Positions 1 through 64,000 of a DNA stretch of 64,000 nt are shown here, one piece after another. How positions within the stretch are numbered: position 1 is the first letter of the stretch; the number at the start of each line of letters is the position of its first letter. Below the pieces are notes generated by a model, which had not been told where the DNA came from, made no database searches, and saw only the letters and a list, made by a program, of their open reading frames with translations. The DNA lies in contig JARYLZ010000008.1 in NCBI GenBank assembly GCA_029907355.1, positions 1-64,000 on the forward strand, given 5' to 3'. The translations under genes were made by a program, and so were the position numbers. Source of the DNA: Bacteroidota bacterium (lineage in GTDB: Bacteria > Bacteroidota > Ignavibacteria > SZUA-365).

Positions 1-1703
1 CTCGCTGGGAACAGGTACAGGCCGTCACGGGCATCGAGGACGAGCGTCTCGCTCTGCTCCGGCAGGCCGCCGCTCTGCAGAACACTCCCCCGCCGCTCCG
101 CTTCTCCCTTCGGACGAGGGTGTACCGCGACGTGCCGCTCCGAAAGGGGTTCACAGAGGGACGCTATGTCGGCTCGCCCGAGGGGTTTTCCGGTCGATTG
201 GACTTTTCGGTTCATGGGCGCTTTCACGGCGGCGTTCTCGTCGCGAAAGAACCCGGGGAGACTTCTCCCGCGGATTGTCTCCGATTCACTCTCTCGGCGG
301 AAAGGATCGGTCCGCTCGCGCAGATCACTGCAGGGGATTTCACCGTCGCATCGGGACAGGGCGTCCTGCTCCGCCGCGGGGGATCGTTCGCCAGGAGCGG
401 TGGCGTTTCGGATGCCCTGCAGAGCAGGGGAAACCGCATTTCACCGGGGCTTCGGTCGTCGGGCCCGGTGGTGCGTGGTATCGCCGCGAGCGGGGGGGCA
501 CGTTCCGTGACGATGTCGGTCTTCGCTGGAAGGGCTTTGCTCGACGGCAAGATCGATTCCGTTTCCGGAATGCTCTCTTCCATCGATGAAAGCGGTCTGC
601 ACCGGACGGAGAACGAACGAGGGAAACGAGACGCCGCGTTCGAGGACCTTGCCGGCGCGTATGCGAGTTGGGCGACCGAGACGAACGGCATTTCGGTCCG
701 CATCGGCTTCACGGGTTACATCGCGCGTTTCTCTCACCGGCTCAATGCCCTCTCTCCATGGTCGTTCGGTGGATCCCGTGCTTCCGCTTTCGGGGTCGAC
801 GCCGTGGTTGCGGGCGATCGATGGTCCATCTCGTGGGAACTGGGGCGCGTGCGGAACGGGCGACTCGGCGGGAAAGGCGCTTTCCACGCACGGCCGAGCG
901 AGGGATTCCGCGTCATGATGGTATACCGCGATTTTCCCGCGGACTTCGCTGCTCCGCACGTGGGACCCCTCGGCGGGCAAGGGAACACGACCCAGAACGA
1001 GCGCGGGGCGTTTTTCGAATGCTCATACCGGTTTTCCGGCCGTCTGAGCCTCCGAGCGTGGTGGGATCTCTCGCATTCTCCGGGGCCGACATACTCCATC
1101 GGCGTTCCCTCCTCCAGCACGGAGCGCGCATTCGAGGCCTGCTGGCGCGCGAGCGAGAATGCCGAGTTGTTCATCAACGGGTACGAGAAGAACGTCGATG
1201 CCGAATACGCCGTGACCGACGGCTCAGGGCGCGTAGACCGCCCACTCGTGCGCAGGATTTCGCGCAGCGTGCGTGTCGACTTCCGCCGCCTCCCGTCTCG
1301 GGGCGTGGGATTCCGCGTCCGCGCGGAATACCGAACCATCACAAACGCCGGCGTCCCCGCACCTACCGAGGACGGTTTTCTCCTCCTAACCGATATCGTC
1401 GCCGCCCCCCTGCACGACTTCTCGCTGGAAGGGAGAATCGCCGTGCACCGAACGGACTCCTGGGAAGCACGGCTTTCCGCGTTCGAAAGCGACCTTCCCG
1501 GTGCAGGATCGTCCCACCCCTTGTCCGGCGAAGGCCTGCGGGCCTACGTGTTGCTCCGGTGGTCGGCCTCGAAATGGTGCACGATTTCTTCGAAAGCCGG
1601 ATGGACGATCCTCGACGGGGAGCGCACGCTGGGAAGCGGCGACGACCAGGTGCGAGGGGACACGGTAGCGCGTTATTCTCTCCAAGCGGACATCAAGCTC
1701 TGA
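1..1703 (+). CDS. Large outer-membrane beta-barrel protein, likely HHH-domain family (5' end outside window)
   Basis: The frame is open from base 3 through the listed GTG at 120, so the true start lies before the window and the 527-aa ORF is only the C-terminal part. The visible protein alternates polar and aromatic strands and ends in an amphipathic strand (YSLQADIKL), as outer-membrane barrels do. The stretch ITAGDFTVASGQGVLL resembles the GDF/GQG signature of large bacteroidete helix-hairpin-helix (ComEA-like) barrel proteins, whose HHH repeats are N-terminal and would lie outside this window. Function in that family is unclear; a role in DNA uptake is sometimes suggested but not shown here. 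It converges with rsgA across a hairpin. I am fairly sure of an outer-membrane barrel and less sure of the family. Confidence 0.7.
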   Translation, partial: RWEQVQAVTGIEDERLALLRQAAALQNTPPPLRFSLRTRVYRDVPLRKGFTEGRYVGSPEGFSGRLDFSVHGRFHGGVLVAKEPGETSPADCLRFTLSAERIGPLAQITAGDFTVASGQGVLLRRGGSFARSGGVSDALQSRGNRISPGLRSSGPVVRGIAASGGARSVTMSVFAGRALLDGKIDSVSGMLSSIDESGLHRTENERGKRDAAFEDLAGAYASWATETNGISVRIGFTGYIARFSHRLNALSPWSFGGSRASAFGVDAVVAGDRWSISWELGRVRNGRLGGKGAFHARPSEGFRVMMVYRDFPADFAAPHVGPLGGQGNTTQNERGAFFECSYRFSGRLSLRAWWDLSHSPGPTYSIGVPSSSTERAFEACWRASENAELFINGYEKNVDAEYAVTDGSGRVDRPLVRRISRSVRVDFRRLPSRGVGFRVRAEYRTITNAGVPAPTEDGFLLLTDIVAAPLHDFSLEGRIAVHRTDSWEARLSAFESDLPGAGSSHPLSGEGLRAYVLLRWSASKWCTISSKAGWTILDGERTLGSGDDQVRGDTVARYSLQADIKL

Positions 1704-1754
1704 CGGGAAAGGAGCATTCGAACGCGAGGCCGCAACGAAGAAACGGAGGATTGC

Positions 1755-1779
1755 CGGTACGGGGAAGAGCGCCGTACCG
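1755..1779. terminator. Bidirectional hairpin between convergent genes
   Basis: CGGTACGG and CCGTACCG form a perfect 8-bp stem with a 9-nt loop, placed between the stop of the barrel gene and the stop of rsgA. No clear T-run follows on either strand, so it may be a weak or factor-assisted terminator, or it may protect 3' ends. Confidence 0.4.
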
Positions 1780-1800
1780 AATCGCACGTTTCCGGTGCAG

Positions 1801-2892
1801 TCAACGTTCTTCCCGTTCGCTGTCGAGGATCTGGAGGTAATTCCGGTAACGGAGGGGGTGGATAGCACCTTCGGCGACGGCGGCAATGACGGCACAATCG
1901 GGTTCGTGCGTGTGCGTACAGGAGGGGAAACGGCACCGGTCGGCGCGTGCGACGAACTCGGGGTAATACGTGTGCAGGTCGGCAGGGTCGAAATGGTAGA
2001 GCCCGAATTCCCGTATCCCTGGAGTATCCGCGATGTAGCCGCCGTTCGGGAGCGCGTACAGGACGCTTTTCGTTGTCGTGTGCGTCCCACGCGAGCTCTG
2101 AACGCTGATCGTATCGGTCTTCCCCGACGCCGAGGGGACGAGACGGTTGAGAAGGCTCGTCTTCCCCACACCGGAATGGCCGCAGAAAGCGGAAATCGCG
2201 TCGCGCAGGAGGTTCCCGAGTTCCTCGATCCCTTCCCCTGTCACACAACTCGTGTACAGGACCGTGTACCCGACATCGCGATAGACATCGGCGATTTCCT
2301 CCACCGCCGAAAAGTCCTCGTCGTCGACGAGATCCATTTTGTTGATGACGATGAAGGCATCGACCCCGCCCATGGCGGAAGCGATGAGGTACCGGTCGAT
2401 GAGACCGGGTTTCAGGAGCTCGTTCGTCGCGGCGGCGACGACGACGATGCGGTCGGGGTTCGCGACGATGACGTCTGCGAACCCTCTGTCCGATACCGCA
2501 GTCCGAAGGAGGACGCGTTTCCGCGGGTAGACGTGCGTGACCACGGCGTCGCCTTCACCCGCAGAAACGTAACGAACGCGATCCCCGACGGCGAGCAGGC
2601 TCGAGTTCGGGTTGCCCGTCGTCGTGGAGCGGCGCGGGCGCGCGCGGATCTCCTCGTCGCCGTCGAGAAGGAGCACCGACGGTCCGCCCATCTCGACGAC
2701 GAGTGCATCCCGCTCGTTCTCCGGCCTCACGATCGGGTGTTTGCGCGGGGCGCTGCGCTTCTTCAGGAGGAAGTCGTGGTCGCTCTCCCCTTCCCCCTCG
2801 TAGCGCCAGCGTGCCTCCCCCTTCCGCCAGAGCTTTTCGATGTTCTTGCGTTTCTCGACTCGACGTGGAGAATCGGGTTCGTTTTGATCCAT
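1801..2892 (-). CDS. rsgA: Ribosome small-subunit-dependent GTPase RsgA
   Basis: RsgA is a circularly permuted GTPase that checks late maturation of the 30S subunit. The motifs occur in the permuted order: G4 INKMDLVD near residue 183, then G1 GHSGVGKTSLLN near 238, then G3 DTPG near 289, followed by a C-terminal zinc knuckle CRFPSCTHTHEPDC near 320. An OB-fold region (VGDRVRYV and following) precedes the GTPase, after a charged N-terminal extension of roughly 75 residues that may contact rRNA. The ORF track starts at 2907, but the ATG at 2892 (MDQNEP) has GGAG about 5 nt upstream and is preferred. It is transcribed divergently from the MFS gene. Confidence 0.93.
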   Translation of the reverse strand: MDQNEPDSPRRVEKRKNIEKLWRKGEARWRYEGEGESDHDFLLKKRSAPRKHPIVRPENERDALVVEMGGPSVLLLDGDEEIRARPRRSTTTGNPNSSLLAVGDRVRYVSAGEGDAVVTHVYPRKRVLLRTAVSDRGFADVIVANPDRIVVVAAATNELLKPGLIDRYLIASAMGGVDAFIVINKMDLVDDEDFSAVEEIADVYRDVGYTVLYTSCVTGEGIEELGNLLRDAISAFCGHSGVGKTSLLNRLVPSASGKTDTISVQSSRGTHTTTKSVLYALPNGGYIADTPGIREFGLYHFDPADLHTYYPEFVARADRCRFPSCTHTHEPDCAVIAAVAEGAIHPLRYRNYLQILDSEREER

Positions 2893-3050
2893 GAAACTCC
2901 AGACCATTCAGGAAGGCGAGCGTGTCGTACACACCCCTCTGAAAACTACGCGCGGAGGAAACGGCAGGCAAGGATAGAGAGGCGCGAGGATGGCGGATCG
3001 CGTGAAAAATCCTATTTTCTCACGCTTGCATTCATTCTCCGCCATTACCC

Positions 3051-4355
3051 ATGACATTCATCCGCAACCCCTTGAAGCACGACCGTCGTTTCCGGATGCG
3101 TCGGGGGCTCAACTGGTCGACGCTGGGGTTTACGTATGCCGTGCTGTACATGGCGCGGTACAACCTTTCGTTCGCGAACAAGTCCCTCTCGGACAGTTAC
3201 GGATGGGACAAGACGCAGATCGGGACCATCATCACCGCCGCCTTGACGTTGTACGGCGTTTCCGCGCTCTTCAACGGGCCGATCGCCGACCGCATCGGCG
3301 GGAAGCGCGCCATGCTCATCGGTGCCGCCGGGGCAGCCTTTTTCAATCTCCTCTTCGGTTTCGGTGCGTACCTGGGTTTTCTCGGGAAAGGACCGCTTCT
3401 CCTCGGGTACTTCGCGACGGTGTGGGCCCTGAACAGCTATTTCCAGTCATACAGCGCCCTGGCGCTCATCAAAGTGAACTCGGGGTGGTTCCATATCCGG
3501 GAACGAGGGGTTTTCTCGGCGATTTTCGGGTCGATGATCCAGAGCGGGCGCGCACTCATTTTTTTCCTCGGCGGCGTGATCGTCACGGTGCTCCCTTGGC
3601 AGTGGGTGTTCTTCATCCCCGCCGCCATCGTCGGCGCCATGGCGATGATGACCGCGGCGTTCGTTCGCGATACGCCCGCCGATGCCGGGCTTCCCCCATT
3701 GGACACCGCCGATGCCACCAGCGGGTACACCGGTCCGGTGAACTTCCGTTTCGTTTTCCGGCGCGTCTTCACCAACCCCATCACCATCACGATCGCCGTC
3801 GCCGAGTTCTGCACGGGTTTCGTACGGCACGGGTTCGAGCAGTGGTTCCCCCGTTACATGCAGGAAGCCCAGCATCTCCGGCTCGATTCGGCGGTTTTCC
3901 AGAAAGGCGCCTTCGCCGTCGTCGCCGCAGGCATTGCGGGCGCGTTCGTCGCAGGGACGGTGTCGGACTGGTTCTTCTCCTCACGGAGAACTCCCGTGGC
4001 ATTCATCGGGTACACGTTGCAGATCGCCGCATTGAGCGCCGTCTGGCTTTCGACGGACCTGACGGTGATCATCGCGGCATTCATCGTCAACTCGATGGCG
4101 ATCAGCATGGTGCACTCGATGCTCTCCGGCACGGCATCGATGGATTTCGGAGGCCAGAAAGCGGCCGCGACGGCGGCGGGCATGTTCGACGGCATGCAGT
4201 ACCTCGGCGGCGCATCGGTCGGCATCGGTATGGGGTACCTGCTCGACAGGTTCGGCTGGGCCGCCTGGGGTCCGGGCATGATCGGCTTCGCATCCGTCGG
4301 CGCGCTTCTCATGCTACGGCTCTGGAACGCTCGGCCCACGCCTGCGGGCCGTTGA
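3051..4355 (+). CDS. MFS transporter, organophosphate:phosphate antiporter-like (GlpT/UhpC type)
   Basis: This is an inner-membrane carrier of about 434 aa with around 12 hydrophobic segments. The N-terminal pattern RRGLNWSTLGFTYAVLYMAR, with YNLSFANKSL and an early GPIADRIGGKR loop, matches the GlpT/UhpT/UhpC family, which exchanges sugar phosphates or glycerol phosphate for inorganic phosphate. The substrate cannot be read from sequence. No good Shine-Dalgarno precedes the ATG, which is common in this phylum. The next gene starts 63 bp downstream on the same strand and may be cotranscribed. Confidence 0.85.
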   Translation: MTFIRNPLKHDRRFRMRRGLNWSTLGFTYAVLYMARYNLSFANKSLSDSYGWDKTQIGTIITAALTLYGVSALFNGPIADRIGGKRAMLIGAAGAAFFNLLFGFGAYLGFLGKGPLLLGYFATVWALNSYFQSYSALALIKVNSGWFHIRERGVFSAIFGSMIQSGRALIFFLGGVIVTVLPWQWVFFIPAAIVGAMAMMTAAFVRDTPADAGLPPLDTADATSGYTGPVNFRFVFRRVFTNPITITIAVAEFCTGFVRHGFEQWFPRYMQEAQHLRLDSAVFQKGAFAVVAAGIAGAFVAGTVSDWFFSSRRTPVAFIGYTLQIAALSAVWLSTDLTVIIAAFIVNSMAISMVHSMLSGTASMDFGGQKAAATAAGMFDGMQYLGGASVGIGMGYLLDRFGWAAWGPGMIGFASVGALLMLRLWNARPTPAGR

Positions 4356-4418
4356 GTTCGAACCGCGGTTCCACCCTTTCCCACGCGGATAGCTCTATTC
4401 CTCAATGGACGGGTACTC

Positions 4419-5138
4419 ATGAAACAGCACTGCTTCGACGTCATCATCCTCATCGGGCGGCCCGCTTCCGGCAAGTCCGAGATCATCGACTATCTGAAAA
4501 AAACGCCGTACGAAGAGCGTCTTCGGCGATTCGGCATCGGGCACTTCGACGAGATAGACGATTTCCCGATGCTCTGGGCATGGTTCGAGGAAGACGCCAT
4601 TCTCGAGCGCATTCTCGGCAAGCCCCGTCTCCACACCGACGCTCGTGGGTATTTCCTCCACCGCTATTTCTGGGATCTCCTCATCGAGCGCATTTCGCTC
4701 GAGTACGACAAGCTGATGCGGGACCCCTCGTACCACGAGAAGCGGACGACCGTTATCGAGTTCTCACGAGGGACGGAACACGGCGGTTACGCCGCGGCGT
4801 TCCCGCACCTGAGCCCGCGCATCCTCGAACGCGCGGTGATCGTCTACGTCGACGTCACCTACGAGGAGTCTCTCCGGAAGAACCGCCGCCGATTCAACCC
4901 GGCGCGCCCGGATAGCATCCTCGAGCACGGCTTGCCGGACGAAAAGCTGGAGAGGTTGTACAAGGAAGTCGACTGGGAAGAAATCGCCTCCGCTTCCCCC
5001 ACCCATATCGATGTGAAGGGAATCCTGGTCCCGTACGTCGTGTTCCACAACATGCCGAGCAAAACGGACGACCCCGCGCTTCTCGGTCCCGCCTTGGAAG
5101 AGATCTTCTCCCGAGCGCGTGCACTCGTGGCACGTTGA
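4419..5138 (+). CDS. P-loop kinase-like protein of unknown substrate
   Basis: This 239-aa soluble protein has a Walker A motif near the N-terminus (IGRPASGKSEIIDYL) and a later VIVYVDVTYEESLRKNRRR stretch that looks like the lid/Walker B-proximal region of small-molecule kinases. A GHFDEIDDFPMLW segment follows the P-loop and could bind substrate or metal. It resembles the broad adenylate/shikimate/gluconate kinase fold but none of the named families clearly. It lies downstream of the organophosphate transporter, so phosphorylation of an imported or exported metabolite is possible; that is inference only. Confidence 0.75.
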   Translation: MKQHCFDVIILIGRPASGKSEIIDYLKKTPYEERLRRFGIGHFDEIDDFPMLWAWFEEDAILERILGKPRLHTDARGYFLHRYFWDLLIERISLEYDKLMRDPSYHEKRTTVIEFSRGTEHGGYAAAFPHLSPRILERAVIVYVDVTYEESLRKNRRRFNPARPDSILEHGLPDEKLERLYKEVDWEEIASASPTHIDVKGILVPYVVFHNMPSKTDDPALLGPALEEIFSRARALVAR

Positions 5139-5198
5139 AACCGCCGAACGAGGGGAAGAGGCGGCACCGTCGTCTCACCCGAATCTCGCACGAATAGG

Positions 5199-5351
5199 AA
5201 TCGGCAGAGATGACATGCTGCGCGATTACTCCGCGTTACGGGTGCAGTCCATCGGTCGATATGCGTAATCAGGGCCGGGAGGAAAGCCCCCTCACAAGGT
5301 TCGGCATGGGGAACAGTACCTGCTGCACCTTCTACCATCCCGCCAGCCGAT
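5199..5351 (-). ncRNA. 5S-rRNA-like sequence in a gene-free gap (low confidence)
   Basis: The gap 5139-5487 has no convincing ORF. Read on the minus strand it contains CCCATGCCGAAC, the highly conserved loop B/C segment of 5S rRNA, preceded by GGTGCAGCAGGTACTGTT and followed about 43 nt later by CCGATGGACTGCA, which resembles the 5S CCGATGGTACTGCA block, and by GCGGAGTAA. ATCGGC near the 5' side and GCCGAT near the 3' side could close a terminal helix. Against a standard 5S gene, the interval between the two blocks is about 20 nt too long and the outer helix implies about 150 nt rather than about 120. It could be a divergent 5S gene, a decayed copy, or another structured RNA. GGTGCAG/CTGCACC pairing is possible on either strand. 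Confidence 0.3.
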
Positions 5352-5487
5352 GTCCAGGTTCTCCCCTCGCACGCCTTCATCCGACGCGCCATCTCTCGAA
5401 GCCGGGCCGGTAGGTTCTGCCCCTGGAACGGAATCGTTTCGCCCGGATCCCGAGAGGGAAAATGACGACGAGATGTTTCCCGGCGTA

Positions 5488-6198
5488 TTACGGAAGATGT
5501 GGCGAGGCTTCGAAGCGTTCGATATCCCCGGGCGTACCGAGATCCCACCAACGGCCTGCGTACTCGACGCCGCGGAGAGACCACCCCCCTTCCATCGCAA
5601 CTCGATAAAGATCGAAGATGTCCGAGAAGCCCGTTTCGAAACCGAGCCGGAACAGCGCCGGCTTGATCGCATGGATCCCGCAGAAACCGCGTTTCAGAAC
5701 GGCTCGGCCGCCGGCAATCGAGCCGCTGAACCATGCCTCCTTCCCAAGGAACACCCCTTCGTCGTCGAAGAGAAGGGCACGGTCCGTCGGCCGTTCCTGG
5801 ACAGCAAGTGCGGCGAGCACCCTCGGTTCCTCGGCGGCCGACACGAGTCGCCCGAGGTCGAAATCCGACACGACGTCGGCGTTGTGGACGAGGAATGGTG
5901 CGTCGCCGTCGAGGAATTCCCGGGCGTGGAGGATTCCGCCTCCTGTCCCAAGGATGTAGGGTTCGCGGAGGACAACGACGCGTACAGGGGCTGCGTGTTC
6001 CCGGAAATGCCTTTCGAGGCGTTCCGCGTGATGATACGCATTGACGACGATCAGCCTGCAACCATAGCGCGAGAGCGCCTCGACGGCATGGTCGATCATC
6101 GGCTTTCCCCCTGCGCGGACCAGCGCTTTCGGGACGGTGTCGGTTAGGGGCGCAAGGCGCGTCCCGAACCCCGCCGCCAGAATCATCCCCTTCACCAC
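5488..6198 (-). CDS. murU: Sugar-1-phosphate nucleotidyltransferase, MurU-like
   Basis: MurU joins N-acetylmuramate-1-phosphate to UTP, giving UDP-MurNAc without de novo synthesis. The protein opens with the nucleotidyltransferase signature GMILAAGFGTRLAPLT, followed by PKALVRAGGKPMIDHAVEAL, the ILGTGGGILHAR substrate loop and HNADVVSDFDL, which carries the metal-binding aspartate. At 236 aa it is a compact enzyme without a left-handed beta-helix acetyltransferase domain, as in MurU. The GTG start at 6198 overlaps the stop of the RapZ-domain gene upstream (an in-frame GTG at 6195 is an alternative). The neighbouring AmgK-like kinase would supply the sugar-1-phosphate. A GlcNAc-1-P or hexose-1-P substrate is possible. 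Confidence 0.85.
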   Translation of the reverse strand: MVKGMILAAGFGTRLAPLTDTVPKALVRAGGKPMIDHAVEALSRYGCRLIVVNAYHHAERLERHFREHAAPVRVVVLREPYILGTGGGILHAREFLDGDAPFLVHNADVVSDFDLGRLVSAAEEPRVLAALAVQERPTDRALLFDDEGVFLGKEAWFSGSIAGGRAVLKRGFCGIHAIKPALFRLGFETGFSDIFDLYRVAMEGGWSLRGVEYAGRWWDLGTPGDIERFEASPHLP

Positions 6199-6590
6199 CA
6201 GACTCCGCGCTCGCAGTGTTCGACGGAGACCGGTACGCCCTGGCGACGCAGGTGCTCGGCGAGGCGCTCCGCACAGTAGACGGAGCGGTGCTGGCCGCCC
6301 GTGCAGCCGAACGCCACGGAAAGGCGTTCGTACCCCAGCTCACGGTAGGATCGGAGGGCGATGTCTACGATGGCCTCGGCTGCCGCGATGAATTCCTCGA
6401 CGACGGGGAACGCCTCGAAATACGTCTCGACCTCCGCATCGAGGCCGCTCAACGCAGAGAGGGAAGGCTCGTACACCGGATTCGGGAGGCAGCGGCAGTC
6501 GAAGACGAAACCGCCCCCGTCCGCCGAGCGGTCCGAAGGAATACCGCTCCGAAGGTATCCGAAAGAAAAAATGGAAACGGACGGGTTCAT
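6192..6590 (-). CDS. Stand-alone RapZ C-terminal domain protein
   Basis: The ORF track shows a 322-aa ORF, but its first 190 residues are an out-of-frame shadow of the upstream kinase gene. The real product is the final 132 aa starting at MNPSVSIFSFGYLR. It contains FDCRCLPNPVYEP, an AFGCTGGQHRSVY motif and a C-terminal VEHCERG, all typical of the RapZ C-terminal domain, which in Escherichia coli RapZ binds glucosamine-6-phosphate and RNA. The N-terminal P-loop half of RapZ is missing. ATGA overlaps link it to the kinase upstream, and its stop overlaps the MurU-like start. A sensor or regulatory role in amino-sugar salvage is an inference from this context. Confidence 0.85.
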   Translation of the reverse strand: MNPSVSIFSFGYLRSGIPSDRSADGGGFVFDCRCLPNPVYEPSLSALSGLDAEVETYFEAFPVVEEFIAAAEAIVDIALRSYRELGYERLSVAFGCTGGQHRSVYCAERLAEHLRRQGVPVSVEHCERGVWW

Positions 6591-7621
6591 ACAGGCTCGG
6601 AAAAATCCTCGGATCGCAAATTCCCGGCAATGTCGACGAACAATGCCCGGAGGTACGGCAGGTGTTTCATGACCGGCGCGTTTTCCGCGAGCCACGCGAG
6701 GTTGTCGAGCGCCGGGGGGATCGCGGAGCGGAAACCGGGCCGGTTCTTGCGGTACCCGAGATTCCCGAACGCACCGAGCGCCTGCATGACGCGCGCAACG
6801 GCGTAGGCATGGAACTCCTCCTCGAAACGCCCTGCATCGACGGGGAACCTGGCGGAGACCCCCTCGAGATAAGCCTCGAGGAGCGAGGCGCGGACGGCGG
6901 GCGGGATCAGGGCCCGGGCGTCGAAGAGCAACGATGCAACGTCGTACGCGAGCGCCCCCCGCCTCCCGGACTGGTAGTCGATGTATCTCGGCCCCGATGG
7001 GGTGATCATCACGTTGCGGGACTGGAAATCGCGGTAGAGGAAAAAGCGGCGTTCGGATTCGAGGAGCGTCTCGATCAAGCGCGCGCAATCGCGCTCGTAC
7101 GCAGTCGGATCGTACCGCGGCTGGAATCGGTCGAGGAACATCTCGCGGAAGTAGCGGCAATCGAAAGCGATCGCTTCACCGCCAAACTCCGCCGTCTGGT
7201 AACAGAGCGTGTAATCGATATCGTCCGCCGCATCGATTTGGAAACGGACGAGGTCGTGCAGGACGTGTACGTACATCTCGTGCACGTCTTCGGGGAACCC
7301 CTCTGCCCCTTCTCTCCGGTGGGCTTGCCAGTCGAACAACAGCGTGTCACCGAGGTCTTCTTCGAGGTAGGAACACTGGTCGGGCGCGACGGCGAACAGT
7401 TTCGGCACCGGCAAGCCGCACGCGCGGAATGCCAGCGTGAACCCGATGAAGGCCTTGTTCTCCGCGACGTTCCCGCCGAAAACGCCCACGGCCGAATGCT
7501 CCGTCCCGCGGATGCGGAAAACCTTTCTTTCCGAGCCGTCCCCGCGGAGAAGGTCGATACTCCGGACCGGTTCGCCGAAGCATTCCGTGAAGAGGGATGA
7601 AAGCGTGTCCCCGATCTGCAT
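6587..7621 (-). CDS. amgK: AmgK-like aminoglycoside-phosphotransferase-fold sugar kinase
   Basis: AmgK phosphorylates C1 of N-acetylmuramate or N-acetylglucosamine during cell-wall recycling. The 344-aa protein has the APH-family kinase plan: an N-lobe with GDGSERKVFRI, a hinge EEDLGDTLLFDW, the catalytic loop FLYRDFQSRNVMI and the metal-binding YIDYQSGRRG. The tyrosine in place of the usual histidine of HRD is common in this family. The listed ORF starts at 7849, but MQIGDTLSSLF at 7621 is the first start consistent with the family length. It is the first gene of a three-gene overlapping operon with the RapZ domain and the MurU-like enzyme. Confidence 0.85.
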   Translation of the reverse strand: MQIGDTLSSLFTECFGEPVRSIDLLRGDGSERKVFRIRGTEHSAVGVFGGNVAENKAFIGFTLAFRACGLPVPKLFAVAPDQCSYLEEDLGDTLLFDWQAHRREGAEGFPEDVHEMYVHVLHDLVRFQIDAADDIDYTLCYQTAEFGGEAIAFDCRYFREMFLDRFQPRYDPTAYERDCARLIETLLESERRFFLYRDFQSRNVMITPSGPRYIDYQSGRRGALAYDVASLLFDARALIPPAVRASLLEAYLEGVSARFPVDAGRFEEEFHAYAVARVMQALGAFGNLGYRKNRPGFRSAIPPALDNLAWLAENAPVMKHLPYLRALFVDIAGNLRSEDFSEPV

Positions 7622-7905
7622 AGATTTCGCTCCGCCGCTCGCCGTGCCCGTTTCCCGGCATCGCTTCGTGCAGTTCATTCGCCCGCTTTTCCGCAACGGG
7701 CGGCACGCACCTCCGTTCACCCACCAATCGGTTTTTCGGGTGTTCGGGGTTTCCCGACGAAACATGTCAAGATATCCCGTGTATCGACGAAATGGAAACG
7801 ATGCGATGGATGTAACGCTGCGATGACCGTACGGTAAGCACGTCTGCACGGTTCAATGTCTCGATCCACCGAAGAAAAAACGAGAAGAGAAACGCTGCCC
7901 TTTAT

Positions 7906-8430
7906 TCAAAAGACGAACGGGATGAACATCCGGCTTCTCTTCATGTACGCGACGTATTCCTGACCGAATTTTTCGACGCTCTCCCTCTCCTCGACCTTCG
8001 CCGTCGCATAGAGGATCGCGGTGACGCCTCCCGCAAGACAGACGTCGAGCACCGACGGCGACTTCATGGTCATGCCCCACGCGAAGAGGATCAGCGAGCC
8101 GTACAGGGGGTGGCGGACACGCTTGTACAATCCGACGGTCACGAGCCTCGTCGTGTGATCGAGATGTCCCGCCGGCTTGCCGAATCGAACGAGAACGCGG
8201 AACCCCTCCGCCGCGAAGAAAAGGGAAACGAGGAGCAGGATCCACGAGGAGATGCCAAACGCAGACAGGGGACCATCGAACCACCCGTCGATGTTCATGA
8301 GGACGAGGACTGCGATCCCTTCCAAGGCGAAGAAACGAAAAAAACCGTGCGATTTCGGATTCGTCAAGGAAGGCCACGAGTATGCGGCGATCGAGACGGA
8401 TACGAGAATGAAAACGAGCGGAATCAACAT
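7906..8430 (-). CDS. Integral-membrane isoprenylcysteine carboxyl methyltransferase/PEMT-like protein
   Basis: This 174-aa protein has about four to five hydrophobic helices. The C-terminal catalytic signature is clear: GLYKRVRHPLYGSLILFAWG, followed after a helix by VEERESVEKFGQEYVAYMKR. This RHP...EE pattern defines the ICMT/PEMT/NnrU-like superfamily of membrane SAM methyltransferases. Bacterial members methylate lipids or other small lipophilic acceptors, and the acceptor here is unknown. Its start is divergent from the acetyltransferase gene across about 417 bp, and the AmgK operon follows in the same direction after 284 bp. Confidence 0.82.
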   Translation of the reverse strand: MLIPLVFILVSVSIAAYSWPSLTNPKSHGFFRFFALEGIAVLVLMNIDGWFDGPLSAFGISSWILLLVSLFFAAEGFRVLVRFGKPAGHLDHTTRLVTVGLYKRVRHPLYGSLILFAWGMTMKSPSVLDVCLAGGVTAILYATAKVEERESVEKFGQEYVAYMKRSRMFIPFVF

Positions 8431-8847
8431 AGGGTTTCTCGAAGCGGTCGAAGAAAGCGTCGTACTCTATGGGCACACGGAGGCCTTATCTCGAAATGCT
8501 GCGGACCTGGAAGGGACCATATGCTGCTGCTCGTGCGTACGATCCGCCGGTGGATAGCCGAGTCGACAGGGAAGAAAAAAGGCGCTTCCGCCCGGCACGG
8601 TGCGGGAATGCGGAGGGGGTCGTTTCACGTTCAACCGGGCAGTGCATCGATCCCGATGTGTCCAGGCGGCACCGTCGCGCGAAGATGCGGCAGGGTGACG
8701 GGCTCTTCGAACAGCTTTTCCCTCGGAACAGCGGGCGTGATGTCTTGGACGGTCGCATTCCATGCGCTACCTTTTCCGTCGTGCCCTCGGGCTCGTTCGA
8801 GAAATCCCGCAGGGCGACGCGAGATCTACCACCCCGAGGCTTTACGC
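8431..8847. other. Divergent intergenic region, no gene seen
   Basis: This 417-bp stretch separates the divergent methyltransferase and acyl-CoA synthetase genes. The long ORF extending through it (8110 frame) shows no protein-like composition before MNIHNLEP. The only structure I can point to is a promoter-like sequence near its right end. Confidence 0.5.
8745..8775 (+). promoter_or_regulatory. Candidate Bacteroidota-type promoter for the acetyltransferase gene
   Basis: TTG at 8745-8747, a 20-nt spacer and TACCTTTT at 8768-8775 fit the TTG/TAnnTTTG pattern except for the last base. It would give a leader of about 65 nt before the ATG at 8848. Confidence 0.4.
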
Positions 8848-11574
8848 ATGAACATACACAATCTCGAACCGCTCTTTCACCCTCGGCGCATCGCCCTCGT
8901 GGGTGTCACACCGAACCCGCAGAGCGTCGGCGGGAAAATCCTCTCGAACCTCGTCGGCGGTGGGTTCCGCGGCGTCGTGTACCCTGTCAGCCCGGGGTCC
9001 GAGGCGGTGCTCGGCATCCCCTGCTTCCCCGACATGGCGAGCCTTCCGAAGTCACCGGACCTCGCCATCATCTGTGCGCCGGCCGAACAAGTCCCCGCGC
9101 TCGTGCGCGCGTGCGGGGAATGCGGGACGGGCGGCATCATCGTCGTGTCCGCAGGATTCCGGGAAATCGGGCAAACGGGAAGGGCGCTGGAGGAAGCCGT
9201 GGCGGCGGAACGCGCGCGTTTCCCCGGCATGCGTCTTCTCGGGCCGAATTGCCTCGGCATCATCGTCCCCGGTACGAACATGAATGCCAGTTTCGCGGGC
9301 GGCATGCCGCGCGACGGGCATGTGGCCTTCATTTCGCAATCGGGCGCACTCTGCTCATCCGTCCTCGACTGGGCCATCGAGGAGCGCGTGGGGTTTTCGT
9401 ACTTCGTTTCCATCGGTAACGCACTCGACGTGGACGTGGGCGACCTGATCGATTTCTTCGGCGAGGACGAGAAGACGAAATCCATCATCCTGTACATCGA
9501 GTCCATCGGGCGGGCGCGGCAGTTCATGAGCGCCGCGCGCTCCTTCGCGCGTTCGAAACCGATCCTCGCGTACAAGGCGGGGCGCTTCGGTGCGTCGGCG
9601 GCAGCGGCAGCATCCCACACGGGGGCCATGGCCAGCGAGGATGCCGTCTACGACGCCGCGTTCCAACGGGCCGGCTTGGCGCGTGTCTTCGACATCGGGG
9701 AAATATTCGATTGCGCCGAGCTCCTCGGGCGGCAGAAAATTCCGGCGGGGCCTCGCCTGTGCATCCTCACGAATGCGGGCGGGCCGGGCGTCATGGCGAG
9801 CGACGCCCTCCTCGCCTCGAACGGCGTGCTCGCGACGCTCTCCGACGAGTCTATGGCACGCCTCAACCAGTGTCTCCCCCCGATGTGGTCGCACGGCAAT
9901 CCCGTCGACGTGCTCGGCGACGCACGTTCCAAGCGTTTCGAGAAAGCGATGGATGTCCTCCTCGAGGATGCGGGCATCGACGCCCTGCTCGTCATCCTGA
10001 CCCCGCAAGCGATGACGAACCCCGATACGATCGCCAAGGTTGTCGGTGAGCGCGCCCGGACCACGCAGAAACCCGTGCTCGCGGCATGGCTCGGCGGGGC
10101 GAGCATGCGGGAGGGCATCCGCATCCTCAACGATGCCGGCGTCCCGACGTACACGACGCCGGAACAGGCTGTCCGGGCGTTCATGACCCTCGTCTCGTGG
10201 GGGCGTAATCTCGAAATCCTTTACGAAACGCCACGCGACGTCGCGGTGCAGATACCCTACGACCGGAAACAGATCCGGAACCACTTCCACTCGCTCGTTG
10301 CGGAAGAGGGGGACATCCTGCCCGAGCACATCTCGAAGATGCTGCTCGATGCCTACGGCATCCCCGCCACGCGGCCGTACCCGGCTTCCACGGCCGACGA
10401 GGCGGCGGAGATCGCGGACCGTATCGGCTACCCCGTCGTCCTGAAAATCCTCTCGCGCGACATCACCCACAAGAGCGACGTCGGCGGAGTCGCCCTCGGC
10501 CTCACGGGCACGGACGCCGTCCGGTCCGCTTTCCGCTCGATGATCGACACGGCGAGGGAGCGCGCACCGGCGGCGCGTCTCGACGGCGTGACGGTTCAGC
10601 GGATGGTCTCCCGGAGGGATTCCGTCGAGCTGATCCTCGGATGCCGGAAAGACCCCGTCTTCGGCACCGTGATCATGGCAGGGATGGGGGGCGTGACGGC
10701 GGAATTGTTCGGCGACCGCGCGCTGGGGTTCCCCCCGCTGAACGAGCGCCTCGCCCGGCGCATGCTCGAATCGCTGAAAATCTGGCCGCTCCTGACAGGC
10801 TACCGCGGCCGCCCGCCCATGAATATCGACAGCCTCATCGAGGCATTGATCCGGCTCTCCTACCTCGCCGCGGACTACCCGGAAATCGTCGAGCTCGATA
10901 TCAATCCCTTGCTCGTGACGACTACCGACACCATCGCCCTCGATGCGCGGATCGTTCTCGACCGGAATGCGATGGGGAAAGACCAGAAACCGTACGCGCA
11001 TCTCGCCCTCCGTCCTTACCCCGAGGAACTCGTCCGCACGGCGACGCTCAAGGACGGGACACCCGTCACCCTCCGCCCGATCCGACCGGAAGACGAGCCG
11101 CTCTGGTTCGATATGCTCCGCAGTTGCTCCCGCGAATCCATCTACACGCGGTTCCGTTCCTTCTTCCACTGGGAATCTCACCACGTCGCCGTGCGCTACT
11201 GCTACATCGATTACGAACGCGAGATCGCCATCGTCGCCGAGCGGACCGAAAACGAGAAGCGCTATCTCATCGGCGTGGGTCGCCTCATCGCGGAGCCGGA
11301 CCTGCACCGCGCGGAGTATGCCGTTCTCGTCACGGATGCGTGGCAGAACCGCGGTCTTGGGGGGCTCTTGACCGACTACTGCATGGAGATCGCACGCATG
11401 TGGGGAATCCGCAAGGTCATCGCCCAGACGACCAGCGACAACCCCCGCATGGTCGCCGTTTTCCGCGAGCGCGATTTCGCCATCATCCCGGACCCCGACG
11501 GTTCGCTCGTCGACGTCGAAAAGGATATCCCGGATACGGCAGGTCCCTCAACTGAGCTCCCTGCGGGGAACTGA
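8848..11574 (+). CDS. Fused ADP-forming acyl-CoA synthetase / GNAT protein acetyltransferase (Pat/YfiQ type)
   Basis: Proteins of this design (Pat, YfiQ, Pka) acetylate lysines, classically to switch off acetyl-CoA synthetase; the synthetase half usually acts as a sensor. Order of domains: CoA-binding Rossmann domain from FHPRRIALVGVTPNPQSVGG, succinyl-CoA-ligase-like domain with the SHTGAMASED loop near residue 255, ATP-grasp domain around residues 490-710 (GYPVVLKILS, ITHKSDVGGVALGL), and a C-terminal GNAT domain with VLVTDAWQNRGLGGLLTDY near residue 845. In the alpha-type phosphorylation loop the histidine is retained (SHTG), so residual synthetase activity cannot be excluded. The ATG at 8848 gives 908 aa, the normal size, and has GAGG upstream; the 1154-aa ORF start is rejected. 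Confidence 0.9.
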   Translation: MNIHNLEPLFHPRRIALVGVTPNPQSVGGKILSNLVGGGFRGVVYPVSPGSEAVLGIPCFPDMASLPKSPDLAIICAPAEQVPALVRACGECGTGGIIVVSAGFREIGQTGRALEEAVAAERARFPGMRLLGPNCLGIIVPGTNMNASFAGGMPRDGHVAFISQSGALCSSVLDWAIEERVGFSYFVSIGNALDVDVGDLIDFFGEDEKTKSIILYIESIGRARQFMSAARSFARSKPILAYKAGRFGASAAAAASHTGAMASEDAVYDAAFQRAGLARVFDIGEIFDCAELLGRQKIPAGPRLCILTNAGGPGVMASDALLASNGVLATLSDESMARLNQCLPPMWSHGNPVDVLGDARSKRFEKAMDVLLEDAGIDALLVILTPQAMTNPDTIAKVVGERARTTQKPVLAAWLGGASMREGIRILNDAGVPTYTTPEQAVRAFMTLVSWGRNLEILYETPRDVAVQIPYDRKQIRNHFHSLVAEEGDILPEHISKMLLDAYGIPATRPYPASTADEAAEIADRIGYPVVLKILSRDITHKSDVGGVALGLTGTDAVRSAFRSMIDTARERAPAARLDGVTVQRMVSRRDSVELILGCRKDPVFGTVIMAGMGGVTAELFGDRALGFPPLNERLARRMLESLKIWPLLTGYRGRPPMNIDSLIEALIRLSYLAADYPEIVELDINPLLVTTTDTIALDARIVLDRNAMGKDQKPYAHLALRPYPEELVRTATLKDGTPVTLRPIRPEDEPLWFDMLRSCSRESIYTRFRSFFHWESHHVAVRYCYIDYEREIAIVAERTENEKRYLIGVGRLIAEPDLHRAEYAVLVTDAWQNRGLGGLLTDYCMEIARMWGIRKVIAQTTSDNPRMVAVFRERDFAIIPDPDGSLVDVEKDIPDTAGPSTELPAGN

Positions 11575-11942
11575 CAGGCGATCGCAAGACGGCTCATCCT
11601 TCATCCGCCTGCTTCACCCCTTTCCCCCGAATTCCTCGGCCACCGCGAGGAAATGATATGAGGGACCGCATGGTACCTCGTCGATGACATGTGCCGATGC
11701 CGTTCATGCCCTTTCCCCGGGAAAATCGCGGATGGTTTTCTTCCCACAGTCAAAGGAACCGGCCGGCGAAGCGTTACGCCATCGCTGCGCTTTCCTCGGG
11801 GAAGATCCCCGACGAAGATATCGAGAGACACGGCAAGGAAGCAGGCGGAACAGGGGCGACCATCGGGTGGGCATCATGGGAACGACGCTGAGGGTGCATT
11901 TCCGTTCGTTTCTCCCGGTATGCTTCCGGCGAGGCCGTCCAT
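11575..11942. other. Convergent gap, no gene seen
   Basis: This 368-bp region lies between the stops of the acetyltransferase and the GT-C gene. Several short overlapping ORFs occur here with arginine/proline-rich, low-credibility translations. One hairpin is visible at its left side; nothing else was recognised. Confidence 0.5.
11632..11652. terminator. Hairpin between convergent genes
   Basis: TTCCTCG and CGAGGAA pair perfectly around a 7-nt loop, 58 bp after the acetyltransferase stop. There is no U-tract, so terminator function is tentative. Confidence 0.3.
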
Positions 11943-13517
11943 TCACCGCTGCAGGCGCTCGTACACGATATAGAACGCGTTCGAATACGCTCGGCGGTAG
12001 TATGTTGCGAGAGTTGAATCGTGCTCTATCCAGTAGCGCGCGATTTCCGCGCCGTCGGGACTCGCTTCGCGTCCGACGATCACCCACGTGAACGCACGGG
12101 AAAGAACTTCCGGGTTTCGAAACAGGGTGTCGCGGTTCAACGCCGTCGTGAACCGCGCGAGGCGGATCCCGCTCGTCTGCATGATTCGGTGCGATTGCCC
12201 CGTCCCCGTCACCGCCAGGATACGACCGCCTTTGTCATGTGCTCCGAGGAACTCTCCGACAGCGACGGCATACGGGGTTTGCCGGTAATAGAAGCCGCCC
12301 GCGGCGTCCGCGACGGTCACGACGTTCCCCGCCTGACGCGCGAACTGCACAACAGCCGAGGCGAGGAGGAGCAGGATGAGGATGACTCGGAGAAGGGGTT
12401 GCGTGATACGCTTGCCCGCGGCTTCCGCGGCGAACGCGGCCGAAAGCGCGAGCAACGGCATGAGGAGAAGGACGTACCGCGAGTTCCACCAGCGGGTCAT
12501 CTCTGCGACACCCAGGTACAACGAGAGGATCGTGAACGCGGGGGGGGTAAGAAACGCGCTGAAGAGAAACACCGTTGCCGCGCGGGGACGACAACGCGCA
12601 AGGCGCAGGGCGCCGAACACGGAGACGAGGAGGGGGGCGACGCCGACTGCCGCGAAGAGCGTGGCCACGTAGATGGAAAGCACGTTCCATGCCTGGAGAT
12701 AGTACTGCCCCCGGACCGGCCGGTGTTTCGCTTGCCATGCGGCCGAGTAGTACTCGGCCCGGTGGAATGCCAGCGCGTCGCCGAACCGCGTATGGTTCCA
12801 CACCAACCACAAGGCGATGCCGAGAAAACAGGCAACGGCAAGCGCGGCCGATCGGACCGTATCCTTCGCTCCCATGCGCCGGCGCACAGCGTCCCACACG
12901 AGCGCGAGGAAGACGATGCAAGCGAACGGCCAAGCCTCGTAACGGCAGAGCGTCGCAGCCGCCGTCGACAGGGCGGCGAGGGCGAGGCGGCGGACGCCCC
13001 GCTGCGGCCGCAGATCGCGCATATGCGCCCAGGCATTGTACACGGCGGCGATCATGAAAAAGAGCGCGATGGTTTCCGTCATCGCCGTCATGCTGATGTA
13101 GAGCATGTTCGGGTTGAGGGCGTAGAACACGGCTGCGAAGAGGCCGGCCCCGGGCGATGCGGTCAGTTCCGCCGCCAGCCGGTAGAGCATCACCGCACTC
13201 CATGCGAGGAGAGGGAGGCAAACGACGGCACCGGCGAGCCCCGACGCGAAGAGGAAATCCACGCGGGCGAACGGGGCGAACAACAAAGCGGGGAGAGGAA
13301 GCCATACGGTGCCGAGCCAGTGGAGTCCGGGGGAGATGGAATCCGTAATGAGACGGGCGCCGACGAGGCGCGAATTCGCATCCCCGTAGAAAGCGAAGAA
13401 ACGCGGTTCGATGAGGGAAGACAGGAGTGCGACGGCGACGCCGAGCGCGCAAACACCCGTAAAGATGGCCCGCGGAATGGCATCCATGCCGAGGTTTCGA
13501 TCGAACGCTCGTGCCAT
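11943..13517 (-). CDS. GT-C membrane glycosyltransferase (GT39/ArnT-like)
   Basis: This 524-aa polytopic protein has about 11-12 hydrophobic segments. An early acidic loop FYGDANSRLVGARL follows the first transmembrane helix, where GT-C enzymes carry their catalytic aspartate, and the NPNMLYISMTAMTET stretch matches GT39/GT83 proteins. Such enzymes take sugar from polyprenyl-phosphate carriers on the outer face of the inner membrane. It starts 3 bp after the acyltransferase stop and is the last gene of the proposed exopolysaccharide run. A role in decorating the polymer or another glycan is inferred. Confidence 0.78.
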   Translation of the reverse strand: MARAFDRNLGMDAIPRAIFTGVCALGVAVALLSSLIEPRFFAFYGDANSRLVGARLITDSISPGLHWLGTVWLPLPALLFAPFARVDFLFASGLAGAVVCLPLLAWSAVMLYRLAAELTASPGAGLFAAVFYALNPNMLYISMTAMTETIALFFMIAAVYNAWAHMRDLRPQRGVRRLALAALSTAAATLCRYEAWPFACIVFLALVWDAVRRRMGAKDTVRSAALAVACFLGIALWLVWNHTRFGDALAFHRAEYYSAAWQAKHRPVRGQYYLQAWNVLSIYVATLFAAVGVAPLLVSVFGALRLARCRPRAATVFLFSAFLTPPAFTILSLYLGVAEMTRWWNSRYVLLLMPLLALSAAFAAEAAGKRITQPLLRVILILLLLASAVVQFARQAGNVVTVADAAGGFYYRQTPYAVAVGEFLGAHDKGGRILAVTGTGQSHRIMQTSGIRLARFTTALNRDTLFRNPEVLSRAFTWVIVGREASPDGAEIARYWIEHDSTLATYYRRAYSNAFYIVYERLQR

Positions 13518-13520
13518 GGG

Positions 13521-14699
13521 TCAGATCCCGAACAGGAGCACATAGGAAAGGAAAACGGTGAAACCGAAACGCAGGGAACGGTTCAGCACGACCCGTCCCC
13601 GCTCGGCATACGTCAGGAGAATCCCGACCCCGAAGCTGAGAACGATGAAGACCGCCGCGAGGAGGAGACCGTTCTCGAACGTGAAGGCGTTCCGCCAGAC
13701 CCTGCTGAACGACCAGATCCATGTATTGCCGAACACGACCAGGACGTGGGCCGTGTAGATGTGCAGGGTCTTCCTGCTCAATTCGGAGTAGAACCGCTCG
13801 AAGCGGCGCGTGAGATTGAACACGACCGAGTAGGCGCCGATGAGGATCAGCGAGAGGCCCACTTTTTCACAGAAGAGAAACGGGCTGGAGATGTAGAAGT
13901 CGTGCGGGGGGAGGAGATGCCGCCCGTACACGCCCGCCGTCAACGCGAGGATCGTCACGACGATACCCAACTCGCCGATTCTCTGGGCGAATTTCCACGT
14001 GTCGTTTTCCCGGAGCAGGGCGAGCGCGTACGAACCGATCGCTGCCCCGATGAAGAGAAAACCGCTGTGCGGGAAGATCGAAAAAAAACTCCCGCCTTTA
14101 TAGGTCAGGTAATGCGCGAAAAACGGCGGGAGAAAAGCGAACCAGTCGACCCGGTGCACCCAGGGTGTCGCGGCGGCGATGAGCGTGCCGACGATGGTAG
14201 CCGAAGCGATGAACGCCCGGTCGCTCCTGCTCAGCGCCATGACACCGACCAGCATGAGGAGGGACACTCCGATGATGTTGAGCGTACCGACGCGGAAGAA
14301 GGCGAACCACCGGTCCGCGGGGAGGACGAACAGGTCCCATACCCTGTTGCCCGGGAAGATCAGCATGTAATCGACGAGGATGAGGAGTAGGGCGCGGCGG
14401 ATGCGCTTTCGGAGAATACGAGGCAGCACACGGCCGCGCTCATCGCGCCGGATGCCGACGAAATTCACCATCCCCGAAATGAGGAGGAATGTCGGCGAGG
14501 TCAGTCCGCGAAGCCACTGGTAAATCATCCCGAAAAAACCGTCTTGCGGGATTTCCGCCGGGATGACGTACGTGCCTACCGTATGCCCCTGGATCATCAT
14601 GAAGACGGCCATGAGGCGGGCGAAATCCAGGACAGCGAACCGCGGGTGGCGGCTTACGACGGCAGGGGGAACGGGCCGGTCCTCGGAAAAATCAGTCAT
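13521..14699 (-). CDS. Multi-pass membrane acyltransferase (DUF1624/HGSNAT-like)
   Basis: The 392-aa protein has about ten membrane helices. Its opening, FAVLDFARLMAVFMMIQGHT, has the R/D...M...H arrangement of the acyltransferase-3 and heparan-alpha-glucosaminide acetyltransferase-like families, in which the histidine is catalytic; SPTFLLISGMVNFVGIRR continues that match. Such proteins move acetyl groups across the inner membrane on to glycans. The gene lies 84 bp after the outer-membrane barrel gene and 3 bp before the GT-C gene. O-acetylation of the secreted polymer would be the natural role, as with IcaC or WssH-like proteins in other systems, but this is inference. Confidence 0.75.
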   Translation of the reverse strand: MTDFSEDRPVPPAVVSRHPRFAVLDFARLMAVFMMIQGHTVGTYVIPAEIPQDGFFGMIYQWLRGLTSPTFLLISGMVNFVGIRRDERGRVLPRILRKRIRRALLLILVDYMLIFPGNRVWDLFVLPADRWFAFFRVGTLNIIGVSLLMLVGVMALSRSDRAFIASATIVGTLIAAATPWVHRVDWFAFLPPFFAHYLTYKGGSFFSIFPHSGFLFIGAAIGSYALALLRENDTWKFAQRIGELGIVVTILALTAGVYGRHLLPPHDFYISSPFLFCEKVGLSLILIGAYSVVFNLTRRFERFYSELSRKTLHIYTAHVLVVFGNTWIWSFSRVWRNAFTFENGLLLAAVFIVLSFGVGILLTYAERGRVVLNRSLRFGFTVFLSYVLLFGI

Positions 14700-14783
14700 G
14701 GGTCGGGGCTTGCGAGCAAGCGGTCCGAGACTCGCTTGGGCCGGAGAAAGATACGAGGAAATCCGATTCGACGGCGCCGGCTA

Positions 14784-16199
14784 TCACAGACCGATTTCCA
14801 CCTCGACCCAGACGCGGTGGATGTTGTAATCGTGGTACGCGTCGTTCGAGGCGTTACGGGTGAAATGGTATCCCGCCCCGGCGGTCAGGAGCGCAGTACC
14901 GTCCGCACGCATCAATACGGGCGTCGCGAGGAGGACCTGCGCGGTAAACCGCTCGTCCTTCCGCTGGGGAAACCCCGGCAGATCATCCCCGTCGAGGCTC
15001 GCTGCCGAACGCGGGTAACGGCGCCGCGCAGCGGCGAGTTCCGTTTCCATCGCGAGGCGCGGCATGATGCCTGCCCGAAACGTCGCTACCGCCTCGTCGG
15101 CCTCGTAGCCGTAACGATCCTCGAAGAAATCGTCCTCCGTCGCCGCTGCCAAGCCACGCTGATCCACATAACGTGCCGTGTTGCTCGGATTGATCCTCCG
15201 GAGCACGGAAAGCGTAAGGGAGTTGCTCGCGGCGATGTTCAGGACGGCGCCGCCGCCGAAGACGACCTGGCTCGCCGACGGCGTCGAAAACTCCGAGACG
15301 ATCTTCTTCTTCGGTTTGACGCCGCCCTTTCCTTTCCCGCTGTTCCCCGTTTCGATGAACACCGTGTCATGAACGGTCTCCGTATACCGTTTCACGCCGT
15401 ACTCGGTGAAACAGAACAATTCCGTCGCCTGCCCCACCCGGGCGCTCAGCGTCAACGAGCCGTCGTTCTCGAGATGCGTGAACTGGACGAATGAGGGGTA
15501 TTGTTTGAACGCGAACTCGTACTCCGCACGCGCCATGAGCGGTCCCGAGACGTGCTTCCGGAGCATCGCGGAGACCGACGCTCTCCGGAAATCGTAGAAC
15601 GCGAAGACGGGCTCGTCGAAACGCGCCGCGACGACCGGTTTGACGATGAGGTAGGTGACGAGGCTGTCGCTGAACGCCTCTCCCGTCGAGGTACTCGCAG
15701 GTACGCACGATCCCGTTTCCCCGCCGTCCCATGGAGACGCCCGATGGGGCATTCCGCCCGCCCGTTCGCCATCGTGCAGGCGTTCCTCCTCGTCGCTTTC
15801 CTCTTCCATTTCCTCCCCGCCGATCTCTTCTCCGTTGTCCTCCGCCTCCTCGTCGGTATCTGCCGTGTGGAAATCCACCTGCCATTGGATATAGATGCCC
15901 GCCGTGTGCTGGTGGTAAGACCGGGTATCGTACGTGCGGAACAGCGCGGCTCCGGAGTACCAGAACGGCTGGAGGAAGACGTAATCCCCCCCGATGTCGT
16001 ACGAGAACGCGGCGAAAAGCTGGTGATAGACATCGGCTCGCTTGTCGTGGAACGCCCAGGAATTATCGTCGTAGGTACTCGCGAGAAAGGCAGCGGCGTT
16101 GAACTGCGCACGGGCGTTCCCGCCGAGGGCGAGGAAGGAAATCACGACAACGCCGACCGCGTGGACCCGCATCGCGGCGGCTGGAGCGAAAGGTTTCAT
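14784..16199 (-). CDS. Outer-membrane beta-barrel protein with acidic insert, exopolysaccharide cluster
   Basis: The listed 660-aa ORF includes a shadow N-terminus; the real start is the ATG at 16199 (MKPFAPAAAMRV), which overlaps the glycosyltransferase stop as ATGA and gives 471 aa. A signal peptide ends near AQFNAAAF. The rest alternates aromatic beta-strands and closes with HRVWVEVEIGL, an outer-membrane C-terminal strand. Around residues 105-140 lies a strongly acidic insert (DTDEEAEDNGEEIGGEEMEE). No TPR domain like that of PgaA is present. By position it is the candidate export pore or scaffold for the polymer, or a YaiO-like partner barrel. Function is unproven. Confidence 0.75.
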   Translation of the reverse strand: MKPFAPAAAMRVHAVGVVVISFLALGGNARAQFNAAAFLASTYDDNSWAFHDKRADVYHQLFAAFSYDIGGDYVFLQPFWYSGAALFRTYDTRSYHQHTAGIYIQWQVDFHTADTDEEAEDNGEEIGGEEMEEESDEEERLHDGERAGGMPHRASPWDGGETGSCVPASTSTGEAFSDSLVTYLIVKPVVAARFDEPVFAFYDFRRASVSAMLRKHVSGPLMARAEYEFAFKQYPSFVQFTHLENDGSLTLSARVGQATELFCFTEYGVKRYTETVHDTVFIETGNSGKGKGGVKPKKKIVSEFSTPSASQVVFGGGAVLNIAASNSLTLSVLRRINPSNTARYVDQRGLAAATEDDFFEDRYGYEADEAVATFRAGIMPRLAMETELAAARRRYPRSAASLDGDDLPGFPQRKDERFTAQVLLATPVLMRADGTALLTAGAGYHFTRNASNDAYHDYNIHRVWVEVEIGL

Positions 16200-17467
16200 G
16201 GGGTGCTCTCCGAACCGAAGCGAACGGTTTTCTCCCAGGTGCGCGGTCGTTTGCGGACCACGTCCAGCCAAAATGCACGAGCGACGACGTAGAGCCAGAG
16301 CTGGCAATACGTGAAGTACATCAAGCCGACGATCCCCAGGGCCTCGAGTGAATCTTCTCCGTCGTATGCGAGGGCGAGGAGGATTTCCGCGAGGAAGAGA
16401 ACGACGGCGATGACCCAGACGAGGGTATACGGGCCCGGGAGGGTGATGGCGACCGTTTTCGTCACGGCGAGCAGGAAGAGGATGTCGGACGTCAGGATCG
16501 CGAAGAAGAAGACGTAGTAGAGCGAAAGGGAGTACAGCAGTTCGAGGCGGAGTTTCCTCCCCGCGATCTCCTTCCTGCGGCGGAGGAATTTCTTCGAAAC
16601 GTAGTTGTTCCCGCGTACCCACCGTGTCCGCTGGCGCACCCACACCCCCCATCGTTCCGGTTCCTGTTCGTACGTCACCGCGTAAGGGATGAACTTGATC
16701 CTGCGATTCCTCATGTACATACGGATGCTCAGTTCCGCATCTTCGGTGATCGCTTCCTCGTCCCACCCTCCGAGCTCATCGACGACGGAGCGCCGGATGA
16801 CGAAATTCGTCCCTGGGAGCGTCGCGATCTGGAGCAGCCGCCAGCGTCCCGCCTGCAGGATGGACTGGAAGCTCAACGTCTCGATGTTGATGAACCGCGT
16901 CAGCAGGTTTTTCCTCTTGTTCCGCGTGCGGAATTTACCGATCACCGCGCCGAGTTCCGGGTGTAGGAGGAGTTCGGCGGTGAGGTAACGGAGAGCATCG
17001 GGGGCGGGGGTGTTATCGGCGTCGTACACGGCGATCACGTCCGCTTTCGCCGAACGGATGCCGATGTTGAGCGCACGCGATTTCCCTTTTCCCCCCTCGC
17101 CAGCAGGGACAGCCAGGTGGACGATCCGCGGGTCACGTCGTCGCCGCTCGGCGATGATTTCTCCCGTGCGATCCGTGCTCCCGTCGTCGATGACGATGAT
17201 CTCGAGCTTGTCGTGCGGGTAATCGAGCGCGCACATCGCGTCGAGCGTCGCGCCGATCACCAATTCCTCGTTGTGTGCCGGGATGAGGATGGAAACGAAC
17301 GGGTAATCGAACACGCTCTCGTCCACGCGCCGTTTCTCCCTCGACGAGCGACGGTAGTGGAAATAGCCCGCGACGGTGAGCACGAGCTGGTACGCGATCA
17401 TGAACCAGATGAGGATGACGGCGAGCAGGAAGAGAATGCTCAGGTCGATTTCGAGGAAGGTTTCCAT
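16196..17467 (-). CDS. Processive family-2 glycosyltransferase, PgaC/IcaA-like
   Basis: This 423-aa enzyme would polymerise a beta-linked polysaccharide from a UDP-sugar and push it across the inner membrane. It has one N-terminal helix, then FVSILIPAHNEE, the first catalytic pair in IDDGSTDR near residue 94, YDADNTP near 149, ITEDAELSIRM near 240 and QRTRW near 279 (the QxxRW of processive synthases). Three or so C-terminal helices follow, and the ending WLDVVRKRPRTWEKTVRFG is close to that of PgaC-type synthases. It starts 3 bp after the deacetylase-like gene. The polymer could be poly-GlcNAc or another glycan. Confidence 0.88.
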   Translation of the reverse strand: METFLEIDLSILFLLAVILIWFMIAYQLVLTVAGYFHYRRSSREKRRVDESVFDYPFVSILIPAHNEELVIGATLDAMCALDYPHDKLEIIVIDDGSTDRTGEIIAERRRRDPRIVHLAVPAGEGGKGKSRALNIGIRSAKADVIAVYDADNTPAPDALRYLTAELLLHPELGAVIGKFRTRNKRKNLLTRFINIETLSFQSILQAGRWRLLQIATLPGTNFVIRRSVVDELGGWDEEAITEDAELSIRMYMRNRRIKFIPYAVTYEQEPERWGVWVRQRTRWVRGNNYVSKKFLRRRKEIAGRKLRLELLYSLSLYYVFFFAILTSDILFLLAVTKTVAITLPGPYTLVWVIAVVLFLAEILLALAYDGEDSLEALGIVGLMYFTYCQLWLYVVARAFWLDVVRKRPRTWEKTVRFGSESTP

Positions 17468-17470
17468 GCT

Positions 17471-20400
17471 TCACCCTCCGGCGGTGCCGCCGTGCCTCCG
17501 CTGAAGGGGCTGCAGTTTCACCGAGACGTAGAAAACGAGCAGCATCCCCACGGCGATCGCGCCGAAAAGGACGATGATCGAGGACGACAGGAGGCTCGTG
17601 ATGTCGATGCCGTAGGCGACGGTGCTCTTTGTCGTCACGCGCACGTCGTGCGTCCCGGGGGGGAGCGGGATGGTATATCTCTCGTGGCCTTTCCACACGA
17701 CGAGCTGCTGTTCGAAGCCGTCGATGAACAGCGCGAGAGGCGCCTTGTTGAAGGACGCGAGGCATCGGCCGGTCGAGGTGTAGCGGAACGACACGCTCCG
17801 TTCGCCCTCCTCGAGGGAAACGAGTTCGCCGGTGAGCGACAGCAGGGAGGCGTGGAGGAGATCCGACGAAAAGAAGGGACCGCCTTCGACATCCGTGCGG
17901 ACGGTATGCAGGCCGGGCGGGAGCAGTACCGCACCCCCTGCAGTGGTCCGAACGATGCCGTCCACCTCGATGAGGGGGTGCTGTTCTCCCGCCACGAACG
18001 AAAACGCCACAGGGGAAGAAAAACGGTATCCGCCGGCTATCCGCTGGAGACGGACCGGTGCCGCAGCGGCATGTGCGAGGAAAGGGATGTCCTGGGCGTT
18101 GACGCTCGACTCCGAGTAGATGACGACGCGCGAAGCCTCGTCCGAGCAGACGGATACCAGCTGGAACGCCTCGGTCCCGGTTTGGATGAGCGTCGGGAAC
18201 ATCGTCGGCGCGTCCTCCGGCCTGAAGGCGAGGATGTTGATGTCCAGGCCGAAATTCCGCCCCACCAGGGCGCGATACCGCTCTGCGATCCCGCGGTACC
18301 GACCGGGCTCCTCGGACCATCGGGACATCGGGTCCTCGATGATCGCCGTGAAAGGGTATTCGGCGCGAAGGCTCAAAATGCGTTCGACGTCGATCGCTTG
18401 CGAGACCCGCAACTCGGGGGAGCCGAGATTGTCGAGTACGGTGACGAGGGTTTCGAACCCCGGGCGGGTGCGCGCGATGCGCGCCGCAAGGTCGAGCAGT
18501 CGTCTATGGATGGAGACGATCTCCTCCACGCGGTAATCCTCGAAGGTTTTCCAGGCCACGGGGTTCCTCTTCCAGAAGAACGACGACGACGGGTCCAGCA
18601 GGGAAACGGGGTCGAACCCGTGCTTTTCCGCGAACGCCCGCCTCGCCGAAACGTGCATCGGTGTGAGGAGATCGGCATCGGTGGGCCCGCGGTTTCCGGA
18701 CTCGAAGGACACTTCGGCGAAGTTGACGCCGTCGAAATCGTACTGCCGGAGGAAACGGCCGTACTCCGCAATGACGGCATTCATGCAGGCCGTGTCCGTC
18801 AAGGCGACAGGGTATCGCCAAGACGGCCGGACGTCCGCGCCGAGGCGGTTCTTCTCCCGCCACTGGGGATGATCGTTCCAGAATTTTTGGCTCACCTGCG
18901 GCGGTTCCAACCATGCGTACACGAGGATCCCGTTCGCGTGGCACAGGTCGATCAAGCGCCGGTAGTCGTAGGTGAACTTCGGGTACTGATGCCATCCCGC
19001 GGCGTGGATGGCACGCACACCCGCTGCGGCCCATCGCTTGACGAGATCCTCCACGCTCACGGTCCCCCGGTAGCCGGGGTCGAAGAACATCTCGACGCTG
19101 TTCCGGCGCAAGACGGGAAACAGCTCGAAGTACCGCCGGATGTACTCCGCGATGTACGGGAAACGGCTGAACCCTTCCCCGCTGACCGGGTCGAAACGGC
19201 ACGCGAAATAGAGGATACGGCCGTCCCCGAATTTCCGCCCGATAACGATGGGGGCTTCGCTCCCTTCGTCCTGCGCGAAAATCTCGTCGTCATCCTCGAT
19301 CATCACCTTCGCGAACGACTCGGGCACGCGCCAGCTGATCCCCTCTTCGGGGAATAACCGGTCATGGACCCGGTCTACCTTGAGGACGGTGGTGGTGTGA
19401 CGAATGCCCAGTTCCTTCGTGAACTCCGTCTTCCCGTCCGTGATGCACCCGCCGCCGCGCCGGACCCATTCGACGACGGCGCTGAAATCCCTCACGGAAA
19501 GCGCGTCGACGACGTTATAGGGTACGATCACGAGATTATAGGGCGAAAGATCCAGGTTCCCGCCGACACGGATGGTGTCGACAGGGATGCCGACCGCGTT
19601 GAGGGCCCGGACGAAACTCTGCTGATCGCGCATGGCTCCGCCTTTGGCCGTGGAATCCCACAGGATCGCGACCCGAGCCTCGATGCGGTTCGGTTTCGGC
19701 GGGAACAGGCGGTCGAGAATGCCCTGCAGCGTCCTCGTGACCCTTTGGGCGAATGTCGGTTCACGGCTCCGCAGTTCCGTCGGTGTCGCGACGTAGATTT
19801 CTCCGGACCGGAGGGATACGGACCTCGTGACGACGCCGGTGACGCGATGCGGCTGTGTGGTCGATCGGATGGTTTTCCCTTCCCGGTCGATGATCGTCTC
19901 CCGCAGGTACTGGTCCGAAAGCCTCAGCGTGATCGTCGCCCCTCCCGTTACGATCGCCTTGTCGGGAAGAAGGACGCGGTGCGTGTCTTCACGAAGGTCA
20001 TGGAAAGTGTACCCGAGTTCGCGGACACCCCGGACGAGACGTTCCATCTCGCCGGGCGGAACGTAGGAATGGCAGAAAAACCCCACCCACCCGTCGCGCA
20101 CGCCGAGCGCGACGCGTGCGGCCTCGAGCATGCGTGTCACATTCTCTGCGCTGAGCCCGGGGTCGTCCGGGTCGACGGGGACGTAACCAAGGTTTTCCGG
20201 GTATATTTGTTGCCCATACAGGTCCCGTCGTATCGGGTAGGGGAAGAACTGGCTGTAATCGGCGTTGTTGATGGCGAGGCGCTGTTCCATCGCCGTCGTG
20301 AAAATATTCGAGACGGCTTCGTACGTCGTTCGCGACGCCGTGTAGTGTGGGGTTTCCCAGAGGAGAGGGTAGATGCCGTTCCGCATGCACTCCTCGATTC

Positions 20401-21415
20401 CCTCTACGATCTTCCTCCGCACGCCCTCCACCGTCTCGCCGCGGATCGTGTCGTTCCTCGCCGCATCCCAGAACTCGTAATCGACAGCCGTAACGCCCTT
20501 GTACTGGTGCGTGACGCCGTGCATGAGCACCGTACCCCCCTTGCGGACCATGTAGCGGACGGCATCGGCGAAATCGGGCTTGTCCGATATCGACACCCGG
20601 AGACCGGCCCCCGGGTCGACGTAGAACGGGACGAGGGAAATGACGAAGGGGACGTTCTCCCCCGCGAGCAGATCCGCCACGGCGCGCAGACGATCGGGGT
20701 CCTCGAGCGGATGCACATCTTCGATGCGGATCAGCGCGCGGTGCGAGACGGGGTGATCTCGGTGAAGCATGTCATGGAGGAGATCCGCGAAGAGGAGATA
20801 ACGGTCCGTTTCCGTTGCGGAGGCGAACGGCGAGTCCGCCACGTACCAAAATTCGCCGCTTCGTAGAATGTACGGGACGGTCGACCGTTTCGACGATGCC
20901 GTCGCGATCACCTGACAACGGGAAGGGTCCGTGACGCGCACGATCGTTATGTTCGGCTCCTCCTTCGTAAACGTGTCGTTGCCGCGTCGCACGATAGGGT
21001 AACCGGTGGACGTGTCGACGGCGACCGGTTCGAACCCGTAGTGGACGGAAAAGGGGGCGAACGCATGATAGGCGAGTATGCCCGTGTGGAGCCAGACGAA
21101 CGTACGCGACCGCGCCGATACGTCGCGCAGGAACACGGGGGGAGGCGAACAGTGCAAGGTGAAACCGATGAAGAACACGGCGTCGTAGCGGCCCATCGTC
21201 CCCGCCCGGTAGTCCGCGACAGGGATGATATCGATGTCGGCGTCGAAATGCCCCAGGAGAGCGCCGAGCTGCCGTGCGTCGCCTTTCGCGAGGTTCGCGG
21301 GGACATCCCCCCCTTCGTACACGACGAGAATGGAGAGCGGCGCAGCGTGGAGTGCCTCCGACGACAGGAAGCCTGCCAAAAGAGCCAGGACGAGTATGAA
21401 TCGTTTCCGGGTCAT
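17471..21415 (-). CDS. Membrane-anchored DUF2334 deacetylase plus TIM-barrel protein, PgaB-like design
   Basis: This 1314-aa protein has a signal peptide (ending near LHAAPL) and a C-terminal transmembrane helix near residue 1285 ([20 protein letters not shown]), so the bulk is periplasmic. Residues 1-220 have a flavodoxin-like look. Residues 225-500 form a DUF2334/polysaccharide-deacetylase domain with [11 protein letters not shown] (metal aspartate) and VLMHGVTHQ (metal histidines). Residues 615-770 form a second glutamine-amidotransferase-like layer. From about 790 to 1110 there is a TIM-barrel like the PgaB hydrolase half ([32 protein letters not shown]). PgaB likewise couples a deacetylase to a glycoside-hydrolase barrel, but much more compactly. 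It precedes the PgaC-like synthase by 3 bp. Confidence 0.78.
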
Positions 21416-21419
21416 GTGT

Positions 21420-23819
21420 TCATTTTACCACGGTAATGGGAATCACGCTGGCCGCATCGCCTGTCTTCAGGACTCCGTAATATGTGCCCGAAGAGGGGAA
21501 ATCCCTCATGTCCACGGGAATGGACAAGCGACCGTCTCCCGCCGTGAGAACGGTATGGGTAAGATCGAGCACCTGCCTCCCTGTCCTGTCGTACATGACG
21601 AGCGAGGGCGCCGCACGCCAGCCGGGCGAGAGAAAGATCGTGATGACCGACCGGCTTGTGACGGGGTTCGGGGCGACCGTTTCGAGCCGGGCACCGCCGC
21701 CGTCGAAGAAAGAAAAAAAGACTTCCGCCTCCGGAAACAAGGTCTCCGTCCCGTCCATATCCACGCAGCGCAGGCGGTAGCGGACGGTGTCGCCCCCTCG
21801 GTCTCCGCACGGGTCCGCCAGGGAATAGCGCGCTCCGCTCCCATCGCCGCTTCGTGCCGGGAAGAAAGCCCGTTGCTCCCAACCGCGCCCCGCGTGCCGT
21901 TCGACGAGAAACCCCACAACGCCCTCCTCTTGCGCCGTTTCCCATCGGATGAAGGCGGAGGAACCCAACGGTTCGACCGAAAAGAGGGAGAGCGTGACCG
22001 GCGTGGGGTACGATGCGTTCGCGAGCACCATGCCGTATTCGCCGGTACAGAAAGCGACGCCTCCCGCGAGAGCGGCACCGTAAACGGCATACGTCGTGTG
22101 CACCGGGTCGGGTGTCCAGTTCCACCCTCCGTCGCTGCTCCGGAGGATCAGCCCGCCTTCGCCCACGGCGAAGAGATCCGTCGGAGAAGTCTGCACGACG
22201 CGGTAGATCGGCACCGTCACGTTGGTCGTCGTCGAGTCCCAATCGGCACCTGCATTCGTCGTGGCCAGCAACACGCCGGCGTCCCCGGAAACCCACCCCC
22301 TGTCCGCCGAGAGGACGACAGAGAAGAGTGCGTCGAGCGTGTAGGAGGTTTGAGGAACCCATGTCGCACCGCCGTTCGTCGTCCGAAGAATGACGCCGTC
22401 CGCCCCGACGGCCGTCCCGAGCATGTCGGTGAGCATATCCACCGCGAAGAGGTCCTTGAACGTCCCGCTGGGGACGGGTGTCCATGCCGCGCCCCCGTTG
22501 GTGGACTTGAGGATTCTGCCGCCGGCGCCGACGGCGAAGCCGACGGTCGGCGTCGGGAAATCGATGCCGTTCAGCGCGCTCGTCACCCCGCTCGGTACGA
22601 CGGTCCAGACCGCTCCTCCGTCCGTTGTCCGGAGGATCACACCGCCCGACCCGCATGCCCATGCCCGCAGCGCGTCGACAGCGCACACGGCATAGAGGGG
22701 GAGTTGTGTCCCTGAATTCTGCACTTGCCACGTCCATCCCCCGTCGCTGCTTTTCACGATGGTACCGGCGTCTCCCACGGCCCAGACCGCGTTGACGACC
22801 GCCCCCGCCACCGCGTTGAGTGCGGCCCGTGCACCCGTGACGACGCTGCCGAACACCATCGCCGACGAGGAGCGCGTGATCTCTCCCTCCAGTCCGACGA
22901 GGACCACCGCGGTCGTCGTGCCCCCCCCCGCCACCATTCCCTCGAAGCCGTTCGTCGTCCCCGAAGCGAGGGCGCTCCATGTCGCTCCGCCGTCCGTCGA
23001 CCTGAGGATCGTCCCGTTCTCGCCGCATGCATAACCGTTCATCGCGTCGAGAAACACGACCTTGTTGAGGTCCTGGGTCGTACCCGTGCCTGCCGATCGT
23101 GTCCACGTATTTCCGCCGTTCGTCGTCATGAGTACGGTTCCGTACGTTCCCGCTGCCCATCCGTGCTGTGCATCGAGGAAGAAGACGCCGAGGAGATCCG
23201 CCATAGGACCGAACACGGTCTGCGCGACCCAGGTCGCCCCGCCGTCCGTCGTGCGGCGGATGGTTTTTCCCGCACCGACACACCACCCCCTCTGCTGGTC
23301 GACGAAGCAGATGTCGTTGAGATTACTCGAGGCGTTGCTGGCCTGCGGCGTCCATGTCGTCCCGTTCGTGCTAAAGAAGATGAGACCGTTGTCCCCTACG
23401 CAATAGATACCGCTTCCCGTGCTCGTGACTTGGTTGATCCCTTCGGTGGTGGGACGCGTCAGCGGTACCCAGGTCGTACCCCCGTCCGTCGTTGAGAGGA
23501 CCACGCCGTCGTCCCCCGCAGCAAGGGCGGTGGTGGGGCCGATCGCTTTCACGCCGCGGAGAAACGAGTAGACGCTGCTTTCCTGCGTTTCCCATGTCGC
23601 GCCCCCGTTCGTCGTCCGGACGATGATCCCCGCGTTCCCTACCGCCCAACCTATGGGCGACGCCGTGGCGAAGGACACGTTCCAGAGATCGTTCCCTTGA
23701 GGTCTGGGGTTTCTCCATCCCCATTGCGCTGCGGTGCTCCCCGCCATGAGGGCGAGGCACGAAAGGATAAAAAGCACAGGGTTTCCGGATATCCGCAGCA
23801 ATCTGCTCAAGATGCTCAT
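21420..23819 (-). CDS. Secreted YCF48/HCF136-like repeat protein with T9SS sorting domain (1)
   Basis: The 799-aa protein has a signal peptide (LMAGSTAAQ), about fourteen repeats of roughly 45 residues built on the pattern GTIL(R/K)TTNGGATW, and a C-terminal domain. The repeats match the YCF48/BNR beta-propeller family, which forms blades and in plants is a photosystem II assembly factor; here the protein is extracellular and unrelated to photosynthesis. The end ([15 protein letters not shown] ... [13 protein letters not shown] ... ITVVK) has the PNP..., GTYY and terminal-basic features of the T9SS type A sorting domain. It would be exported by the PorU/PorV machine encoded at 49-55 kb. Its stop is 4 bp before the deacetylase-like gene. 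Confidence 0.88.
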
Positions 23820-23900
23820 GTTCTCTCAGAGGTGAGGTATTGTCGGGGAAATGACAGAGATGTTCTTTTTCACCGTGTTACCCTAATGCATCGGGGAAAC

Positions 23901-26045
23901 TCAATGTGTGAAATGAACGGCCTGGAGACTCCGATTCCCATTCCACTCTAAAACGAGGAAGTATATACCTGCGGTCGGGAAATCGTCCGCGTAAAGGGTG
24001 AGTTCTCCAGTCCCGCCAACCGAAGACCGCGAGGCAAGACGGTGGAGAAGCGATGCACTGAGATCGCGAACGAGACAGCCGTAGACATCATAGATGCGGA
24101 GCGTGATGTCCGCTAGCGGAAAGCCCACACCCTCGACGCGGGCTGTGCTCCGCACGGGCACGATCGTTTCTCGCGTGAACGGGTTCGGGTAAGCAGGGCC
24201 GAGCTGAAACGTCTGCTCTTCCCTATCCCGCTCGACATGCACCACATGCTGCGTGTTCGTGAGAACCGTCCCGTAATCGCCCGATATCATCACGGTTCCA
24301 TCCCGCGCGTCGATGCAGAACAGGTCGTGGAACGTCGGGCAATACTGCCTGCACCAATGTATTCCCCCGTCCGAGGAGCGAAGGACGAGTCCGGAATCGC
24401 CGACCGCCCAGAGGTCCGAGCGGTCGAGACCGGCGATGACGTACAGAGATCCCCCGACGCCCGAGGTCTGCACCACCCACGTTTCCCCGCCGTCCGTCGT
24501 GTGGGCGATGGAACCCTCGTCGCCCACCGACCAGCCTTCCGAGATCCCCATGAAACGGACCCAGTACATGGTCCGGGATGTGCCTGTACGGCTTCTCCGC
24601 CATGAACCCCCGCCGTCGGTGCTCCGGAGGACAATTCCGTTTTCGCCAACGACGACTACGTTGTCGGCATCGAAAGCATGGAGACCATACAGGTATTCTA
24701 CGACGCCGGCGTCCCTGCGCACCCATGTCGCGCCCCCGTCCGTCGTTCGGAGTATGCATCCGAGTTCGCCGACAGCCCAGCCGTCCCATTCGTTCGCGAA
24801 ATCCACGGCGAGCAGAATATTCGAGTACGGGTTCGTCTGCTGGATCCACGTCCTGCCGCCGTCCCGGGTGTGGAGAATGATCCCATATTCGCCGACCGCC
24901 CATGTCTTCGAAGCGGAAACGGTTTTCCCCCCATAGAGGTTGTTTCGGAAGCCCGTGTTTTCCTCCGTCCACGTCGCCCCGCCGTCCGTCGTGTGAATGA
25001 CGATGCCGCTTTCACCGAAGCCCCAGCCGTTTCGGCCGTCGGCGAAGCTGATCCAGTTCACGCTTTTCCGTGTCCCGAACGAAACCGCTCTCCACGAGAC
25101 GCCGGCATCGGTGGAGAGAAGCATATACCCGAAATCCCCGACGACAATGATGTTCTGGTCCTCACCCCCCACGCCTTCGAGCACTTCATCCCCGAGACCG
25201 CTCTCGATCCGTCTCCATAAAGCGCCTCCGTCCATGGAGTGCAGTAGAATGCCCCCGTCGCAGGCGGCCCAGAGGCCGATCGGCCCGGCGTAGAGCGCAT
25301 TGATGTTGCGGTTGATACCGGACTGCTGGGTGTCCCAGCGCAAACCGCCGTTCACCGTCGTATAGAGGGATCCGCCCGAACCCGCTACCCAGCCCGTCGT
25401 CTGGTTCACGAAAACGATGTCGAAAAGGTCGGGGCGTCCCTGGACGTTTCTCCGGTCCCATGATGCCCCTCCGTCCGTCGTTCTCAGGACGGTTCCCGAT
25501 GCGCCCGCTGCGTAACCGTGTGTCGCGGAAACGAAGTAAACCGCGTTGAGCGTGACGGATACGCCGGTGGATTGCACGGCCCACGTTTCCCCGCCGTCGG
25601 TTGTCCGTATCATCGTTCCGTTGTCCCCGCATGCCCAACCGTTCAAGGCATCCAGGAAGACCACGTCGTTCAGACCTTCCGTCGTACCCGTCGCGCATTC
25701 CTTCCACTCGTACCCACCGTTCGTCGTCCTCATGCAGGTTCCGTTATCACCGACGGCGAAAGCGACGCGATCGTCGACGACGGCGACGGCGATGAGGTCA
25801 TCCGTGAGGCCGTCCATCTCGCTGTACCATGTCGAGCCGCCATCGAACGAATGGAGAATCGTCCCGTCGTCGCCTACGGACCACGTATTCGAGCGATCCG
25901 CGAAACCGACGCTCGTGAGACGGTTTCCCTGGGGTTTCGGGTTGGACCACATCAACCGTCCCTGAGCGAAGGCGGCGGTAGGGAAGAGGAGAAGAATGAA
26001 AAATGAAATCTGTCGGAGGATGGGGACGCAGGTGTCGAGGCGCAT
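23901..26045 (-). CDS. Secreted YCF48/HCF136-like repeat protein with T9SS sorting domain (2)
   Basis: This is a paralogue of the next gene downstream, with the same opening after the signal peptide (SNPKPQGNRLTSVGFAD here, [17 protein letters not shown] there) and about twelve YCF48-type propeller repeats ([16 protein letters not shown]). The C-terminus (GPAYPNPFTRETIVPV ... TAGIYFLVLEWNGN) is a T9SS/FlgD-like sorting domain. The ORF track starts at 26111; the ATG at 26045 (MRLDTCVPILRQ) directly precedes the signal peptide and lies 64 bp after a good TATATTTG promoter, so it is preferred and gives 714 aa. The two paralogues probably arose by tandem duplication. The ligand is unknown. Confidence 0.87.
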   Translation of the reverse strand: MRLDTCVPILRQISFFILLLFPTAAFAQGRLMWSNPKPQGNRLTSVGFADRSNTWSVGDDGTILHSFDGGSTWYSEMDGLTDDLIAVAVVDDRVAFAVGDNGTCMRTTNGGYEWKECATGTTEGLNDVVFLDALNGWACGDNGTMIRTTDGGETWAVQSTGVSVTLNAVYFVSATHGYAAGASGTVLRTTDGGASWDRRNVQGRPDLFDIVFVNQTTGWVAGSGGSLYTTVNGGLRWDTQQSGINRNINALYAGPIGLWAACDGGILLHSMDGGALWRRIESGLGDEVLEGVGGEDQNIIVVGDFGYMLLSTDAGVSWRAVSFGTRKSVNWISFADGRNGWGFGESGIVIHTTDGGATWTEENTGFRNNLYGGKTVSASKTWAVGEYGIILHTRDGGRTWIQQTNPYSNILLAVDFANEWDGWAVGELGCILRTTDGGATWVRRDAGVVEYLYGLHAFDADNVVVVGENGIVLRSTDGGGSWRRSRTGTSRTMYWVRFMGISEGWSVGDEGSIAHTTDGGETWVVQTSGVGGSLYVIAGLDRSDLWAVGDSGLVLRSSDGGIHWCRQYCPTFHDLFCIDARDGTVMISGDYGTVLTNTQHVVHVERDREEQTFQLGPAYPNPFTRETIVPVRSTARVEGVGFPLADITLRIYDVYGCLVRDLSASLLHRLASRSSVGGTGELTLYADDFPTAGIYFLVLEWNGNRSLQAVHFTH

Positions 26046-26108
26046 GGATGCATATATGAGTCGGGGGAGATACGCGATCTGCCAGCACAGCGTGTGGGCA
26101 GATGGTTT

Positions 26109-26116
26109 CAAATATA
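26109..26116 (-). promoter_or_regulatory. TAnnTTTG promoter element for the YCF48-repeat gene
   Basis: On the minus strand this reads TATATTTG, an exact match to the Bacteroidota -7 consensus, with CTG in place of TTG 20 nt upstream. It lies 64 bp before the preferred start at 26045. Confidence 0.5.
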
Positions 26117-26246
26117 GCCCGGGAAGAATTGCCCGCCAGTCCCTCCGAAATGGGACAGAGAAAATTCCTTCCAGGACAGTAGGTAAGCCCTGACAGACGG
26201 ATCGAATCGGGCTACCGTCCTTTCAAGATGGGATGTCGCGATGCCC

Positions 26247-28328
26247 TTAACGAACGACGAGAACGAGGCGTTCCCGGCAGGAGGCTCCTTTCAGAGCCAT
26301 GACCAGGAGATAAGCCCCCGGCCTCAGGGTTGGAATACCCTCCCAGACGAACACGTGAGAGCCTTCCTCGTAATGGCGGGAAACCGCATGACTCACGGAT
26401 GACCCGATAGAGGAATAGAGCATGAACGACACATCTCCTGCTTCACGGAGATGGAAAGCCACCTTCACCTCCTGCGCATCTGCGCGGAGCGGATGCGGAG
26501 TGACGATGAGGCTTTCGTCCAACCGCGCCGCATCCGAGACGACTTCGACGACGGGTGAGAGGGTCGATGTGCCGGTACGATCGATTTGGCGCAACCGGTA
26601 GGAGTGGACCGTTTCCCCCGACCAGGCCGTCTCGTCGATGTAACGGTATCCTTTCGGAGAGTTGGATACGCCGTAGCCCTCCACGAAGGCGATCGCAGTC
26701 CATGCACGGCGGTCGATAGACCGCTCGATCTCGAATCCGTAATTGTTCGATTCCGTCGCCGTTCTCCAAGAGAGGAGCACGCGATTCCCGTCTTTCCTTG
26801 CCATGAAAGAAACGAGCTCCACGGGGAGAGGGATCTGGGAAACGATTTCCATGATCTTTCCCGATGCACCGTCCGTGGCTCCGTTCCGGGGGAATTCCGT
26901 CAGGCTGGGACTGTTCGTCTCCCCTCCGGAACCGCCTACAACGGACATCGGGACGAATCCGCCCTTGTATGCGATGAAACCGCCGCCGCCACCTCCACCG
27001 GGACCTTCTGCCTCGTTCCAGGTGATGAACTGCCTCCCTCCCTTTCCTCCGCGAGCGGAGAGGGAAATTCCCGAGATCGAGGTGTTTGCCTGAACGATGA
27101 CACTTCCGCCGCCGCCACCTCCTCCCGGCCCATCATTCCCGATCCCATAAGTATCTGTGCCGTTAGCCCCATCCGCACTCACGCTCCCCAAACCTGTCAC
27201 GAAATTTGAGAAGAGCACGACGATACCGCCCCCCCGTCCTCCCTTGCCTCCCGCGTTGTTGTTCGCATCGCCTGCACCGCCGCCACCGCCGAAAAAGACG
27301 TGGTGTACCGGATCGGCAATCAACGGATGTCCTCCGCGGCCACCCTTTTCCTGACGATTGTCCCCACCCCAATTCGTGATGCCCGGTCCTGCGTTCAACG
27401 CGTTGCGTCTATTCGCCGAATAGGAATATCCTCCGCGGCCGCCGCCCGACGACACCGATGCCGCTCTTCCGTGAACGAACCATCCCGGGTCCGACTGCCA
27501 TGCGGATGCCCCCGCGACGGTATCGGGCATGTTCCCATGGCCGGACCAGGGGATTCCGTTGTCTCCGTTGGCTCCGCCGCCGCCGCCACTGTTATGGGAA
27601 TTGCCTCCGCCGCCGCCGTTCGCGGGCGCACCTCTCCCATAGCGCCCGTTCGGGAGCACGGACGCGTGTCCTGCTATGCTCTCCCCTTTTTCACCTCCAT
27701 ATGACTCGTCCGTGGAGCGATAGGTCGGAATGGCCGACGGGAAAGCAACCGATGAATTATCGAGTAATCCGCCGCGGAAACCCAACGTGTCGGCGACGAT
27801 TCTGCCGTTTATCATCGCGGTGTCGCGGACGTGTACGGCGACGATTCCACCCTTCTGCCCGTCCCACGGCTGGCCGGTGATGGTCGAACCGGAAGGGACG
27901 ATCAACGTGGTGTATTGCGGCACTCGTACGACTTGTACGTTTCCGGAAGCGGTGTAATTCTGGAGAAAGGATGGGGAGACGGTCAATGTAGAACTCTCGA
28001 CCGCGATCACCTGCCGAAACTCGTAATTCCCGGCATTGTTATATGCGATAATATTGCCATACGTAGAATCGTCGCTCGTGTTGATCTGCACCCCCTGTGC
28101 CTGGTAGATCATGACGAGATCCCCCGGAGAAAATCCTACCGTGCTCTCGACAGCGACGGTACCGGTTCCCTGGACAATGTTTGAAGTCACTCGCGTGTAC
28201 AGGTTCACGATCTCCATGCCGGAGGCGATTTTCCTGCCGTCTTTGCCCGGTGTTTGAGAAAAGACGAAAAACCCTTCTCCCGTGAACAGAGAGATACCGA
28301 TGAAAAACAAGACGCGTGCGAAACTCAT
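26247..28328 (-). CDS. Secreted glycine-rich protein with T9SS sorting domain
   Basis: The preferred start at 28328 (MSFARVLFFIGISLF) gives 693 aa with a signal peptide ending near VFSQTPG. Residues about 30-190 are beta-rich (STVGFSPGDLVMIYQAQG, VPQYTTLIVPSGSTITG). Residues about 190-480 are very glycine-rich (GGGGGNSHNSGGGGGANG and similar) with scattered histidine and asparagine. Then come a fibronectin/Ig-like segment (VELVSFMARKDGNRVLLSWRTATESNNYGFEIERS, in two parts) and a C-terminal T9SS-type domain (IVTPHPLRADAQEVKV ... LRPGAYLLVMALKGA). Similar glycine-rich surface proteins are common in this group and their role is unknown. It is probably a surface or matrix protein exported by the T9SS. 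Confidence 0.82.
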   Translation of the reverse strand: MSFARVLFFIGISLFTGEGFFVFSQTPGKDGRKIASGMEIVNLYTRVTSNIVQGTGTVAVESTVGFSPGDLVMIYQAQGVQINTSDDSTYGNIIAYNNAGNYEFRQVIAVESSTLTVSPSFLQNYTASGNVQVVRVPQYTTLIVPSGSTITGQPWDGQKGGIVAVHVRDTAMINGRIVADTLGFRGGLLDNSSVAFPSAIPTYRSTDESYGGEKGESIAGHASVLPNGRYGRGAPANGGGGGNSHNSGGGGGANGDNGIPWSGHGNMPDTVAGASAWQSDPGWFVHGRAASVSSGGGRGGYSYSANRRNALNAGPGITNWGGDNRQEKGGRGGHPLIADPVHHVFFGGGGGAGDANNNAGGKGGRGGGIVVLFSNFVTGLGSVSADGANGTDTYGIGNDGPGGGGGGGSVIVQANTSISGISLSARGGKGGRQFITWNEAEGPGGGGGGGFIAYKGGFVPMSVVGGSGGETNSPSLTEFPRNGATDGASGKIMEIVSQIPLPVELVSFMARKDGNRVLLSWRTATESNNYGFEIERSIDRRAWTAIAFVEGYGVSNSPKGYRYIDETAWSGETVHSYRLRQIDRTGTSTLSPVVEVVSDAARLDESLIVTPHPLRADAQEVKVAFHLREAGDVSFMLYSSIGSSVSHAVSRHYEEGSHVFVWEGIPTLRPGAYLLVMALKGASCRERLVLVVR

Positions 28329-28775
28329 GCTCAAATCCACCCCTGTAGTTAAAAAAGGAACACGTTTCCTCAAGCCGGTACCGGACGGCTCTCCCATTGA
28401 CACGGCACCCCGAATTGGGATATCCAGAGTAAACATTTACCATAATCATGCCAACAAACCGCCTATTCCTGTTTTCACTATACTTAACGATGAAAACATC
28501 GAGCGCTCATGATCATTAGCCATGAAAAAAAAGGCATCGTATCGCGAATAGAGAGAAGAAAAATCAAAGAAACCTTACAGGGATTGCCCTACAGATCCGG
28601 ATCTCTACGATAGGGAAACCCTCGCTTTCGGTCGATGCAGTCTGCGACGATGTCTTGTATGTTGTAGCCGCACGGCATAGTTTCCCGTGCCTCGTCGGCG
28701 AAGAAGGGATGCGACGGGTACCGGCTCGTCCCTGAGAGGATCTCGGGCAACAGAAACGCGCCACATTCAACGAAG
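28329..28775. other. AT-rich divergent intergenic region
   Basis: This 447-bp stretch between the glycine-rich gene and the permease is clearly richer in A and T than its surroundings, especially 28290-28600. It contains a 12-bp inverted repeat GTAAACATTTAC at 28429-28440 and the A-run GAAAAAAAAGG. A 68-aa minus-strand ORF (28564-28770) is unconvincing. The region probably carries divergent promoters, but no clean TAnnTTTG was found. Confidence 0.5.
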
Positions 28776-30269
28776 ATGAATAGAGCCCCCAGCACGGGTG
28801 GGAGAGACGACCAGCCGCGGTTCCGCCGCGAACTCGGTCTCTGGTCGTCGGTCATGGTCGTCGTCGGATCGATGATCGGGTCGGGTATTTTCATCGTCAG
28901 CGCGGATATCGCACGCAACGTCGGTTCACCGGGCTGGCTGCTCATCGTCTGGGTCGTCACGGGGCTCGTCACCCTCGCGGCGGCGCTCAGCTACGGCGAG
29001 CTCGCGGGCATGATGCCCCACGCCGGGGGGCAATACGTCTACCTCCGGGAAGCCTACAACCCGCTCATCGGTTTTCTCTACGGGTGGACCTTGTTCCTGG
29101 TCATCCAGTCGGGAACCATCGCCGCCGTCGCCGTGGCTTTCGCAAAATTCACGTCGGTGTTCGTCCCCTGGTTCGGCGAGGCGAATGTCCTCTTTACGGC
29201 GGCGGGGAAAAACGTGACGGGGGCCCATCTCCTCGCCGTTCTGAGCGTGTGGGTGCTGACGGCGGTCAATCTCCGCGGTATCCGCGAAGGGAAAATCGTC
29301 CAGGTCCTCTTCACCGTTCTCAAAATCGTCGTCGTCCTGGGCCTGATCGTCGCCGGCCTCATCGTTGCGGCGGACACGGACACATTCGCGCGGAACGCGG
29401 AACGGTTCTGGGATGCGCACCGGGTGGTCATGCGCAACGACGGGAGCGTCGTCATCGAGGCGTTGAGCGGCCCCCTCTTGATCGCCGCCGTCGGCGTCGC
29501 CATGGTCGGCTCTCTCTTCTCCTCGGATGCATGGAACAACATCACCTTCACGGCAGCCGAGGTGATCGAACCGAGGAAGACGATCCCCCTCAGCCTCGCG
29601 ATCGGAACAGGGCTCGTGAGCGTGCTCTACATCCTCGCGAACGTGGCATATCTCCACCTGCTCCCCCTGCAGGGGTCTCCGCACGCCGGGGATGTCATCG
29701 GCCGCGGAATCCAGTTCGCCACGTCGGACCGCGTGGGGACCGCAGCGGCACGAGTCGTGCTCGGGGAAACGGCGGAATACGTCATGGCTGCCCTCGTCAT
29801 GATTTCCACGTTCGGTTGCAACAACGGCCTCATCCTGGCGGGCGCACGAGTGTCGTTCGCGATGGCGCGCGACGGTCTTTTTTTCCGTACCGTCGGGAAG
29901 TTGAACTCCCGCTCCGTGCCGGGGGCCGCGCTCGTTCTCCAGGCAGTGTGGACTTCCCTCCTCTGTGTGAGCGGCACGTACAGCGACCTGCTCGACTACG
30001 TCATTTTCGCCGTTCTCATTTTCTATATCCTGACCATCGGCGGGCTGTTCATCCTGCGTCGAAAGGAACCGGACGCAGAACGCCCTTACCGGGCTTTCGG
30101 CTACCCCGTCGTGCCCGCCCTCTACATCGCCGTCGCTTTCGCCGTCTCGCTGGATCTCCTCGTCTTCAAGCCTGCTTATACGTGGCCGGGGTTGCTCATC
30201 GTCCTCCTCGGCATCCCCGCATTTTTCGCCTGGAGAAGGTTTCGAAAAACGAGCGAAATCCCAGCATGA
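28776..30269 (+). CDS. APC-superfamily amino acid permease
   Basis: This 497-aa inner-membrane transporter has about 12 helices. The first helix carries VVVGSMIGSGIFIVSADIAR, the GSGIF motif that binds the substrate amino group in APC carriers. SYGELAGMMPHAGGQYVYLREAYN and FGCNNGLILAGARVSFAMARDG are further family signatures, near the LAT/basic amino acid and cationic exchanger branch. The substrate cannot be read. The C-terminus ends in a short cytoplasmic tail (RRFRKTSEIPA). The suf operon begins 208 bp downstream on the same strand and is unlikely to share its function. Confidence 0.88.
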   Translation: MNRAPSTGGRDDQPRFRRELGLWSSVMVVVGSMIGSGIFIVSADIARNVGSPGWLLIVWVVTGLVTLAAALSYGELAGMMPHAGGQYVYLREAYNPLIGFLYGWTLFLVIQSGTIAAVAVAFAKFTSVFVPWFGEANVLFTAAGKNVTGAHLLAVLSVWVLTAVNLRGIREGKIVQVLFTVLKIVVVLGLIVAGLIVAADTDTFARNAERFWDAHRVVMRNDGSVVIEALSGPLLIAAVGVAMVGSLFSSDAWNNITFTAAEVIEPRKTIPLSLAIGTGLVSVLYILANVAYLHLLPLQGSPHAGDVIGRGIQFATSDRVGTAAARVVLGETAEYVMAALVMISTFGCNNGLILAGARVSFAMARDGLFFRTVGKLNSRSVPGAALVLQAVWTSLLCVSGTYSDLLDYVIFAVLIFYILTIGGLFILRRKEPDAERPYRAFGYPVVPALYIAVAFAVSLDLLVFKPAYTWPGLLIVLLGIPAFFAWRRFRKTSEIPA

Positions 30270-30477
30270 AGCGTGCCAGCGAACACGATCGAGGGAACGA
30301 CTCGTACCCTCTGCGCCATCAACGAAAGCGTGCGCCCGATGCCTTCGCGTCTTCTTCCCCCTGCCTGGAATCTTTCCATCCTTTCCGATGTTCATTTGAA
30401 TGATCGACGGGATGAACCTCGCACGGTCGAGTGAAGCCAGCTCAACGAACGGACCCGATACCCGGAGACATCGTGGA

Positions 30478-31923
30478 ATGAACATGGAAGAAAAACCTCT
30501 CGAACAACTCGTCCAGCAGGAGTACCGGTACGGTTTCGTTACCGATATCGAGACGGACGTTTTTCCCAAAGGCCTGAACGAGAAGATCATCCGCATGATT
30601 TCTGAGCGGAAAGAAGAACCGGCGTGGCTCACCGAATGGCGTTTGAACGCTTTCCGTCGTTGGAAGGAGATGGAGGAACCGCACTGGATCAATGCCGTTT
30701 ACCCCCCAATCGACTACCAAGACATCCGGTATTACGCCGCTCCGCGCGACCGACGCAAACCGCGGAGCATCGACGAGGTCCAGCCGGAGATCCTCGAGAC
30801 CTACGAGAAACTCGGCATCCCCCTGCGCGAACAGGAGCGCCTCTCCGGCGTCGCCGTAGATGCCGTTTTCGATAGCGTGTCCGTCGCCACGACCTTCAAG
30901 GAGAAATTGGCCGAACAGGGGATCATTTTCTGCTCGTTCTCCGAAGCGGTGCGCGAACACCCCGACCTCGTGCGGAAGTACCTCGGCAGTGTCGTCCCAG
31001 CTTCCGACAATTTCTTCGCGGCCTTGAACTCGGCGGTCTTCAGCGACGGATCTTTCATTTACGTCCCGAAAGGTGTGCGTTGCCCGATGGAACTGTCCAC
31101 GTACTTCCGGATCAACAGTTCCGAGACGGGCCAGTTCGAGCGGACCCTCATCATCGCAGACGAGGGGGCATCCCTGAGCTATCTCGAAGGGTGTACCGCC
31201 CCTATCCGTGACGAGAACCAGCTGCACGCCGCCGTCGTCGAACTCATCGCCCTCGACGGGGCCGACATCAAATACTCCACGGTCCAGAATTGGTACCCCG
31301 GCGACGCCGAAGGTCGAGGGGGGATTTACAATTTCGTCACGAAACGCGGGCTCTGCGCAGGCAGGAAATCGAAGATATCCTGGACACAGGTCGAGACGGG
31401 GGCTTCCATCACATGGAAATACCCCGGTTGTATCTTGAAGGGGGACGAGTCGGTCGGCGAGTTCTACTCCGTCGCGGTGACGAACCGGCACCAGCAGGCC
31501 GACACGGGGACGAAAATGATCCACATCGGGAAGAACACGCGTTCGACCATCGTCTCGAAGGGGATCTCCGCGGGGGAGAGCAGGAACACATACCGCGGTC
31601 TGGTCAGCATTCTCCCCTCCGCCGACGGCGCGCGGAATTTCTCCCGCTGCGACTCGATGCTCATCGGCGACCGTTCGGGCGCCTCCACGTTCCCCGTCAT
31701 CGACGTGAGGAACCCGACGGCGCAGATGGAGCACGAAGCGAGCACCTCGCGCATCGGGGAGGACCAGATTTTCTACTGCAACCAGCGCGGCATTTCCACG
31801 GAAGACGCGGTCGCGATGATCGTGAACGGCTTTTGCAAGGAGGTATTCCGCGAGCTTCCCATGGAATTCGCCGTCGAGGCACAGAAACTTCTCGGCGTCA
31901 CGCTCGAGGGCGGCGTCGGTTGA
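30478..31923 (+). CDS. sufB: Fe-S cluster assembly scaffold protein SufB
   Basis: SufB is the main scaffold of the SUF system and works with SufC and SufD to build iron-sulfur clusters. The 481-aa product (ATG at 30478 or 30484; the ORF start at 30400 adds an unlikely tail) shows the family opening [19 protein letters not shown], the core [18 protein letters not shown], and [18 protein letters not shown] with the conserved cysteine followed by [20 protein letters not shown]. It is first in a five-gene operon sufB-C-D-S-U with minimal spacing. A weak promoter-like TTCATTTG lies at 30391-30398, but no IscR-type site could be recognised. Confidence 0.95.
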
Positions 31924-31944
31924 CGCGCATCCCGAGCCATTTCA

Positions 31945-32730
31945 ATGGACACACAACCCATGCTACTCGAAATCCGCAATCTCCACGCTTCCGTCGAAGG
32001 GAAACCGATTCTGAAAGGGCTCACCCTCTCGGTGGACGCCGGCGAGGTCCACGCCATCATGGGGCCGAACGGTTCCGGCAAGAGCACCCTCGCCAACGTC
32101 CTCGCGGGGCGCGACCACTACGAAGTCACCGAGGGTGAAGTGCTGTACCGCGGCCGAAACCTCCTCGGCATGTCGCCCGAGGAACGCGCCCGGGAGGGCG
32201 TTTTCCTCGCCTTCCAGTATCCGGTCGAAATCCCCGGCGTGAGCAATGCCTATTTTCTCAGGACCGCACTCAACGCCGTCCGCAAGGCTCGCGGTCTCGA
32301 GGAACTCGATGCCCTCGATTTCCTCGAGTTCCTCCGCGGGAAGATCGAACTCGTCGAAATGGACGATTCGCTCCTCCAGCGATCCGTGAACGAGGGGTTT
32401 TCCGGCGGCGAGAAGAAACGCAACGAAATCCTTCAAATGGCCGTGCTCGAACCGACGCTCGCGGTCCTCGACGAAACGGACTCCGGACTCGACATCGACG
32501 CATTGCGCGTCGTGGCGGGTGGTGTGAACGCTTTGCGCTCGGCGGAGAACGCCATGCTCGTGGTAACCCATTACCAGCGACTGCTGAACTACATCGTCCC
32601 CGACCGGGTCCACGTCCTCTTCGACGGGAGGATCATCCGTTCGGGGGATAAAACGCTCGCATTCCGCCTGGAAGAAGAGGGATACGACTGGGCGAAATCC
32701 CCGCCGGAAACCAACCGTGCAGTCGCGTGA
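31945..32730 (+). CDS. sufC: Fe-S assembly ATPase SufC
   Basis: SufC is an ABC-type ATPase without membrane partner; it dimerises on SufB and SufD and drives scaffold rearrangement. Walker A is GPNGSGKST near residue 37, the signature is [11 protein letters not shown] near residue 152, and Walker B is [16 protein letters not shown] near 175. The EKKR(N)E signature variant is characteristic of SufC rather than of transport ABC proteins. The 261-aa length is normal. It starts 21 bp after sufB and overlaps the sufD start, consistent with one transcript. Confidence 0.96.
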
Positions 32731-34066
32731 GGCTTCCGTCATGGCCCCAGTCACCTTCGAACCCGTCGATGCATTCACGGCACGGCACCGCGACTTCACC
32801 AGGGAAGTCGACGGCGCGACGCACCCCGTCATCCAGGCCCTTCGCGAATCCGCGATCGCACGCGTCTCCTCGATCGGCTTCCCGACGCGGAAACATGAGG
32901 AGTGGCGTACGACGGACCTTACGCCCGTGTATGCGACACCTTTTTCGCCTGCAATCCCCGACCCGGGATCGGCAGTCGAGATCCCGCTGCCCGCGAAACT
33001 TTTCCTCGAAGCGTCTTCACCGCTCGCGGTCTTTGTGGACGGTATTTTCGTAACGCGCTTGTCCCGTACGCCGACCGACGGTCACGGCGTCACCGTTTCC
33101 GCACTCAGCAGGATGCTCGACGAGTCGGGGGATTTCCGTGCCCTGCTCGAGAGTTACGACGAGAGCCGTGCGGACGTCTTCGCCGAGTTGAACAGCGCAT
33201 TCCTCGTCGACGGCGCCGCCGTGCAGGTTGAGGACGGAAAGGGTTCCGACCGGCCGGTCGTCCTGCTCCACCTCTCGACCGCTGCGGGAGGTCCACGACA
33301 CGTCTCTCCGCGCACCGCCGTCATCGCGGGTCGGGGCAGCCGCCTCCGCCTCGTCGAAATCCACGCATCGCTTGGTGACGGGCGTACCTTCACGAATGCC
33401 CGCACGGATATCAGCCTTCATGCCGAGTCGACGATGGAGTATGTCCGAGTTCTCGTCGAAAACGAGGGAACGATTCACATCGATCGGACGAGCGTCCTGC
33501 AGGAAACGGAAAGCACCGCCGCGACGCATTCCTTCGTGTTCGGCGGCGGTACCGTCCGGCACAACCTCGTGCACACGCTGGACGGAGAGGGGGCGGAAGC
33601 CCGCTTGTTCGGGCTGGTCCTTGCGGACGGCAGACGCCGTGTGGACAATGTCACGCGGATCGAACACGCTCGACCTTCCACGCGGAGTTTCGAACGGTAC
33701 AAGGGCATCGTCGCGGGCGAAGCCCGCCACAGTTTCACGGGCCGGATCGTCGTCCGTCCCGATGCCGCGAAAACGGACGCGCGTCAGACCATCGCCAACC
33801 TCCTCCTTGGCGCCCGCGCATCCGCCGAGGTGAAACCCCAGCTCGAGATCCTCTCCGATGACGTCCGCTGCACTCATGGTGCGACGGTAGGACGCCTCGA
33901 CCCGGACGCTCTGTTCTACCTGCGTTCCCGTGGTATCGACGCCGACGAGGCGCAGCGAATCCTCACGCGGGCTTTCGCCGTAGAGATGCTCGACGAAATC
34001 GGCGAGGAGTGGATGCGCCGGTCTCTCGACACCCTTCTCCAGGACAGATTACGCCGGATCCTCTGA
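32717..34066 (+). CDS. sufD: Fe-S cluster assembly protein SufD
   Basis: SufD is the paralogue and partner of SufB in the SufBC2D complex. The 449-aa ORF begins with MQSREASVM; the second ATG at 32741 (MAPVTFEP) is an alternative that reduces the sufC overlap. Family features include [16 protein letters not shown] near residue 55, a beta-helix core, and the end region [20 protein letters not shown] with the conserved histidine, followed by [15 protein letters not shown]. It is unusually well preserved in order with sufC before it and sufS after it. Its stop TGA overlaps the sufS ATG. Confidence 0.94.
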
Positions 34067-35346
34067 TGGAAGACATTCCCTGTTGCCCGCCCGACATCGA
34101 ACGTGCCGCCGGTACGAGCGGCATTCCGCGAATCGACCCCCGCGTCGTACGGCAGGATTTCCCGATTTTCACCCGCACCTACCGGGACCGTCCGCTCGTG
34201 TACCTCGACAGCGCGGCCTCGACGCAGAAACCCGCCGCGGTCATCGACGCGGTGCGTTCTTTCTACGAGGAGCACTACGCGAACATTCACCGGGGCGTCT
34301 ACCATTTGAGCCAGATCGCCACGGCGCGTTTCGAGGCGGTGCGCGAGAAAGTCCGCGACTTCATCCATGCCGCTTCCTCGAGGGAAATCGTTTTCACGGG
34401 CGGCACGACGGACGGCATCAACCTCGTCGCGCGGAGTTACGCGCGCGACCATATCCGCGAGGGCGACGAGATCATTCTCTCGACGATGGAACACCACGCG
34501 AATATCGTCCCCTGGCAGATGGTCTGCGAGGAACGCGGAGCCCGCCTGCGCGTCATCCCGATGACCGACGAGGGCGAACTCCTGATCGACGAGTACGAAA
34601 AGCTCTTCGGTCCCCGCACGCGGATCGTCGCCGTCACGCACGTATCGAACGCGCTCGGCACGGTCAACCCCATCCGCCGGATGGTCCGCGTCGCCCACGA
34701 GCACGGTGTTCCGGTCCTCGTAGACGGTGCCCAGTCCGTCCAGCACATGCCGATCGACGTACGTGATTTGGACTGCGACTTTTTCGTCTTCAGCGGGCAC
34801 AAGATGTACGGACCGACAGGTGTCGGCGTCCTCTACGCGAAATCCGACTGGCTCGAACGGCTTCCGCCCGTCCGCGGGGGGGGTGACATGATCCTCTCCG
34901 TCTCGTTCGAGAAAACCGTTTACAACAAGCCGCCGTACAAGTTCGAGGCCGGGACACCGAACATCGCGGGCGTCATCGGGCTCGGCGCGGCGATCGATTA
35001 TCTCCGCGCCCTCGACATGCGAGCGGTCGCCGTCCACGAGCATGCCCTCCTCGAGCAGGCGACGGAGCGTATGCGCGCCATCCCCGGTGTGCGCCTGATC
35101 GGGACGGCGCCGGAACGCGCGGGTGTCCTCTCCTTCATGCTCTGTGCCGTTCACCCCCACGATATCGGGACCATTCTCGACCAGGACGGCGTTGCGATAC
35201 GGGCCGGTCATCACTGCGCGCAGCCGACCATGCAGCGCCTGGGCATCCCGGCGACAGCCCGCGCATCCTTCGGCGTCTACAATACCGACGAGGATATCGC
35301 CGCTCTCATCGCGGCCGTAGAACATGTCTTGAAGGTGTTCTCATGA
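34066..35346 (+). CDS. sufS: Cysteine desulfurase SufS
   Basis: SufS is a PLP enzyme that takes sulfur from cysteine and passes it to SufU. The start is set at the ATG at 34066 ([10 protein letters not shown]), which overlaps the sufD stop as TGATG; the track start at 34009 lies inside sufD. Motifs: STQKPAAVIDAV, HHANIVPWQ, the PLP lysine in SGHKMYGPTG near residue 245, and the persulfide cysteine in IRAGHHCAQP near residue 385. The CC pair near the N-terminus is not conserved in the family. At 426 aa it is slightly longer than most SufS because of a short N-terminal extension. Confidence 0.95.
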   Translation: MEDIPCCPPDIERAAGTSGIPRIDPRVVRQDFPIFTRTYRDRPLVYLDSAASTQKPAAVIDAVRSFYEEHYANIHRGVYHLSQIATARFEAVREKVRDFIHAASSREIVFTGGTTDGINLVARSYARDHIREGDEIILSTMEHHANIVPWQMVCEERGARLRVIPMTDEGELLIDEYEKLFGPRTRIVAVTHVSNALGTVNPIRRMVRVAHEHGVPVLVDGAQSVQHMPIDVRDLDCDFFVFSGHKMYGPTGVGVLYAKSDWLERLPPVRGGGDMILSVSFEKTVYNKPPYKFEAGTPNIAGVIGLGAAIDYLRALDMRAVAVHEHALLEQATERMRAIPGVRLIGTAPERAGVLSFMLCAVHPHDIGTILDQDGVAIRAGHHCAQPTMQRLGIPATARASFGVYNTDEDIAALIAAVEHVLKVFS

Positions 35347-35822
35347 GCAACGACATCCACGACCTCTACCAGGAACTGATCCTCGACCATAACCGCTCAC
35401 CGAGGAATTTCCGTGTCATAGAGGACGCCGATGTGCAGCGGGAAGGCTTCAATCCGCTCTGCGGCGACCACTACACCGTATACCTGAAACTCGACGGCGA
35501 TGTCGTGGCGGATGTGAGCTTCCATGGGTCGGGGTGTGCCATATCGAAAGCGTCCGCTTCCATGATGACCACGATGGTCAAGGGCAAAACGCGCGACGAG
35601 ATCCGAAAGCTTTTCGAACGCTTCCATGCCGTGGTTACCGGCACGGAACGAGCAGGCGGATCCAGCGAAGAACTCGGCAAGCTGGCCGTGTTCGCCGGTA
35701 TTTCGGAATACCCGTCGCGCGTGAAATGCGCCACTCTTCCCTGGCACACCCTCCACGAGGCACTGTTCGGCCCCCCGCCGGATATCGAATCGAGCGGGGC
35801 GACGACGGTCACCGCGGAATGA
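35343..35822 (+). CDS. sufU: SufU sulfurtransferase/scaffold (IscU-like)
   Basis: SufU is a zinc-containing IscU relative that receives sulfur from SufS and feeds the SufBCD scaffold. The 159-aa protein opens LYQELILDHNRSPRNFRV, has cysteines in NPLCGD, GSGCAIS and RVKCATLPW, and shows the SufU-specific insertion between the second and third cysteines (about 18-20 residues, GTERAGGSSEELGKL). It lacks the LPPVK motif that IscU uses to call HscA, consistent with a SUF rather than ISC setting. ATGA links it to sufS. It ends the operon. Confidence 0.95.
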   Translation: MSNDIHDLYQELILDHNRSPRNFRVIEDADVQREGFNPLCGDHYTVYLKLDGDVVADVSFHGSGCAISKASASMMTTMVKGKTRDEIRKLFERFHAVVTGTERAGGSSEELGKLAVFAGISEYPSRVKCATLPWHTLHEALFGPPPDIESSGATTVTAE

Positions 35823-35859
35823 GACGAGCGCAGCAGCGTGGAGACATGTGCCCGTACGT

Positions 35860-35899
35860 CTCTCCGCATGCAAGACCGCACACCCGCTCATGCGGAGAG
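35860..35899. terminator. Hairpin between suf operon and rsmB
   Basis: CTCTCCGCAT and ATGCGGAGAG form a perfect 10-bp stem with a 20-nt loop, lying between the convergent sufU and rsmB stops. A run of T follows a few bases later on the plus strand (ACTTTTTCC). It probably ends both transcripts. Confidence 0.5.
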
Positions 35900-35908
35900 T
35901 CGTAGAGG

Positions 35909-37276
35909 TCACTTTTTCCTGGCGACGCGTGCGGCGAACGCCCCGTCCATGCGATGACGGTGCGGGAGTGTCTCCATGAACCCCTCGCCCGTCACGAGCT
36001 GAGGGGCGAGGAAAGCCCGTGCGTTCTCCACCGAGAATTCCGGGTGCCTCTCGAGGAACGAACGCATCTGCCACGCGTTCTCTTCCGGTTCGGTCGTGCA
36101 CGTGCTGTATACGAGAACGCCGCCGGGACGCACGAGATGGGCGGCATGGTCGAGTATCGTTCGCTGGATCTCCGCCATCTTCCGAATATCGTCCTGCTCG
36201 CGCTTCCACTTGATGTCCGGCTTCTTGCACAGCACGCCGAGGCCGGTACACGGAGCATCCACGAGCACTTTGTCCGCCGGCGGGAGGTCGACGATCGATG
36301 CATCCCCCTCGACGGTCTCGATGATGGTGATACCGAGACGCTCGGCAGTCGCTCGGACGAGCCCGAGACGAGCAGGGGAGAGATCCACGGCAACGATTCT
36401 CCCCTCGTTCCGCATCATCTCGGCGGCATGGACGGATTTTCCGCCCGGGGCGGCGCAGAGGTCGTACACCGTTTCTCCGGGGCGCGGCGCGAGAAGGCGA
36501 CCCACCAATCCCTGACTCTCGTCCTGGATGGTGAACAAGCCGTCGAGAAACGCTCTCGTCTGGCGGATGTTCGGGAGATTCCTCACGGTGACGTAATCCT
36601 CCAGGAAAAAGCACCGTCGGTAATCGATGCACATCTCCGTGAGCGTCTCGAGAAACGCGCGGTAATCGGTGCGGAGAGGATTATAGCGCAACGTGAGGAA
36701 AGGGCGCATGTTGTTCGCCTTGAGCAGTGACTCGGTCTGCTCGAAGCCGTACCGTGCATGCCAGCGGCGCACGAGCCACATCGGGTGGGAATGGACGACG
36801 GAGAGGTACTGGAACTCGTCGCCGGACGCGAGGGGGTAATGGATGTTCTCGATGTTGCGCGCGATGTTCCGCAGCAACCCGTTGATGGTATCCGCCGGTT
36901 TCTGCCCGCGGAACCGCTTGACGAATTCCACCGCCTCGTTCACGGCCGCGTGGTGCGGGATCCGTGTCAGGAAGAGGATCTGGTACAAGCCGACACGAAG
37001 GGCGTTCCGGATCTCCGGTTCGATTTTCCCATAGGCCCCGCGGTAGAAACTCGTGAGCACCCAGTCGAGCCTGAGAAGGTTCCGCATGACGCCGTGGACC
37101 AGCTCGTTCAAAAGCCGTTTATCGAGCGGGTTGAACTCCCCGCCTGCCATCTCGGCGTCGAGGAGCCTGTCGAGGTACGCGTCCGTCCTCTCGATACGGG
37201 TAAGGATCTTCACCGCGGTCCCGCGGACGCCCTTGTACACCTCGGGGGGATATTCCGCTTGCTGTTCCATGCGCAT
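35909..37276 (-). CDS. rsmB: 16S rRNA m5C967 methyltransferase RsmB
   Basis: RsmB methylates C967 of 16S rRNA using SAM. The listed 924-aa ORF is a fusion artefact with a shadow of the upstream gene; the real 455-aa protein starts at 37276 (MRMEQQAEY). Its N-terminal NusB-like domain spans about residues 15-150 (DKRLLNELVHGVMRN, PHHAAVNEAVEFVKR). The methyltransferase domain has the SAM loop YDLCAAPGGKSVHAAEMM near 260, VDAPCTGLGV with the first catalytic cysteine near 330, and VYSTCTTEPEEN with the second near 385. It begins 11 bp after the GlmU-like stop, suggesting cotranscription. Confidence 0.93.
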   Translation of the reverse strand: MRMEQQAEYPPEVYKGVRGTAVKILTRIERTDAYLDRLLDAEMAGGEFNPLDKRLLNELVHGVMRNLLRLDWVLTSFYRGAYGKIEPEIRNALRVGLYQILFLTRIPHHAAVNEAVEFVKRFRGQKPADTINGLLRNIARNIENIHYPLASGDEFQYLSVVHSHPMWLVRRWHARYGFEQTESLLKANNMRPFLTLRYNPLRTDYRAFLETLTEMCIDYRRCFFLEDYVTVRNLPNIRQTRAFLDGLFTIQDESQGLVGRLLAPRPGETVYDLCAAPGGKSVHAAEMMRNEGRIVAVDLSPARLGLVRATAERLGITIIETVEGDASIVDLPPADKVLVDAPCTGLGVLCKKPDIKWKREQDDIRKMAEIQRTILDHAAHLVRPGGVLVYSTCTTEPEENAWQMRSFLERHPEFSVENARAFLAPQLVTGEGFMETLPHRHRMDGAFAARVARKK

Positions 37277-37287
37277 CGCGTCGGTTG

Positions 37288-38541
37288 TCACGTTCCGCGC
37301 CAGGCCGCACGCTGGTGTGCGGTCGCATCGAAGACGGCCCGCAGGAGACGACGTTCGGGCTCGGTGAAGCGGCACCCCCGCCGCGCCATGACGGTCTCCG
37401 CCACGGCGGCGCACATTTCGAAGCGGTACTCCTTGAACCCGTTTTCCCCACCCCACGCGAAACTGGGGATATAGGCGGGGAAGTAGCCGGCGCCGAAGAG
37501 ATTTACGCATACACCGACCGACGTCCCCGTCGTGAGCATGGAGTTGATGCCGCATTTCGAATGGTCGGCCATGATCGTCCCGAGGAACATCGTCCCGGTG
37601 TCGTACTCGGTGCCCTCGAGCGTCATACGGATGTTCCGGTAGGTGTTCTTCAAATCGCTCGTGTTCGTGTCGGCGCCGAGATTGGTCCACGCCGCGAAAT
37701 AGGAGTGACCGGCGAAGCCCTCGTGCTGTTTGTTCGCGTAGGAATGGAAAATCGTCCCTTCCACTTCCCCTCCGACTTTGCACACCGGCCCGATGGAGGT
37801 CCCGGCGTATATCTTCGCCCCGATCTTGATCTTCGATTGCGGCCCGACGTACACCGGTCCGACGAGTACGGCGTTGTGCATGATCTCCGCCCCGCGATCC
37901 AGGACGATGGGCCCCCCGGACGCGTCGAGTACGACTCCCTCCCCGAGCCGAGCATCGGCCCCGATAGAGATGTTGCCCGCCTCGACGAGGCGGGTGGAAG
38001 GGGCGAGACACGCGGTCTCGTCGAGGATGCCGAGCGGCACGAGTCGTGCATCCTCGATCATCTGCGCGGGGTTCCGTACGATGATATCCCATGGGAAGTG
38101 GATCCGGCAGGCGGGGACCTCGATATGCGCCGGGGCTTCGACGATTTGCGGACCATCGCCCGCCAGAAGCCCGGCGAAGACCGTATCCCGCCACCGGTGC
38201 GACGATGCGGTGTACCCGATGACGCGATGGTCGGCCAGCAGAACGGCATCCGTCTGGGCTGCATCGACGATGCGGCGCGCAGCGTCGCCGGACAATTGCA
38301 CCGTCCCGTCCAGGAATACGACCGGGCAACCGGGGGAAGTGTTCACCGGAGCGTTTTTCCGCTCGCGGACGACCTCCGCCAGATCCGGGCGCACGACGGC
38401 GCCTAGGTCGGTACCGGGGAACAGGAGGGAGGCACGCTCCCACGGTGTGAACATTCCGCAGCGCAGATCGAACGAGGGCTGGAGGTACGTCAGCGGGAGC
38501 AGGTCCCTGACGTCGCGGTGCTCGTAGAGGATGACGTGCAT
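37288..38541 (-). CDS. GlmU-like sugar nucleotidyltransferase/acetyltransferase (bacteroidete type)
   Basis: This 417-aa protein fits the alternative GlmU-like family seen mainly in Bacteroidota, thought to make UDP-GlcNAc from glucosamine-1-phosphate. The N-terminus (LYEHRDVRDLLPLTYLQPSF, then LRCGMFTPWERA) is the degenerate nucleotidyltransferase half typical of that family and lacks the standard GxGTRM loop. The C-terminal half is a left-handed beta-helix with hexapeptide repeats (IGADARLGEGVVLDAS, VGPVYVGPQSKIKIGAKIYAG) and the acetyltransferase-type stretch HEGFAGHSYFAAWTNLGADTNTSDL. It lies 9 bp after the FecR-like gene. Together with the salvage operon at 5.5-7.6 kb it would feed amino sugars to wall and exopolysaccharide. 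Confidence 0.85.
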   Translation of the reverse strand: MHVILYEHRDVRDLLPLTYLQPSFDLRCGMFTPWERASLLFPGTDLGAVVRPDLAEVVRERKNAPVNTSPGCPVVFLDGTVQLSGDAARRIVDAAQTDAVLLADHRVIGYTASSHRWRDTVFAGLLAGDGPQIVEAPAHIEVPACRIHFPWDIIVRNPAQMIEDARLVPLGILDETACLAPSTRLVEAGNISIGADARLGEGVVLDASGGPIVLDRGAEIMHNAVLVGPVYVGPQSKIKIGAKIYAGTSIGPVCKVGGEVEGTIFHSYANKQHEGFAGHSYFAAWTNLGADTNTSDLKNTYRNIRMTLEGTEYDTGTMFLGTIMADHSKCGINSMLTTGTSVGVCVNLFGAGYFPAYIPSFAWGGENGFKEYRFEMCAAVAETVMARRGCRFTEPERRLLRAVFDATAHQRAAWRGT

Positions 38542-38550
38542 CGATTCTCT

Positions 38551-39465
38551 TCAGTGAAGAAGGAAAGGCTCTTCGTTCAGCAAGCGCATCTGTGCGAGGA
38601 GTGCACGCATCATGTCGCGGTATTCTTCGACATCGGGGGCGAGGCGAACCGTTTCGCGGTAGGCACGGAAAGCGTCCTCGCAAAGCCCTTTCCTCTCGAA
38701 GTAAATCCCGTGGATCAACTGGCGTGTCACGTCGTCCGCGTTCATGGCGGTCAATTCCCGGTCGAGGGATTCCACCTCGCGTTCGATCGCCGACACCGTG
38801 TCCGGGGGGAGGAGCGAGAAGGTCTGGATGTTCGACACTTCCCCGTCCGTCAGGCGCGTGATCTGCCAGTGGTACACGCCCGGACCGGGGATGACCCCGT
38901 TCGGGATACGGGCCGCGAAACCGCTCCCCTCCACGCTCCAGCGCTGGACGATCTGAAAGTTGTCATCGAGGACGAGGATCTCGTATCGGCCGGCGGAATC
39001 CGTATCGATCCATGTGAAAGTCGGCTGGGCCGTCATGATCGCGCGCGTGGGGAAGACCGCGCTGAACACCGCCTGCTCGCCCCGCACGGCGCCGTATTCA
39101 CCCCCTTCGCGTTTCGTCTTCGTCCGCGAAATCTGCGCGGCGGCGTACTGGAGGATTTTCCCCGCCGCTCCTTCGCCGCTTCCCGCAATCGGTCCCTGCA
39201 GGAACTCCGCGAGCGGCTTTGTCGTGTTTTCGTCCACGCTCACGAGGCGGTCTTCGTTCATCATCAGCTTGACGTAGCTGGCGTACGATGTACGGATGAT
39301 ATCCTTCTTCCCCAGCACCATGCCGACCGTGATGCGCTTCCAGTTCTTGCCCTTGGACATGACCTCCACTCTCCCCCGCAGGCTCATCACGATGAAGGAG
39401 TCCTGTGCCTGGAGGCATACCGTCAACAAGCACCCAGCTATCAACCACAGACCGATCGTTCGCAT
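38551..39465 (-). CDS. FecR-like secreted protein (1)
   Basis: The listed ORF is 373 aa; the ATG at 39465 (MRTIGLWLIAG) has a strong AAGGAG 6 nt upstream and begins a signal peptide (TVCLQAQ), giving 304 aa. Residues about 20-90 look like a FecR domain (FIVMSLRGRVEVMSKGKNW, GKKDIIRTSYASYVKLMM). The middle part (FTWIDTDSAGRYEILVLDD) resembles an Ig/fibronectin-like fold and the end is helical, TPR-like (FERKGLCEDAFRAYRETVRL). It is a paralogue of the next gene upstream. It is probably periplasmic; FecR-type domains often stand beside CHASE2 proteins, as here. Confidence 0.78.
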   Translation of the reverse strand: MRTIGLWLIAGCLLTVCLQAQDSFIVMSLRGRVEVMSKGKNWKRITVGMVLGKKDIIRTSYASYVKLMMNEDRLVSVDENTTKPLAEFLQGPIAGSGEGAAGKILQYAAAQISRTKTKREGGEYGAVRGEQAVFSAVFPTRAIMTAQPTFTWIDTDSAGRYEILVLDDNFQIVQRWSVEGSGFAARIPNGVIPGPGVYHWQITRLTDGEVSNIQTFSLLPPDTVSAIEREVESLDRELTAMNADDVTRQLIHGIYFERKGLCEDAFRAYRETVRLAPDVEEYRDMMRALLAQMRLLNEEPFLLH

Positions 39466-39860
39466 GTTCGCTCCTTGATCCGAGTTTGACAGGGGAAAAT
39501 ATATGCTTTGAGCGTGTCGTTCAATACGCCGGTGTCGAGCGGCGAATCCCCATCCGGCAAAATCCCCGGTCATCCACGTCCACCGAACGAGTCGGAAACT
39601 CCCCGCGCGGAATCGACGACGAAGACGGTTCCCGCACGTGTTCCGATCGTGCAGTCGCGCCATCGAAAGCACATGATCGGGAGACAGGACCGGTCGATTC
39701 GGTGCTGTTACGCTTCCTTCGTGTCTCTCATCATTGACCCCCTTTGCTCCGTGACCAACGGCCGGTAGCAGCTCATCCCGCTGTCGGACATTTCAAAATC
39801 GATCGTATATGCCGTTTCGAGCGATGGATGATCCCCGCCGCCGGGGGGGACGGAATCCGT
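39466..39860. other. Intergenic spacer between the two FecR-like genes
   Basis: This 395-bp stretch sits between two same-strand paralogues. No convincing ORF was seen. It holds a good promoter and ribosome-binding site for the downstream paralogue, so that gene and glmU-like/rsmB may have their own transcription start. Confidence 0.5.
39496..39524 (-). promoter_or_regulatory. Bacteroidota-type promoter before FecR-like gene 1
   Basis: Minus strand: TTG, an 18-nt spacer, then TATATTTT (TAnnTTTG with one mismatch), followed by AAGGAG six bases before the ATG at 39465. Confidence 0.5.
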
Positions 39861-40775
39861 TCACCGGATGAGGAACGGCGTCACCCATTGCAGGCGGATA
39901 TCGGCGAGGTAGTGGATGAGCATCGCACGGAACACCGTCGCCTCGGGGGCGGCTTGCATCGCTTCGCGGTATGCATGGAACGCTTCCTGCCGCAGGTTTC
40001 TCCCCTCGTATACTGCCGCCTTGAGAAGTGCTCCGATAACCGTGTCGTCCGCGCCCGGCATGCGCCCCAGCGCTTCGATCTCCGCTTCGACGGCCTGGAT
40101 GGTATCCGCTTCGAGAACGTGGAACGAACAGATGTTGCTCGTCTCGCCGTCCCGGAGACGGACCACCTGCCAGTGATACCGTTTCCCCCGATCGAGCAGC
40201 GAATCCCCCCGGCCGGAGGCATACAGCCCGCCGGGGAAGACGAACCTACCGAGCAACGAGAAATCCTCGCGGAGAAGGATGCATTCATACACGCCCGCCG
40301 TATCCGTGTCCACCCATTCGAAGGTCGGGCGTCTCGAGAGCGTCGTGCCTTCCGGGAACAGCGCTTCGAAAACGGATGCCGCGCGGACGCCGGCCTCCAC
40401 ACCGGCTCTCGCACTCCCGGCCCTGCCGATACGTCTCTCCAATGCGCGAAGCACCCGCGCTTCTTCCCCTCCGACGCCGAAGTCGTGGGCCGTCTCAAGG
40501 TCCGCGAGGCGGCGCGAGGTGCGTTCTTCGATGGCGACAAGGCGGCACCCGCCGACGAGGAGTTTCACGGAACTCCCGTACCCGGTCCGCATCCTCGTGC
40601 CCGGCCCGAAGCGGTCCCCGACGTGCACCACCCTCGCCTTCGAGCCCGGCATAGTTGTCGCCGTGACCTTGCCGCGCACGCTCACGACGAGGAATGAGTC
40701 CTGCGGTGGTGCAACCGGGCTGTCGGGGCGGAACACAGCCGCCGCGACGAGAACGCAGGACAGCGGGAGAGTCAT
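39861..40775 (-). CDS. FecR-like secreted protein (2)
   Basis: The start at 40775 (MTLPLSCVLVAAAV) overlaps the CHASE2-protein stop as ATGA, giving 304 aa, the same length as its paralogue downstream. After a signal peptide it has the FecR-like strand pattern (FLVVSVRGKVTATTMPGSK, PGTRMRTGYGSSVKLLVGGC), an Ig-like middle with FEWVDTDTAGVYECILL and YHWQVVRLRDGETSNICSF, and a helical end (NLRQEAFHAYREAMQAAPEA). The two paralogues are divergent in sequence but share the order of all segments. The tight coupling to the CHASE2 gene suggests a shared envelope-sensing role. Confidence 0.78.
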   Translation of the reverse strand: MTLPLSCVLVAAAVFRPDSPVAPPQDSFLVVSVRGKVTATTMPGSKARVVHVGDRFGPGTRMRTGYGSSVKLLVGGCRLVAIEERTSRRLADLETAHDFGVGGEEARVLRALERRIGRAGSARAGVEAGVRAASVFEALFPEGTTLSRRPTFEWVDTDTAGVYECILLREDFSLLGRFVFPGGLYASGRGDSLLDRGKRYHWQVVRLRDGETSNICSFHVLEADTIQAVEAEIEALGRMPGADDTVIGALLKAAVYEGRNLRQEAFHAYREAMQAAPEATVFRAMLIHYLADIRLQWVTPFLIR

Positions 40776-42859
40776 GCGTCGCTCGCCCGTGTGAACGCTG
40801 CGATGCGGGTCCCTTCGGACAGGCGTTCGAGCATTCGGATGACGCGGTCCGGGAGCACGGGTTCGCACGCGACGGTGTCCCCCGCGTAGATGGGGAAAGG
40901 GGGCAATGCGAATTGCCGCGGCACGCGCCCGTGGAAAACGAAGAGTTCTTCGCGCCGGTGCAGTTTACACTCCCCGATGACGCAGAACGGTTCGAGCGGG
41001 AGTGCGCCGTCGGTCCGCGGCCCACCGACGGCATGGGTATCGCCGGGAACAGCCGCCTCGACCGTCGTCGCGAGAGGGATGCCGCCCGGGTAGGTGACAA
41101 GCAAAGTTTTGCCGTCTTCGATCTTCGGCCGCACGATAGTGCTCGCGAGGTACGGCCGAAGCGTTTTGAAGAACATTCTGAGGATATGCGGGAGGAGAAT
41201 CTCCCATTCCTCGAAGTAGAAGAACTCGTTGTAACGCGGGGATTGTGTGGAGAGCAACAGGTCGCGCACACTGCACTCGCGCATGAACTGCCGCTTTCGA
41301 CCCTCGAGGAACTGGAGGAAATACCGGCGATGCATTGCGCCTGTTTCCCCGCTCGAGAAACAGTCTTCGATCTCCGGAATGAGCGCGCGCCATGTTTCCA
41401 CCGTGGGGTTTTCCCATGACGGCGGCAAGGGGACGCCGTCCCGGAGACACGAAGCCGCACGGACGGCAAACGCGTATTGAATCAGCGATTGCGCCGCGTG
41501 GAGCGTCCTGATGTGAGCGGGGAAAGAGTCGGGGTCTTCGAACGCTTCGTGCAGGCGGCGGGCGACGGGGTGACTTGTCTTCCGGAGCAATGCCGCCGCG
41601 CGGGCGCGGAGGAGGCGGAAACGGAGCGTGTTCGTGAGCGCGTTCGCCGGGATGAAAAGCAGGACAGCGGTGGCGGAGAGGTTGTATGCGATCTTGACGT
41701 GGAAGAAGAAAAACGCGATGATCGGGAGGAAGAACACGATGATCGTCTCGATGACCAGTGTCGCGGAAATGAGGGTCGCCAGGCCGGCCCGGGATGTCGT
41801 CTTGGTCCTCAGCACGCGGTACAGGGCGATGCTCAGGTAGGAAAGGACGAATGGGATCGCCCAATCGACGAGGGGAGGGACGGAACGGATGAATCGGTGC
41901 TTGAGAACCATGTCGACGATATTCGCATGGATCACGATCCCCGACATGTCCGGCCCCTTCAGGCCGACCTTCCTCCCGAGCGGCGTTTCGTGCGTGTCCA
42001 AGAGGAAAGAAAACCCTTCGTCGTTCACGTAACCGACGAGTACGATGGACCCCTCGAACATGCGCCGGTAGACGGCATCCAACGCCGGCGGGGCTGCGAG
42101 CACGTCGTCGATCGCGAGCGGCACGAACTGCTGGTATTCCTGTCCGCCGTAGCGGGGCAGGTACGTGCCCGAATAGTGGATGATCTGGGGCTGTTCCCCT
42201 TCCGCGAGGATCGGGGAAACCAACGCGCTGTCGTACAGCGCCACTACTTGGATCGCGAGCGAGAGCACGCGCTTGCCTTCGATCGTCCGGTACGGCCAGA
42301 AGCGGCGCACGACGCCGTCGTCGTCCCGGATCATATTCGCGTATCCCGTCACGGGGTGGACGGAATCGATTCTCGGGTCGAGCGTGATGCTGGGCTTGAG
42401 CGTAGCGGCATCGAAGCCGGTCGCGAGGACGACGTTCCGGTTGTCGCGCAATGCCGCTGCGAGGGAGTCGATCTCGGCCAGCCGGTCCTCCGGGTAGAGG
42501 TCGACGTGTTCACGGTCGAAGAAGACGTCGATCCCGATGACGCGGGCGCCGTAGGCGTTCAGCTTCCGGATCAGCCGCGCGATTTTCCCGTCGGGCACGG
42601 GGGCGACGTCGCGGATGTTCAGGAGGCGTATGCGCGGATCGGCGTACTCCATGTCCTTGATCGCGAATATCGCGTCGAGGCTCACGTCCTCGATGTTCAG
42701 GAAATCGATGCGGTCGAAGATGGGGTTCAGGAACGAGGTCTCGTCCGCCTCGGGCAGATTGTCCGAGAGGAAACCGAGCGCCGCTATCATCAGGAGAACG
42801 AGCACCGATGCCACCGCGTACTCGATGTTCAGGAAATATCGGAGGAACGCCTTTTTCAT
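40772..42859 (-). CDS. CHASE2-domain membrane protein with uncharacterised C-terminal output region
   Basis: This 695-aa protein has one N-terminal membrane helix, then an extracytoplasmic CHASE2 domain from about residue 40 to 330 (RIRLLNIRD, YGARVIGIDVFFDREH, YANMIRDDDGVVRRFWPY, GSIVLVGYV, HANIVDMVL), then three membrane helices near 335-430. CHASE2 is a sensor domain usually joined to adenylate cyclase, kinase or GGDEF domains. Here none of these is visible: the last 250 residues (VARRLHEAFEDPDSFPAHIR ... YNEFFYFEEWEILLPH) match no output domain I know. It is coupled by ATGA to a FecR-like gene. The ligand and output are unknown. Confidence 0.8.
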   Translation of the reverse strand: MKKAFLRYFLNIEYAVASVLVLLMIAALGFLSDNLPEADETSFLNPIFDRIDFLNIEDVSLDAIFAIKDMEYADPRIRLLNIRDVAPVPDGKIARLIRKLNAYGARVIGIDVFFDREHVDLYPEDRLAEIDSLAAALRDNRNVVLATGFDAATLKPSITLDPRIDSVHPVTGYANMIRDDDGVVRRFWPYRTIEGKRVLSLAIQVVALYDSALVSPILAEGEQPQIIHYSGTYLPRYGGQEYQQFVPLAIDDVLAAPPALDAVYRRMFEGSIVLVGYVNDEGFSFLLDTHETPLGRKVGLKGPDMSGIVIHANIVDMVLKHRFIRSVPPLVDWAIPFVLSYLSIALYRVLRTKTTSRAGLATLISATLVIETIIVFFLPIIAFFFFHVKIAYNLSATAVLLFIPANALTNTLRFRLLRARAAALLRKTSHPVARRLHEAFEDPDSFPAHIRTLHAAQSLIQYAFAVRAASCLRDGVPLPPSWENPTVETWRALIPEIEDCFSSGETGAMHRRYFLQFLEGRKRQFMRECSVRDLLLSTQSPRYNEFFYFEEWEILLPHILRMFFKTLRPYLASTIVRPKIEDGKTLLVTYPGGIPLATTVEAAVPGDTHAVGGPRTDGALPLEPFCVIGECKLHRREELFVFHGRVPRQFALPPFPIYAGDTVACEPVLPDRVIRMLERLSEGTRIAAFTRASDA

Positions 42860-42939
42860 CCTCTGCCGGGCAGGGGTTGATTCGTGCGGTCAAACTATCG
42901 GAAAGAGCGCCGAAAATCAATGCGGCAGCGAACCGGTGC

Positions 42940-45900
42940 TCAACGGTCGGAGAGGTCGAAACCGAAGAGAACGCCCACGTACCATTTCCATTCCTTCCCG
43001 TACGTGACGGGCCGGAAATCGAAGGAGCGCGTGAACGGCGTGAGACCGTACGCCCCGCTGAAGAACACCCGTGTCGGGTAGAGCGAGAACGAGAATGACT
43101 CGAGGCGCAATTCGAATCCGACATCCTGCTTGACGTTCCGGATCGTCAGCTCTTCGGACCGCATGGCCGCATCCCCCGCATCGTAGAACACGCCGCCGTA
43201 GAGTTTATCGAAGAGGATGTGCCCGACACGGAAATCCATGCTCGGGATGATGGGGAACCGGTACGTGACGCCGACATGGTACAGCTCGTTCCCGCCGAGG
43301 GCATAGTACGTGTACCCTTGCATGCCGGTGATCCCCCCGCCGTAGAAGTTGAAGAACTCGTCGACGGGTTCGCCGAGAATCGTGCCGGCGCGGAGACGCA
43401 GCGAAAACGTGTGCGACAGACCGGGGATGCGGGTCGCTGCCGTCATCGTCCCCTCCAGCCGATGGAACGTATAACGCGTGTACCGGGGCACGAGCATCCC
43501 CGTCGACGCATCGTAATCGTAATCCCCGTTCGGGTTGAACCGGTTGAACTCGAAATCGTAATAGAAACCGACGCGAATGCCTGTGGGGTTGATTTCGGCG
43601 TCGCGGGTCGGGTTGACGTCGTGGTGGCGAATCGCGACATGGAGATTGTTCCCGATCAGGTACAGGTTGTCGCGTGCGGCCACGAGCTGGTCGGTGTCGG
43701 GGTTCCGGAAACTCCCGATCGTGCTCGTGTAACGGCTGTGGCGGTACCCGGCCTCCAGCCGCGTCTTATTGGAGAACAGGTTGTGCCGCACCGTCACGGC
43801 GAATTCCAGCAGGTTGAACGACACGCCCACGGACATCGTGTCGAGCGGCAACGCGAGGATCGACGTGGTTTTCCGCGTGACGTTCGCGATGTCGAACGAC
43901 AGGTCGGGGTAAATGCCCAGGGACCCGAGCAGGGGCAGGCGGTCGCGGTAGGTGAACGAGGCGAAGAGATCGCGTTCGAGCCTGCTGTTGACCGCCGCAC
44001 TCCCCATCATCTCGATCCGTCCGAGGATGTCACTGGAGAAGAACATCACACCCGGCTTGAGGAACTGGAGGCCGCGGTTGTCGGGATTGTACGTGTCGAC
44101 GCGGAGGAAGGGGAAGAGCATCATGCTCTGGAAAATGTTCCGGTACGGTCTGGCCGTCGTCTCGGGCAGGCGCGTGTCGTCGAAATCCCGAAGCGCTTCC
44201 CAGTCCCATTCCTCGTCTCGGTTCAATGGGGGGACGAGCGGTGATTCGGGGATGTAGTCGCCGATTTCACCGCGGAGAGGCTCCGCGCTCTCGAGGAGGG
44301 CGAGTTTGTAGCCGTCTGCCGTGTACATCGCATACGCGACGGACCCCGACGCGTCCACCGACGGCATGAATGCGCCGCCGATACAGTTCGTGACCTGCTC
44401 GACGGTCCCCGTCGCCGACTCGTAGCGGTATACGTTGAAAATCCCCGTTCGATCCGAGACGTAGTACAGATACCGGCCGTCCGGGCTGTACGTAGGATCG
44501 CGGAAATCCGCTGTGACGCCCGAGATGAATTCCCGGAAATTGTTCCCGTCGGCGTCGACTCGCGCGATGCGCCGCCGGCCGCGGTCCGCGTACCCGAAGA
44601 CGAGATGGGAACCGTCCGGGGCCCACGCGGGGGTGAATACCTGTTCCCCGTTCGCGAACGCCGTGAGGGGGCGTATGTTCCCCCCATCCGCATCGACGAG
44701 GCAGACGTTCATCGTGCCGTCTTTCGTCGTCACGAATGCGATGCTCTTCCCGTCCGGGGAACAGGCGGGGTTCGAGGCGCGCAAACCGTGCGTCAGCCTG
44801 CGCTCCGACCGTGAGGCGACATCGTATTCGTAGAGGTCGGTGAAGAGATGCCCGTACACCGACGGCGTGTTGTACCTGCCGTAGACGATCTTCTTCCCGT
44901 CCGGTGACCATGACAACGTCGACCGCACGCCTCCGGCGACCGCTTCCTCCGTGCCGGTGCGCCGATCGTACAGGTACACGCCCGCACGGCTGAAGAAGTC
45001 TTCGTCCTTGGTGGAAAGGTAGGCGATGCGCGATCCGTCGGGGGAAAAGGCCGGGTGGAGGTTCCCGAAACCCTTCGCGCCGATCACGCGCCCTTCCCTG
45101 CGGGTGCGGAGAACGGGCTCGATGCGGCGCGCGTAATCCTCCCGGAGATGCGAGCGCCATGCGCGGTACAGCGAGTCGCCGCTGATCCCGAGAACGCGCC
45201 CGATGGCCGCATCGACGGTGAAGACGAACGGTTCCGACAGGGCGCGCGTGATGGCCGGGAGAGCGTTCCTGCCGTACGTCGCGGCGATGAAGCGCGTCAG
45301 GTTGTACCCCGCGTTGTACACGCTTTCGTTGCCGAGGCTCGTCTTCCCGAAAGCGCTCATCTCCGGCCAGCTCAGCATCGAGTCGGAAAGCACGTAACAG
45401 CGGAGGATCATGTCCCGGTGGCTGTCCCAGTGCTCGTAACCGAATTCCGGCCTCTGGTACTGCGCCGTCCCCTCGGCCAGCCAGGGGGGGACGACGACGC
45501 CCGGAATGGGGTAGGAAACGAGCAGGTTCGGGAAGCCATACAACACGTCCTTCCTTCGCTCCTCCTCGTACCCGAACCATTGCAGAGTCATCGCGGGAAC
45601 ACGCCGTCCCCATTTCATCGCGGCCTGGAGCTGGATGATATGGGTGTACTCGTGGGGAATGACGTTCCGCAGCCAGTTGTGCGTCCCCCGCAGCTCGAAA
45701 TCCAGCGGCGACGCCCAAATCTCGATCTTGTTGTTGAAGAAGTAAGCAGCCCCGTTCGAGTAATCGCTGATATCCTTGATGAAGATATGGACCTTCGTGT
45801 CCGGCACATGGCCGTACAGAGCCGTGATGGGACCGTGGATCTCCTCCGCGATTTTCGCGGCCGCCCGTGCGGTGCGTTCCGCGCCCTCGTGGTAACTCAC

Positions 45901-46092
45901 CGTGAAATGTTTCGTCTCGATCGTGTACCAGCGGAATTCCGGAGCCGAATACTGGTCGGGTTGCGCGGCGAGGGGGAGGGACACGCCACACAACAAAGCC
46001 ACGACCGCGCCCGCCCACCGCGCGGCGGGAGAACTCTGCCTTGCCCCTCTGCGTCCGCGATACGATGTGCGCCCCGTGGGTAGCCCTCTCAT
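42940..46092 (-). CDS. Gluzincin-type peptidase / PD40 propeller / outer-membrane barrel fusion
   Basis: The start at 46092 (MRGLPTGRTS) overlaps the upstream stop as ATGA and gives 1050 aa; the listed ORF is longer by a shadow. After a signal peptide (PLAAQPD) comes a peptidase-MA-like domain with the zinc motif HEYTH at residues 147-151 and a downstream WLAEGTAQY glutamate near 207. Residues about 340-620 carry TolB/PD40 repeats (NLHPAFSPDGSRIAYLS, SPDGKKIVYG, PTYSPDGRYLYYVSD). The remaining 400 residues form a barrel like bacterial surface antigens (GGITGMQGYTYYALGG, YVGVLFGFDLSDR). It would sit in the outer membrane with propeller and protease in the periplasm or outside. Substrate unknown. 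Confidence 0.85.
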   Translation of the reverse strand: MRGLPTGRTSYRGRRGARQSSPAARWAGAVVALLCGVSLPLAAQPDQYSAPEFRWYTIETKHFTVSYHEGAERTARAAAKIAEEIHGPITALYGHVPDTKVHIFIKDISDYSNGAAYFFNNKIEIWASPLDFELRGTHNWLRNVIPHEYTHIIQLQAAMKWGRRVPAMTLQWFGYEEERRKDVLYGFPNLLVSYPIPGVVVPPWLAEGTAQYQRPEFGYEHWDSHRDMILRCYVLSDSMLSWPEMSAFGKTSLGNESVYNAGYNLTRFIAATYGRNALPAITRALSEPFVFTVDAAIGRVLGISGDSLYRAWRSHLREDYARRIEPVLRTRREGRVIGAKGFGNLHPAFSPDGSRIAYLSTKDEDFFSRAGVYLYDRRTGTEEAVAGGVRSTLSWSPDGKKIVYGRYNTPSVYGHLFTDLYEYDVASRSERRLTHGLRASNPACSPDGKSIAFVTTKDGTMNVCLVDADGGNIRPLTAFANGEQVFTPAWAPDGSHLVFGYADRGRRRIARVDADGNNFREFISGVTADFRDPTYSPDGRYLYYVSDRTGIFNVYRYESATGTVEQVTNCIGGAFMPSVDASGSVAYAMYTADGYKLALLESAEPLRGEIGDYIPESPLVPPLNRDEEWDWEALRDFDDTRLPETTARPYRNIFQSMMLFPFLRVDTYNPDNRGLQFLKPGVMFFSSDILGRIEMMGSAAVNSRLERDLFASFTYRDRLPLLGSLGIYPDLSFDIANVTRKTTSILALPLDTMSVGVSFNLLEFAVTVRHNLFSNKTRLEAGYRHSRYTSTIGSFRNPDTDQLVAARDNLYLIGNNLHVAIRHHDVNPTRDAEINPTGIRVGFYYDFEFNRFNPNGDYDYDASTGMLVPRYTRYTFHRLEGTMTAATRIPGLSHTFSLRLRAGTILGEPVDEFFNFYGGGITGMQGYTYYALGGNELYHVGVTYRFPIIPSMDFRVGHILFDKLYGGVFYDAGDAAMRSEELTIRNVKQDVGFELRLESFSFSLYPTRVFFSGAYGLTPFTRSFDFRPVTYGKEWKWYVGVLFGFDLSDR

Positions 46093-49000
46093 TTCACCAC
46101 GGCGATCTTGATGATTTTCTCCCCGCTCCCCCCTGCACCGACCGCCTTGACGTGTCCGAGATAGACGCCGCTCTCGACGGAGGAAACGTCCCAGTCGACC
46201 TCGTTGTCGAGTCCTCCCATCGCGCGCGCAGCGAGACGCGCCACCCGAACGCCGGACTGGTCGTAGATGTTCACTGTGACGTCCGCGTCCGTGGACACGT
46301 AGAAACGGATTTTCGTGACGGCATCGTAGACGGGGTTCGGCCAATTGTAACACCGCTCGGCGGGAAAGAACACGTTCCGCGTGAACGGCACGGCTCCGGA
46401 ATGCTCAGCCCGGTTGGTGTGGCGTGAGTCCCCGTCCCTTCCTCTCCACATGAGGCCGACGTCGTGGATGACGTTCCGCGTGCGGAAGAGATACACCATG
46501 CCGTCCGCTCCGGCGACGGCGATGCCCAGCACCGACGCGTCGTCTTCCCGCAGCGGAAGGAGCACGACCGATGCTTCCGCGGGGAGAGGAACGGGAAAGC
46601 CCTCCGCCTGCACGGCACCTGTACGGAGCTGAGAGAGGAGACCTTCCCCGACGACGAAGAGCGCGTCGCGCGTATCGCCCGCCAGCCGCGCTGCGAGCGT
46701 ATACCGCGCCGGCACGTTCGTGGGGTAATGGTCCGTCGAGGAAAAAGCCGCGTTGACGGCGTGAACCGATGCGCTGTCCGCAATGAGGATGTCGCAGCGC
46801 CCGTCCCCGTCCGCATCCGCGCCCGCGAGGGCAGGGCTTGCGGACCGGATGGGAATCATCGGGCAGCCCGAAGCGTCGGCTGTTCCCTGCCCCGCGAGAA
46901 CGGCCGTCAAGCTCCCGTTGAGGGAAACCCCTTCGCTGTGCCCGTCCCCGTCGATATCGGCGGTGATGCAGTTCCCCGACCGCCCTGAAGCGGCTGTAGA
47001 GCGCCGCGCCGGGTATCGAACCCTCCCGTCCGCGAGGTCCACCACGGCGCCGTTCTCGAGAAAGACCGCCGAGTCGCCGAGGAAGGCGAGAGACGTGTTT
47101 TCCCCCTCGAGCGGAATGTGCATATCGCGTGCGGGGCAATGGAGCGTGTCACCGCTCGGCCCCGTCGTGAGGTAGACGAGATCCCGCACCAGCATGAACC
47201 AGGAAGAGCGTGCGTTCCGCACGGCCGAAAGGGGGAGGTCGATGCGCCCGAGCCCATCGAAGCGCTTGTCACCATCCCCATCCGTCGTCGAGAAGACGAC
47301 GAGTGCGAGTTCCGTGCCGTCCGTGCAGGGGACGACGAGCACAGGATGGTCGTGTGCTGTGACACGCCCGACGAGCGGTCCCCTCAAAACGCTGCGCATG
47401 CCCGGCACTTCGGCAACGAGTGCGGTCCCGGCCCGTGGAATGAGCGGGGACGCGTCGCGGTGGAAACCGAACACGCGCACCGTGTCTCCATCCGCGTGGC
47501 ATCCCGCAGCGGCGAAGATTTCCTCTCCGCCGTCGCCGTCGATGTCGTAGGTTTCGACGGAAAACCCGTCTGTCTCTCCCGTGAAATGCGGTTTGAGATC
47601 CACCGGCCAGCCGGGTTCGAGGGAGAACGCCTCGTCCCCCAGTGCGATATCGACCGACATGACCGGGCCGGGGACGTCGAAGTTGTCCATCGTCACGTGC
47701 GTGTGTGCGCCGTTGTTCGCCCGCGTATCCGGTGCGGTCGTTGCGCCGAAACGATTCTCGTAGAGCGGCGAGATGTTCCCGCTGAACCAATAATCGAGCG
47801 GCGTGCCTTTTCCGATTTCCGACCCGAAGATCGACGCGATCGTCTCGCCGATATCCTGCGGTCCCGCCGCCTGCTCGAGGTCCACGCCGCGCCGCTTCGG
47901 GTCCGCGTTGACGGTGTTGTCCGCCATGCCGGCTTCGATGACGGTTTCATCGATGTGCCAGATGAGGATGCCGCCGCCGACGCGCACTTCCTTCCCGCCG
48001 CTGATCACCCGCCCTCCCGGCAGGCTCCAGTCGAGATCCTCGACATCGACAACGACCCCTTTCAGTGCCGACACATCGGTCTCGTTGAAGCCCGTCGTGT
48101 CCTTGGGGAAACGGAGTTCGACGTCCTGCCCCCCCACGCGCATCACGATCCGCTGCCCGTTGCCGCCGGGGTCGCGCTGCCTGTTCTCGAGCAGCCAGTA
48201 CTCCGTGCCCGTTACGGGCACCCGGAGAAGATCCGGGGTAGATGGTTGGTCGGTCCTCGATGCGGTGATGGAATACGTTCGTTTCCCGGCTTCCGCTTCC
48301 CGGGGTACCGCCCACCCGAGGAATCGCTTCTCCCATGCCGATGGTGCGGGTGGACAGATCCCGTTGAAAGCGAAGATCGACTCCGTATCCATCAACCCGA
48401 ACCGCCCGATCCCGGTCCTCCCGCGTTTCGTGTCGAAGAGATCCGGTAGCCCTGCATACGTGCCGAAACTCGCCGCCAACAACCCGTTGATGCTCAGCTC
48501 CCACAGGGCTTTCTGACCCGTGATGAGCGATATCTCCCGCGTTTCCGTGCACGGCATGATCGAGGTGTTCGTGATGCGGAACGTCCCTCCCTCCACAGGG
48601 ATGCCGTTGAACTCCGCGCCGAAATGTTTCCGGAATTCCTCGAGCCTGAACGAGAGCGAAGGGATGTCGAACGGCGTCGGGTCCACTCCCTCGTAGCTCG
48701 CCATGTCTACGTCGCGACCCCGGCCTGCATGGAAGACGATGAACATATCCCATTGGGAGAAATCCGTTTCCGGCATCGTGCTGTCCGCCGCGGTCCATGC
48801 GTCGAACGCCAGTTCGGCGACCGGCTTCGCGCTTTCCCCCTTTCGGTAACTGTAATCGCGGATGCGTTTCGGGACCGTGACGACCTTCTCGAGCACGTGG
48901 GAACGGACGGCGGTCCTCCCGCTCGAGGCTTTCGCGACGTAGTTTTCGAGGAAGCGGAGGTGCGCCTGGAAATACGCGCGGTCGTGGGGGTATGGGTCGA

Positions 49001-49292
49001 TGATTTCCCCGCCGTAATCGTATGTGAACACCGTCCCGAACTTGCCCGTCCCGCTTGTCCTCGGATCATCGTCGCTTTGGAACTCGACCATCACCGCAAG
49101 GACGCGGACCGTATCCGGTAGTGCCCGATGCACGTTCCCGGATTCCCGTGGCGCCCCCCCACTCAGGCCGTGATCGAAGAGGGGTTTCCTCGTCGTCTCC
49201 TTCAAGCCCTGGGCTCGGGCGGGAAGCGTCAGGAGAATGGGAAACGCGAGGACGGTCCCCAGTCGGAACAGCCCTGCTCGTGTCGTCGTCAT
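46089..49292 (-). CDS. M6-like (immune inhibitor A) secreted protein with missing zinc motif and T9SS sorting domain
   Basis: The start at 49292 (MTTTRAGLFR) precedes a signal peptide (LTLPARAQ) and gives 1067 aa. The N-terminal 430 residues have the layout of M6 metallopeptidases: VRVLAVMVEFQSDD, later GLPDLFDTKRG...IGRFGLMDTES and PSAWEKRFLGW, then GGGILIWHIDE. In active M6 enzymes HEFGH stands just before GLPDL; here that position reads ASFGT (residues 274-278), so both zinc histidines and the catalytic glutamate are absent. The middle has FG-GAP/VCBS-like repeats (DIDGDGHSEGV, DADGDGRCDIL). The end (YNWPNPVYDAVTKIRFY ... ESGVYLGHVKAV) is a T9SS sorting domain. It is likely a binding protein rather than a protease. 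Confidence 0.82.
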   Translation of the reverse strand: MTTTRAGLFRLGTVLAFPILLTLPARAQGLKETTRKPLFDHGLSGGAPRESGNVHRALPDTVRVLAVMVEFQSDDDPRTSGTGKFGTVFTYDYGGEIIDPYPHDRAYFQAHLRFLENYVAKASSGRTAVRSHVLEKVVTVPKRIRDYSYRKGESAKPVAELAFDAWTAADSTMPETDFSQWDMFIVFHAGRGRDVDMASYEGVDPTPFDIPSLSFRLEEFRKHFGAEFNGIPVEGGTFRITNTSIMPCTETREISLITGQKALWELSINGLLAASFGTYAGLPDLFDTKRGRTGIGRFGLMDTESIFAFNGICPPAPSAWEKRFLGWAVPREAEAGKRTYSITASRTDQPSTPDLLRVPVTGTEYWLLENRQRDPGGNGQRIVMRVGGQDVELRFPKDTTGFNETDVSALKGVVVDVEDLDWSLPGGRVISGGKEVRVGGGILIWHIDETVIEAGMADNTVNADPKRRGVDLEQAAGPQDIGETIASIFGSEIGKGTPLDYWFSGNISPLYENRFGATTAPDTRANNGAHTHVTMDNFDVPGPVMSVDIALGDEAFSLEPGWPVDLKPHFTGETDGFSVETYDIDGDGGEEIFAAAGCHADGDTVRVFGFHRDASPLIPRAGTALVAEVPGMRSVLRGPLVGRVTAHDHPVLVVPCTDGTELALVVFSTTDGDGDKRFDGLGRIDLPLSAVRNARSSWFMLVRDLVYLTTGPSGDTLHCPARDMHIPLEGENTSLAFLGDSAVFLENGAVVDLADGRVRYPARRSTAASGRSGNCITADIDGDGHSEGVSLNGSLTAVLAGQGTADASGCPMIPIRSASPALAGADADGDGRCDILIADSASVHAVNAAFSSTDHYPTNVPARYTLAARLAGDTRDALFVVGEGLLSQLRTGAVQAEGFPVPLPAEASVVLLPLREDDASVLGIAVAGADGMVYLFRTRNVIHDVGLMWRGRDGDSRHTNRAEHSGAVPFTRNVFFPAERCYNWPNPVYDAVTKIRFYVSTDADVTVNIYDQSGVRVARLAARAMGGLDNEVDWDVSSVESGVYLGHVKAVGAGGSGEKIIKIAVVK

Positions 49293-49424
49293 TCGCCTCT
49301 CACACGGGTGGGTGAATGGAACGCGCGAAGGGGGAAGCGGTCGGAGACGATCCCCCACGCCCCGAAACGGTGCGGGCGAAGACCGCGGGACACCTTTCCG
49401 TGCGCTCGTTCCCTGCCTGCCGCC

Positions 49425-50588
49425 TCAGTTCTTCGAGTCGTCCGCCGGGATCTTCGTCCCATCGTCGGGTGTTGTTTTCGAACGGCCCCAGATGATCGAC
49501 AGGGTGAACCGGAGCGTATCCGCCAGGGGGCTGCGCTCGCTCGAGATGTCGGTCGAGATGTAACTGAAATCGAAACCGTAGATGTCGTACCGGATGCCCG
49601 CCCCGAAAGTCAGGAACCGCCGGTTCCCCCAGTTCGGGTCCTCGTGGAAGAAACCGAAACGCAGGGCGACGAAATCGGAGTACCAGTATTCGAGGCCCGT
49701 GCCGAGCGTGTAGGAATTCCAATCGGTGAGGCGCGTCTTCGCGAGCGCAGTGAAGAAATCGCTGGCCTTCACGCCGGACTTGTGGATGATCAGTTTCGTC
49801 ACGTCGGTGGACCACGTCAGGCGGTTGTACTCCTCGCGGACGATATCGAAGCTCAAGCCGAGCCGCATCGCCGTCGGGAGGGGGTCGGACTGGTCCTGGT
49901 CGATGTACGTGATCGAGGGGCCGATGTTGGAGAATGCAAAACCCGCCCCGAAGCGGTCCCCGAGATCGAAACCGAGGAGGGGAAGAACGAGCTTGGAAGG
50001 CCGGTACAGAACGCCGATATCGCCCGCTACCGCCGTAGCCTGCCCGCTTCCCTGCTCGTTCGCCGTCTGGACAGACGAGAGGCTCGAATGAATCAAGCGC
50101 AGGCCGATGCCCGCCGAGAGGTCCTCGTCGATTCGCGTCCCGTACGACGCCGTGAACGCCATCTCGAAACTCTTGAACGTCCCGAGCTTGTTGTTCGCCT
50201 CGTCACGGTACTCGAACTCGCCGAGGTTCAGGAACGTCAGCGCGGCACCGACTGTCCCGTTGATGCTGGGAATCGACATCTTGAAATTCGCGTACTCGTA
50301 GAAAAGGTCGCTCTGCTGGAATTGCGGTAACCAGTTCGAGTGGCTGAGGCTCAATTCCATTCCCTTCTGGAATCCGAGACCGGCGGGGTTCCAGAAGACG
50401 GCCGATGCGTCGTTCGCCACGGAAACGCCGCTCTCTCCCATCGCGCTGGCGCGTGCACCGGGCGAAATCAGAAGAAACGGAACCGCCGTGCTCGCCGCTC
50501 CCTGGGCGCGGGCGGTCGCGGGCCCTACGACCGACAGGAGAACGGCAAGCGAAAGGGCCGGTAAAAGAATCAGGGTTTTGCGCGTCAT
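49425..50588 (-). CDS. porV: Type IX secretion outer-membrane protein PorV (LptO family)
   Basis: PorV is the T9SS outer-membrane shuttle that passes cargo from the SprA translocon to PorU for processing. The ATG at 50588 (MTRKTLILLP) has GAGG about 6 nt upstream and is preferred to the listed 50594. After the signal peptide (ARAQGA) the mature part begins with VPFLLISPGARASAMGE and NDASAVFWNPAGLG, the PorV/PorQ signature; the rest is a 14-strand-type barrel. At 387 aa it has normal length, with an acidic tail (KTTPDDGTKIPADDSKN). It follows porU by about 90 bp, the classic bacteroidete arrangement. Confidence 0.92.
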   Translation of the reverse strand: MTRKTLILLPALSLAVLLSVVGPATARAQGAASTAVPFLLISPGARASAMGESGVSVANDASAVFWNPAGLGFQKGMELSLSHSNWLPQFQQSDLFYEYANFKMSIPSINGTVGAALTFLNLGEFEYRDEANNKLGTFKSFEMAFTASYGTRIDEDLSAGIGLRLIHSSLSSVQTANEQGSGQATAVAGDIGVLYRPSKLVLPLLGFDLGDRFGAGFAFSNIGPSITYIDQDQSDPLPTAMRLGLSFDIVREEYNRLTWSTDVTKLIIHKSGVKASDFFTALAKTRLTDWNSYTLGTGLEYWYSDFVALRFGFFHEDPNWGNRRFLTFGAGIRYDIYGFDFSYISTDISSERSPLADTLRFTLSIIWGRSKTTPDDGTKIPADDSKN

Positions 50589-50622
50589 CAACATCCTCGT
50601 TTATCGAATTATGAATAACTTA

Positions 50623-50653
50623 AAAGTTTACTGAAAAAGTCTTATTCGATCAA
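50623..50653 (-). promoter_or_regulatory. Candidate promoter before porV
   Basis: The porU-porV spacer is AT-rich. On the minus strand it holds TTG, 20 nt, then TAAACTTT, one base off TAnnTTTG, about 35 nt before the porV start. It could give porV extra transcription relative to porU. Confidence 0.4.
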
Positions 50654-50680
50654 GGGAAGAATGTCATCCCCCAAGGCTCG

Positions 50681-53600
50681 TCAGCGTATGATCGATATGG
50701 TCCCGATCCGTTCGCTTCCCTCTTTCCCGTCCACGGAGGTGCACATCAACTTGTAGAAATAGGTTCCGTTCGCAGGTCTGTCCCCGTCGTCGTCCGTCCC
50801 ATCCCAGAATATGCGAAGAGAACGCTCCGCCGTGTCCCTCGCCTCAAGCTTCCGGATGACCCGCCCGGCGAGTGTGTAGATTTTCAACTCGACGTTGACG
50901 GGTCCCGGCCGGTTATGCGTGAACCCGAACGTCGCTCCGCCGCTCGTGATGGGATTGGGATACACGAAGACATCCCCGAGGGTGAGACCGCCGGCGTGAA
51001 CGGTGAACCAGGTTTCCGCCATGCTCGGGTTGTTGTAGATGTCCCACGCCCTCAGGCGCAGGGTGTGTTTCCCCTCCGGGAGATCGCGGTAACGGTACTC
51101 CACCGTCCCGCGTTGGTACGAGTCCCGTTCGCCGCGGTAGTAGTCGTTGAGGACCGTCCCGACTTCCTCGCCATCGAGCCACGCCTCGATGTTATGGCCG
51201 ATCCCGAGTCCCGTCGTGTTGATGCCGCTCTCGTCCGACAGGTCCGCGATGAGGAGCGGCTGCGCCCCCACCGGGTCCCCCGCCGCGAAGGTCCGCGTGT
51301 CCAGATACAAGGCGATCTCCGGCCCGCGGGTGTCCGTCCCGCTCGAGGAGTCCGAGCCGCCGATCCGGAACGACGTGCAATACCCCGCGCCATCCCGAAC
51401 CCCGTCGTGGAAATACATCGCGAGCCTGCCCGTGCTGTTCTCGTAGGAGATGTCTTTCGGGATGATGAGTGAAATCGAGAATATGCCGTCGCGTATCGTC
51501 ACATCGCCTCGGAACAACAGCCCGCCGAGCACGGTGTACGAGAAACCGCCCCACCCGTCGAGCGGGACCGTGATCCTCCGCTGGGCGTCGTAAAGCGAGA
51601 CCTCCGCCGATCCCGAGAAATCCGTCCACACGGTGGAATCCGGTCGCCGCACGGATGCGGCGATCATGACCCGCGAGAGCGCGCGGAACTGCACCGTATC
51701 GGCTTCCGCGCGCACGCCGTTGACGAGAATGGAATCCACCGTACAGCGGTAACGCGGCAGTGCGAGTCTCATCGCCGGGTCGGCGAAGAGATGGAATTTC
51801 TCGTACCCCGGGTCGGAGTACCACTGCTGCTTGGTCGCGAACACCGCATCGCCGATCCGCTTGACGCGCCCGTCCGGCTCCCGGCCTTTCGCTACGAGGT
51901 TCGTGAAAAACGTCTGGTTGAAGATGGAATTCTGCCCCGAGTACACCACGCGCGGCGCCGAGAGCCCGCCGATCGCTCCCCCGTCCGGTTTGAGGATCAA
52001 GCGCTCCGTCCCGCTCACGAGTTCCGGGCGGTCGTAGAGGCCGAACGTGCAGGTCGCCGCCGCGACGAACGTCAACCGGTCTGCATTCTCCAGTTGCGGT
52101 ACCGTGACGTCCGTGACGAAAATCTGCTCGTGCGCCCAGACGGCGTCGCTGCCGTGCCCCGTGTAATTCACGATGACGGTCCCCGCGTTGATCTGGTCGA
52201 TGAGATCGCTGTTCGCCGACGGTTTACGGCGGCCCTGGGCGGTGTTTTCCGTCGGGTACGAGACGATGTAGATCTTCTTCTGCTCGATCTCGAGCGGCAG
52301 AATGCGTGAGATATCCTCCGACTGGGCGGTATGCACGCTCCCCTCATCCGTCCTCGTCGTGAAACCGTCGTCGGCGACGAGCGTCACGCGGTTCTTCCAC
52401 GCCCCGAACGCCGGCTGGGTCTCGTAAGAAATGATTTTCCGCACCACGTCCTCCGCTTCCGCCGCCGTTCGCACGGGCAGCCTCCCGATGGCGAGATCCA
52501 CCAGCGGATCGTCTCCCGAAACCTGCGCGAAGAAGTCGTCGGTCACGTAACTGCCGATGAGGTTTATCGAATTTTCGGATTCCCAGACCGGCACGACGAT
52601 CTTCTCGTTCGTCGTGATGTTCCGGTAATCGAAATGCCCGTCTCCGAGCAGGAGAACGTAGCGGGGCGTGATCTCCCAGTTGCGGAATGCGAAGGCGAGG
52701 AAATTCCGGATGGCCGCCGGGTCGGCGACACCCCCATTGAATTCGTTGTAAATTTCCGGGAGGGTCACGACCCGCGTCGGGATCGCGTCATCGCCCGGCC
52801 TCTCGCGATGCGCGCGAAGCATCTCGGCGGCGTTCTGGAGGGCAGGGTCGGTGATGATGATGCAGGCAGCTCCCCGCGACCCGTGAAGATCTCCGTACGC
52901 GGCGCGCTCGGGGGGACCGGGAAGACCGAATGCGGACACTGCGGCAGCGATGTACTGGCGCGGCCTCCCCGACACGGCCTCCGCCTGGAATCGCACCGTC
53001 CCTCCGCTGACATCCATGCCGTCGATCAGCCGGACATCCGCATGGTCGGTGACGTCGTAGACGCGCACGTCGCTCGACGAAAAGCCCCCGACCTCGAACG
53101 CGCATACCGCTGAGGTATCAGGGCTGTTGAACAGGAGAACGTCCGACACCGCCGTGAATCGGTGGGCATAGTTCCACTCGATCCAATCGATGTACCCGCC
53201 GCGGCTTCGGTTCGGATCCGTGACGAAGTACTCGACCTTGACGGTGCTGCGGTCGTCCGGAAGGTTGCCCGGCCGCTCGTACAGCCGCACGCCGGAAAAC
53301 GAGGCGATATCGTCACGGTCCGTGTCGAAATTCACCGTCCCCATCGGGATGCTCCCTAGTGTGAAACCGTCGGACACGAGAAAGGAATGTGCGACCTCGG
53401 ATTGGGCGTACAGGGCGATGCGATATCGCACGGGTTCGGTCCGCACGAGACCTTCCAACCGGCGTAAAACAACCTGCGAACTGCCCGTCGCAGTCGGATT
53501 GATCTTCCTCCCGACCCACAGTTTTCCCGAGGAGAAGAAATTGACCGCGTCCTCTTCGTGGAATTCTCTCCCGGTGAACCATGGCGGCCGGTACGCTGTG

Positions 53601-54784
53601 GGTTCGTTCAGGGAAATCTGTTTCTGCATGCGTTTCCCCCGTTCCCCGCCGAATGTCAGGAGATAGGCGTTCGATTTCGCGAAGCGGTGAAGCGAATGCA
53701 CGTAACGGCGTGATGCGGAGTCGTACGACCAGACCACGGTCCCCCTCCCGTAGAAGCGCACCTCGTCCCCTTCATCGAAGCGTCCATCTTCCTCTCCGGT
53801 GACTTCGATCGCGATTTCCTGCATGTCGTCCGGCCGCGGTGCGCCGAGACGGGCGGGGAGTTCATTCCCGCCGTGCCCGAAAACACGGATGGTTCTCGGG
53901 TCGATCCCTGCCGGGTCGATCCCTGCCGCTCGGAACCACCCTGCATTCAACCGGTATATCCCTTCGGCCCCGACTTCGAAACGGTAGAGGGGTGTCTCCA
54001 GCTTCGGTGTCGTCGTTCTCTTGCCCAAGGGACCCATCCTGCCGAGGACCCATCGGGAGGCGATATCGTCGTTGAGCGGCGCGAGACCGAATGTCTCCGC
54101 CTTTCCGCCGTATGTCAGGCTGGGGTCCGGCGGTCCGAAATCGACCCGCACAACCATTCGTCTGATCATGCGAAGGCGCATCGCTCGTGCGTCATAAAGC
54201 ATCGGGAACAAGCGGAGCATTCCGAGAAAACGGTGTCGGGAGATACCGATATCCACCAGGGAAGCGGCTTCAGCGGGTCGAAATCCGGCTTCGTCGTATA
54301 AAGGACCTCTCGGCCATGAGGTTTCCACGTCGCCCCCCCTTCTCCGTACGGTTGGGACGGGGATGAGCAGGACGCCCGAGCTGTCCGTGAAATCGCTCTC
54401 GAGAATCGTTACGCGGTGCCCTTCGAGGCCGGGAAGACCGAGCGGCAATGCTCGATACTTGGTGTCGGGAGCGCCGGCGAGGGCGGGGTACAGCGGTGCC
54501 GCCCCTTCGAATGTGACGCAGGTAAAGGTTCCGCCGGGCGTAGAGAACGCATGCACGTGCATCTCGGGCCGATACTCGATCGTACACCCCGACGCGTCCG
54601 AGGAGAGCAGCCGGATTTCCTGCGCACGCGCCTTCGCTCCCCCTGCGAGGAGAAGGATCGCGGCGAGCAATACGGCCGTTTTCGTGTCCCGGCGGCTGAC
54701 CGTCTGATGCCTTTCCCCGCGGGGCTGTCCTTCGGTTCCCTGCGATGCTCGTGTTCTATCCGGATGGAGCATACGGTCCTTCAT
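50681..54784 (-). CDS. porU: Type IX secretion sortase PorU (C25 family)
   Basis: PorU is a gingipain-like cysteine peptidase on the cell surface that cuts the sorting domain from T9SS cargo and attaches cargo to lipopolysaccharide or releases it. The 1367-aa protein has a hydrophobic signal near residues 35-53 (TAVLLAAILLLAGGA), a long N-terminal beta region, and a C25 core: VLLLGDGHFDYRN near 710, the catalytic histidine in YTGHGSD near 877, and the catalytic cysteine in AAATCTFGLYDRPE near 912. The C-terminus (YPNPITSGGATFGFTH ... ANGTYFYKLMCTSV) is FlgD-like. ATGA joins it to the flippase gene. The 30-residue segment before the signal is odd, but no better start exists. Confidence 0.92.
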   Translation of the reverse strand: MKDRMLHPDRTRASQGTEGQPRGERHQTVSRRDTKTAVLLAAILLLAGGAKARAQEIRLLSSDASGCTIEYRPEMHVHAFSTPGGTFTCVTFEGAAPLYPALAGAPDTKYRALPLGLPGLEGHRVTILESDFTDSSGVLLIPVPTVRRRGGDVETSWPRGPLYDEAGFRPAEAASLVDIGISRHRFLGMLRLFPMLYDARAMRLRMIRRMVVRVDFGPPDPSLTYGGKAETFGLAPLNDDIASRWVLGRMGPLGKRTTTPKLETPLYRFEVGAEGIYRLNAGWFRAAGIDPAGIDPRTIRVFGHGGNELPARLGAPRPDDMQEIAIEVTGEEDGRFDEGDEVRFYGRGTVVWSYDSASRRYVHSLHRFAKSNAYLLTFGGERGKRMQKQISLNEPTAYRPPWFTGREFHEEDAVNFFSSGKLWVGRKINPTATGSSQVVLRRLEGLVRTEPVRYRIALYAQSEVAHSFLVSDGFTLGSIPMGTVNFDTDRDDIASFSGVRLYERPGNLPDDRSTVKVEYFVTDPNRSRGGYIDWIEWNYAHRFTAVSDVLLFNSPDTSAVCAFEVGGFSSSDVRVYDVTDHADVRLIDGMDVSGGTVRFQAEAVSGRPRQYIAAAVSAFGLPGPPERAAYGDLHGSRGAACIIITDPALQNAAEMLRAHRERPGDDAIPTRVVTLPEIYNEFNGGVADPAAIRNFLAFAFRNWEITPRYVLLLGDGHFDYRNITTNEKIVVPVWESENSINLIGSYVTDDFFAQVSGDDPLVDLAIGRLPVRTAAEAEDVVRKIISYETQPAFGAWKNRVTLVADDGFTTRTDEGSVHTAQSEDISRILPLEIEQKKIYIVSYPTENTAQGRRKPSANSDLIDQINAGTVIVNYTGHGSDAVWAHEQIFVTDVTVPQLENADRLTFVAAATCTFGLYDRPELVSGTERLILKPDGGAIGGLSAPRVVYSGQNSIFNQTFFTNLVAKGREPDGRVKRIGDAVFATKQQWYSDPGYEKFHLFADPAMRLALPRYRCTVDSILVNGVRAEADTVQFRALSRVMIAASVRRPDSTVWTDFSGSAEVSLYDAQRRITVPLDGWGGFSYTVLGGLLFRGDVTIRDGIFSISLIIPKDISYENSTGRLAMYFHDGVRDGAGYCTSFRIGGSDSSSGTDTRGPEIALYLDTRTFAAGDPVGAQPLLIADLSDESGINTTGLGIGHNIEAWLDGEEVGTVLNDYYRGERDSYQRGTVEYRYRDLPEGKHTLRLRAWDIYNNPSMAETWFTVHAGGLTLGDVFVYPNPITSGGATFGFTHNRPGPVNVELKIYTLAGRVIRKLEARDTAERSLRIFWDGTDDDGDRPANGTYFYKLMCTSVDGKEGSERIGTISIIR

Positions 54785-56013
54785 ACCTCGGCTGCCCCTT
54801 GGATACAGGAAACCTTGAACGCACCGTACACGCGGACATTCAGGAAGAGGTTGAGGGCGAACGTTCCGATGAAAGCGAGAGCCGCTCCCGTCATACCGAA
54901 GAACGGGATGAGCGCAACGTTCCCCGCGATGAAGAATCCGGACGTGGCGAGAGAGAGTCGCTTGAGGGTACGTCCCTGGCGCTGGGCAGCGAGGAAACCG
55001 TGGAACGGCGTGTTCAACGCCATCAGCGCAGCGCCGATCGCGAGCAATGGCATGACACCCAGGGAGGGGACGTATTTATCCGTGAAAAGCAAAGGCACGA
55101 GAACGATACAAGCGGCGATGAGAACGGCCGTCCCTATGGTGCACCAGAGAACGTTCGCCGTGAGGAGCTTCCGCGGGATGGATGGTTCATGCGCGAAACG
55201 GCGATATGCGCTCGTCGAAAGAGAACGACTGAGGAGGACGATCGGCGTCGCCATCGTGTAGGCGATCGTGTAATATCCGACAGGAACCATCCCGTGGAAG
55301 TAGGAGAGGAGCATTTTGTCCAAGCCGGTCGTCAGGCCGTCGATCACGCGCACGGCGTACATCTCCCGCCCGAACTCCCGAACCTCGGTGCGCAGCCGCG
55401 GCCATTCCGCGCCGAGGGCACGAAACATCGGGCGGAACAGTACCGCCGCAGCCAGGACTGCCGCCCATGTCGTCCCCAGCGTTACGGCGCATGCGGACCA
55501 GAGCGAGAGGGATTGCCCCTTCGCCATCAGCACCAGCAGGGGAAGTGCCAACATGCGGGGCGCGATCACGAATGCCGAGAGCACGCCGATCCTGTTCGCC
55601 CCCTGTCCGAGTGCGAGGATCATTTCCTGCAACGGCAGAATCGCTGCGAGGGGGGCGATCGCCAGAAGTACGGCACCGGTGCCGCTCCCGAACAACGGCC
55701 CGACCACGAACGAGGTGACAGCCGTCATGCAGGCGAGAATGATCCCTGTCGCGAGCGAGGCCGTAAGCAAAACCGCCGCCCGGCGCCGCTGTTCTTCTTC
55801 GCCGTCGGCGATTGCCATGATTCTCGCCCCGGATGCGGAGACGCCCGCATCCGCGAACATGCCGAGGAACGCCAGGACGGCGAAAACGAAGGCATACGAG
55901 CCGACATCCGAAACCGAGAGGCCGCGGGTGAGGACGCTCAGGACGGCGATACCGAGAACGCCGTTCGCGACCTGCGCCGTGAAATGCCACAGGGACTGAC
56001 GCCCAAGGGACAT
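54781..56013 (-). CDS. Polysaccharide flippase (Wzx/MATE-like)
   Basis: This polytopic protein has about 12-14 helices and moves lipid-linked oligosaccharides across the inner membrane. It has the Wzx/PST look: SLWHFTAQVANGVLGIAVLSV, GLSVSDVGSYAFVFAVLAF, and VGYYTIAYTMATP. The ORF track start is 56157 (458 aa), but the ATG at 56013 (MSLGRQSLWHF) is preceded by AGGGGAAAGGGA and fits the family N-terminus; 410 aa result. The promoter-to-start distance (about 225 nt) leaves the longer form possible. It is the first gene of the porU-porV run; a link with LPS, to which T9SS cargo is anchored, would make sense. Confidence 0.85.
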   Translation of the reverse strand: MSLGRQSLWHFTAQVANGVLGIAVLSVLTRGLSVSDVGSYAFVFAVLAFLGMFADAGVSASGARIMAIADGEEEQRRRAAVLLTASLATGIILACMTAVTSFVVGPLFGSGTGAVLLAIAPLAAILPLQEMILALGQGANRIGVLSAFVIAPRMLALPLLVLMAKGQSLSLWSACAVTLGTTWAAVLAAAVLFRPMFRALGAEWPRLRTEVREFGREMYAVRVIDGLTTGLDKMLLSYFHGMVPVGYYTIAYTMATPIVLLSRSLSTSAYRRFAHEPSIPRKLLTANVLWCTIGTAVLIAACIVLVPLLFTDKYVPSLGVMPLLAIGAALMALNTPFHGFLAAQRQGRTLKRLSLATSGFFIAGNVALIPFFGMTGAALAFIGTFALNLFLNVRVYGAFKVSCIQGAAEV

Positions 56014-56245
56014 TCCCTTTCCCCTGACAAATTCCCCGCCTCTTTCCGAGAACGCTGCATCTCGGCTCGCTTGTGTGCTCCCCCTCAAGCCTTCCGCCCC
56101 GCCGTTGGATGCAGGGGACATTCCTCTCATTTCCGCACGATACGAAAACGCCGACACCCGTTCCTCATGTGAGGTTTTTCAACTGCGAACAGGTAACGAT
56201 GTGTCGATAGCGTCCGTACCGGTGAAGAATGTTTTTATCGTCGAC

Positions 56246-56275
56246 AATATATCTCCCGTTCCTTACCCGTGTCAA
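56246..56275 (-). promoter_or_regulatory. Canonical sigma70-like promoter for the flippase-porU-porV operon
   Basis: On the minus strand TTGACA, an 18-nt spacer and TATATT stand immediately after the methionine sulfoxide reductase gene; the -35 box overlaps its last codons. This differs from the TAnnTTTG type seen elsewhere in the window. Confidence 0.5.
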
Positions 56276-56790
56276 GCGCTTTCGGCGGCGCTTTCCGGCC
56301 GGATAAGCTTCGTACAGCGAAGGAGAACTTGCGACATGACGCGGGCCACGCTCTCGAGGAAGAGACGTTCATCTTTGCCGAACCGCCCCTCGAGCGGACT
56401 GTCGACGTCGAGAACACCGAAGAGATCGCCCTTGATGATGAGCGGGACGACGATCTCCGACCGGCTGTCGGGGTCGCACGCGATATGTCCCGGGAACCCC
56501 CTCACGTCATCCACGACGACTGTACTCCGATCTCGCGCGGCCGTTCCGCACACCCCTTTCCCCATCTCGATCTGCGAGCAGGCGGGTTTCCCGTGAAACG
56601 GGCCGAGCTGGAGAACGTCGCCGTAACGAAGGTAAAATCCTGCCCAATTGACGTTCTCCATCGACCAGTACAACAGGGAGGCGGTGTTCGCCAGGATTCC
56701 GAGATCGGTGTTCGGCCCTTCCGTGAGCGCGTGGAGGTTCACGAGCATCTCGCTGTACCGGCAACCTGTCTTGATCGTGATGTCGGTCAT
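56272..56790 (-). CDS. msrC: Free methionine-R-sulfoxide reductase (GAF domain)
   Basis: This enzyme reduces free L-methionine-R-sulfoxide with thioredoxin. The listed ORF has a shadow N-terminus; the ATG at 56790 (MTDITIKTGCRYSEM) is preceded by GGAGGCGG and gives 172 aa, the normal size. The single GAF domain carries VNWAGFYLRYGDVLQLGPF, the cysteine pair in ACSQIEMGKGVCGTAA, and the third cysteine in HIACDPDSRSEIVVPL, all matching the YebR family. It is divergent from the small outer-membrane protein gene across 100 bp and sits directly before the flippase operon promoter. Confidence 0.92.
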   Translation of the reverse strand: MTDITIKTGCRYSEMLVNLHALTEGPNTDLGILANTASLLYWSMENVNWAGFYLRYGDVLQLGPFHGKPACSQIEMGKGVCGTAARDRSTVVVDDVRGFPGHIACDPDSRSEIVVPLIIKGDLFGVLDVDSPLEGRFGKDERLFLESVARVMSQVLLRCTKLIRPESAAESA

Positions 56791-56850
56791 GGGATCCGCC
56801 TCCCGGCGTTGGTGGGTCGTCGATCGCTTTCCGATGAGCAGAAAAGGTAC

Positions 56851-56858
56851 TATGTTTG
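56851..56858 (+). promoter_or_regulatory. TAnnTTTG promoter element for the small outer-membrane protein
   Basis: TATGTTTG matches the Bacteroidota -7 consensus exactly, 32 bp before the ATG at 56891. A clear TAAGGAG ribosome-binding site follows. No neat TTG is found at the usual -33 distance. Confidence 0.5.
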
Positions 56859-56890
56859 TCCAGAATCGACAAATCCGATAAGGAGATGCC

Positions 56891-57460
56891 ATGGAAAGAT
56901 TCAGCATCGCGTGCATGGGAATCGTTTTCTTCTTGTGCACCTCAGGCATGTCGGGACAGTCGAGCGCGGGTGCGCTCCAACCTCTTTCGCGTGAAGCCGT
57001 GACGCTTTGGAGCACCTCAGCCGTGCCCGCCAACGCCCCACAGAACGAGGACATGTTCAAGAACAACACCTTGTGGGCTGTGGGATTCCACTTGGGTCTC
57101 CTGTCGGGTATAGGGGTCAGTGGACGTTTTCACCCGCCTGGGCGTTTTGCATTCCAGTTGACGGCGGGCGGCATCGGGCTCAAGGACGTCGTGACATTCA
57201 ACAGCGGGCTGGAAGTGCAGTTCGATTTCGACACCGACCGGAGAACGCGTTTCTATGGCTACGCCGCTGCGGGATATTACTACTGGGAAGACAAGGCCGG
57301 CGTCCAGGATATCGGCCCGTTCCGCGCAGGTCTCGGTGTGGCGTACGAGTGGGATATTTCCCCGAAGCTGATCTTCATGGCGAACCTCGGTGTCACGTAC
57401 TTCAGTACGGGTACGGTGCTTCCCATCCCCCAGGCAGGGCTCTACTACTATTTCAACTGA
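56891..57460 (+). CDS. Small outer-membrane beta-barrel protein of unknown function
   Basis: This 189-aa protein has a signal peptide (MERFSIACMGIVFFLCTSGM, cleaved near GQSSAG) and a short acidic/proline linker. About eight amphipathic strands follow (LWAVGFHLGLLSGIGVSGRF, RFYGYAAAGYYYW, AGLGVAYEWDISP), ending in a terminal aromatic strand AGLYYYFN. This is the plan of a small 8-stranded outer-membrane barrel (OmpW/OmpX-like size), but no named family was recognised. It has a TATGTTTG promoter and strong SD. Its 3' end overlaps the convergent phosphatase gene by 8 bp. Confidence 0.8.
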   Translation: MERFSIACMGIVFFLCTSGMSGQSSAGALQPLSREAVTLWSTSAVPANAPQNEDMFKNNTLWAVGFHLGLLSGIGVSGRFHPPGRFAFQLTAGGIGLKDVVTFNSGLEVQFDFDTDRRTRFYGYAAAGYYYWEDKAGVQDIGPFRAGLGVAYEWDISPKLIFMANLGVTYFSTGTVLPIPQAGLYYYFN

Positions 57461-58208
57461 ACCCCGATCCCCGCAGCAGTGACGGTCCACGAGAATCCGC
57501 GATTTCCAGGAGATCCGCGAAAGTCTCGATCGTGAAATCCGGCTCGTGCGGAATGAGTTCCGCTACGGGGTGAAAGCCGTAGAGTGCTGCACAGCAGCGT
57601 ATCCCCGCCGCTTTTGCGGCGGCGATATCGTACGGCGAGTCTCCGACGACGAGAGCTTCGGATGCCGGTATCGCGGTGCGTGCAAGCGCGGCGATAAAGG
57701 GGCCCGGCGACGGTTTGATCCCCGCCGGCGAGTCGCCGCCGATGATGATCTCGAAATACGGCCGGATACCCAACCCCTGGAGTATGCGTTCAATGAAGTC
57801 GCCCGGTTTGTTCGAGACGACGGCCATGCGGGCTGGCCGAAGGAGTGGGAGCGTTTCCGCAACGCCGGGGTAGAGAACGGTCCGATCGAGAAGCCGCTTT
57901 CCGTATTCATCCGAGAACGCTTCTACTGCCTCGTCTCCCGATACGCTTTCCACACCAACCGCGGAGGTAGGGAAACTCCCAGCTATTGTGGCTGGGAATT
58001 CCGGCCCCGATACGCTTTCCACACCAACCGCGGAGAGCGCCTGGGTCACGAAGCTGCGTATTCCCCGCCCGACGAAGGAAAGAATACGCCCCTCATCCAG
58101 CGGCGGGATTCCGTACCGCACGAGCATGCCGTTGAGCGCCGCTGCGATGTCCGATCTCGAGTCGATGAGCGTCCCGTCGAGATCGAAAAGGAGAAGTCTT
58201 ATCGCCAT
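57453..58208 (-). CDS. gph: HAD-family phosphoglycolate phosphatase-like protein with in-frame insertion
   Basis: Phosphoglycolate phosphatases clear 2-phosphoglycolate made by DNA repair or oxygenation. The ATG at 58208 (MAIRLLLFDLDGTLIDS) opens directly on the HAD motif I DLDGT; a GTG start at 58247 is an alternative. FVGRGIRSFVTQAL is the cap helix region; VVSNKPGDFIERILQGLG is motif II, and GDSPYDIAAAKAAGIR is motif IV. The protein is 251 aa, about 23 longer than usual, because SAVGVESVSG occurs twice, around PEFPATIAGSFPT, in the cap domain. Without the extra 69 bp it would be 228 aa, a standard length. The reading frame is kept, so activity may survive. Confidence 0.88.
   Translation of the reverse strand: MAIRLLLFDLDGTLIDSRSDIAAALNGMLVRYGIPPLDEGRILSFVGRGIRSFVTQALSAVGVESVSGPEFPATIAGSFPTSAVGVESVSGDEAVEAFSDEYGKRLLDRTVLYPGVAETLPLLRPARMAVVSNKPGDFIERILQGLGIRPYFEIIIGGDSPAGIKPSPGPFIAALARTAIPASEALVVGDSPYDIAAAKAAGIRCCAALYGFHPVAELIPHEPDFTIETFADLLEIADSRGPSLLRGSGFS
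57937..58035. repeat. 30-bp direct repeat flanking a palindrome, inside gph
   Basis: CCCGATACGCTTTCCACACC and the following ten bases occur identically at 57937-57966 and 58006-58035. The 39-bp spacer holds an imperfect palindrome, GGAAACTCCCAGC - TATTGTG - GCTGGGAATTCC. The period is 69 bp, a multiple of three. Confidence 0.9.
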
Positions 58209-58657
58209 TGCGTCATTCGGTTCATCTTCCGCACGGGAATTGGACACGATCTCTCTGAGGCTCCCGGCGGGTCGGGGAACATACGAACACCGCCGGGAAA
58301 AATCGACCGGGGGCGAAAATCACGTACCATCTCATCGCATGCAGGAACGGGCAGGCGTACACGAGGGGCGAAGCGGTACCAGGATATGACCGTCGATTTC
58401 GGTACAGAGGTCATGTACAATGCAGCGGGGAGGAACAATTCCACGTATCCGGCGGAACTTTTCGGATACCGCTCCCGCCCGACGATGGAGAATGTTCTTT
58501 CCCCTGGATGGGGATTCGATTTCCCCTGGGGTCTCATCGACGGCTTTACGCATGCGTGGCGGTATCGATCCTCATGAGCGGAGCCGCTTCATTCCGTATT
58601 TCCCTTGATTCACCGCAACATCTTTCGTAGATTTGATTCCCGCACCGTGTGGCGGAT
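58209..58657. other. Intergenic region before the tRNA genes, no gene seen
   Basis: Overlapping short ORFs on both strands are not protein-like. The right end carries the tRNA promoter. The left end would hold the gph promoter, which I could not define. Confidence 0.5.
58605..58635 (+). promoter_or_regulatory. Bacteroidota-type promoter for the tRNA pair
   Basis: TTG at 58605-58607, a 20-nt spacer and an exact TAGATTTG at 58628-58635, ending 22 bp before tRNA-Lys. This is the best match to the TTG/TAnnTTTG consensus in the window. Confidence 0.65.
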
Positions 58658-58729
58658 GGGGCTGTAGCTCAGTGGTAGAGCATCTGCCTTTTAAGCAGAG
58701 GGTCGATGGTTCGATCCCATCCAGCCTCA
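58658..58729 (+). tRNA. tRNA-Lys (anticodon TTT)
   Basis: GGGGCTG pairs with CAGCCTC in the acceptor stem (one G-T). The D arm is GCTC AGTGGTA GAGC, the anticodon arm TCTGC CTTTTAA GCAGA reads TTT, and the T arm is GATGG TTCGATC CCATC. A is the discriminator; CCA is not encoded. Confidence 0.96.
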
Positions 58730-58739
58730 CGGAAATGAC

Positions 58740-58823
58740 GCGGAAGTGGTGAAATTGGCAGACACACCATCTTGAGGGGGTGGCGCTCGAAAGAGCATGC
58801 GGGTTCAAGTCCCGCCTTCCGCA
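58740..58823 (+). tRNA. tRNA-Leu (anticodon GAG)
   Basis: GCGGAAG pairs with CTTCCGC in the acceptor stem. The anticodon stem CCATC/GGTGG holds the loop TTGAGGG (anticodon GAG), a long class II variable arm follows (CGCTCGAAAGAGC), and the T arm is GCGGG TTCAAGT CCCGC. CCA is not encoded. It lies 10 bp after tRNA-Lys. Confidence 0.95.
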
Positions 58824-58826
58824 CGC

Positions 58827-58857
58827 GAGAATGCCGATGCTGAGCATCGGCATTCTC
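58827..58857. terminator. Perfect 14-bp inverted repeat after the tRNA pair
   Basis: GAGAATGCCGATGC and GCATCGGCATTCTC pair fully around a 3-nt TGA loop, 3 bp after tRNA-Leu. The downstream CATTATCC is only weakly T-rich. It most likely ends the tRNA transcript or directs 3' processing. Confidence 0.6.
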
Positions 58858-59006
58858 ATTATCCGATTGAACGACCGTGGACCTCCAGGGAAGACGCGTG
58901 AAAGCCGAAGTGCAAGATGGGGCGATACGCATGGGGAAGTCCCGTCGATGCTCGACCGAACCGAACGACACTCTCGCTCATACACCATCACAACGTTCCC
59001 CGACTC

Positions 59007-59819
59007 ATGAAACGCAAGAGAAAACCGCCCTCTCTCTTCACGCTTTTTCTCCGATCTCTTCCCCCTGCTTTGATTTTCGTGATTTCGTTCCCTCTCGCGG
59101 CGCAGGAAAACCCCGAAGCGAGGAAACTCTATCAGGAAGGGAACAGGAAATTCAACGACGGTCTTTTCGAGGATGCCGTTCGGAAATACGACCAGGCATT
59201 GGGCATCGAGAGGCACTATGCCATTTACTACCAGCGCGGCCTCGCACTGCGGAAAGCGGAGCGTCACGCCGCCTCGTTGGAATCCTTCCGGGAAGCGGTG
59301 TCCCTGCATCGGGATTTCGCTCTCGGGTGGTACGGCATGGCAACCGCCTTCGCCGTGCTCGGCCGTCATGACAGTGCTGTTTCCGCCTATGAGAAAGCCC
59401 TCGCGTTGGACCCTCGACTCGAGCCGGCGCGGAAAGGACTGACCGCTGCACGCACCATGCAAGCCCTTGCCCTGATCGATAGCGGCGACGCGCGCAGTGC
59501 AGCGGAAACAGCGCGCAAAGCCTGCGGTGCCGACAGCACGTTTCCCCAGGCGCACCTCGTCCTCGCCCGGGCACTCGGCCGCCTCGGCGACGTCGAAGGC
59601 TCGGTGCGGGAAGCGGAGTACGTGATCAGGAACCACCCGGCGTTCGCCCGGGATGCCTGGTACGAATTGGGTTTGACATACGAAGCGGCAGGCGACCTCG
59701 AGGGAGCCGCACGGGCGTTCACGGAAGCGTTGAACTCACCTCGTGTCGGGGAAAACGCAAACCGCAGACTTCGGAGAATCGATTCCCTGCGGAACACGCC
59801 GAAGCGGGAAAGCGAGTGA
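59007..59819 (+). CDS. Secreted tetratricopeptide-repeat protein
   Basis: The preferred ATG at 59007 (MKRKRKPPSLFTLF) starts a signal peptide (FPLAAQENPEA) and gives 270 aa; the listed start at 58917 lies nearer the tRNAs and adds an unlikely tail. The mature part is six or so TPR units: ARKLYQEGNRKFNDGLFEDA, YQRGLALRKAERHAASLESF, YGMATAFAVLGRHDSAVSAY and later LGLTYEAAGDLEGAARAF. TPR proteins bind other proteins; envelope assembly is a common role. There is no neighbour on the same strand except the tRNAs, so the partner cannot be guessed. Confidence 0.85.
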   Translation: MKRKRKPPSLFTLFLRSLPPALIFVISFPLAAQENPEARKLYQEGNRKFNDGLFEDAVRKYDQALGIERHYAIYYQRGLALRKAERHAASLESFREAVSLHRDFALGWYGMATAFAVLGRHDSAVSAYEKALALDPRLEPARKGLTAARTMQALALIDSGDARSAAETARKACGADSTFPQAHLVLARALGRLGDVEGSVREAEYVIRNHPAFARDAWYELGLTYEAAGDLEGAARAFTEALNSPRVGENANRRLRRIDSLRNTPKRESE

Positions 59820-59927
59820 GCCGACCCGACTTTGCGGACAGGCACGAGGGGGAATGAACTTCAACTTCAGGACGGCATGGGCTGTCCGAGAGCCGGGTGT
59901 TCAGGGCGGGAACCTATCACCGAACTT

Positions 59928-62144
59928 TCAACGATCGAAGGGCCTGACCTCCAGAACAAAAAGGAAATGGCGGATCGGCGAGAGGTTGCCGACGATCTCC
60001 GTATAAGCGTACTGGAAGACGTTGTTGACGATGAATGTTGCACCGGCAGGGATTCCGAGGCGCGAGAAATCCCATCCCACCCGGAGATCGGTCACGTACA
60101 CCGGCACACGCTGGTCGGCGTTCCTCACGACGAGGCCGAGTTCGCGGTCGATTTCTTCCATTTTCCCCACATAGCGAAAATCGGCGCCGATCGAACCGTC
60201 GATGATGCGCAGGTCCCCCGAAGCGGTAAACAGGTGTCTCGAACGGTATTTCATGATGGTGCCGCGGGTGAGATCTTGGGGGTCCATGTACGTGTACCCC
60301 GCTGCCAATACACAACACCCGTCGGCAGGCGCGGCGCGTAGGCAGATTTCGACCCCTTGAATTCTGGCACGGGTGATGTTAGCGAAGGTGATTCTCCCGT
60401 CTGCGGGGTCGAGAAGGGGTTCGACGAGATTGGTGTACTCGTTGCGGAACACGGCCGCGTCCAACGAAACCGCCCATAGCAGATCCTGCTTGACGCCGAT
60501 CTCGTACGACGTGCTCCGTTCCGAGAGGAGGTTCGGGTTCGGTTTCGTACTCAGGCCCGCCCCGCTGGCGGCCGCGAACCGTTCCGCGACGGAGGGTGCG
60601 CGGAATCCCGTGCCGTACGAAGCCCGGATGACGGTTCCCTCCGCGGCTTTCCACGCGAGGCCGAGTCGAGGGTTGAGACGGTTGTCGGAACGTGTCGTGT
60701 CCACTTTCGTCCAGTCGAAGCGCAGGCCGAGCGAGAGGGAAAGCCGTTCGTGCACCCGGAAATCCTCCTGCCCATACACGGCGCACGAAACCCCGGAACG
60801 GTCGCCGAACGTCGTCGACGCGACGGTCGTGTACGAGGCGTCGATGCCTCCGACGAGCATGTGCCGCTCGGTCGGAGCGAACGTCCCCTGCCACTCCGCC
60901 CCGTACACGACCGCCGTGGATTGCGTTCTGTCAGCAGGGTGGGTCGTGTAATCGGCCGTATCGCTGTGCGTGTCGAAAGCCGTCCGGTACACCGACGCGC
61001 GTGCCGTGTATGCGAATACCGGACTGACGACCCTGCGGTAACGCGCGGTTCCCTGTGCCTTCGTCGAATGGATCTGCTCGCTCAAGTCCGCATCCTCCGG
61101 CTGTTCGAGAGCGTGCTCGAGGTTTCTCCAGTACAGCCAATTGCCTCGGTCGTCGGATGCTATGTGAAGCGATACCGAGAGGTTCCTGTCCCCATCCGGT
61201 CTGTATTGGCCGGATGCGCTCGCGTTCCACTTGAAAAAGTCGTCGTTCTGGCGGTACCCCTCGTTCGTGCGAGCACCTGCCGCGAGCGTCCATGCAAACG
61301 CACCGGATGCGTTTCCGAGGACGGCGTCCATCCCTCCGAACCACCGCGGGCCGCCTCCCCACCATACCCACTGGTCGTAGCGCGGTTTGCCGTAACACCC
61401 CCCATATGTGCGCACATCGGCGAGCGGACCGGTGGGCACGTGCGTGATGACGTTGATGACGCCGCCGAGGGCACTGGAGCCATAGAGCGCAGAGGCTGCG
61501 CCTTTCACGACCTCGATGCGGTCCACGAGGAACATGGGAACGGCATCGTACTTGATCTCGTTCGCATCTCCCGCGAGGAGGGGAACCCCGTCGAGTAAAA
61601 GCAGTACGCGCGAACCGAGTGCGCGCGCGTACCCGCTCGACCCTCTGATATTGACCTGTGACTCCGTCAAGTTCACGCCGGGGACGTTCCGAAGAGCCTG
61701 GTCGATGGATGTGATGGCTCGGTCCCGGATTTCGCGAGCCGTGCTCACGGAAACGCTTACCGGCACTTCTTCGTAGCTCTGGGCGTGCTTCCCAGCCGTC
61801 ACGATGACCTCGTTCGTCTCGATCGGCTTTTGCGAGAGCACCGCATCTGCGGTCGCGACGGAATCCGCTCCTACGCGAACGAGGACTTCTTTTTTCTCAT
61901 ACCCCATCATCGAGAAATGGACGACATGGAGCCCCGCCTTCACCTTCCTGAGCCGGTAACGACCGTCCGCATCCGTCACAGCGCCGAGAACCGTGCCCGT
62001 GATGCGAACGGTCGCCCCGACAAGGGGTTTCCCGCCGGCTTCCGTCACTCGTCCCTCGATGCCGCCCGTTTGCGCTCGGAGTACGGCGGGTACCGCCGTG
62101 GCCGTGAGAAGGAGGAGGGTGACGGCGACAACGACGTTTCTCAT
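59928..62144 (-). CDS. TonB-dependent outer-membrane receptor
   Basis: This 738-aa receptor takes up a bulky nutrient across the outer membrane using TonB energy. A signal peptide (AVPAVLRAQ) is followed by a carboxypeptidase-like beta-sandwich (GGIEGRVTEAGGKPLVGATV, about residues 27-110) as usual in Bacteroidota. The plug domain has SIDQALRNVPGVNLTESQVN, RGSSGYARALGSRVLLLLDG and VEVVKGAASALYGSSALGGVI-type signatures near 150-230, and then comes a 22-strand barrel ending LFVLEVRPFDR. Because the same operon encodes cobalamin adenosyltransferase, a corrinoid substrate (BtuB-like) is plausible but unproven. SD GAGGA precedes the ATG. Confidence 0.9.
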   Translation of the reverse strand: MRNVVVAVTLLLLTATAVPAVLRAQTGGIEGRVTEAGGKPLVGATVRITGTVLGAVTDADGRYRLRKVKAGLHVVHFSMMGYEKKEVLVRVGADSVATADAVLSQKPIETNEVIVTAGKHAQSYEEVPVSVSVSTAREIRDRAITSIDQALRNVPGVNLTESQVNIRGSSGYARALGSRVLLLLDGVPLLAGDANEIKYDAVPMFLVDRIEVVKGAASALYGSSALGGVINVITHVPTGPLADVRTYGGCYGKPRYDQWVWWGGGPRWFGGMDAVLGNASGAFAWTLAAGARTNEGYRQNDDFFKWNASASGQYRPDGDRNLSVSLHIASDDRGNWLYWRNLEHALEQPEDADLSEQIHSTKAQGTARYRRVVSPVFAYTARASVYRTAFDTHSDTADYTTHPADRTQSTAVVYGAEWQGTFAPTERHMLVGGIDASYTTVASTTFGDRSGVSCAVYGQEDFRVHERLSLSLGLRFDWTKVDTTRSDNRLNPRLGLAWKAAEGTVIRASYGTGFRAPSVAERFAAASGAGLSTKPNPNLLSERSTSYEIGVKQDLLWAVSLDAAVFRNEYTNLVEPLLDPADGRITFANITRARIQGVEICLRAAPADGCCVLAAGYTYMDPQDLTRGTIMKYRSRHLFTASGDLRIIDGSIGADFRYVGKMEEIDRELGLVVRNADQRVPVYVTDLRVGWDFSRLGIPAGATFIVNNVFQYAYTEIVGNLSPIRHFLFVLEVRPFDR

Positions 62145-62156
62145 GCGACGTCCTCA

Positions 62157-62771
62157 TTACGAGTGACACGGTCGCGCAGCCAGCCGGATTTCGTGCAAGA
62201 GTTTTTCCTGGTTCCGGTTGTCGTGCACGAAATCGATTTCTCCCACGTCGATGGTGATCAGCTTGCCCGGATACCGGGCGACCCACTCTTCGTAGAGCGT
62301 GTTCAACTGCTCCAGATACGCACGGGGAAGATCCCGCTCGAACGGCCTGCCGCGGAGGGCGATCTGTTTTTGGAGGGTGTCGACATCGGCGCGGAGATAC
62401 ACGAGCAGGTCGGGCAGGCGCAGGTATGGGATCATGACGTCGTAGAGCGCGCGGTAGTTCCGGTAGTCCCGTTCATCCATTTTGCCCGTCGCAAAAAGGT
62501 TCTTCGCGAAAATCTCCGCGTCCTCGTAAATCGAGCGGTCCTGGACGGCATCCCCTTTCCACTCGGTAATCCTCTTGTGCGTGATGAACCGGCGGCTGAG
62601 GAAATACACCTGGAGGTGGAATGACCACCGCGCCATGTCCGCGTAGAAGTCCTCGAGGTACGGGTTGTCGTCCACCGACTCGAAATGCGGCTGCCAACCG
62701 AAGGCCTGGTGAAGGAGCAAGGTCAGGGTGGACTTCCCCGACCCGATATTCCCTGCGATCGTTACGAGCAT
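62157..62771 (-). CDS. Deoxynucleoside kinase (dAdo/dGuo kinase type)
   Basis: This kinase salvages deoxynucleosides to monophosphates. The 204-aa protein has the P-loop AGNIGSGKSTL at the N-terminus, the substrate glutamate region FESVDDNPYLEDFYAD, the QDRSIYEDAEIFAKN motif with the DRS arginine, and the lid LRGRPFERDLPRAYLEQLN. This set defines the deoxynucleoside kinase family common in Bacteroidota and Firmicutes. It starts 7 bp after the adenosyltransferase stop and ends 12 bp before the TonB receptor, so it is part of that operon. Adenosylcobalamin-dependent ribonucleotide reduction could link it to cobalamin, but no reductase gene is seen here. Confidence 0.92.
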   Translation of the reverse strand: MLVTIAGNIGSGKSTLTLLLHQAFGWQPHFESVDDNPYLEDFYADMARWSFHLQVYFLSRRFITHKRITEWKGDAVQDRSIYEDAEIFAKNLFATGKMDERDYRNYRALYDVMIPYLRLPDLLVYLRADVDTLQKQIALRGRPFERDLPRAYLEQLNTLYEEWVARYPGKLITIDVGEIDFVHDNRNQEKLLHEIRLAARPCHS

Positions 62772-62778
62772 CGTGTTC

Positions 62779-63318
62779 TCACGGATCGTTCCTCACGCGG
62801 GGGACGCCGCCGGCCCGGTCGCCGTACCGCGCGAGCAGGAAGAGGAAATCCGAAAGCCGGTTGAGATAACGAATGGTCTCGGGATCGATTTTTTCCCGTT
62901 CCGCGAGGCCGACGACGGCGCGTTCGGTGCGCCGGCACACGACACGACACAGATGAATGCGGGCGGCCGTTTCCGATCCGCCCGGGACGATGAATGTCCT
63001 CAGAGGCTCCAGAAGGGGTTCGATCGTATCCATCTCCCGCTCGAGACGTTCGGTCCGTGCTCGTTCAAGGCGGGGGACAGTGCCCCTCTTCCCCGGTGCT
63101 GCGGCGAGATGCGCTCCGAGAGCGAAGAGGTCCTCCTGGACGGAGCCGAGCATCGCATCGATTTCCTCGATGGGCGGGACGGCCCGCGCAAACCCGATGA
63201 ACGCATTCAACTCGTCGACCGCCCCGCACGCTTCGATCCGTGCGGAGGCCTTCGAGACGCGCCCCCCGCCGAACAACGACGTCATGCCGTCATCGCCGGT
63301 TTTCGTGGAGACGCGCAC
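62779..63318 (-). CDS. pduO: Cob(I)alamin adenosyltransferase, PduO/MMAB type
   Basis: This enzyme makes adenosylcobalamin from cob(I)alamin and ATP. The 179-aa protein has the N-terminal ATP loop STKTGDDGMTSLFGGGRVSK, ACGAVDELNAFIGFAR, the C-terminal FIVPGGSETAARIHLCRVVCRRTER and the RYLNRLSDFLFLLAR signature, all diagnostic of the PduO-type trimeric enzyme. It does not resemble CobA or EutT. It lies between the MauE-like gene (6 bp) and the deoxynucleoside kinase gene (7 bp). With the TonB receptor it points to use of scavenged corrinoids. Confidence 0.95.
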   Translation of the reverse strand: MRVSTKTGDDGMTSLFGGGRVSKASARIEACGAVDELNAFIGFARAVPPIEEIDAMLGSVQEDLFALGAHLAAAPGKRGTVPRLERARTERLEREMDTIEPLLEPLRTFIVPGGSETAARIHLCRVVCRRTERAVVGLAEREKIDPETIRYLNRLSDFLFLLARYGDRAGGVPRVRNDP

Positions 63319-63324
63319 GACCTT

Positions 63325-64000
63325 TCACTCCTTCCGCTCCCGCGCCTGGAGAACCCGGGCAACCTCGCGTTTCGCCTCGCCGGGTGTCGGGATTTTCAAC
63401 CATACGACTTCGATCCGCCCGTCCCGGAGAACGAAGGCGCGGGGAAGAGTGCGATACAGGGTTCGCGCGAAACGCGGCTCGATCGCCGCGACGGGAAATG
63501 CACACCCATACCGGAACATCACCTCGGAAGCCGCCGCCGTGTTCTCCACGACGAGGCCGATGGTCGACGGAATTTCGTTTTGCTGAGCGGCGGTATTCAT
63601 CATCGTCACATCGGATTGGATCGTCGGGGATTTTGCGGAGAAGAGAAAGACGAGGTGCACACCCCGGTAGAGATTCCGACTCAATCCTTCGACAGGCCAG
63701 GAAGCAATCGTTTTCCCAACCCGGAGTTCGGTGACGAGGGAATCGACGGGCAAACGGTACGCGGTCGCCGCGGTCAGCGCGGCGAGTCCCCCGAAACCGA
63801 CCACGATGATTCCCTTCCACAACGTGCCGCGCGATCGGCGTCCCCACAGAACCATCGTGGAGAAAATCACCGCGGCCATCATGAGCACGTCCTCTATGAT
63901 GACCTGTTCGAAAGACCGGTGGATGTTCGTCCCGAAACACCCGCACCCTTCCAAGTTCAAGTTCAATTCCCCGTACACCGTAACCCCGATGAAGAAGACG
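63325..64000 (-). CDS. MauE/DoxX-like membrane protein with C-terminal thioredoxin-like part (5' end outside window)
   Basis: The ORF is listed from a GTG at 63978, but the frame stays open to the window edge (FFIGVTVYGELN), so the N-terminus is missing. The visible part begins with a membrane helix and the motif LEGCGCFGTN, the CxCFG signature of the MauE/DoxX redox-associated membrane family, then two more helices, then about 140 soluble residues (EIPSTIGLVVENTAAASEVM, RTLPRAFVLRDGRIEVVWLK) of thioredoxin-like look without a visible CxxC. Such proteins are thought to help with disulfide or methylamine-dehydrogenase maturation. It leads the cobalamin operon as far as the window shows. Confidence 0.75.
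   Translation of the reverse strand, partial: VFFIGVTVYGELNLNLEGCGCFGTNIHRSFEQVIIEDVLMMAAVIFSTMVLWGRRSRGTLWKGIIVVGFGGLAALTAATAYRLPVDSLVTELRVGKTIASWPVEGLSRNLYRGVHLVFLFSAKSPTIQSDVTMMNTAAQQNEIPSTIGLVVENTAAASEVMFRYGCAFPVAAIEPRFARTLYRTLPRAFVLRDGRIEVVWLKIPTPGEAKREVARVLQARERKE

Follow-up and report, generated by a model that had tools for sequence, protein, structure and literature searches.

The window analysed here, a 64,000-nucleotide stretch of one contig of a Bacteroidota bacterium, carries on its minus strand, in this order, genes for an M6-like T9SS protein, a peptidase-MA/TolB-propeller protein, a CHASE2 protein and two secreted proteins (F1 and F2), followed by a GlmU-like gene. The CHASE2 gene (40772..42859, minus strand; 15 full-length orthologues) encodes 695 aa, and its sensor domain matches PF05226 at residues 86-343 (41831..42604, minus strand; E=4.3e-33) with 115.4 bits against a curated cut-off of 26.3; PF05226 was matched by 17/17 members of this CHASE2 family. 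A search of the whole 3.25-Mb source genome showed that this is its sole CHASE2 gene. Hydropathy peaks at residues 14-32, 327-345, 368-386 and 390-408 correspond to one transmembrane (TM) helix before the domain and three after it, with a further peak (201-219) inside the domain itself. The predicted layout thus runs from TM1 (~14-32) through a periplasmic CHASE2 domain and three TMs (~327-408) to a cytoplasmic C-terminal region. The CHASE2 stop shares an ATGA with the start of F1 (40775-40772), and F1 (39861..40775, minus strand) is followed by F2 (38551..39465, minus strand). Both encode 304 aa when counted from the signal-peptide methionine, ORF listings with GTG starts being longer, and both have signal-peptide-like starts, with 34% identity between them. 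The preliminary description of this DNA, which had proposed a CHASE2 sensor overlapping the first of two secreted genes of equal length, was therefore borne out on these points.

F1, F2 and their homologues represent a protein type that we call A3, made of a FecR-like N-domain, an FnIII domain and a TPR part. The AlphaFold2 (AF2) model of F2 (pLDDT 81, pTM 0.78) presents, in order, a signal helix, an all-beta N-domain, a helix, a beta-sandwich and TPR-like helices. In a Foldseek search, the middle domain matched the FnIII structure 3d1m_C (E=9e-4, rmsd 2.8, TM 0.73 by target), and the A3 C-terminus, including that of F2, gave profile matches to TPR proteins. Direct family searches with F1, F2 and homologues returned DUF7354, DUF928 and TPR matches, all below threshold. 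PF04773 (FecR) matched neither F1, F2 nor 14 homologues, and in the genome search F1 and F2 stayed without a match at a cut-off as loose as E<10. The designation "FecR-like", used from the outset, is nonetheless partly justified, in that positions 1-132 of the extended A3 profile match L227:6088-6765 (E=3e-12), whose product is a true PF04773 protein (E=3.2e-12). Because the link to PF04773 runs through this profile match, it is indirect, and we retain the term as an acceptable description of what the sequences suggest and not as family membership. Neither FecI nor FecA was among the syntenic neighbours identified in this block.

We explored the conservation of this arrangement within the order by six-frame searches, which recovered full-length CHASE2 homologues, C-terminal region included, in 14 further genomes (11 from f1, the family of the source genome, and 3 from f3), with 40-54% identity of CHASE2 across genomes of the order; no homologue was found in one f2 genome (74% complete). 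A3 adjoins CHASE2 in 15/15 genomes of the order that carry the CHASE2 gene, and the overlap between the two genes is usually 4 bp in family f1. The 14 relatives have a single A3 copy beside CHASE2, interrupted by the contig end in one of them (L041). The CHASE2-FecR-FecR neighbourhood that had been proposed consequently holds as a CHASE2-A3 pair throughout these genomes, and as pairs and fusions elsewhere, but not as a triplet: the second copy beside CHASE2 is, as read from the sequences, a lineage-specific duplication that among the genomes of the order occurs in the source genome only. F2 is the closest to the relatives' single copy (56% identity to that of G001), and in the tree F1 pairs with F2 (support 86/70), the F1 branch being very long (2.49 vs 0.16). 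The best reading of F1 is a duplicate of F2 that evolves fast, although its placement is unsure because of this long branch. F1 evolves far faster than F2, yet it occupies the ancestral site beside CHASE2. A tandem duplication carrying the CHASE2 3' end was rejected, the 395-bp gap between F1 and F2 (39466..39860, minus strand) containing no remnant of a second CHASE2 3' end.

The wider block of M6-like, MA/propeller, CHASE2 and A3 genes, mostly followed by GlmU and NSUN, is syntenic where contigs suffice; in two genomes (G001 and G004) GlmU and NSUN are missing at that place. As the synteny of the MA/propeller, GlmU and NSUN genes shows, this lineage in general rearranges its genes slowly, which counts against the module reading. 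CHASE2 followed by A3 is more than a chance arrangement, being found in every CHASE2-bearing genome of the order and in 29/29 adjacent pairs from other families. The upstream neighbour of CHASE2 (42940..46353, minus strand), syntenic in the order, combines a peptidase-MA-like part (Peptidase_MA_2), a TolB/PD40 propeller (PD40) and a C-terminal part that appears from its sequence to be an outer-membrane barrel; it is a possible partner of the module. A promoter and terminator scan stayed at shuffle level and was uninformative. An anti-phage defence module was also considered and set aside, PADLOC giving no match for the proteins of the window.

Adjacent CHASE2 and A3 genes, or a single fusion protein, occur in roughly seven families of the class. 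In dozens of loci from sister families, CHASE2 proteins without an output domain sit directly upstream of A3, and such output-less CHASE2 is the commoner A3 partner outside this order. The closest CHASE2 proteins elsewhere in the class have about 390-440 aa and mostly end no more than ~30 residues past the profile end or last TM region. All nine output-less loci found via CHASE2 have an A3 gene directly downstream (in one, L110, an A3-type N-domain only). Reciprocally, the adjacent pairs found via A3 in other families (29/29) have CHASE2 first and A3 second, many of them overlapping by 4 bp. In two f17 genomes, CHASE2 and A3 form one continuous ORF of 755 aa (L215:4779-7046) or 750 aa (L217:5133-7385), with an extra hydrophobic segment at the junction (residues 414-432 and 409-427, respectively) replacing the A3 signal peptide. 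This extra TM would keep the A3 part in the periplasm, and the fusion therefore supports a shared periplasmic complex. A partial literature search found no published description of the output-less CHASE2-A3 pair.

These loci vary in their further content. Two CHASE2 genes precede one to four A3 genes in f21, and in L185, L186 and L187 both CHASE2 genes and four tandem A3 genes lie in one run. A3 genes of f24 mostly have no adjacent CHASE2, some of them lying close to contig ends. In one f24 genome (G155), the product of L110:4758-6704 combines in one protein an A3-type N-domain, a caspase (Peptidase_C14, E=3e-16) and a predicted outer-membrane (OM) beta-barrel, and is encoded directly downstream of an output-less CHASE2 gene. 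Families f22, f26 and f11 have in common a papain-like/DUF4384 gene and two others; a papain-like peptidase gene with a weak DUF4384 match lies directly 3' of CHASE2-A3 in f22 and f26 (L108:2491-3870 and L109:3506-4870). No gene beyond the pair was common to the output-less loci of most families, and a separate shared output gene beside output-less CHASE2-A3 was accordingly discarded across most families.

Three published systems resemble the locus in part. In the Burkholderia BiofilmReg operon, a FecR-LysM protein accompanies a CHASE2 histidine kinase (PMC5192318). As here, the gene of a secreted FecR-domain (here FecR-like) protein neighbours that of a CHASE2 receptor whose sensor domain is preceded by one TM and followed by three; in contrast, that system has a kinase output and a response regulator, both absent here, its partner carries LysM where ours has FnIII and TPR without LysM, and its gene order is the reverse. 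The Campylobacterota CHASE2 adenylate cyclase cluster, with a phosphodiesterase, a FecR protein and a TPR protein (PMC9239204), likewise unites CHASE2, FecR-domain (here FecR-like) and TPR elements. It differs in having a cyclase output and phosphodiesterase in place of an orphan output, and in that FecR and TPR are separate proteins, whereas here both parts lie in one. MtxA of Magnetospirillum, an Ig-like and TPR protein whose gene is followed by a CHASE2-cyclase gene (PMC4439547, PDB 4Z29), appears to share with A3 the secreted Ig/FnIII plus TPR architecture adjoining a CHASE2 gene, but that system has a cyclase output, absent here. The A3 profile gave a suggestive but weak collinear match to MtxA (positions 27-288, E=0.095), which did not recur among the matches listed with the larger profile; homology by sequence is tentative at most. 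Closer by, cyclase-length CHASE2 proteins of the same class or phylum (L120, L121, L123, L124 and L227) are encoded a few kb from FecR or A3-N-domain genes. These loci resemble ours in placing CHASE2 within a few kb of a FecR gene, there a true PF04773 member, but FecR is not adjacent, CHASE2 is longer and the partner has no FnIII/TPR part. The CHASE2-FecR association as such is thus already published (PMC5192318; PMC9239204), and this confines the novelty of the envelope-sensing module put forward in the preliminary description to the output domain, the output-less versions and the fusions, which are new; its role in envelope sensing is one that we infer.

The C-terminal region of the CHASE2 protein (residues 408-695; 40775..41638, minus strand) is an orphan. 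Pfam, PDB sequence and PDB fold searches identified no recognised output domain (cyclase, kinase or GGDEF) in the CHASE2 protein, and an NCBIfam search for a known output domain was also negative. For residues 408-695, Pfam gave no match in the window protein and isolated chance-level matches only across the 15 orthologues, and comparison with PDB sequences gave nothing meaningful; a flavodoxin assignment (phmmer E=0.29) was dismissed as chance. Structure prediction of residues 430-695, most of this region, had been named beforehand as a check. From a shallow alignment (15 rows, all from one order), AF2 produced a confident model (pLDDT 86.5, pTM 0.87) with helices through the first ~160 residues, followed by an eight-strand beta-rich domain, which subdivides the region into a helical part (~408-571) and a beta-rich domain (~574-669). 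Fold searches with this model gave a best E of 0.32 against the PDB and of 0.12 against the viral BFVD; every match had a low probability, and the top ones also a low TM. The expectation that this part matches no known output therefore stood: neither its sequence nor its predicted fold is that of a known cyclase, kinase, GGDEF or phosphatase. A partial literature search likewise found no description of the domain.

Across the 15 orthologues, 21 columns of the C-terminal domain are invariant, including C631, H634, E638, C665 and P667. The motif C-x-(L/V/I)-H ... E-x-F ... Y-x-G-x4-C-x-P (C631, H634, C665, P667; 40859..40969, minus strand) is invariant in 17 sequences, and our guess is that it could be a metal or redox site. 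CHASE2 proteins of f5, a further family of this class, have the terminal motif too (hhalign E=1.9e-4, probability 48%, 51 columns). Among 391 genomes of the class, significant motif matches were confined to CHASE2 proteins of f1, f3 and f5, and neither the C-terminal domain nor the mini-motif gave a significant match outside CHASE2 proteins. Since f5 genomes contain the motif and no A3 at E<1e-5, the C-terminal add-on and A3 are separable.

Comparison of these genomes makes the binary CHASE2-A3 module well supported. Gene pairing, ATGA-type overlaps, fusions, predicted topology, the conservation of the C-terminal region with its Cys/His residues and the lack of a known output fold are read directly from sequence, and a physical CHASE2-A3 complex in this species is what we infer. 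We put about even trust in the reading that CHASE2 and A3 constitute one envelope module, with A3 as periplasmic co-sensor and the C-terminal domain as a new output or adaptor in this order. More tentatively, the two proteins may each contribute half of an envelope complex that is widespread and does its core work without a cytoplasmic enzyme; on its CHASE2 component, the order of the window and f5 would have evolved a previously undescribed output/adaptor domain with a Cys-His-Cys site. Periplasmic A3 would dock on the CHASE2 domain and bind an envelope or outer-membrane signal, whose nature we can only guess; the four transmembrane helices would then convey the state of the complex to the cytoplasmic region, where the helical bundle and Cys/His beta-domain, non-enzymatic in appearance, might serve as an adaptor or a metal/redox-dependent output for a separate effector. 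Since output-less CHASE2 is the commoner A3 partner outside the order, the function that these pairs share may be something other than cytoplasmic signalling, perhaps a structural one.

As an extracellular sensor domain, CHASE2 is widespread in bacteria. What it recognises has been stated as not known (PMC5192318), and a conserved periplasmic partner, naturally fused to CHASE2, allows a test of whether CHASE2 senses by way of a protein co-receptor and not a small ligand. Moreover, versions without an output cast doubt on the view that CHASE2 invariably drives an enzyme in the cytoplasm, and the orphan C-terminal domain is a candidate new output type.

The same output-less proteins would also fit an envelope scaffold in place of a signalling receptor. 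CHASE2 would then be a membrane anchor on which A3 is displayed or assembled, in the service of envelope structure or of protein handling, and the C-terminal domain would do no more than link the complex to a partner in the cytoplasm. Most A3-partner CHASE2 proteins stop no more than 30 aa after the last TM region, the fused proteins also have no output, and output-less loci include the caspase and predicted OM barrel fusion and those continuing with papain-like peptidase/DUF4384 genes. We nevertheless consider this scaffold unlikely, because CHASE2 proteins elsewhere in the class or phylum are long enough for nucleotide cyclase domains, and as read from sequence (L049 and L050) appear to end in them, and because the output region here is long, conserved and, in its model, confidently folded. 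Considerably less probable is an ordinary receptor with a highly diverged enzymatic output, such as an unrecognised phosphatase, phosphodiesterase or nucleotide-binding enzyme: enzymatic outputs are normal for CHASE2 proteins and the conserved Cys, His and Glu of the beta-domain could be catalytic, but the model predicts a helical bundle and small beta-domain that lack an alpha/beta core of the GGDEF, cyclase or HATPase kind, without a PDB fold match at E<0.3 or a Pfam family beyond chance in the orthologues.

The outer-membrane barrel NsrA is reported to work through CHASE2 cyclases in Sinorhizobium (PMC13001267). A similar relay here, with the upstream MA-peptidase/propeller/barrel protein receiving the signal, A3 as periplasmic link and CHASE2 as inner-membrane receptor, would agree with that cooperation and with the upstream gene adjoining CHASE2 in all relatives of the order, but we judge it the least probable reading, as output-less CHASE2-A3 loci of other families have no such gene in common and GlmU and NSUN are nearly as syntenic, which makes synteny alone weak evidence. 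Finally, the M6-like gene beyond this neighbour (46089-49358, minus strand) encodes a T9SS-dependent M6-like inactivated metalloprotease (NF052323, E=4e-221), which makes a type IX secretion system probable in this organism.

Follow-up and report, generated by a model that had tools for sequence, protein, structure and literature searches.

When a CRISPR system acquires a spacer, the target lying between two staggered attacks is duplicated, so that an event away from the array should leave the order target, spacer, target, with target copies of repeat length. Most of what is known of off-target spacer integration comes from Cas1-Cas2 that was overexpressed or purified, and in the E. coli experiments the inserts are reportedly flanked by a duplication of repeat length. 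Casposons and miniature casposons combine a Cas1-family integrase with target duplication, as does the proposal made below. Off-target integration has been described in vitro (PMC6895254; PMC8047081) and, by Nivala 2018 according to PMC11788318 and PMC9456107, in vivo in E. coli. Also relevant are the Rickettsia palindromic elements, which measure about 150 bp and occur as multi-copy families (PMC10969869), and to which the initial annotation had likened the locus considered here.

That locus lies in a window of 64 kb, by which I mean the whole stretch of DNA that was analysed. Its features, in window coordinates, are these:

57453..58247, minus strand: gph-type HAD phosphatase of 264 aa by phosphoglycolate phosphatase models, carrying the insertion in frame
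57937..57966, minus strand: target copy 2 (reading with the gene), 30 bp, exact repeat, CCCGATACGCTTTCCACACCAACCGCGGAG
57967..58005, no strand assigned: insert of 39 bp, spacer-like, an imperfect hairpin, encoding PEFPATIAGSFPT with flanking codons
58006..58035, minus strand: target copy 1 (reading with the gene), 30 bp, exact repeat, CCCGATACGCTTTCCACACCAACCGCGGAG
58034..58037, minus strand: junction CT/CT, in common with the leader/repeat junction of CRISPR array 1 (see below), a weak and post hoc resemblance

The exact repeat of 30 bp with a period of 69 stands just where the initial annotation put it. The two copies of CCCGATACGCTTTCCACACCAACCGCGGAG are 100% identical, so the event is recent. 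The 39-bp spacer, described there as an imperfect palindrome, does fold as an imperfect hairpin: as DNA it reaches -10.3 kcal/mol (z -4.4), which none of 200 shuffles equalled and which 1.2% of random 39-mers from the same genome equal. No Rfam RNA was found at the insertion site, only two tRNAs nearby. The 64-kb window holds no other structure comparable to the repeat pair, the second-longest exact repeat at separations of at most 400 nt being 17 nt. The scan for direct repeats covered 2.12 Mb of the 3.25-Mb genome, an extent within which exact 30-mers at such spacings are expected by chance about 4e-9 times. With arrays excluded, the gph pair is the sole isolated two-copy exact repeat of at least 20 nt with a unique spacer in those 2.12 Mb. 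Elsewhere in the window, at 22358-25886, there are about 16 degenerate repeats with a period of 123-126 bp; in a protein each would correspond to a repeat unit of about 41 aa.

The 264-aa frame scores 169 bits against NF009695 and 149 bits against TIGR01449, in both cases below the curated cut-off. The solved phosphoglycolate phosphatases 2nyv and 2yy6 align to residues 14-71 and 105-252, and the insertion falls between. It adds 69 bp, or 23 codons, in frame to the cap region, as had been claimed. The gph homologues of 11 same-family relatives align on either side of it, and in this comparison, of the kind urged by the initial annotation, the 23 aa are absent from all 11. Ten of them lack any insert at this position and one carries an unrelated insertion, so this position in the cap domain tolerates insertions and the event in gph is specific to this lineage. 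The exceptional relative (L013; G003:C21, about 1935-2115) has a different and longer sequence at the same cap-domain position, with no direct repeats, and was rejected as a counterpart of the gph insert.

An insertion into coding sequence, in frame, with a duplicated target and a palindromic insert, is what the locus looks like, as the initial annotation had it; the further step, to an element of the Rickettsia type, is not supported. The initial annotation had asked for a genome-wide search for the spacer and palindrome with flanking duplications, and no other copy was found in the genome; the palindrome is single-copy in the family as well. A search of the genome with the whole 99 bp gave only partial similarities of 14-23 bp. 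The pattern of the hairpin core has one other match in the genome (on C113) and one in the family, in one relative; the C113 match lacks a flanking duplication and was rejected as a second copy. A palindromic element family was rejected for want of other copies of insert or palindrome in genome or family. Where the Rickettsia elements form multi-copy palindrome families of about 100-150 bp with a conserved peptide, here there is a single copy, in its own genome and in the family, of 39 bp (69 bp with the duplication), and it is because the insert is so short and has no relatives in the genome that the reading fails in its specific form. Two observations together, no other copy and relatives carrying the same 23 aa, had been named as telling against it; the first was made, and the relatives proved to lack the 23 aa.

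Two CRISPR arrays emerged from the listing of close direct repeats in the 2.12 Mb, beside degenerate multi-copy repeats:

L098 (G000:C95) 9184-13063: array 1, a 30-nt repeat in 57 copies, its 56 spacers measuring 35-41 nt
L098 (G000:C95) 9184-15056: the array-1 locus with its cas genes (cas2, a type I-B-like cas1, a cas4-like gene)
L070 (G000:C110) 887-5092: array 2, a 36-nt repeat in 58 copies, its spacers measuring 35-40 nt

Adjoining the leader end of array 1 are cas2 (TIGR01573), cas1 (401.7 bits against TIGR03641, the type I-B Cas1b model) and the cas4-like ORF, the last called by eye from its cysteines and position, with no NCBIfam match. This end is probably the leader end, judging from the position of the cas genes, from a degenerate repeat at the opposite end and from the direction in which such repeats usually read. 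A TIGR02221/DxTHG CRISPR-associated protein is encoded at L098 18256-19416. Array 2 is part of a type I-G system; the cas4-cas1 fusion of that system is split across two contigs by a contig break. The type I-G set, on L160 (G000:C156) and L070 (G000:C110), also has cas3g, csx17 and a 953-aa ORF with matches to Csb1/Cas7g and to Csb2 alike. In array 2, related sequence (TTTCGGACAT) occurs in the first spacer and in the last.

I propose that the gph insertion is an off-target integration of a CRISPR spacer, the likeliest of the readings considered, to which I give about an even chance. What is observed is a duplication, an insert, an array of the same dimensions, cas genes adjacent to that array and absence from relatives. 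The main argument is the match in dimensions, noticed post hoc, between the gph structure and one unit of array 1. The duplication is 30 bp and the array-1 repeat 30 nt; the 39-nt insert falls in the range of the array-1 spacers, of which 16 are 38 nt long, 10 are 39 nt and 10 are 40 nt (of 56). Under a flat null on repeat length and spacing, the probability of hitting both 30 and 35-41 is about 0.001, a rough figure and likewise post hoc. Cas1-Cas2 is encoded in the same genome, by the cas1, cas2 and cas4-like genes of array 1 besides the type I-G set with its cas4-cas1 fusion. The 30-mer in gph has no relation to the CRISPR repeat (identity at 5-6 of 30 positions, only CT/CT being common to the leader-repeat junction), and I therefore infer integration off target rather than in an array.

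The course of events would be as follows. The Cas1-Cas2 integrase of the C95 array, with the Cas4-like protein, would have put a 39-bp prespacer into gph instead of the array, attacking the target strands 30 bp apart as in normal spacer acquisition, and gap filling would have left the 30 bp duplicated on both sides of the insert. A gain of 69 bp, or 23 codons, with no stop and at a position that tolerates insertion, would have kept the gene open. That it was the C95 integrase that made the insertion is suggested by the dimensions of its array, and the Gph protein presumably still works with its 23 extra aa.

Several points weigh against this proposal. One is the dissimilarity of the 30-mer to the CRISPR repeat, together with the scant likeness of the target to the leader-repeat junction. 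No near-full match to the 39-mer, as a protospacer, was found in phages, plasmids, IMG/VR or its own genome; three 18-mer matches in IMG/VR and a 19-mer match in Virgibacillus were rejected as its source, being only 23/39 and 26/39 identical, at chance level. Most spacers have no known source (PMC8616872), so a missing protospacer says little for or against. Ruler motifs in the repeat help to set the duplicated length in type I systems (PMC6895254), and no such motif could be recognised in gph where one should lie. Finally, the strong hairpin in the insert would be a coincidence of a few percent. The hairpins of the array itself, on the other hand, speak for the proposal. In folding energy the insert ranks third of 114 (113 array spacers and itself), the two stronger being array-1 spacers. 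Against shuffles, 11 of the 56 spacers in array 1 are self-complementary at p<=0.05; the share is 7.4% for random fragments of the genome (binomial 0.002) and 6.6% for fragments from three viral contigs. By absolute folding energy, array 1 shows an excess only at the strong extreme, where 2 spacers reach -12 or below against 0.33 expected. Since array-1 spacers include stronger hairpins and are enriched in self-complementarity, a hairpin insert is unusual yet not foreign to this adaptation system.

A looser scan gave one more case:

L107 (G000:C102) 10998-11031 and 11073-11105: second isolated repeat pair, diverged, with a period of 75

Its repeats, 30-33 bp long, differ by 3 mismatches and one indel. 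They stand directly upstream of an aminopeptidase-like gene, which I take from its motifs to be of the M1 type. No other copy of the insert was found. The spacer of about 41-44 nt (depending on the repeat end chosen) is at or above the array range, which counts against integration, and it folds as a hairpin with z -5.3, which 0.3% of the random genomic background equals. Hairpins in both isolated pairs could reflect an integration that prefers hairpins, a fold-back copying accident or, at C102, an unrelated regulatory structure.

The second of these possibilities is the most serious rival in gph. In an accident of replication or repair, the polymerase would copy the 30 bp, stray, fold back upon itself to make a hairpin filler, re-anneal where the 30 bp begin and copy them again. 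The hairpin is then accounted for directly, and hairpin spacers in both of the isolated pairs in 2.12 Mb (against backgrounds of 1.2% and 0.3%) are compatible with fold-back duplication too. However, a length of 30 bp is not predicted, yet both pairs have repeats of about 30 bp; isolated repeat-filler-repeat events of other lengths were not seen in the 2.12 Mb, and a template for the hairpin arms was not found elsewhere in the genome. I consider such an accident rather unlikely. Inverted repeats within 4-5 nt of the insert ends in both gph and C102, with target duplications of about 30 bp, might instead point to a small mobile element, palindromic or with terminal inverted repeats (RPE-like or MITE-like). 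This is distinctly improbable: the inserts have no sequence in common, each is present only once, and I know of no bacterial transposase that combines a 30-bp duplication with a 39-bp cargo. As for an assembly artefact, the genome is a draft of 173 contigs, probably metagenome-derived, with 3.65% contamination. Against this, the insert is unique sequence and not a join of the repeated or chimeric kind, the reading frame is preserved and the contig, 66,308 bp long, runs on for about 8 kb between the site and its nearer end, so that an artefact would be very surprising.

Returning to off-target integration, a broader version can be put forward only tentatively, and I incline to doubt it: that wild Cas1-Cas2 leaves off-target spacers in genes and intergenic regions (gph, C102), with a bias to self-complementary fragments visible in the array too, so that CRISPR adaptation would be a source of in-frame protein insertions. 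If the proposal for gph is true, the locus is a natural fossil in a conserved gene, which would mean that the enzymes of adaptation cause mutations in wild genomes and are able to make proteins longer. The case supplies a rule for searching as well: look for isolated pairs in which repeat and spacer are as long as in the array of the same genome.

Of the known systems, Rickettsia palindromic elements resemble the gph insert in being palindromic and in frame within a coding gene, whereas the gph insert is not multi-copy, measures 39 bp against about 150 bp and has a long target duplication. Unlike casposons, it showed no casposon inverted repeats or other copies, and its dimensions match the local CRISPR array. 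As compared to the off-target integration in E. coli type I-E of Nivala et al. (2018), the genome here is natural and not subject to Cas1-Cas2 overexpression, the neighbouring Cas1 is type I-B-like with 30-nt repeats, and the insert is a hairpin of no known source, inside a gene and in frame. The likeness to that system lies in an insert of spacer length, flanked (there reportedly) by a duplication of repeat length, at a site outside the array, in a genome that encodes Cas1-Cas2.
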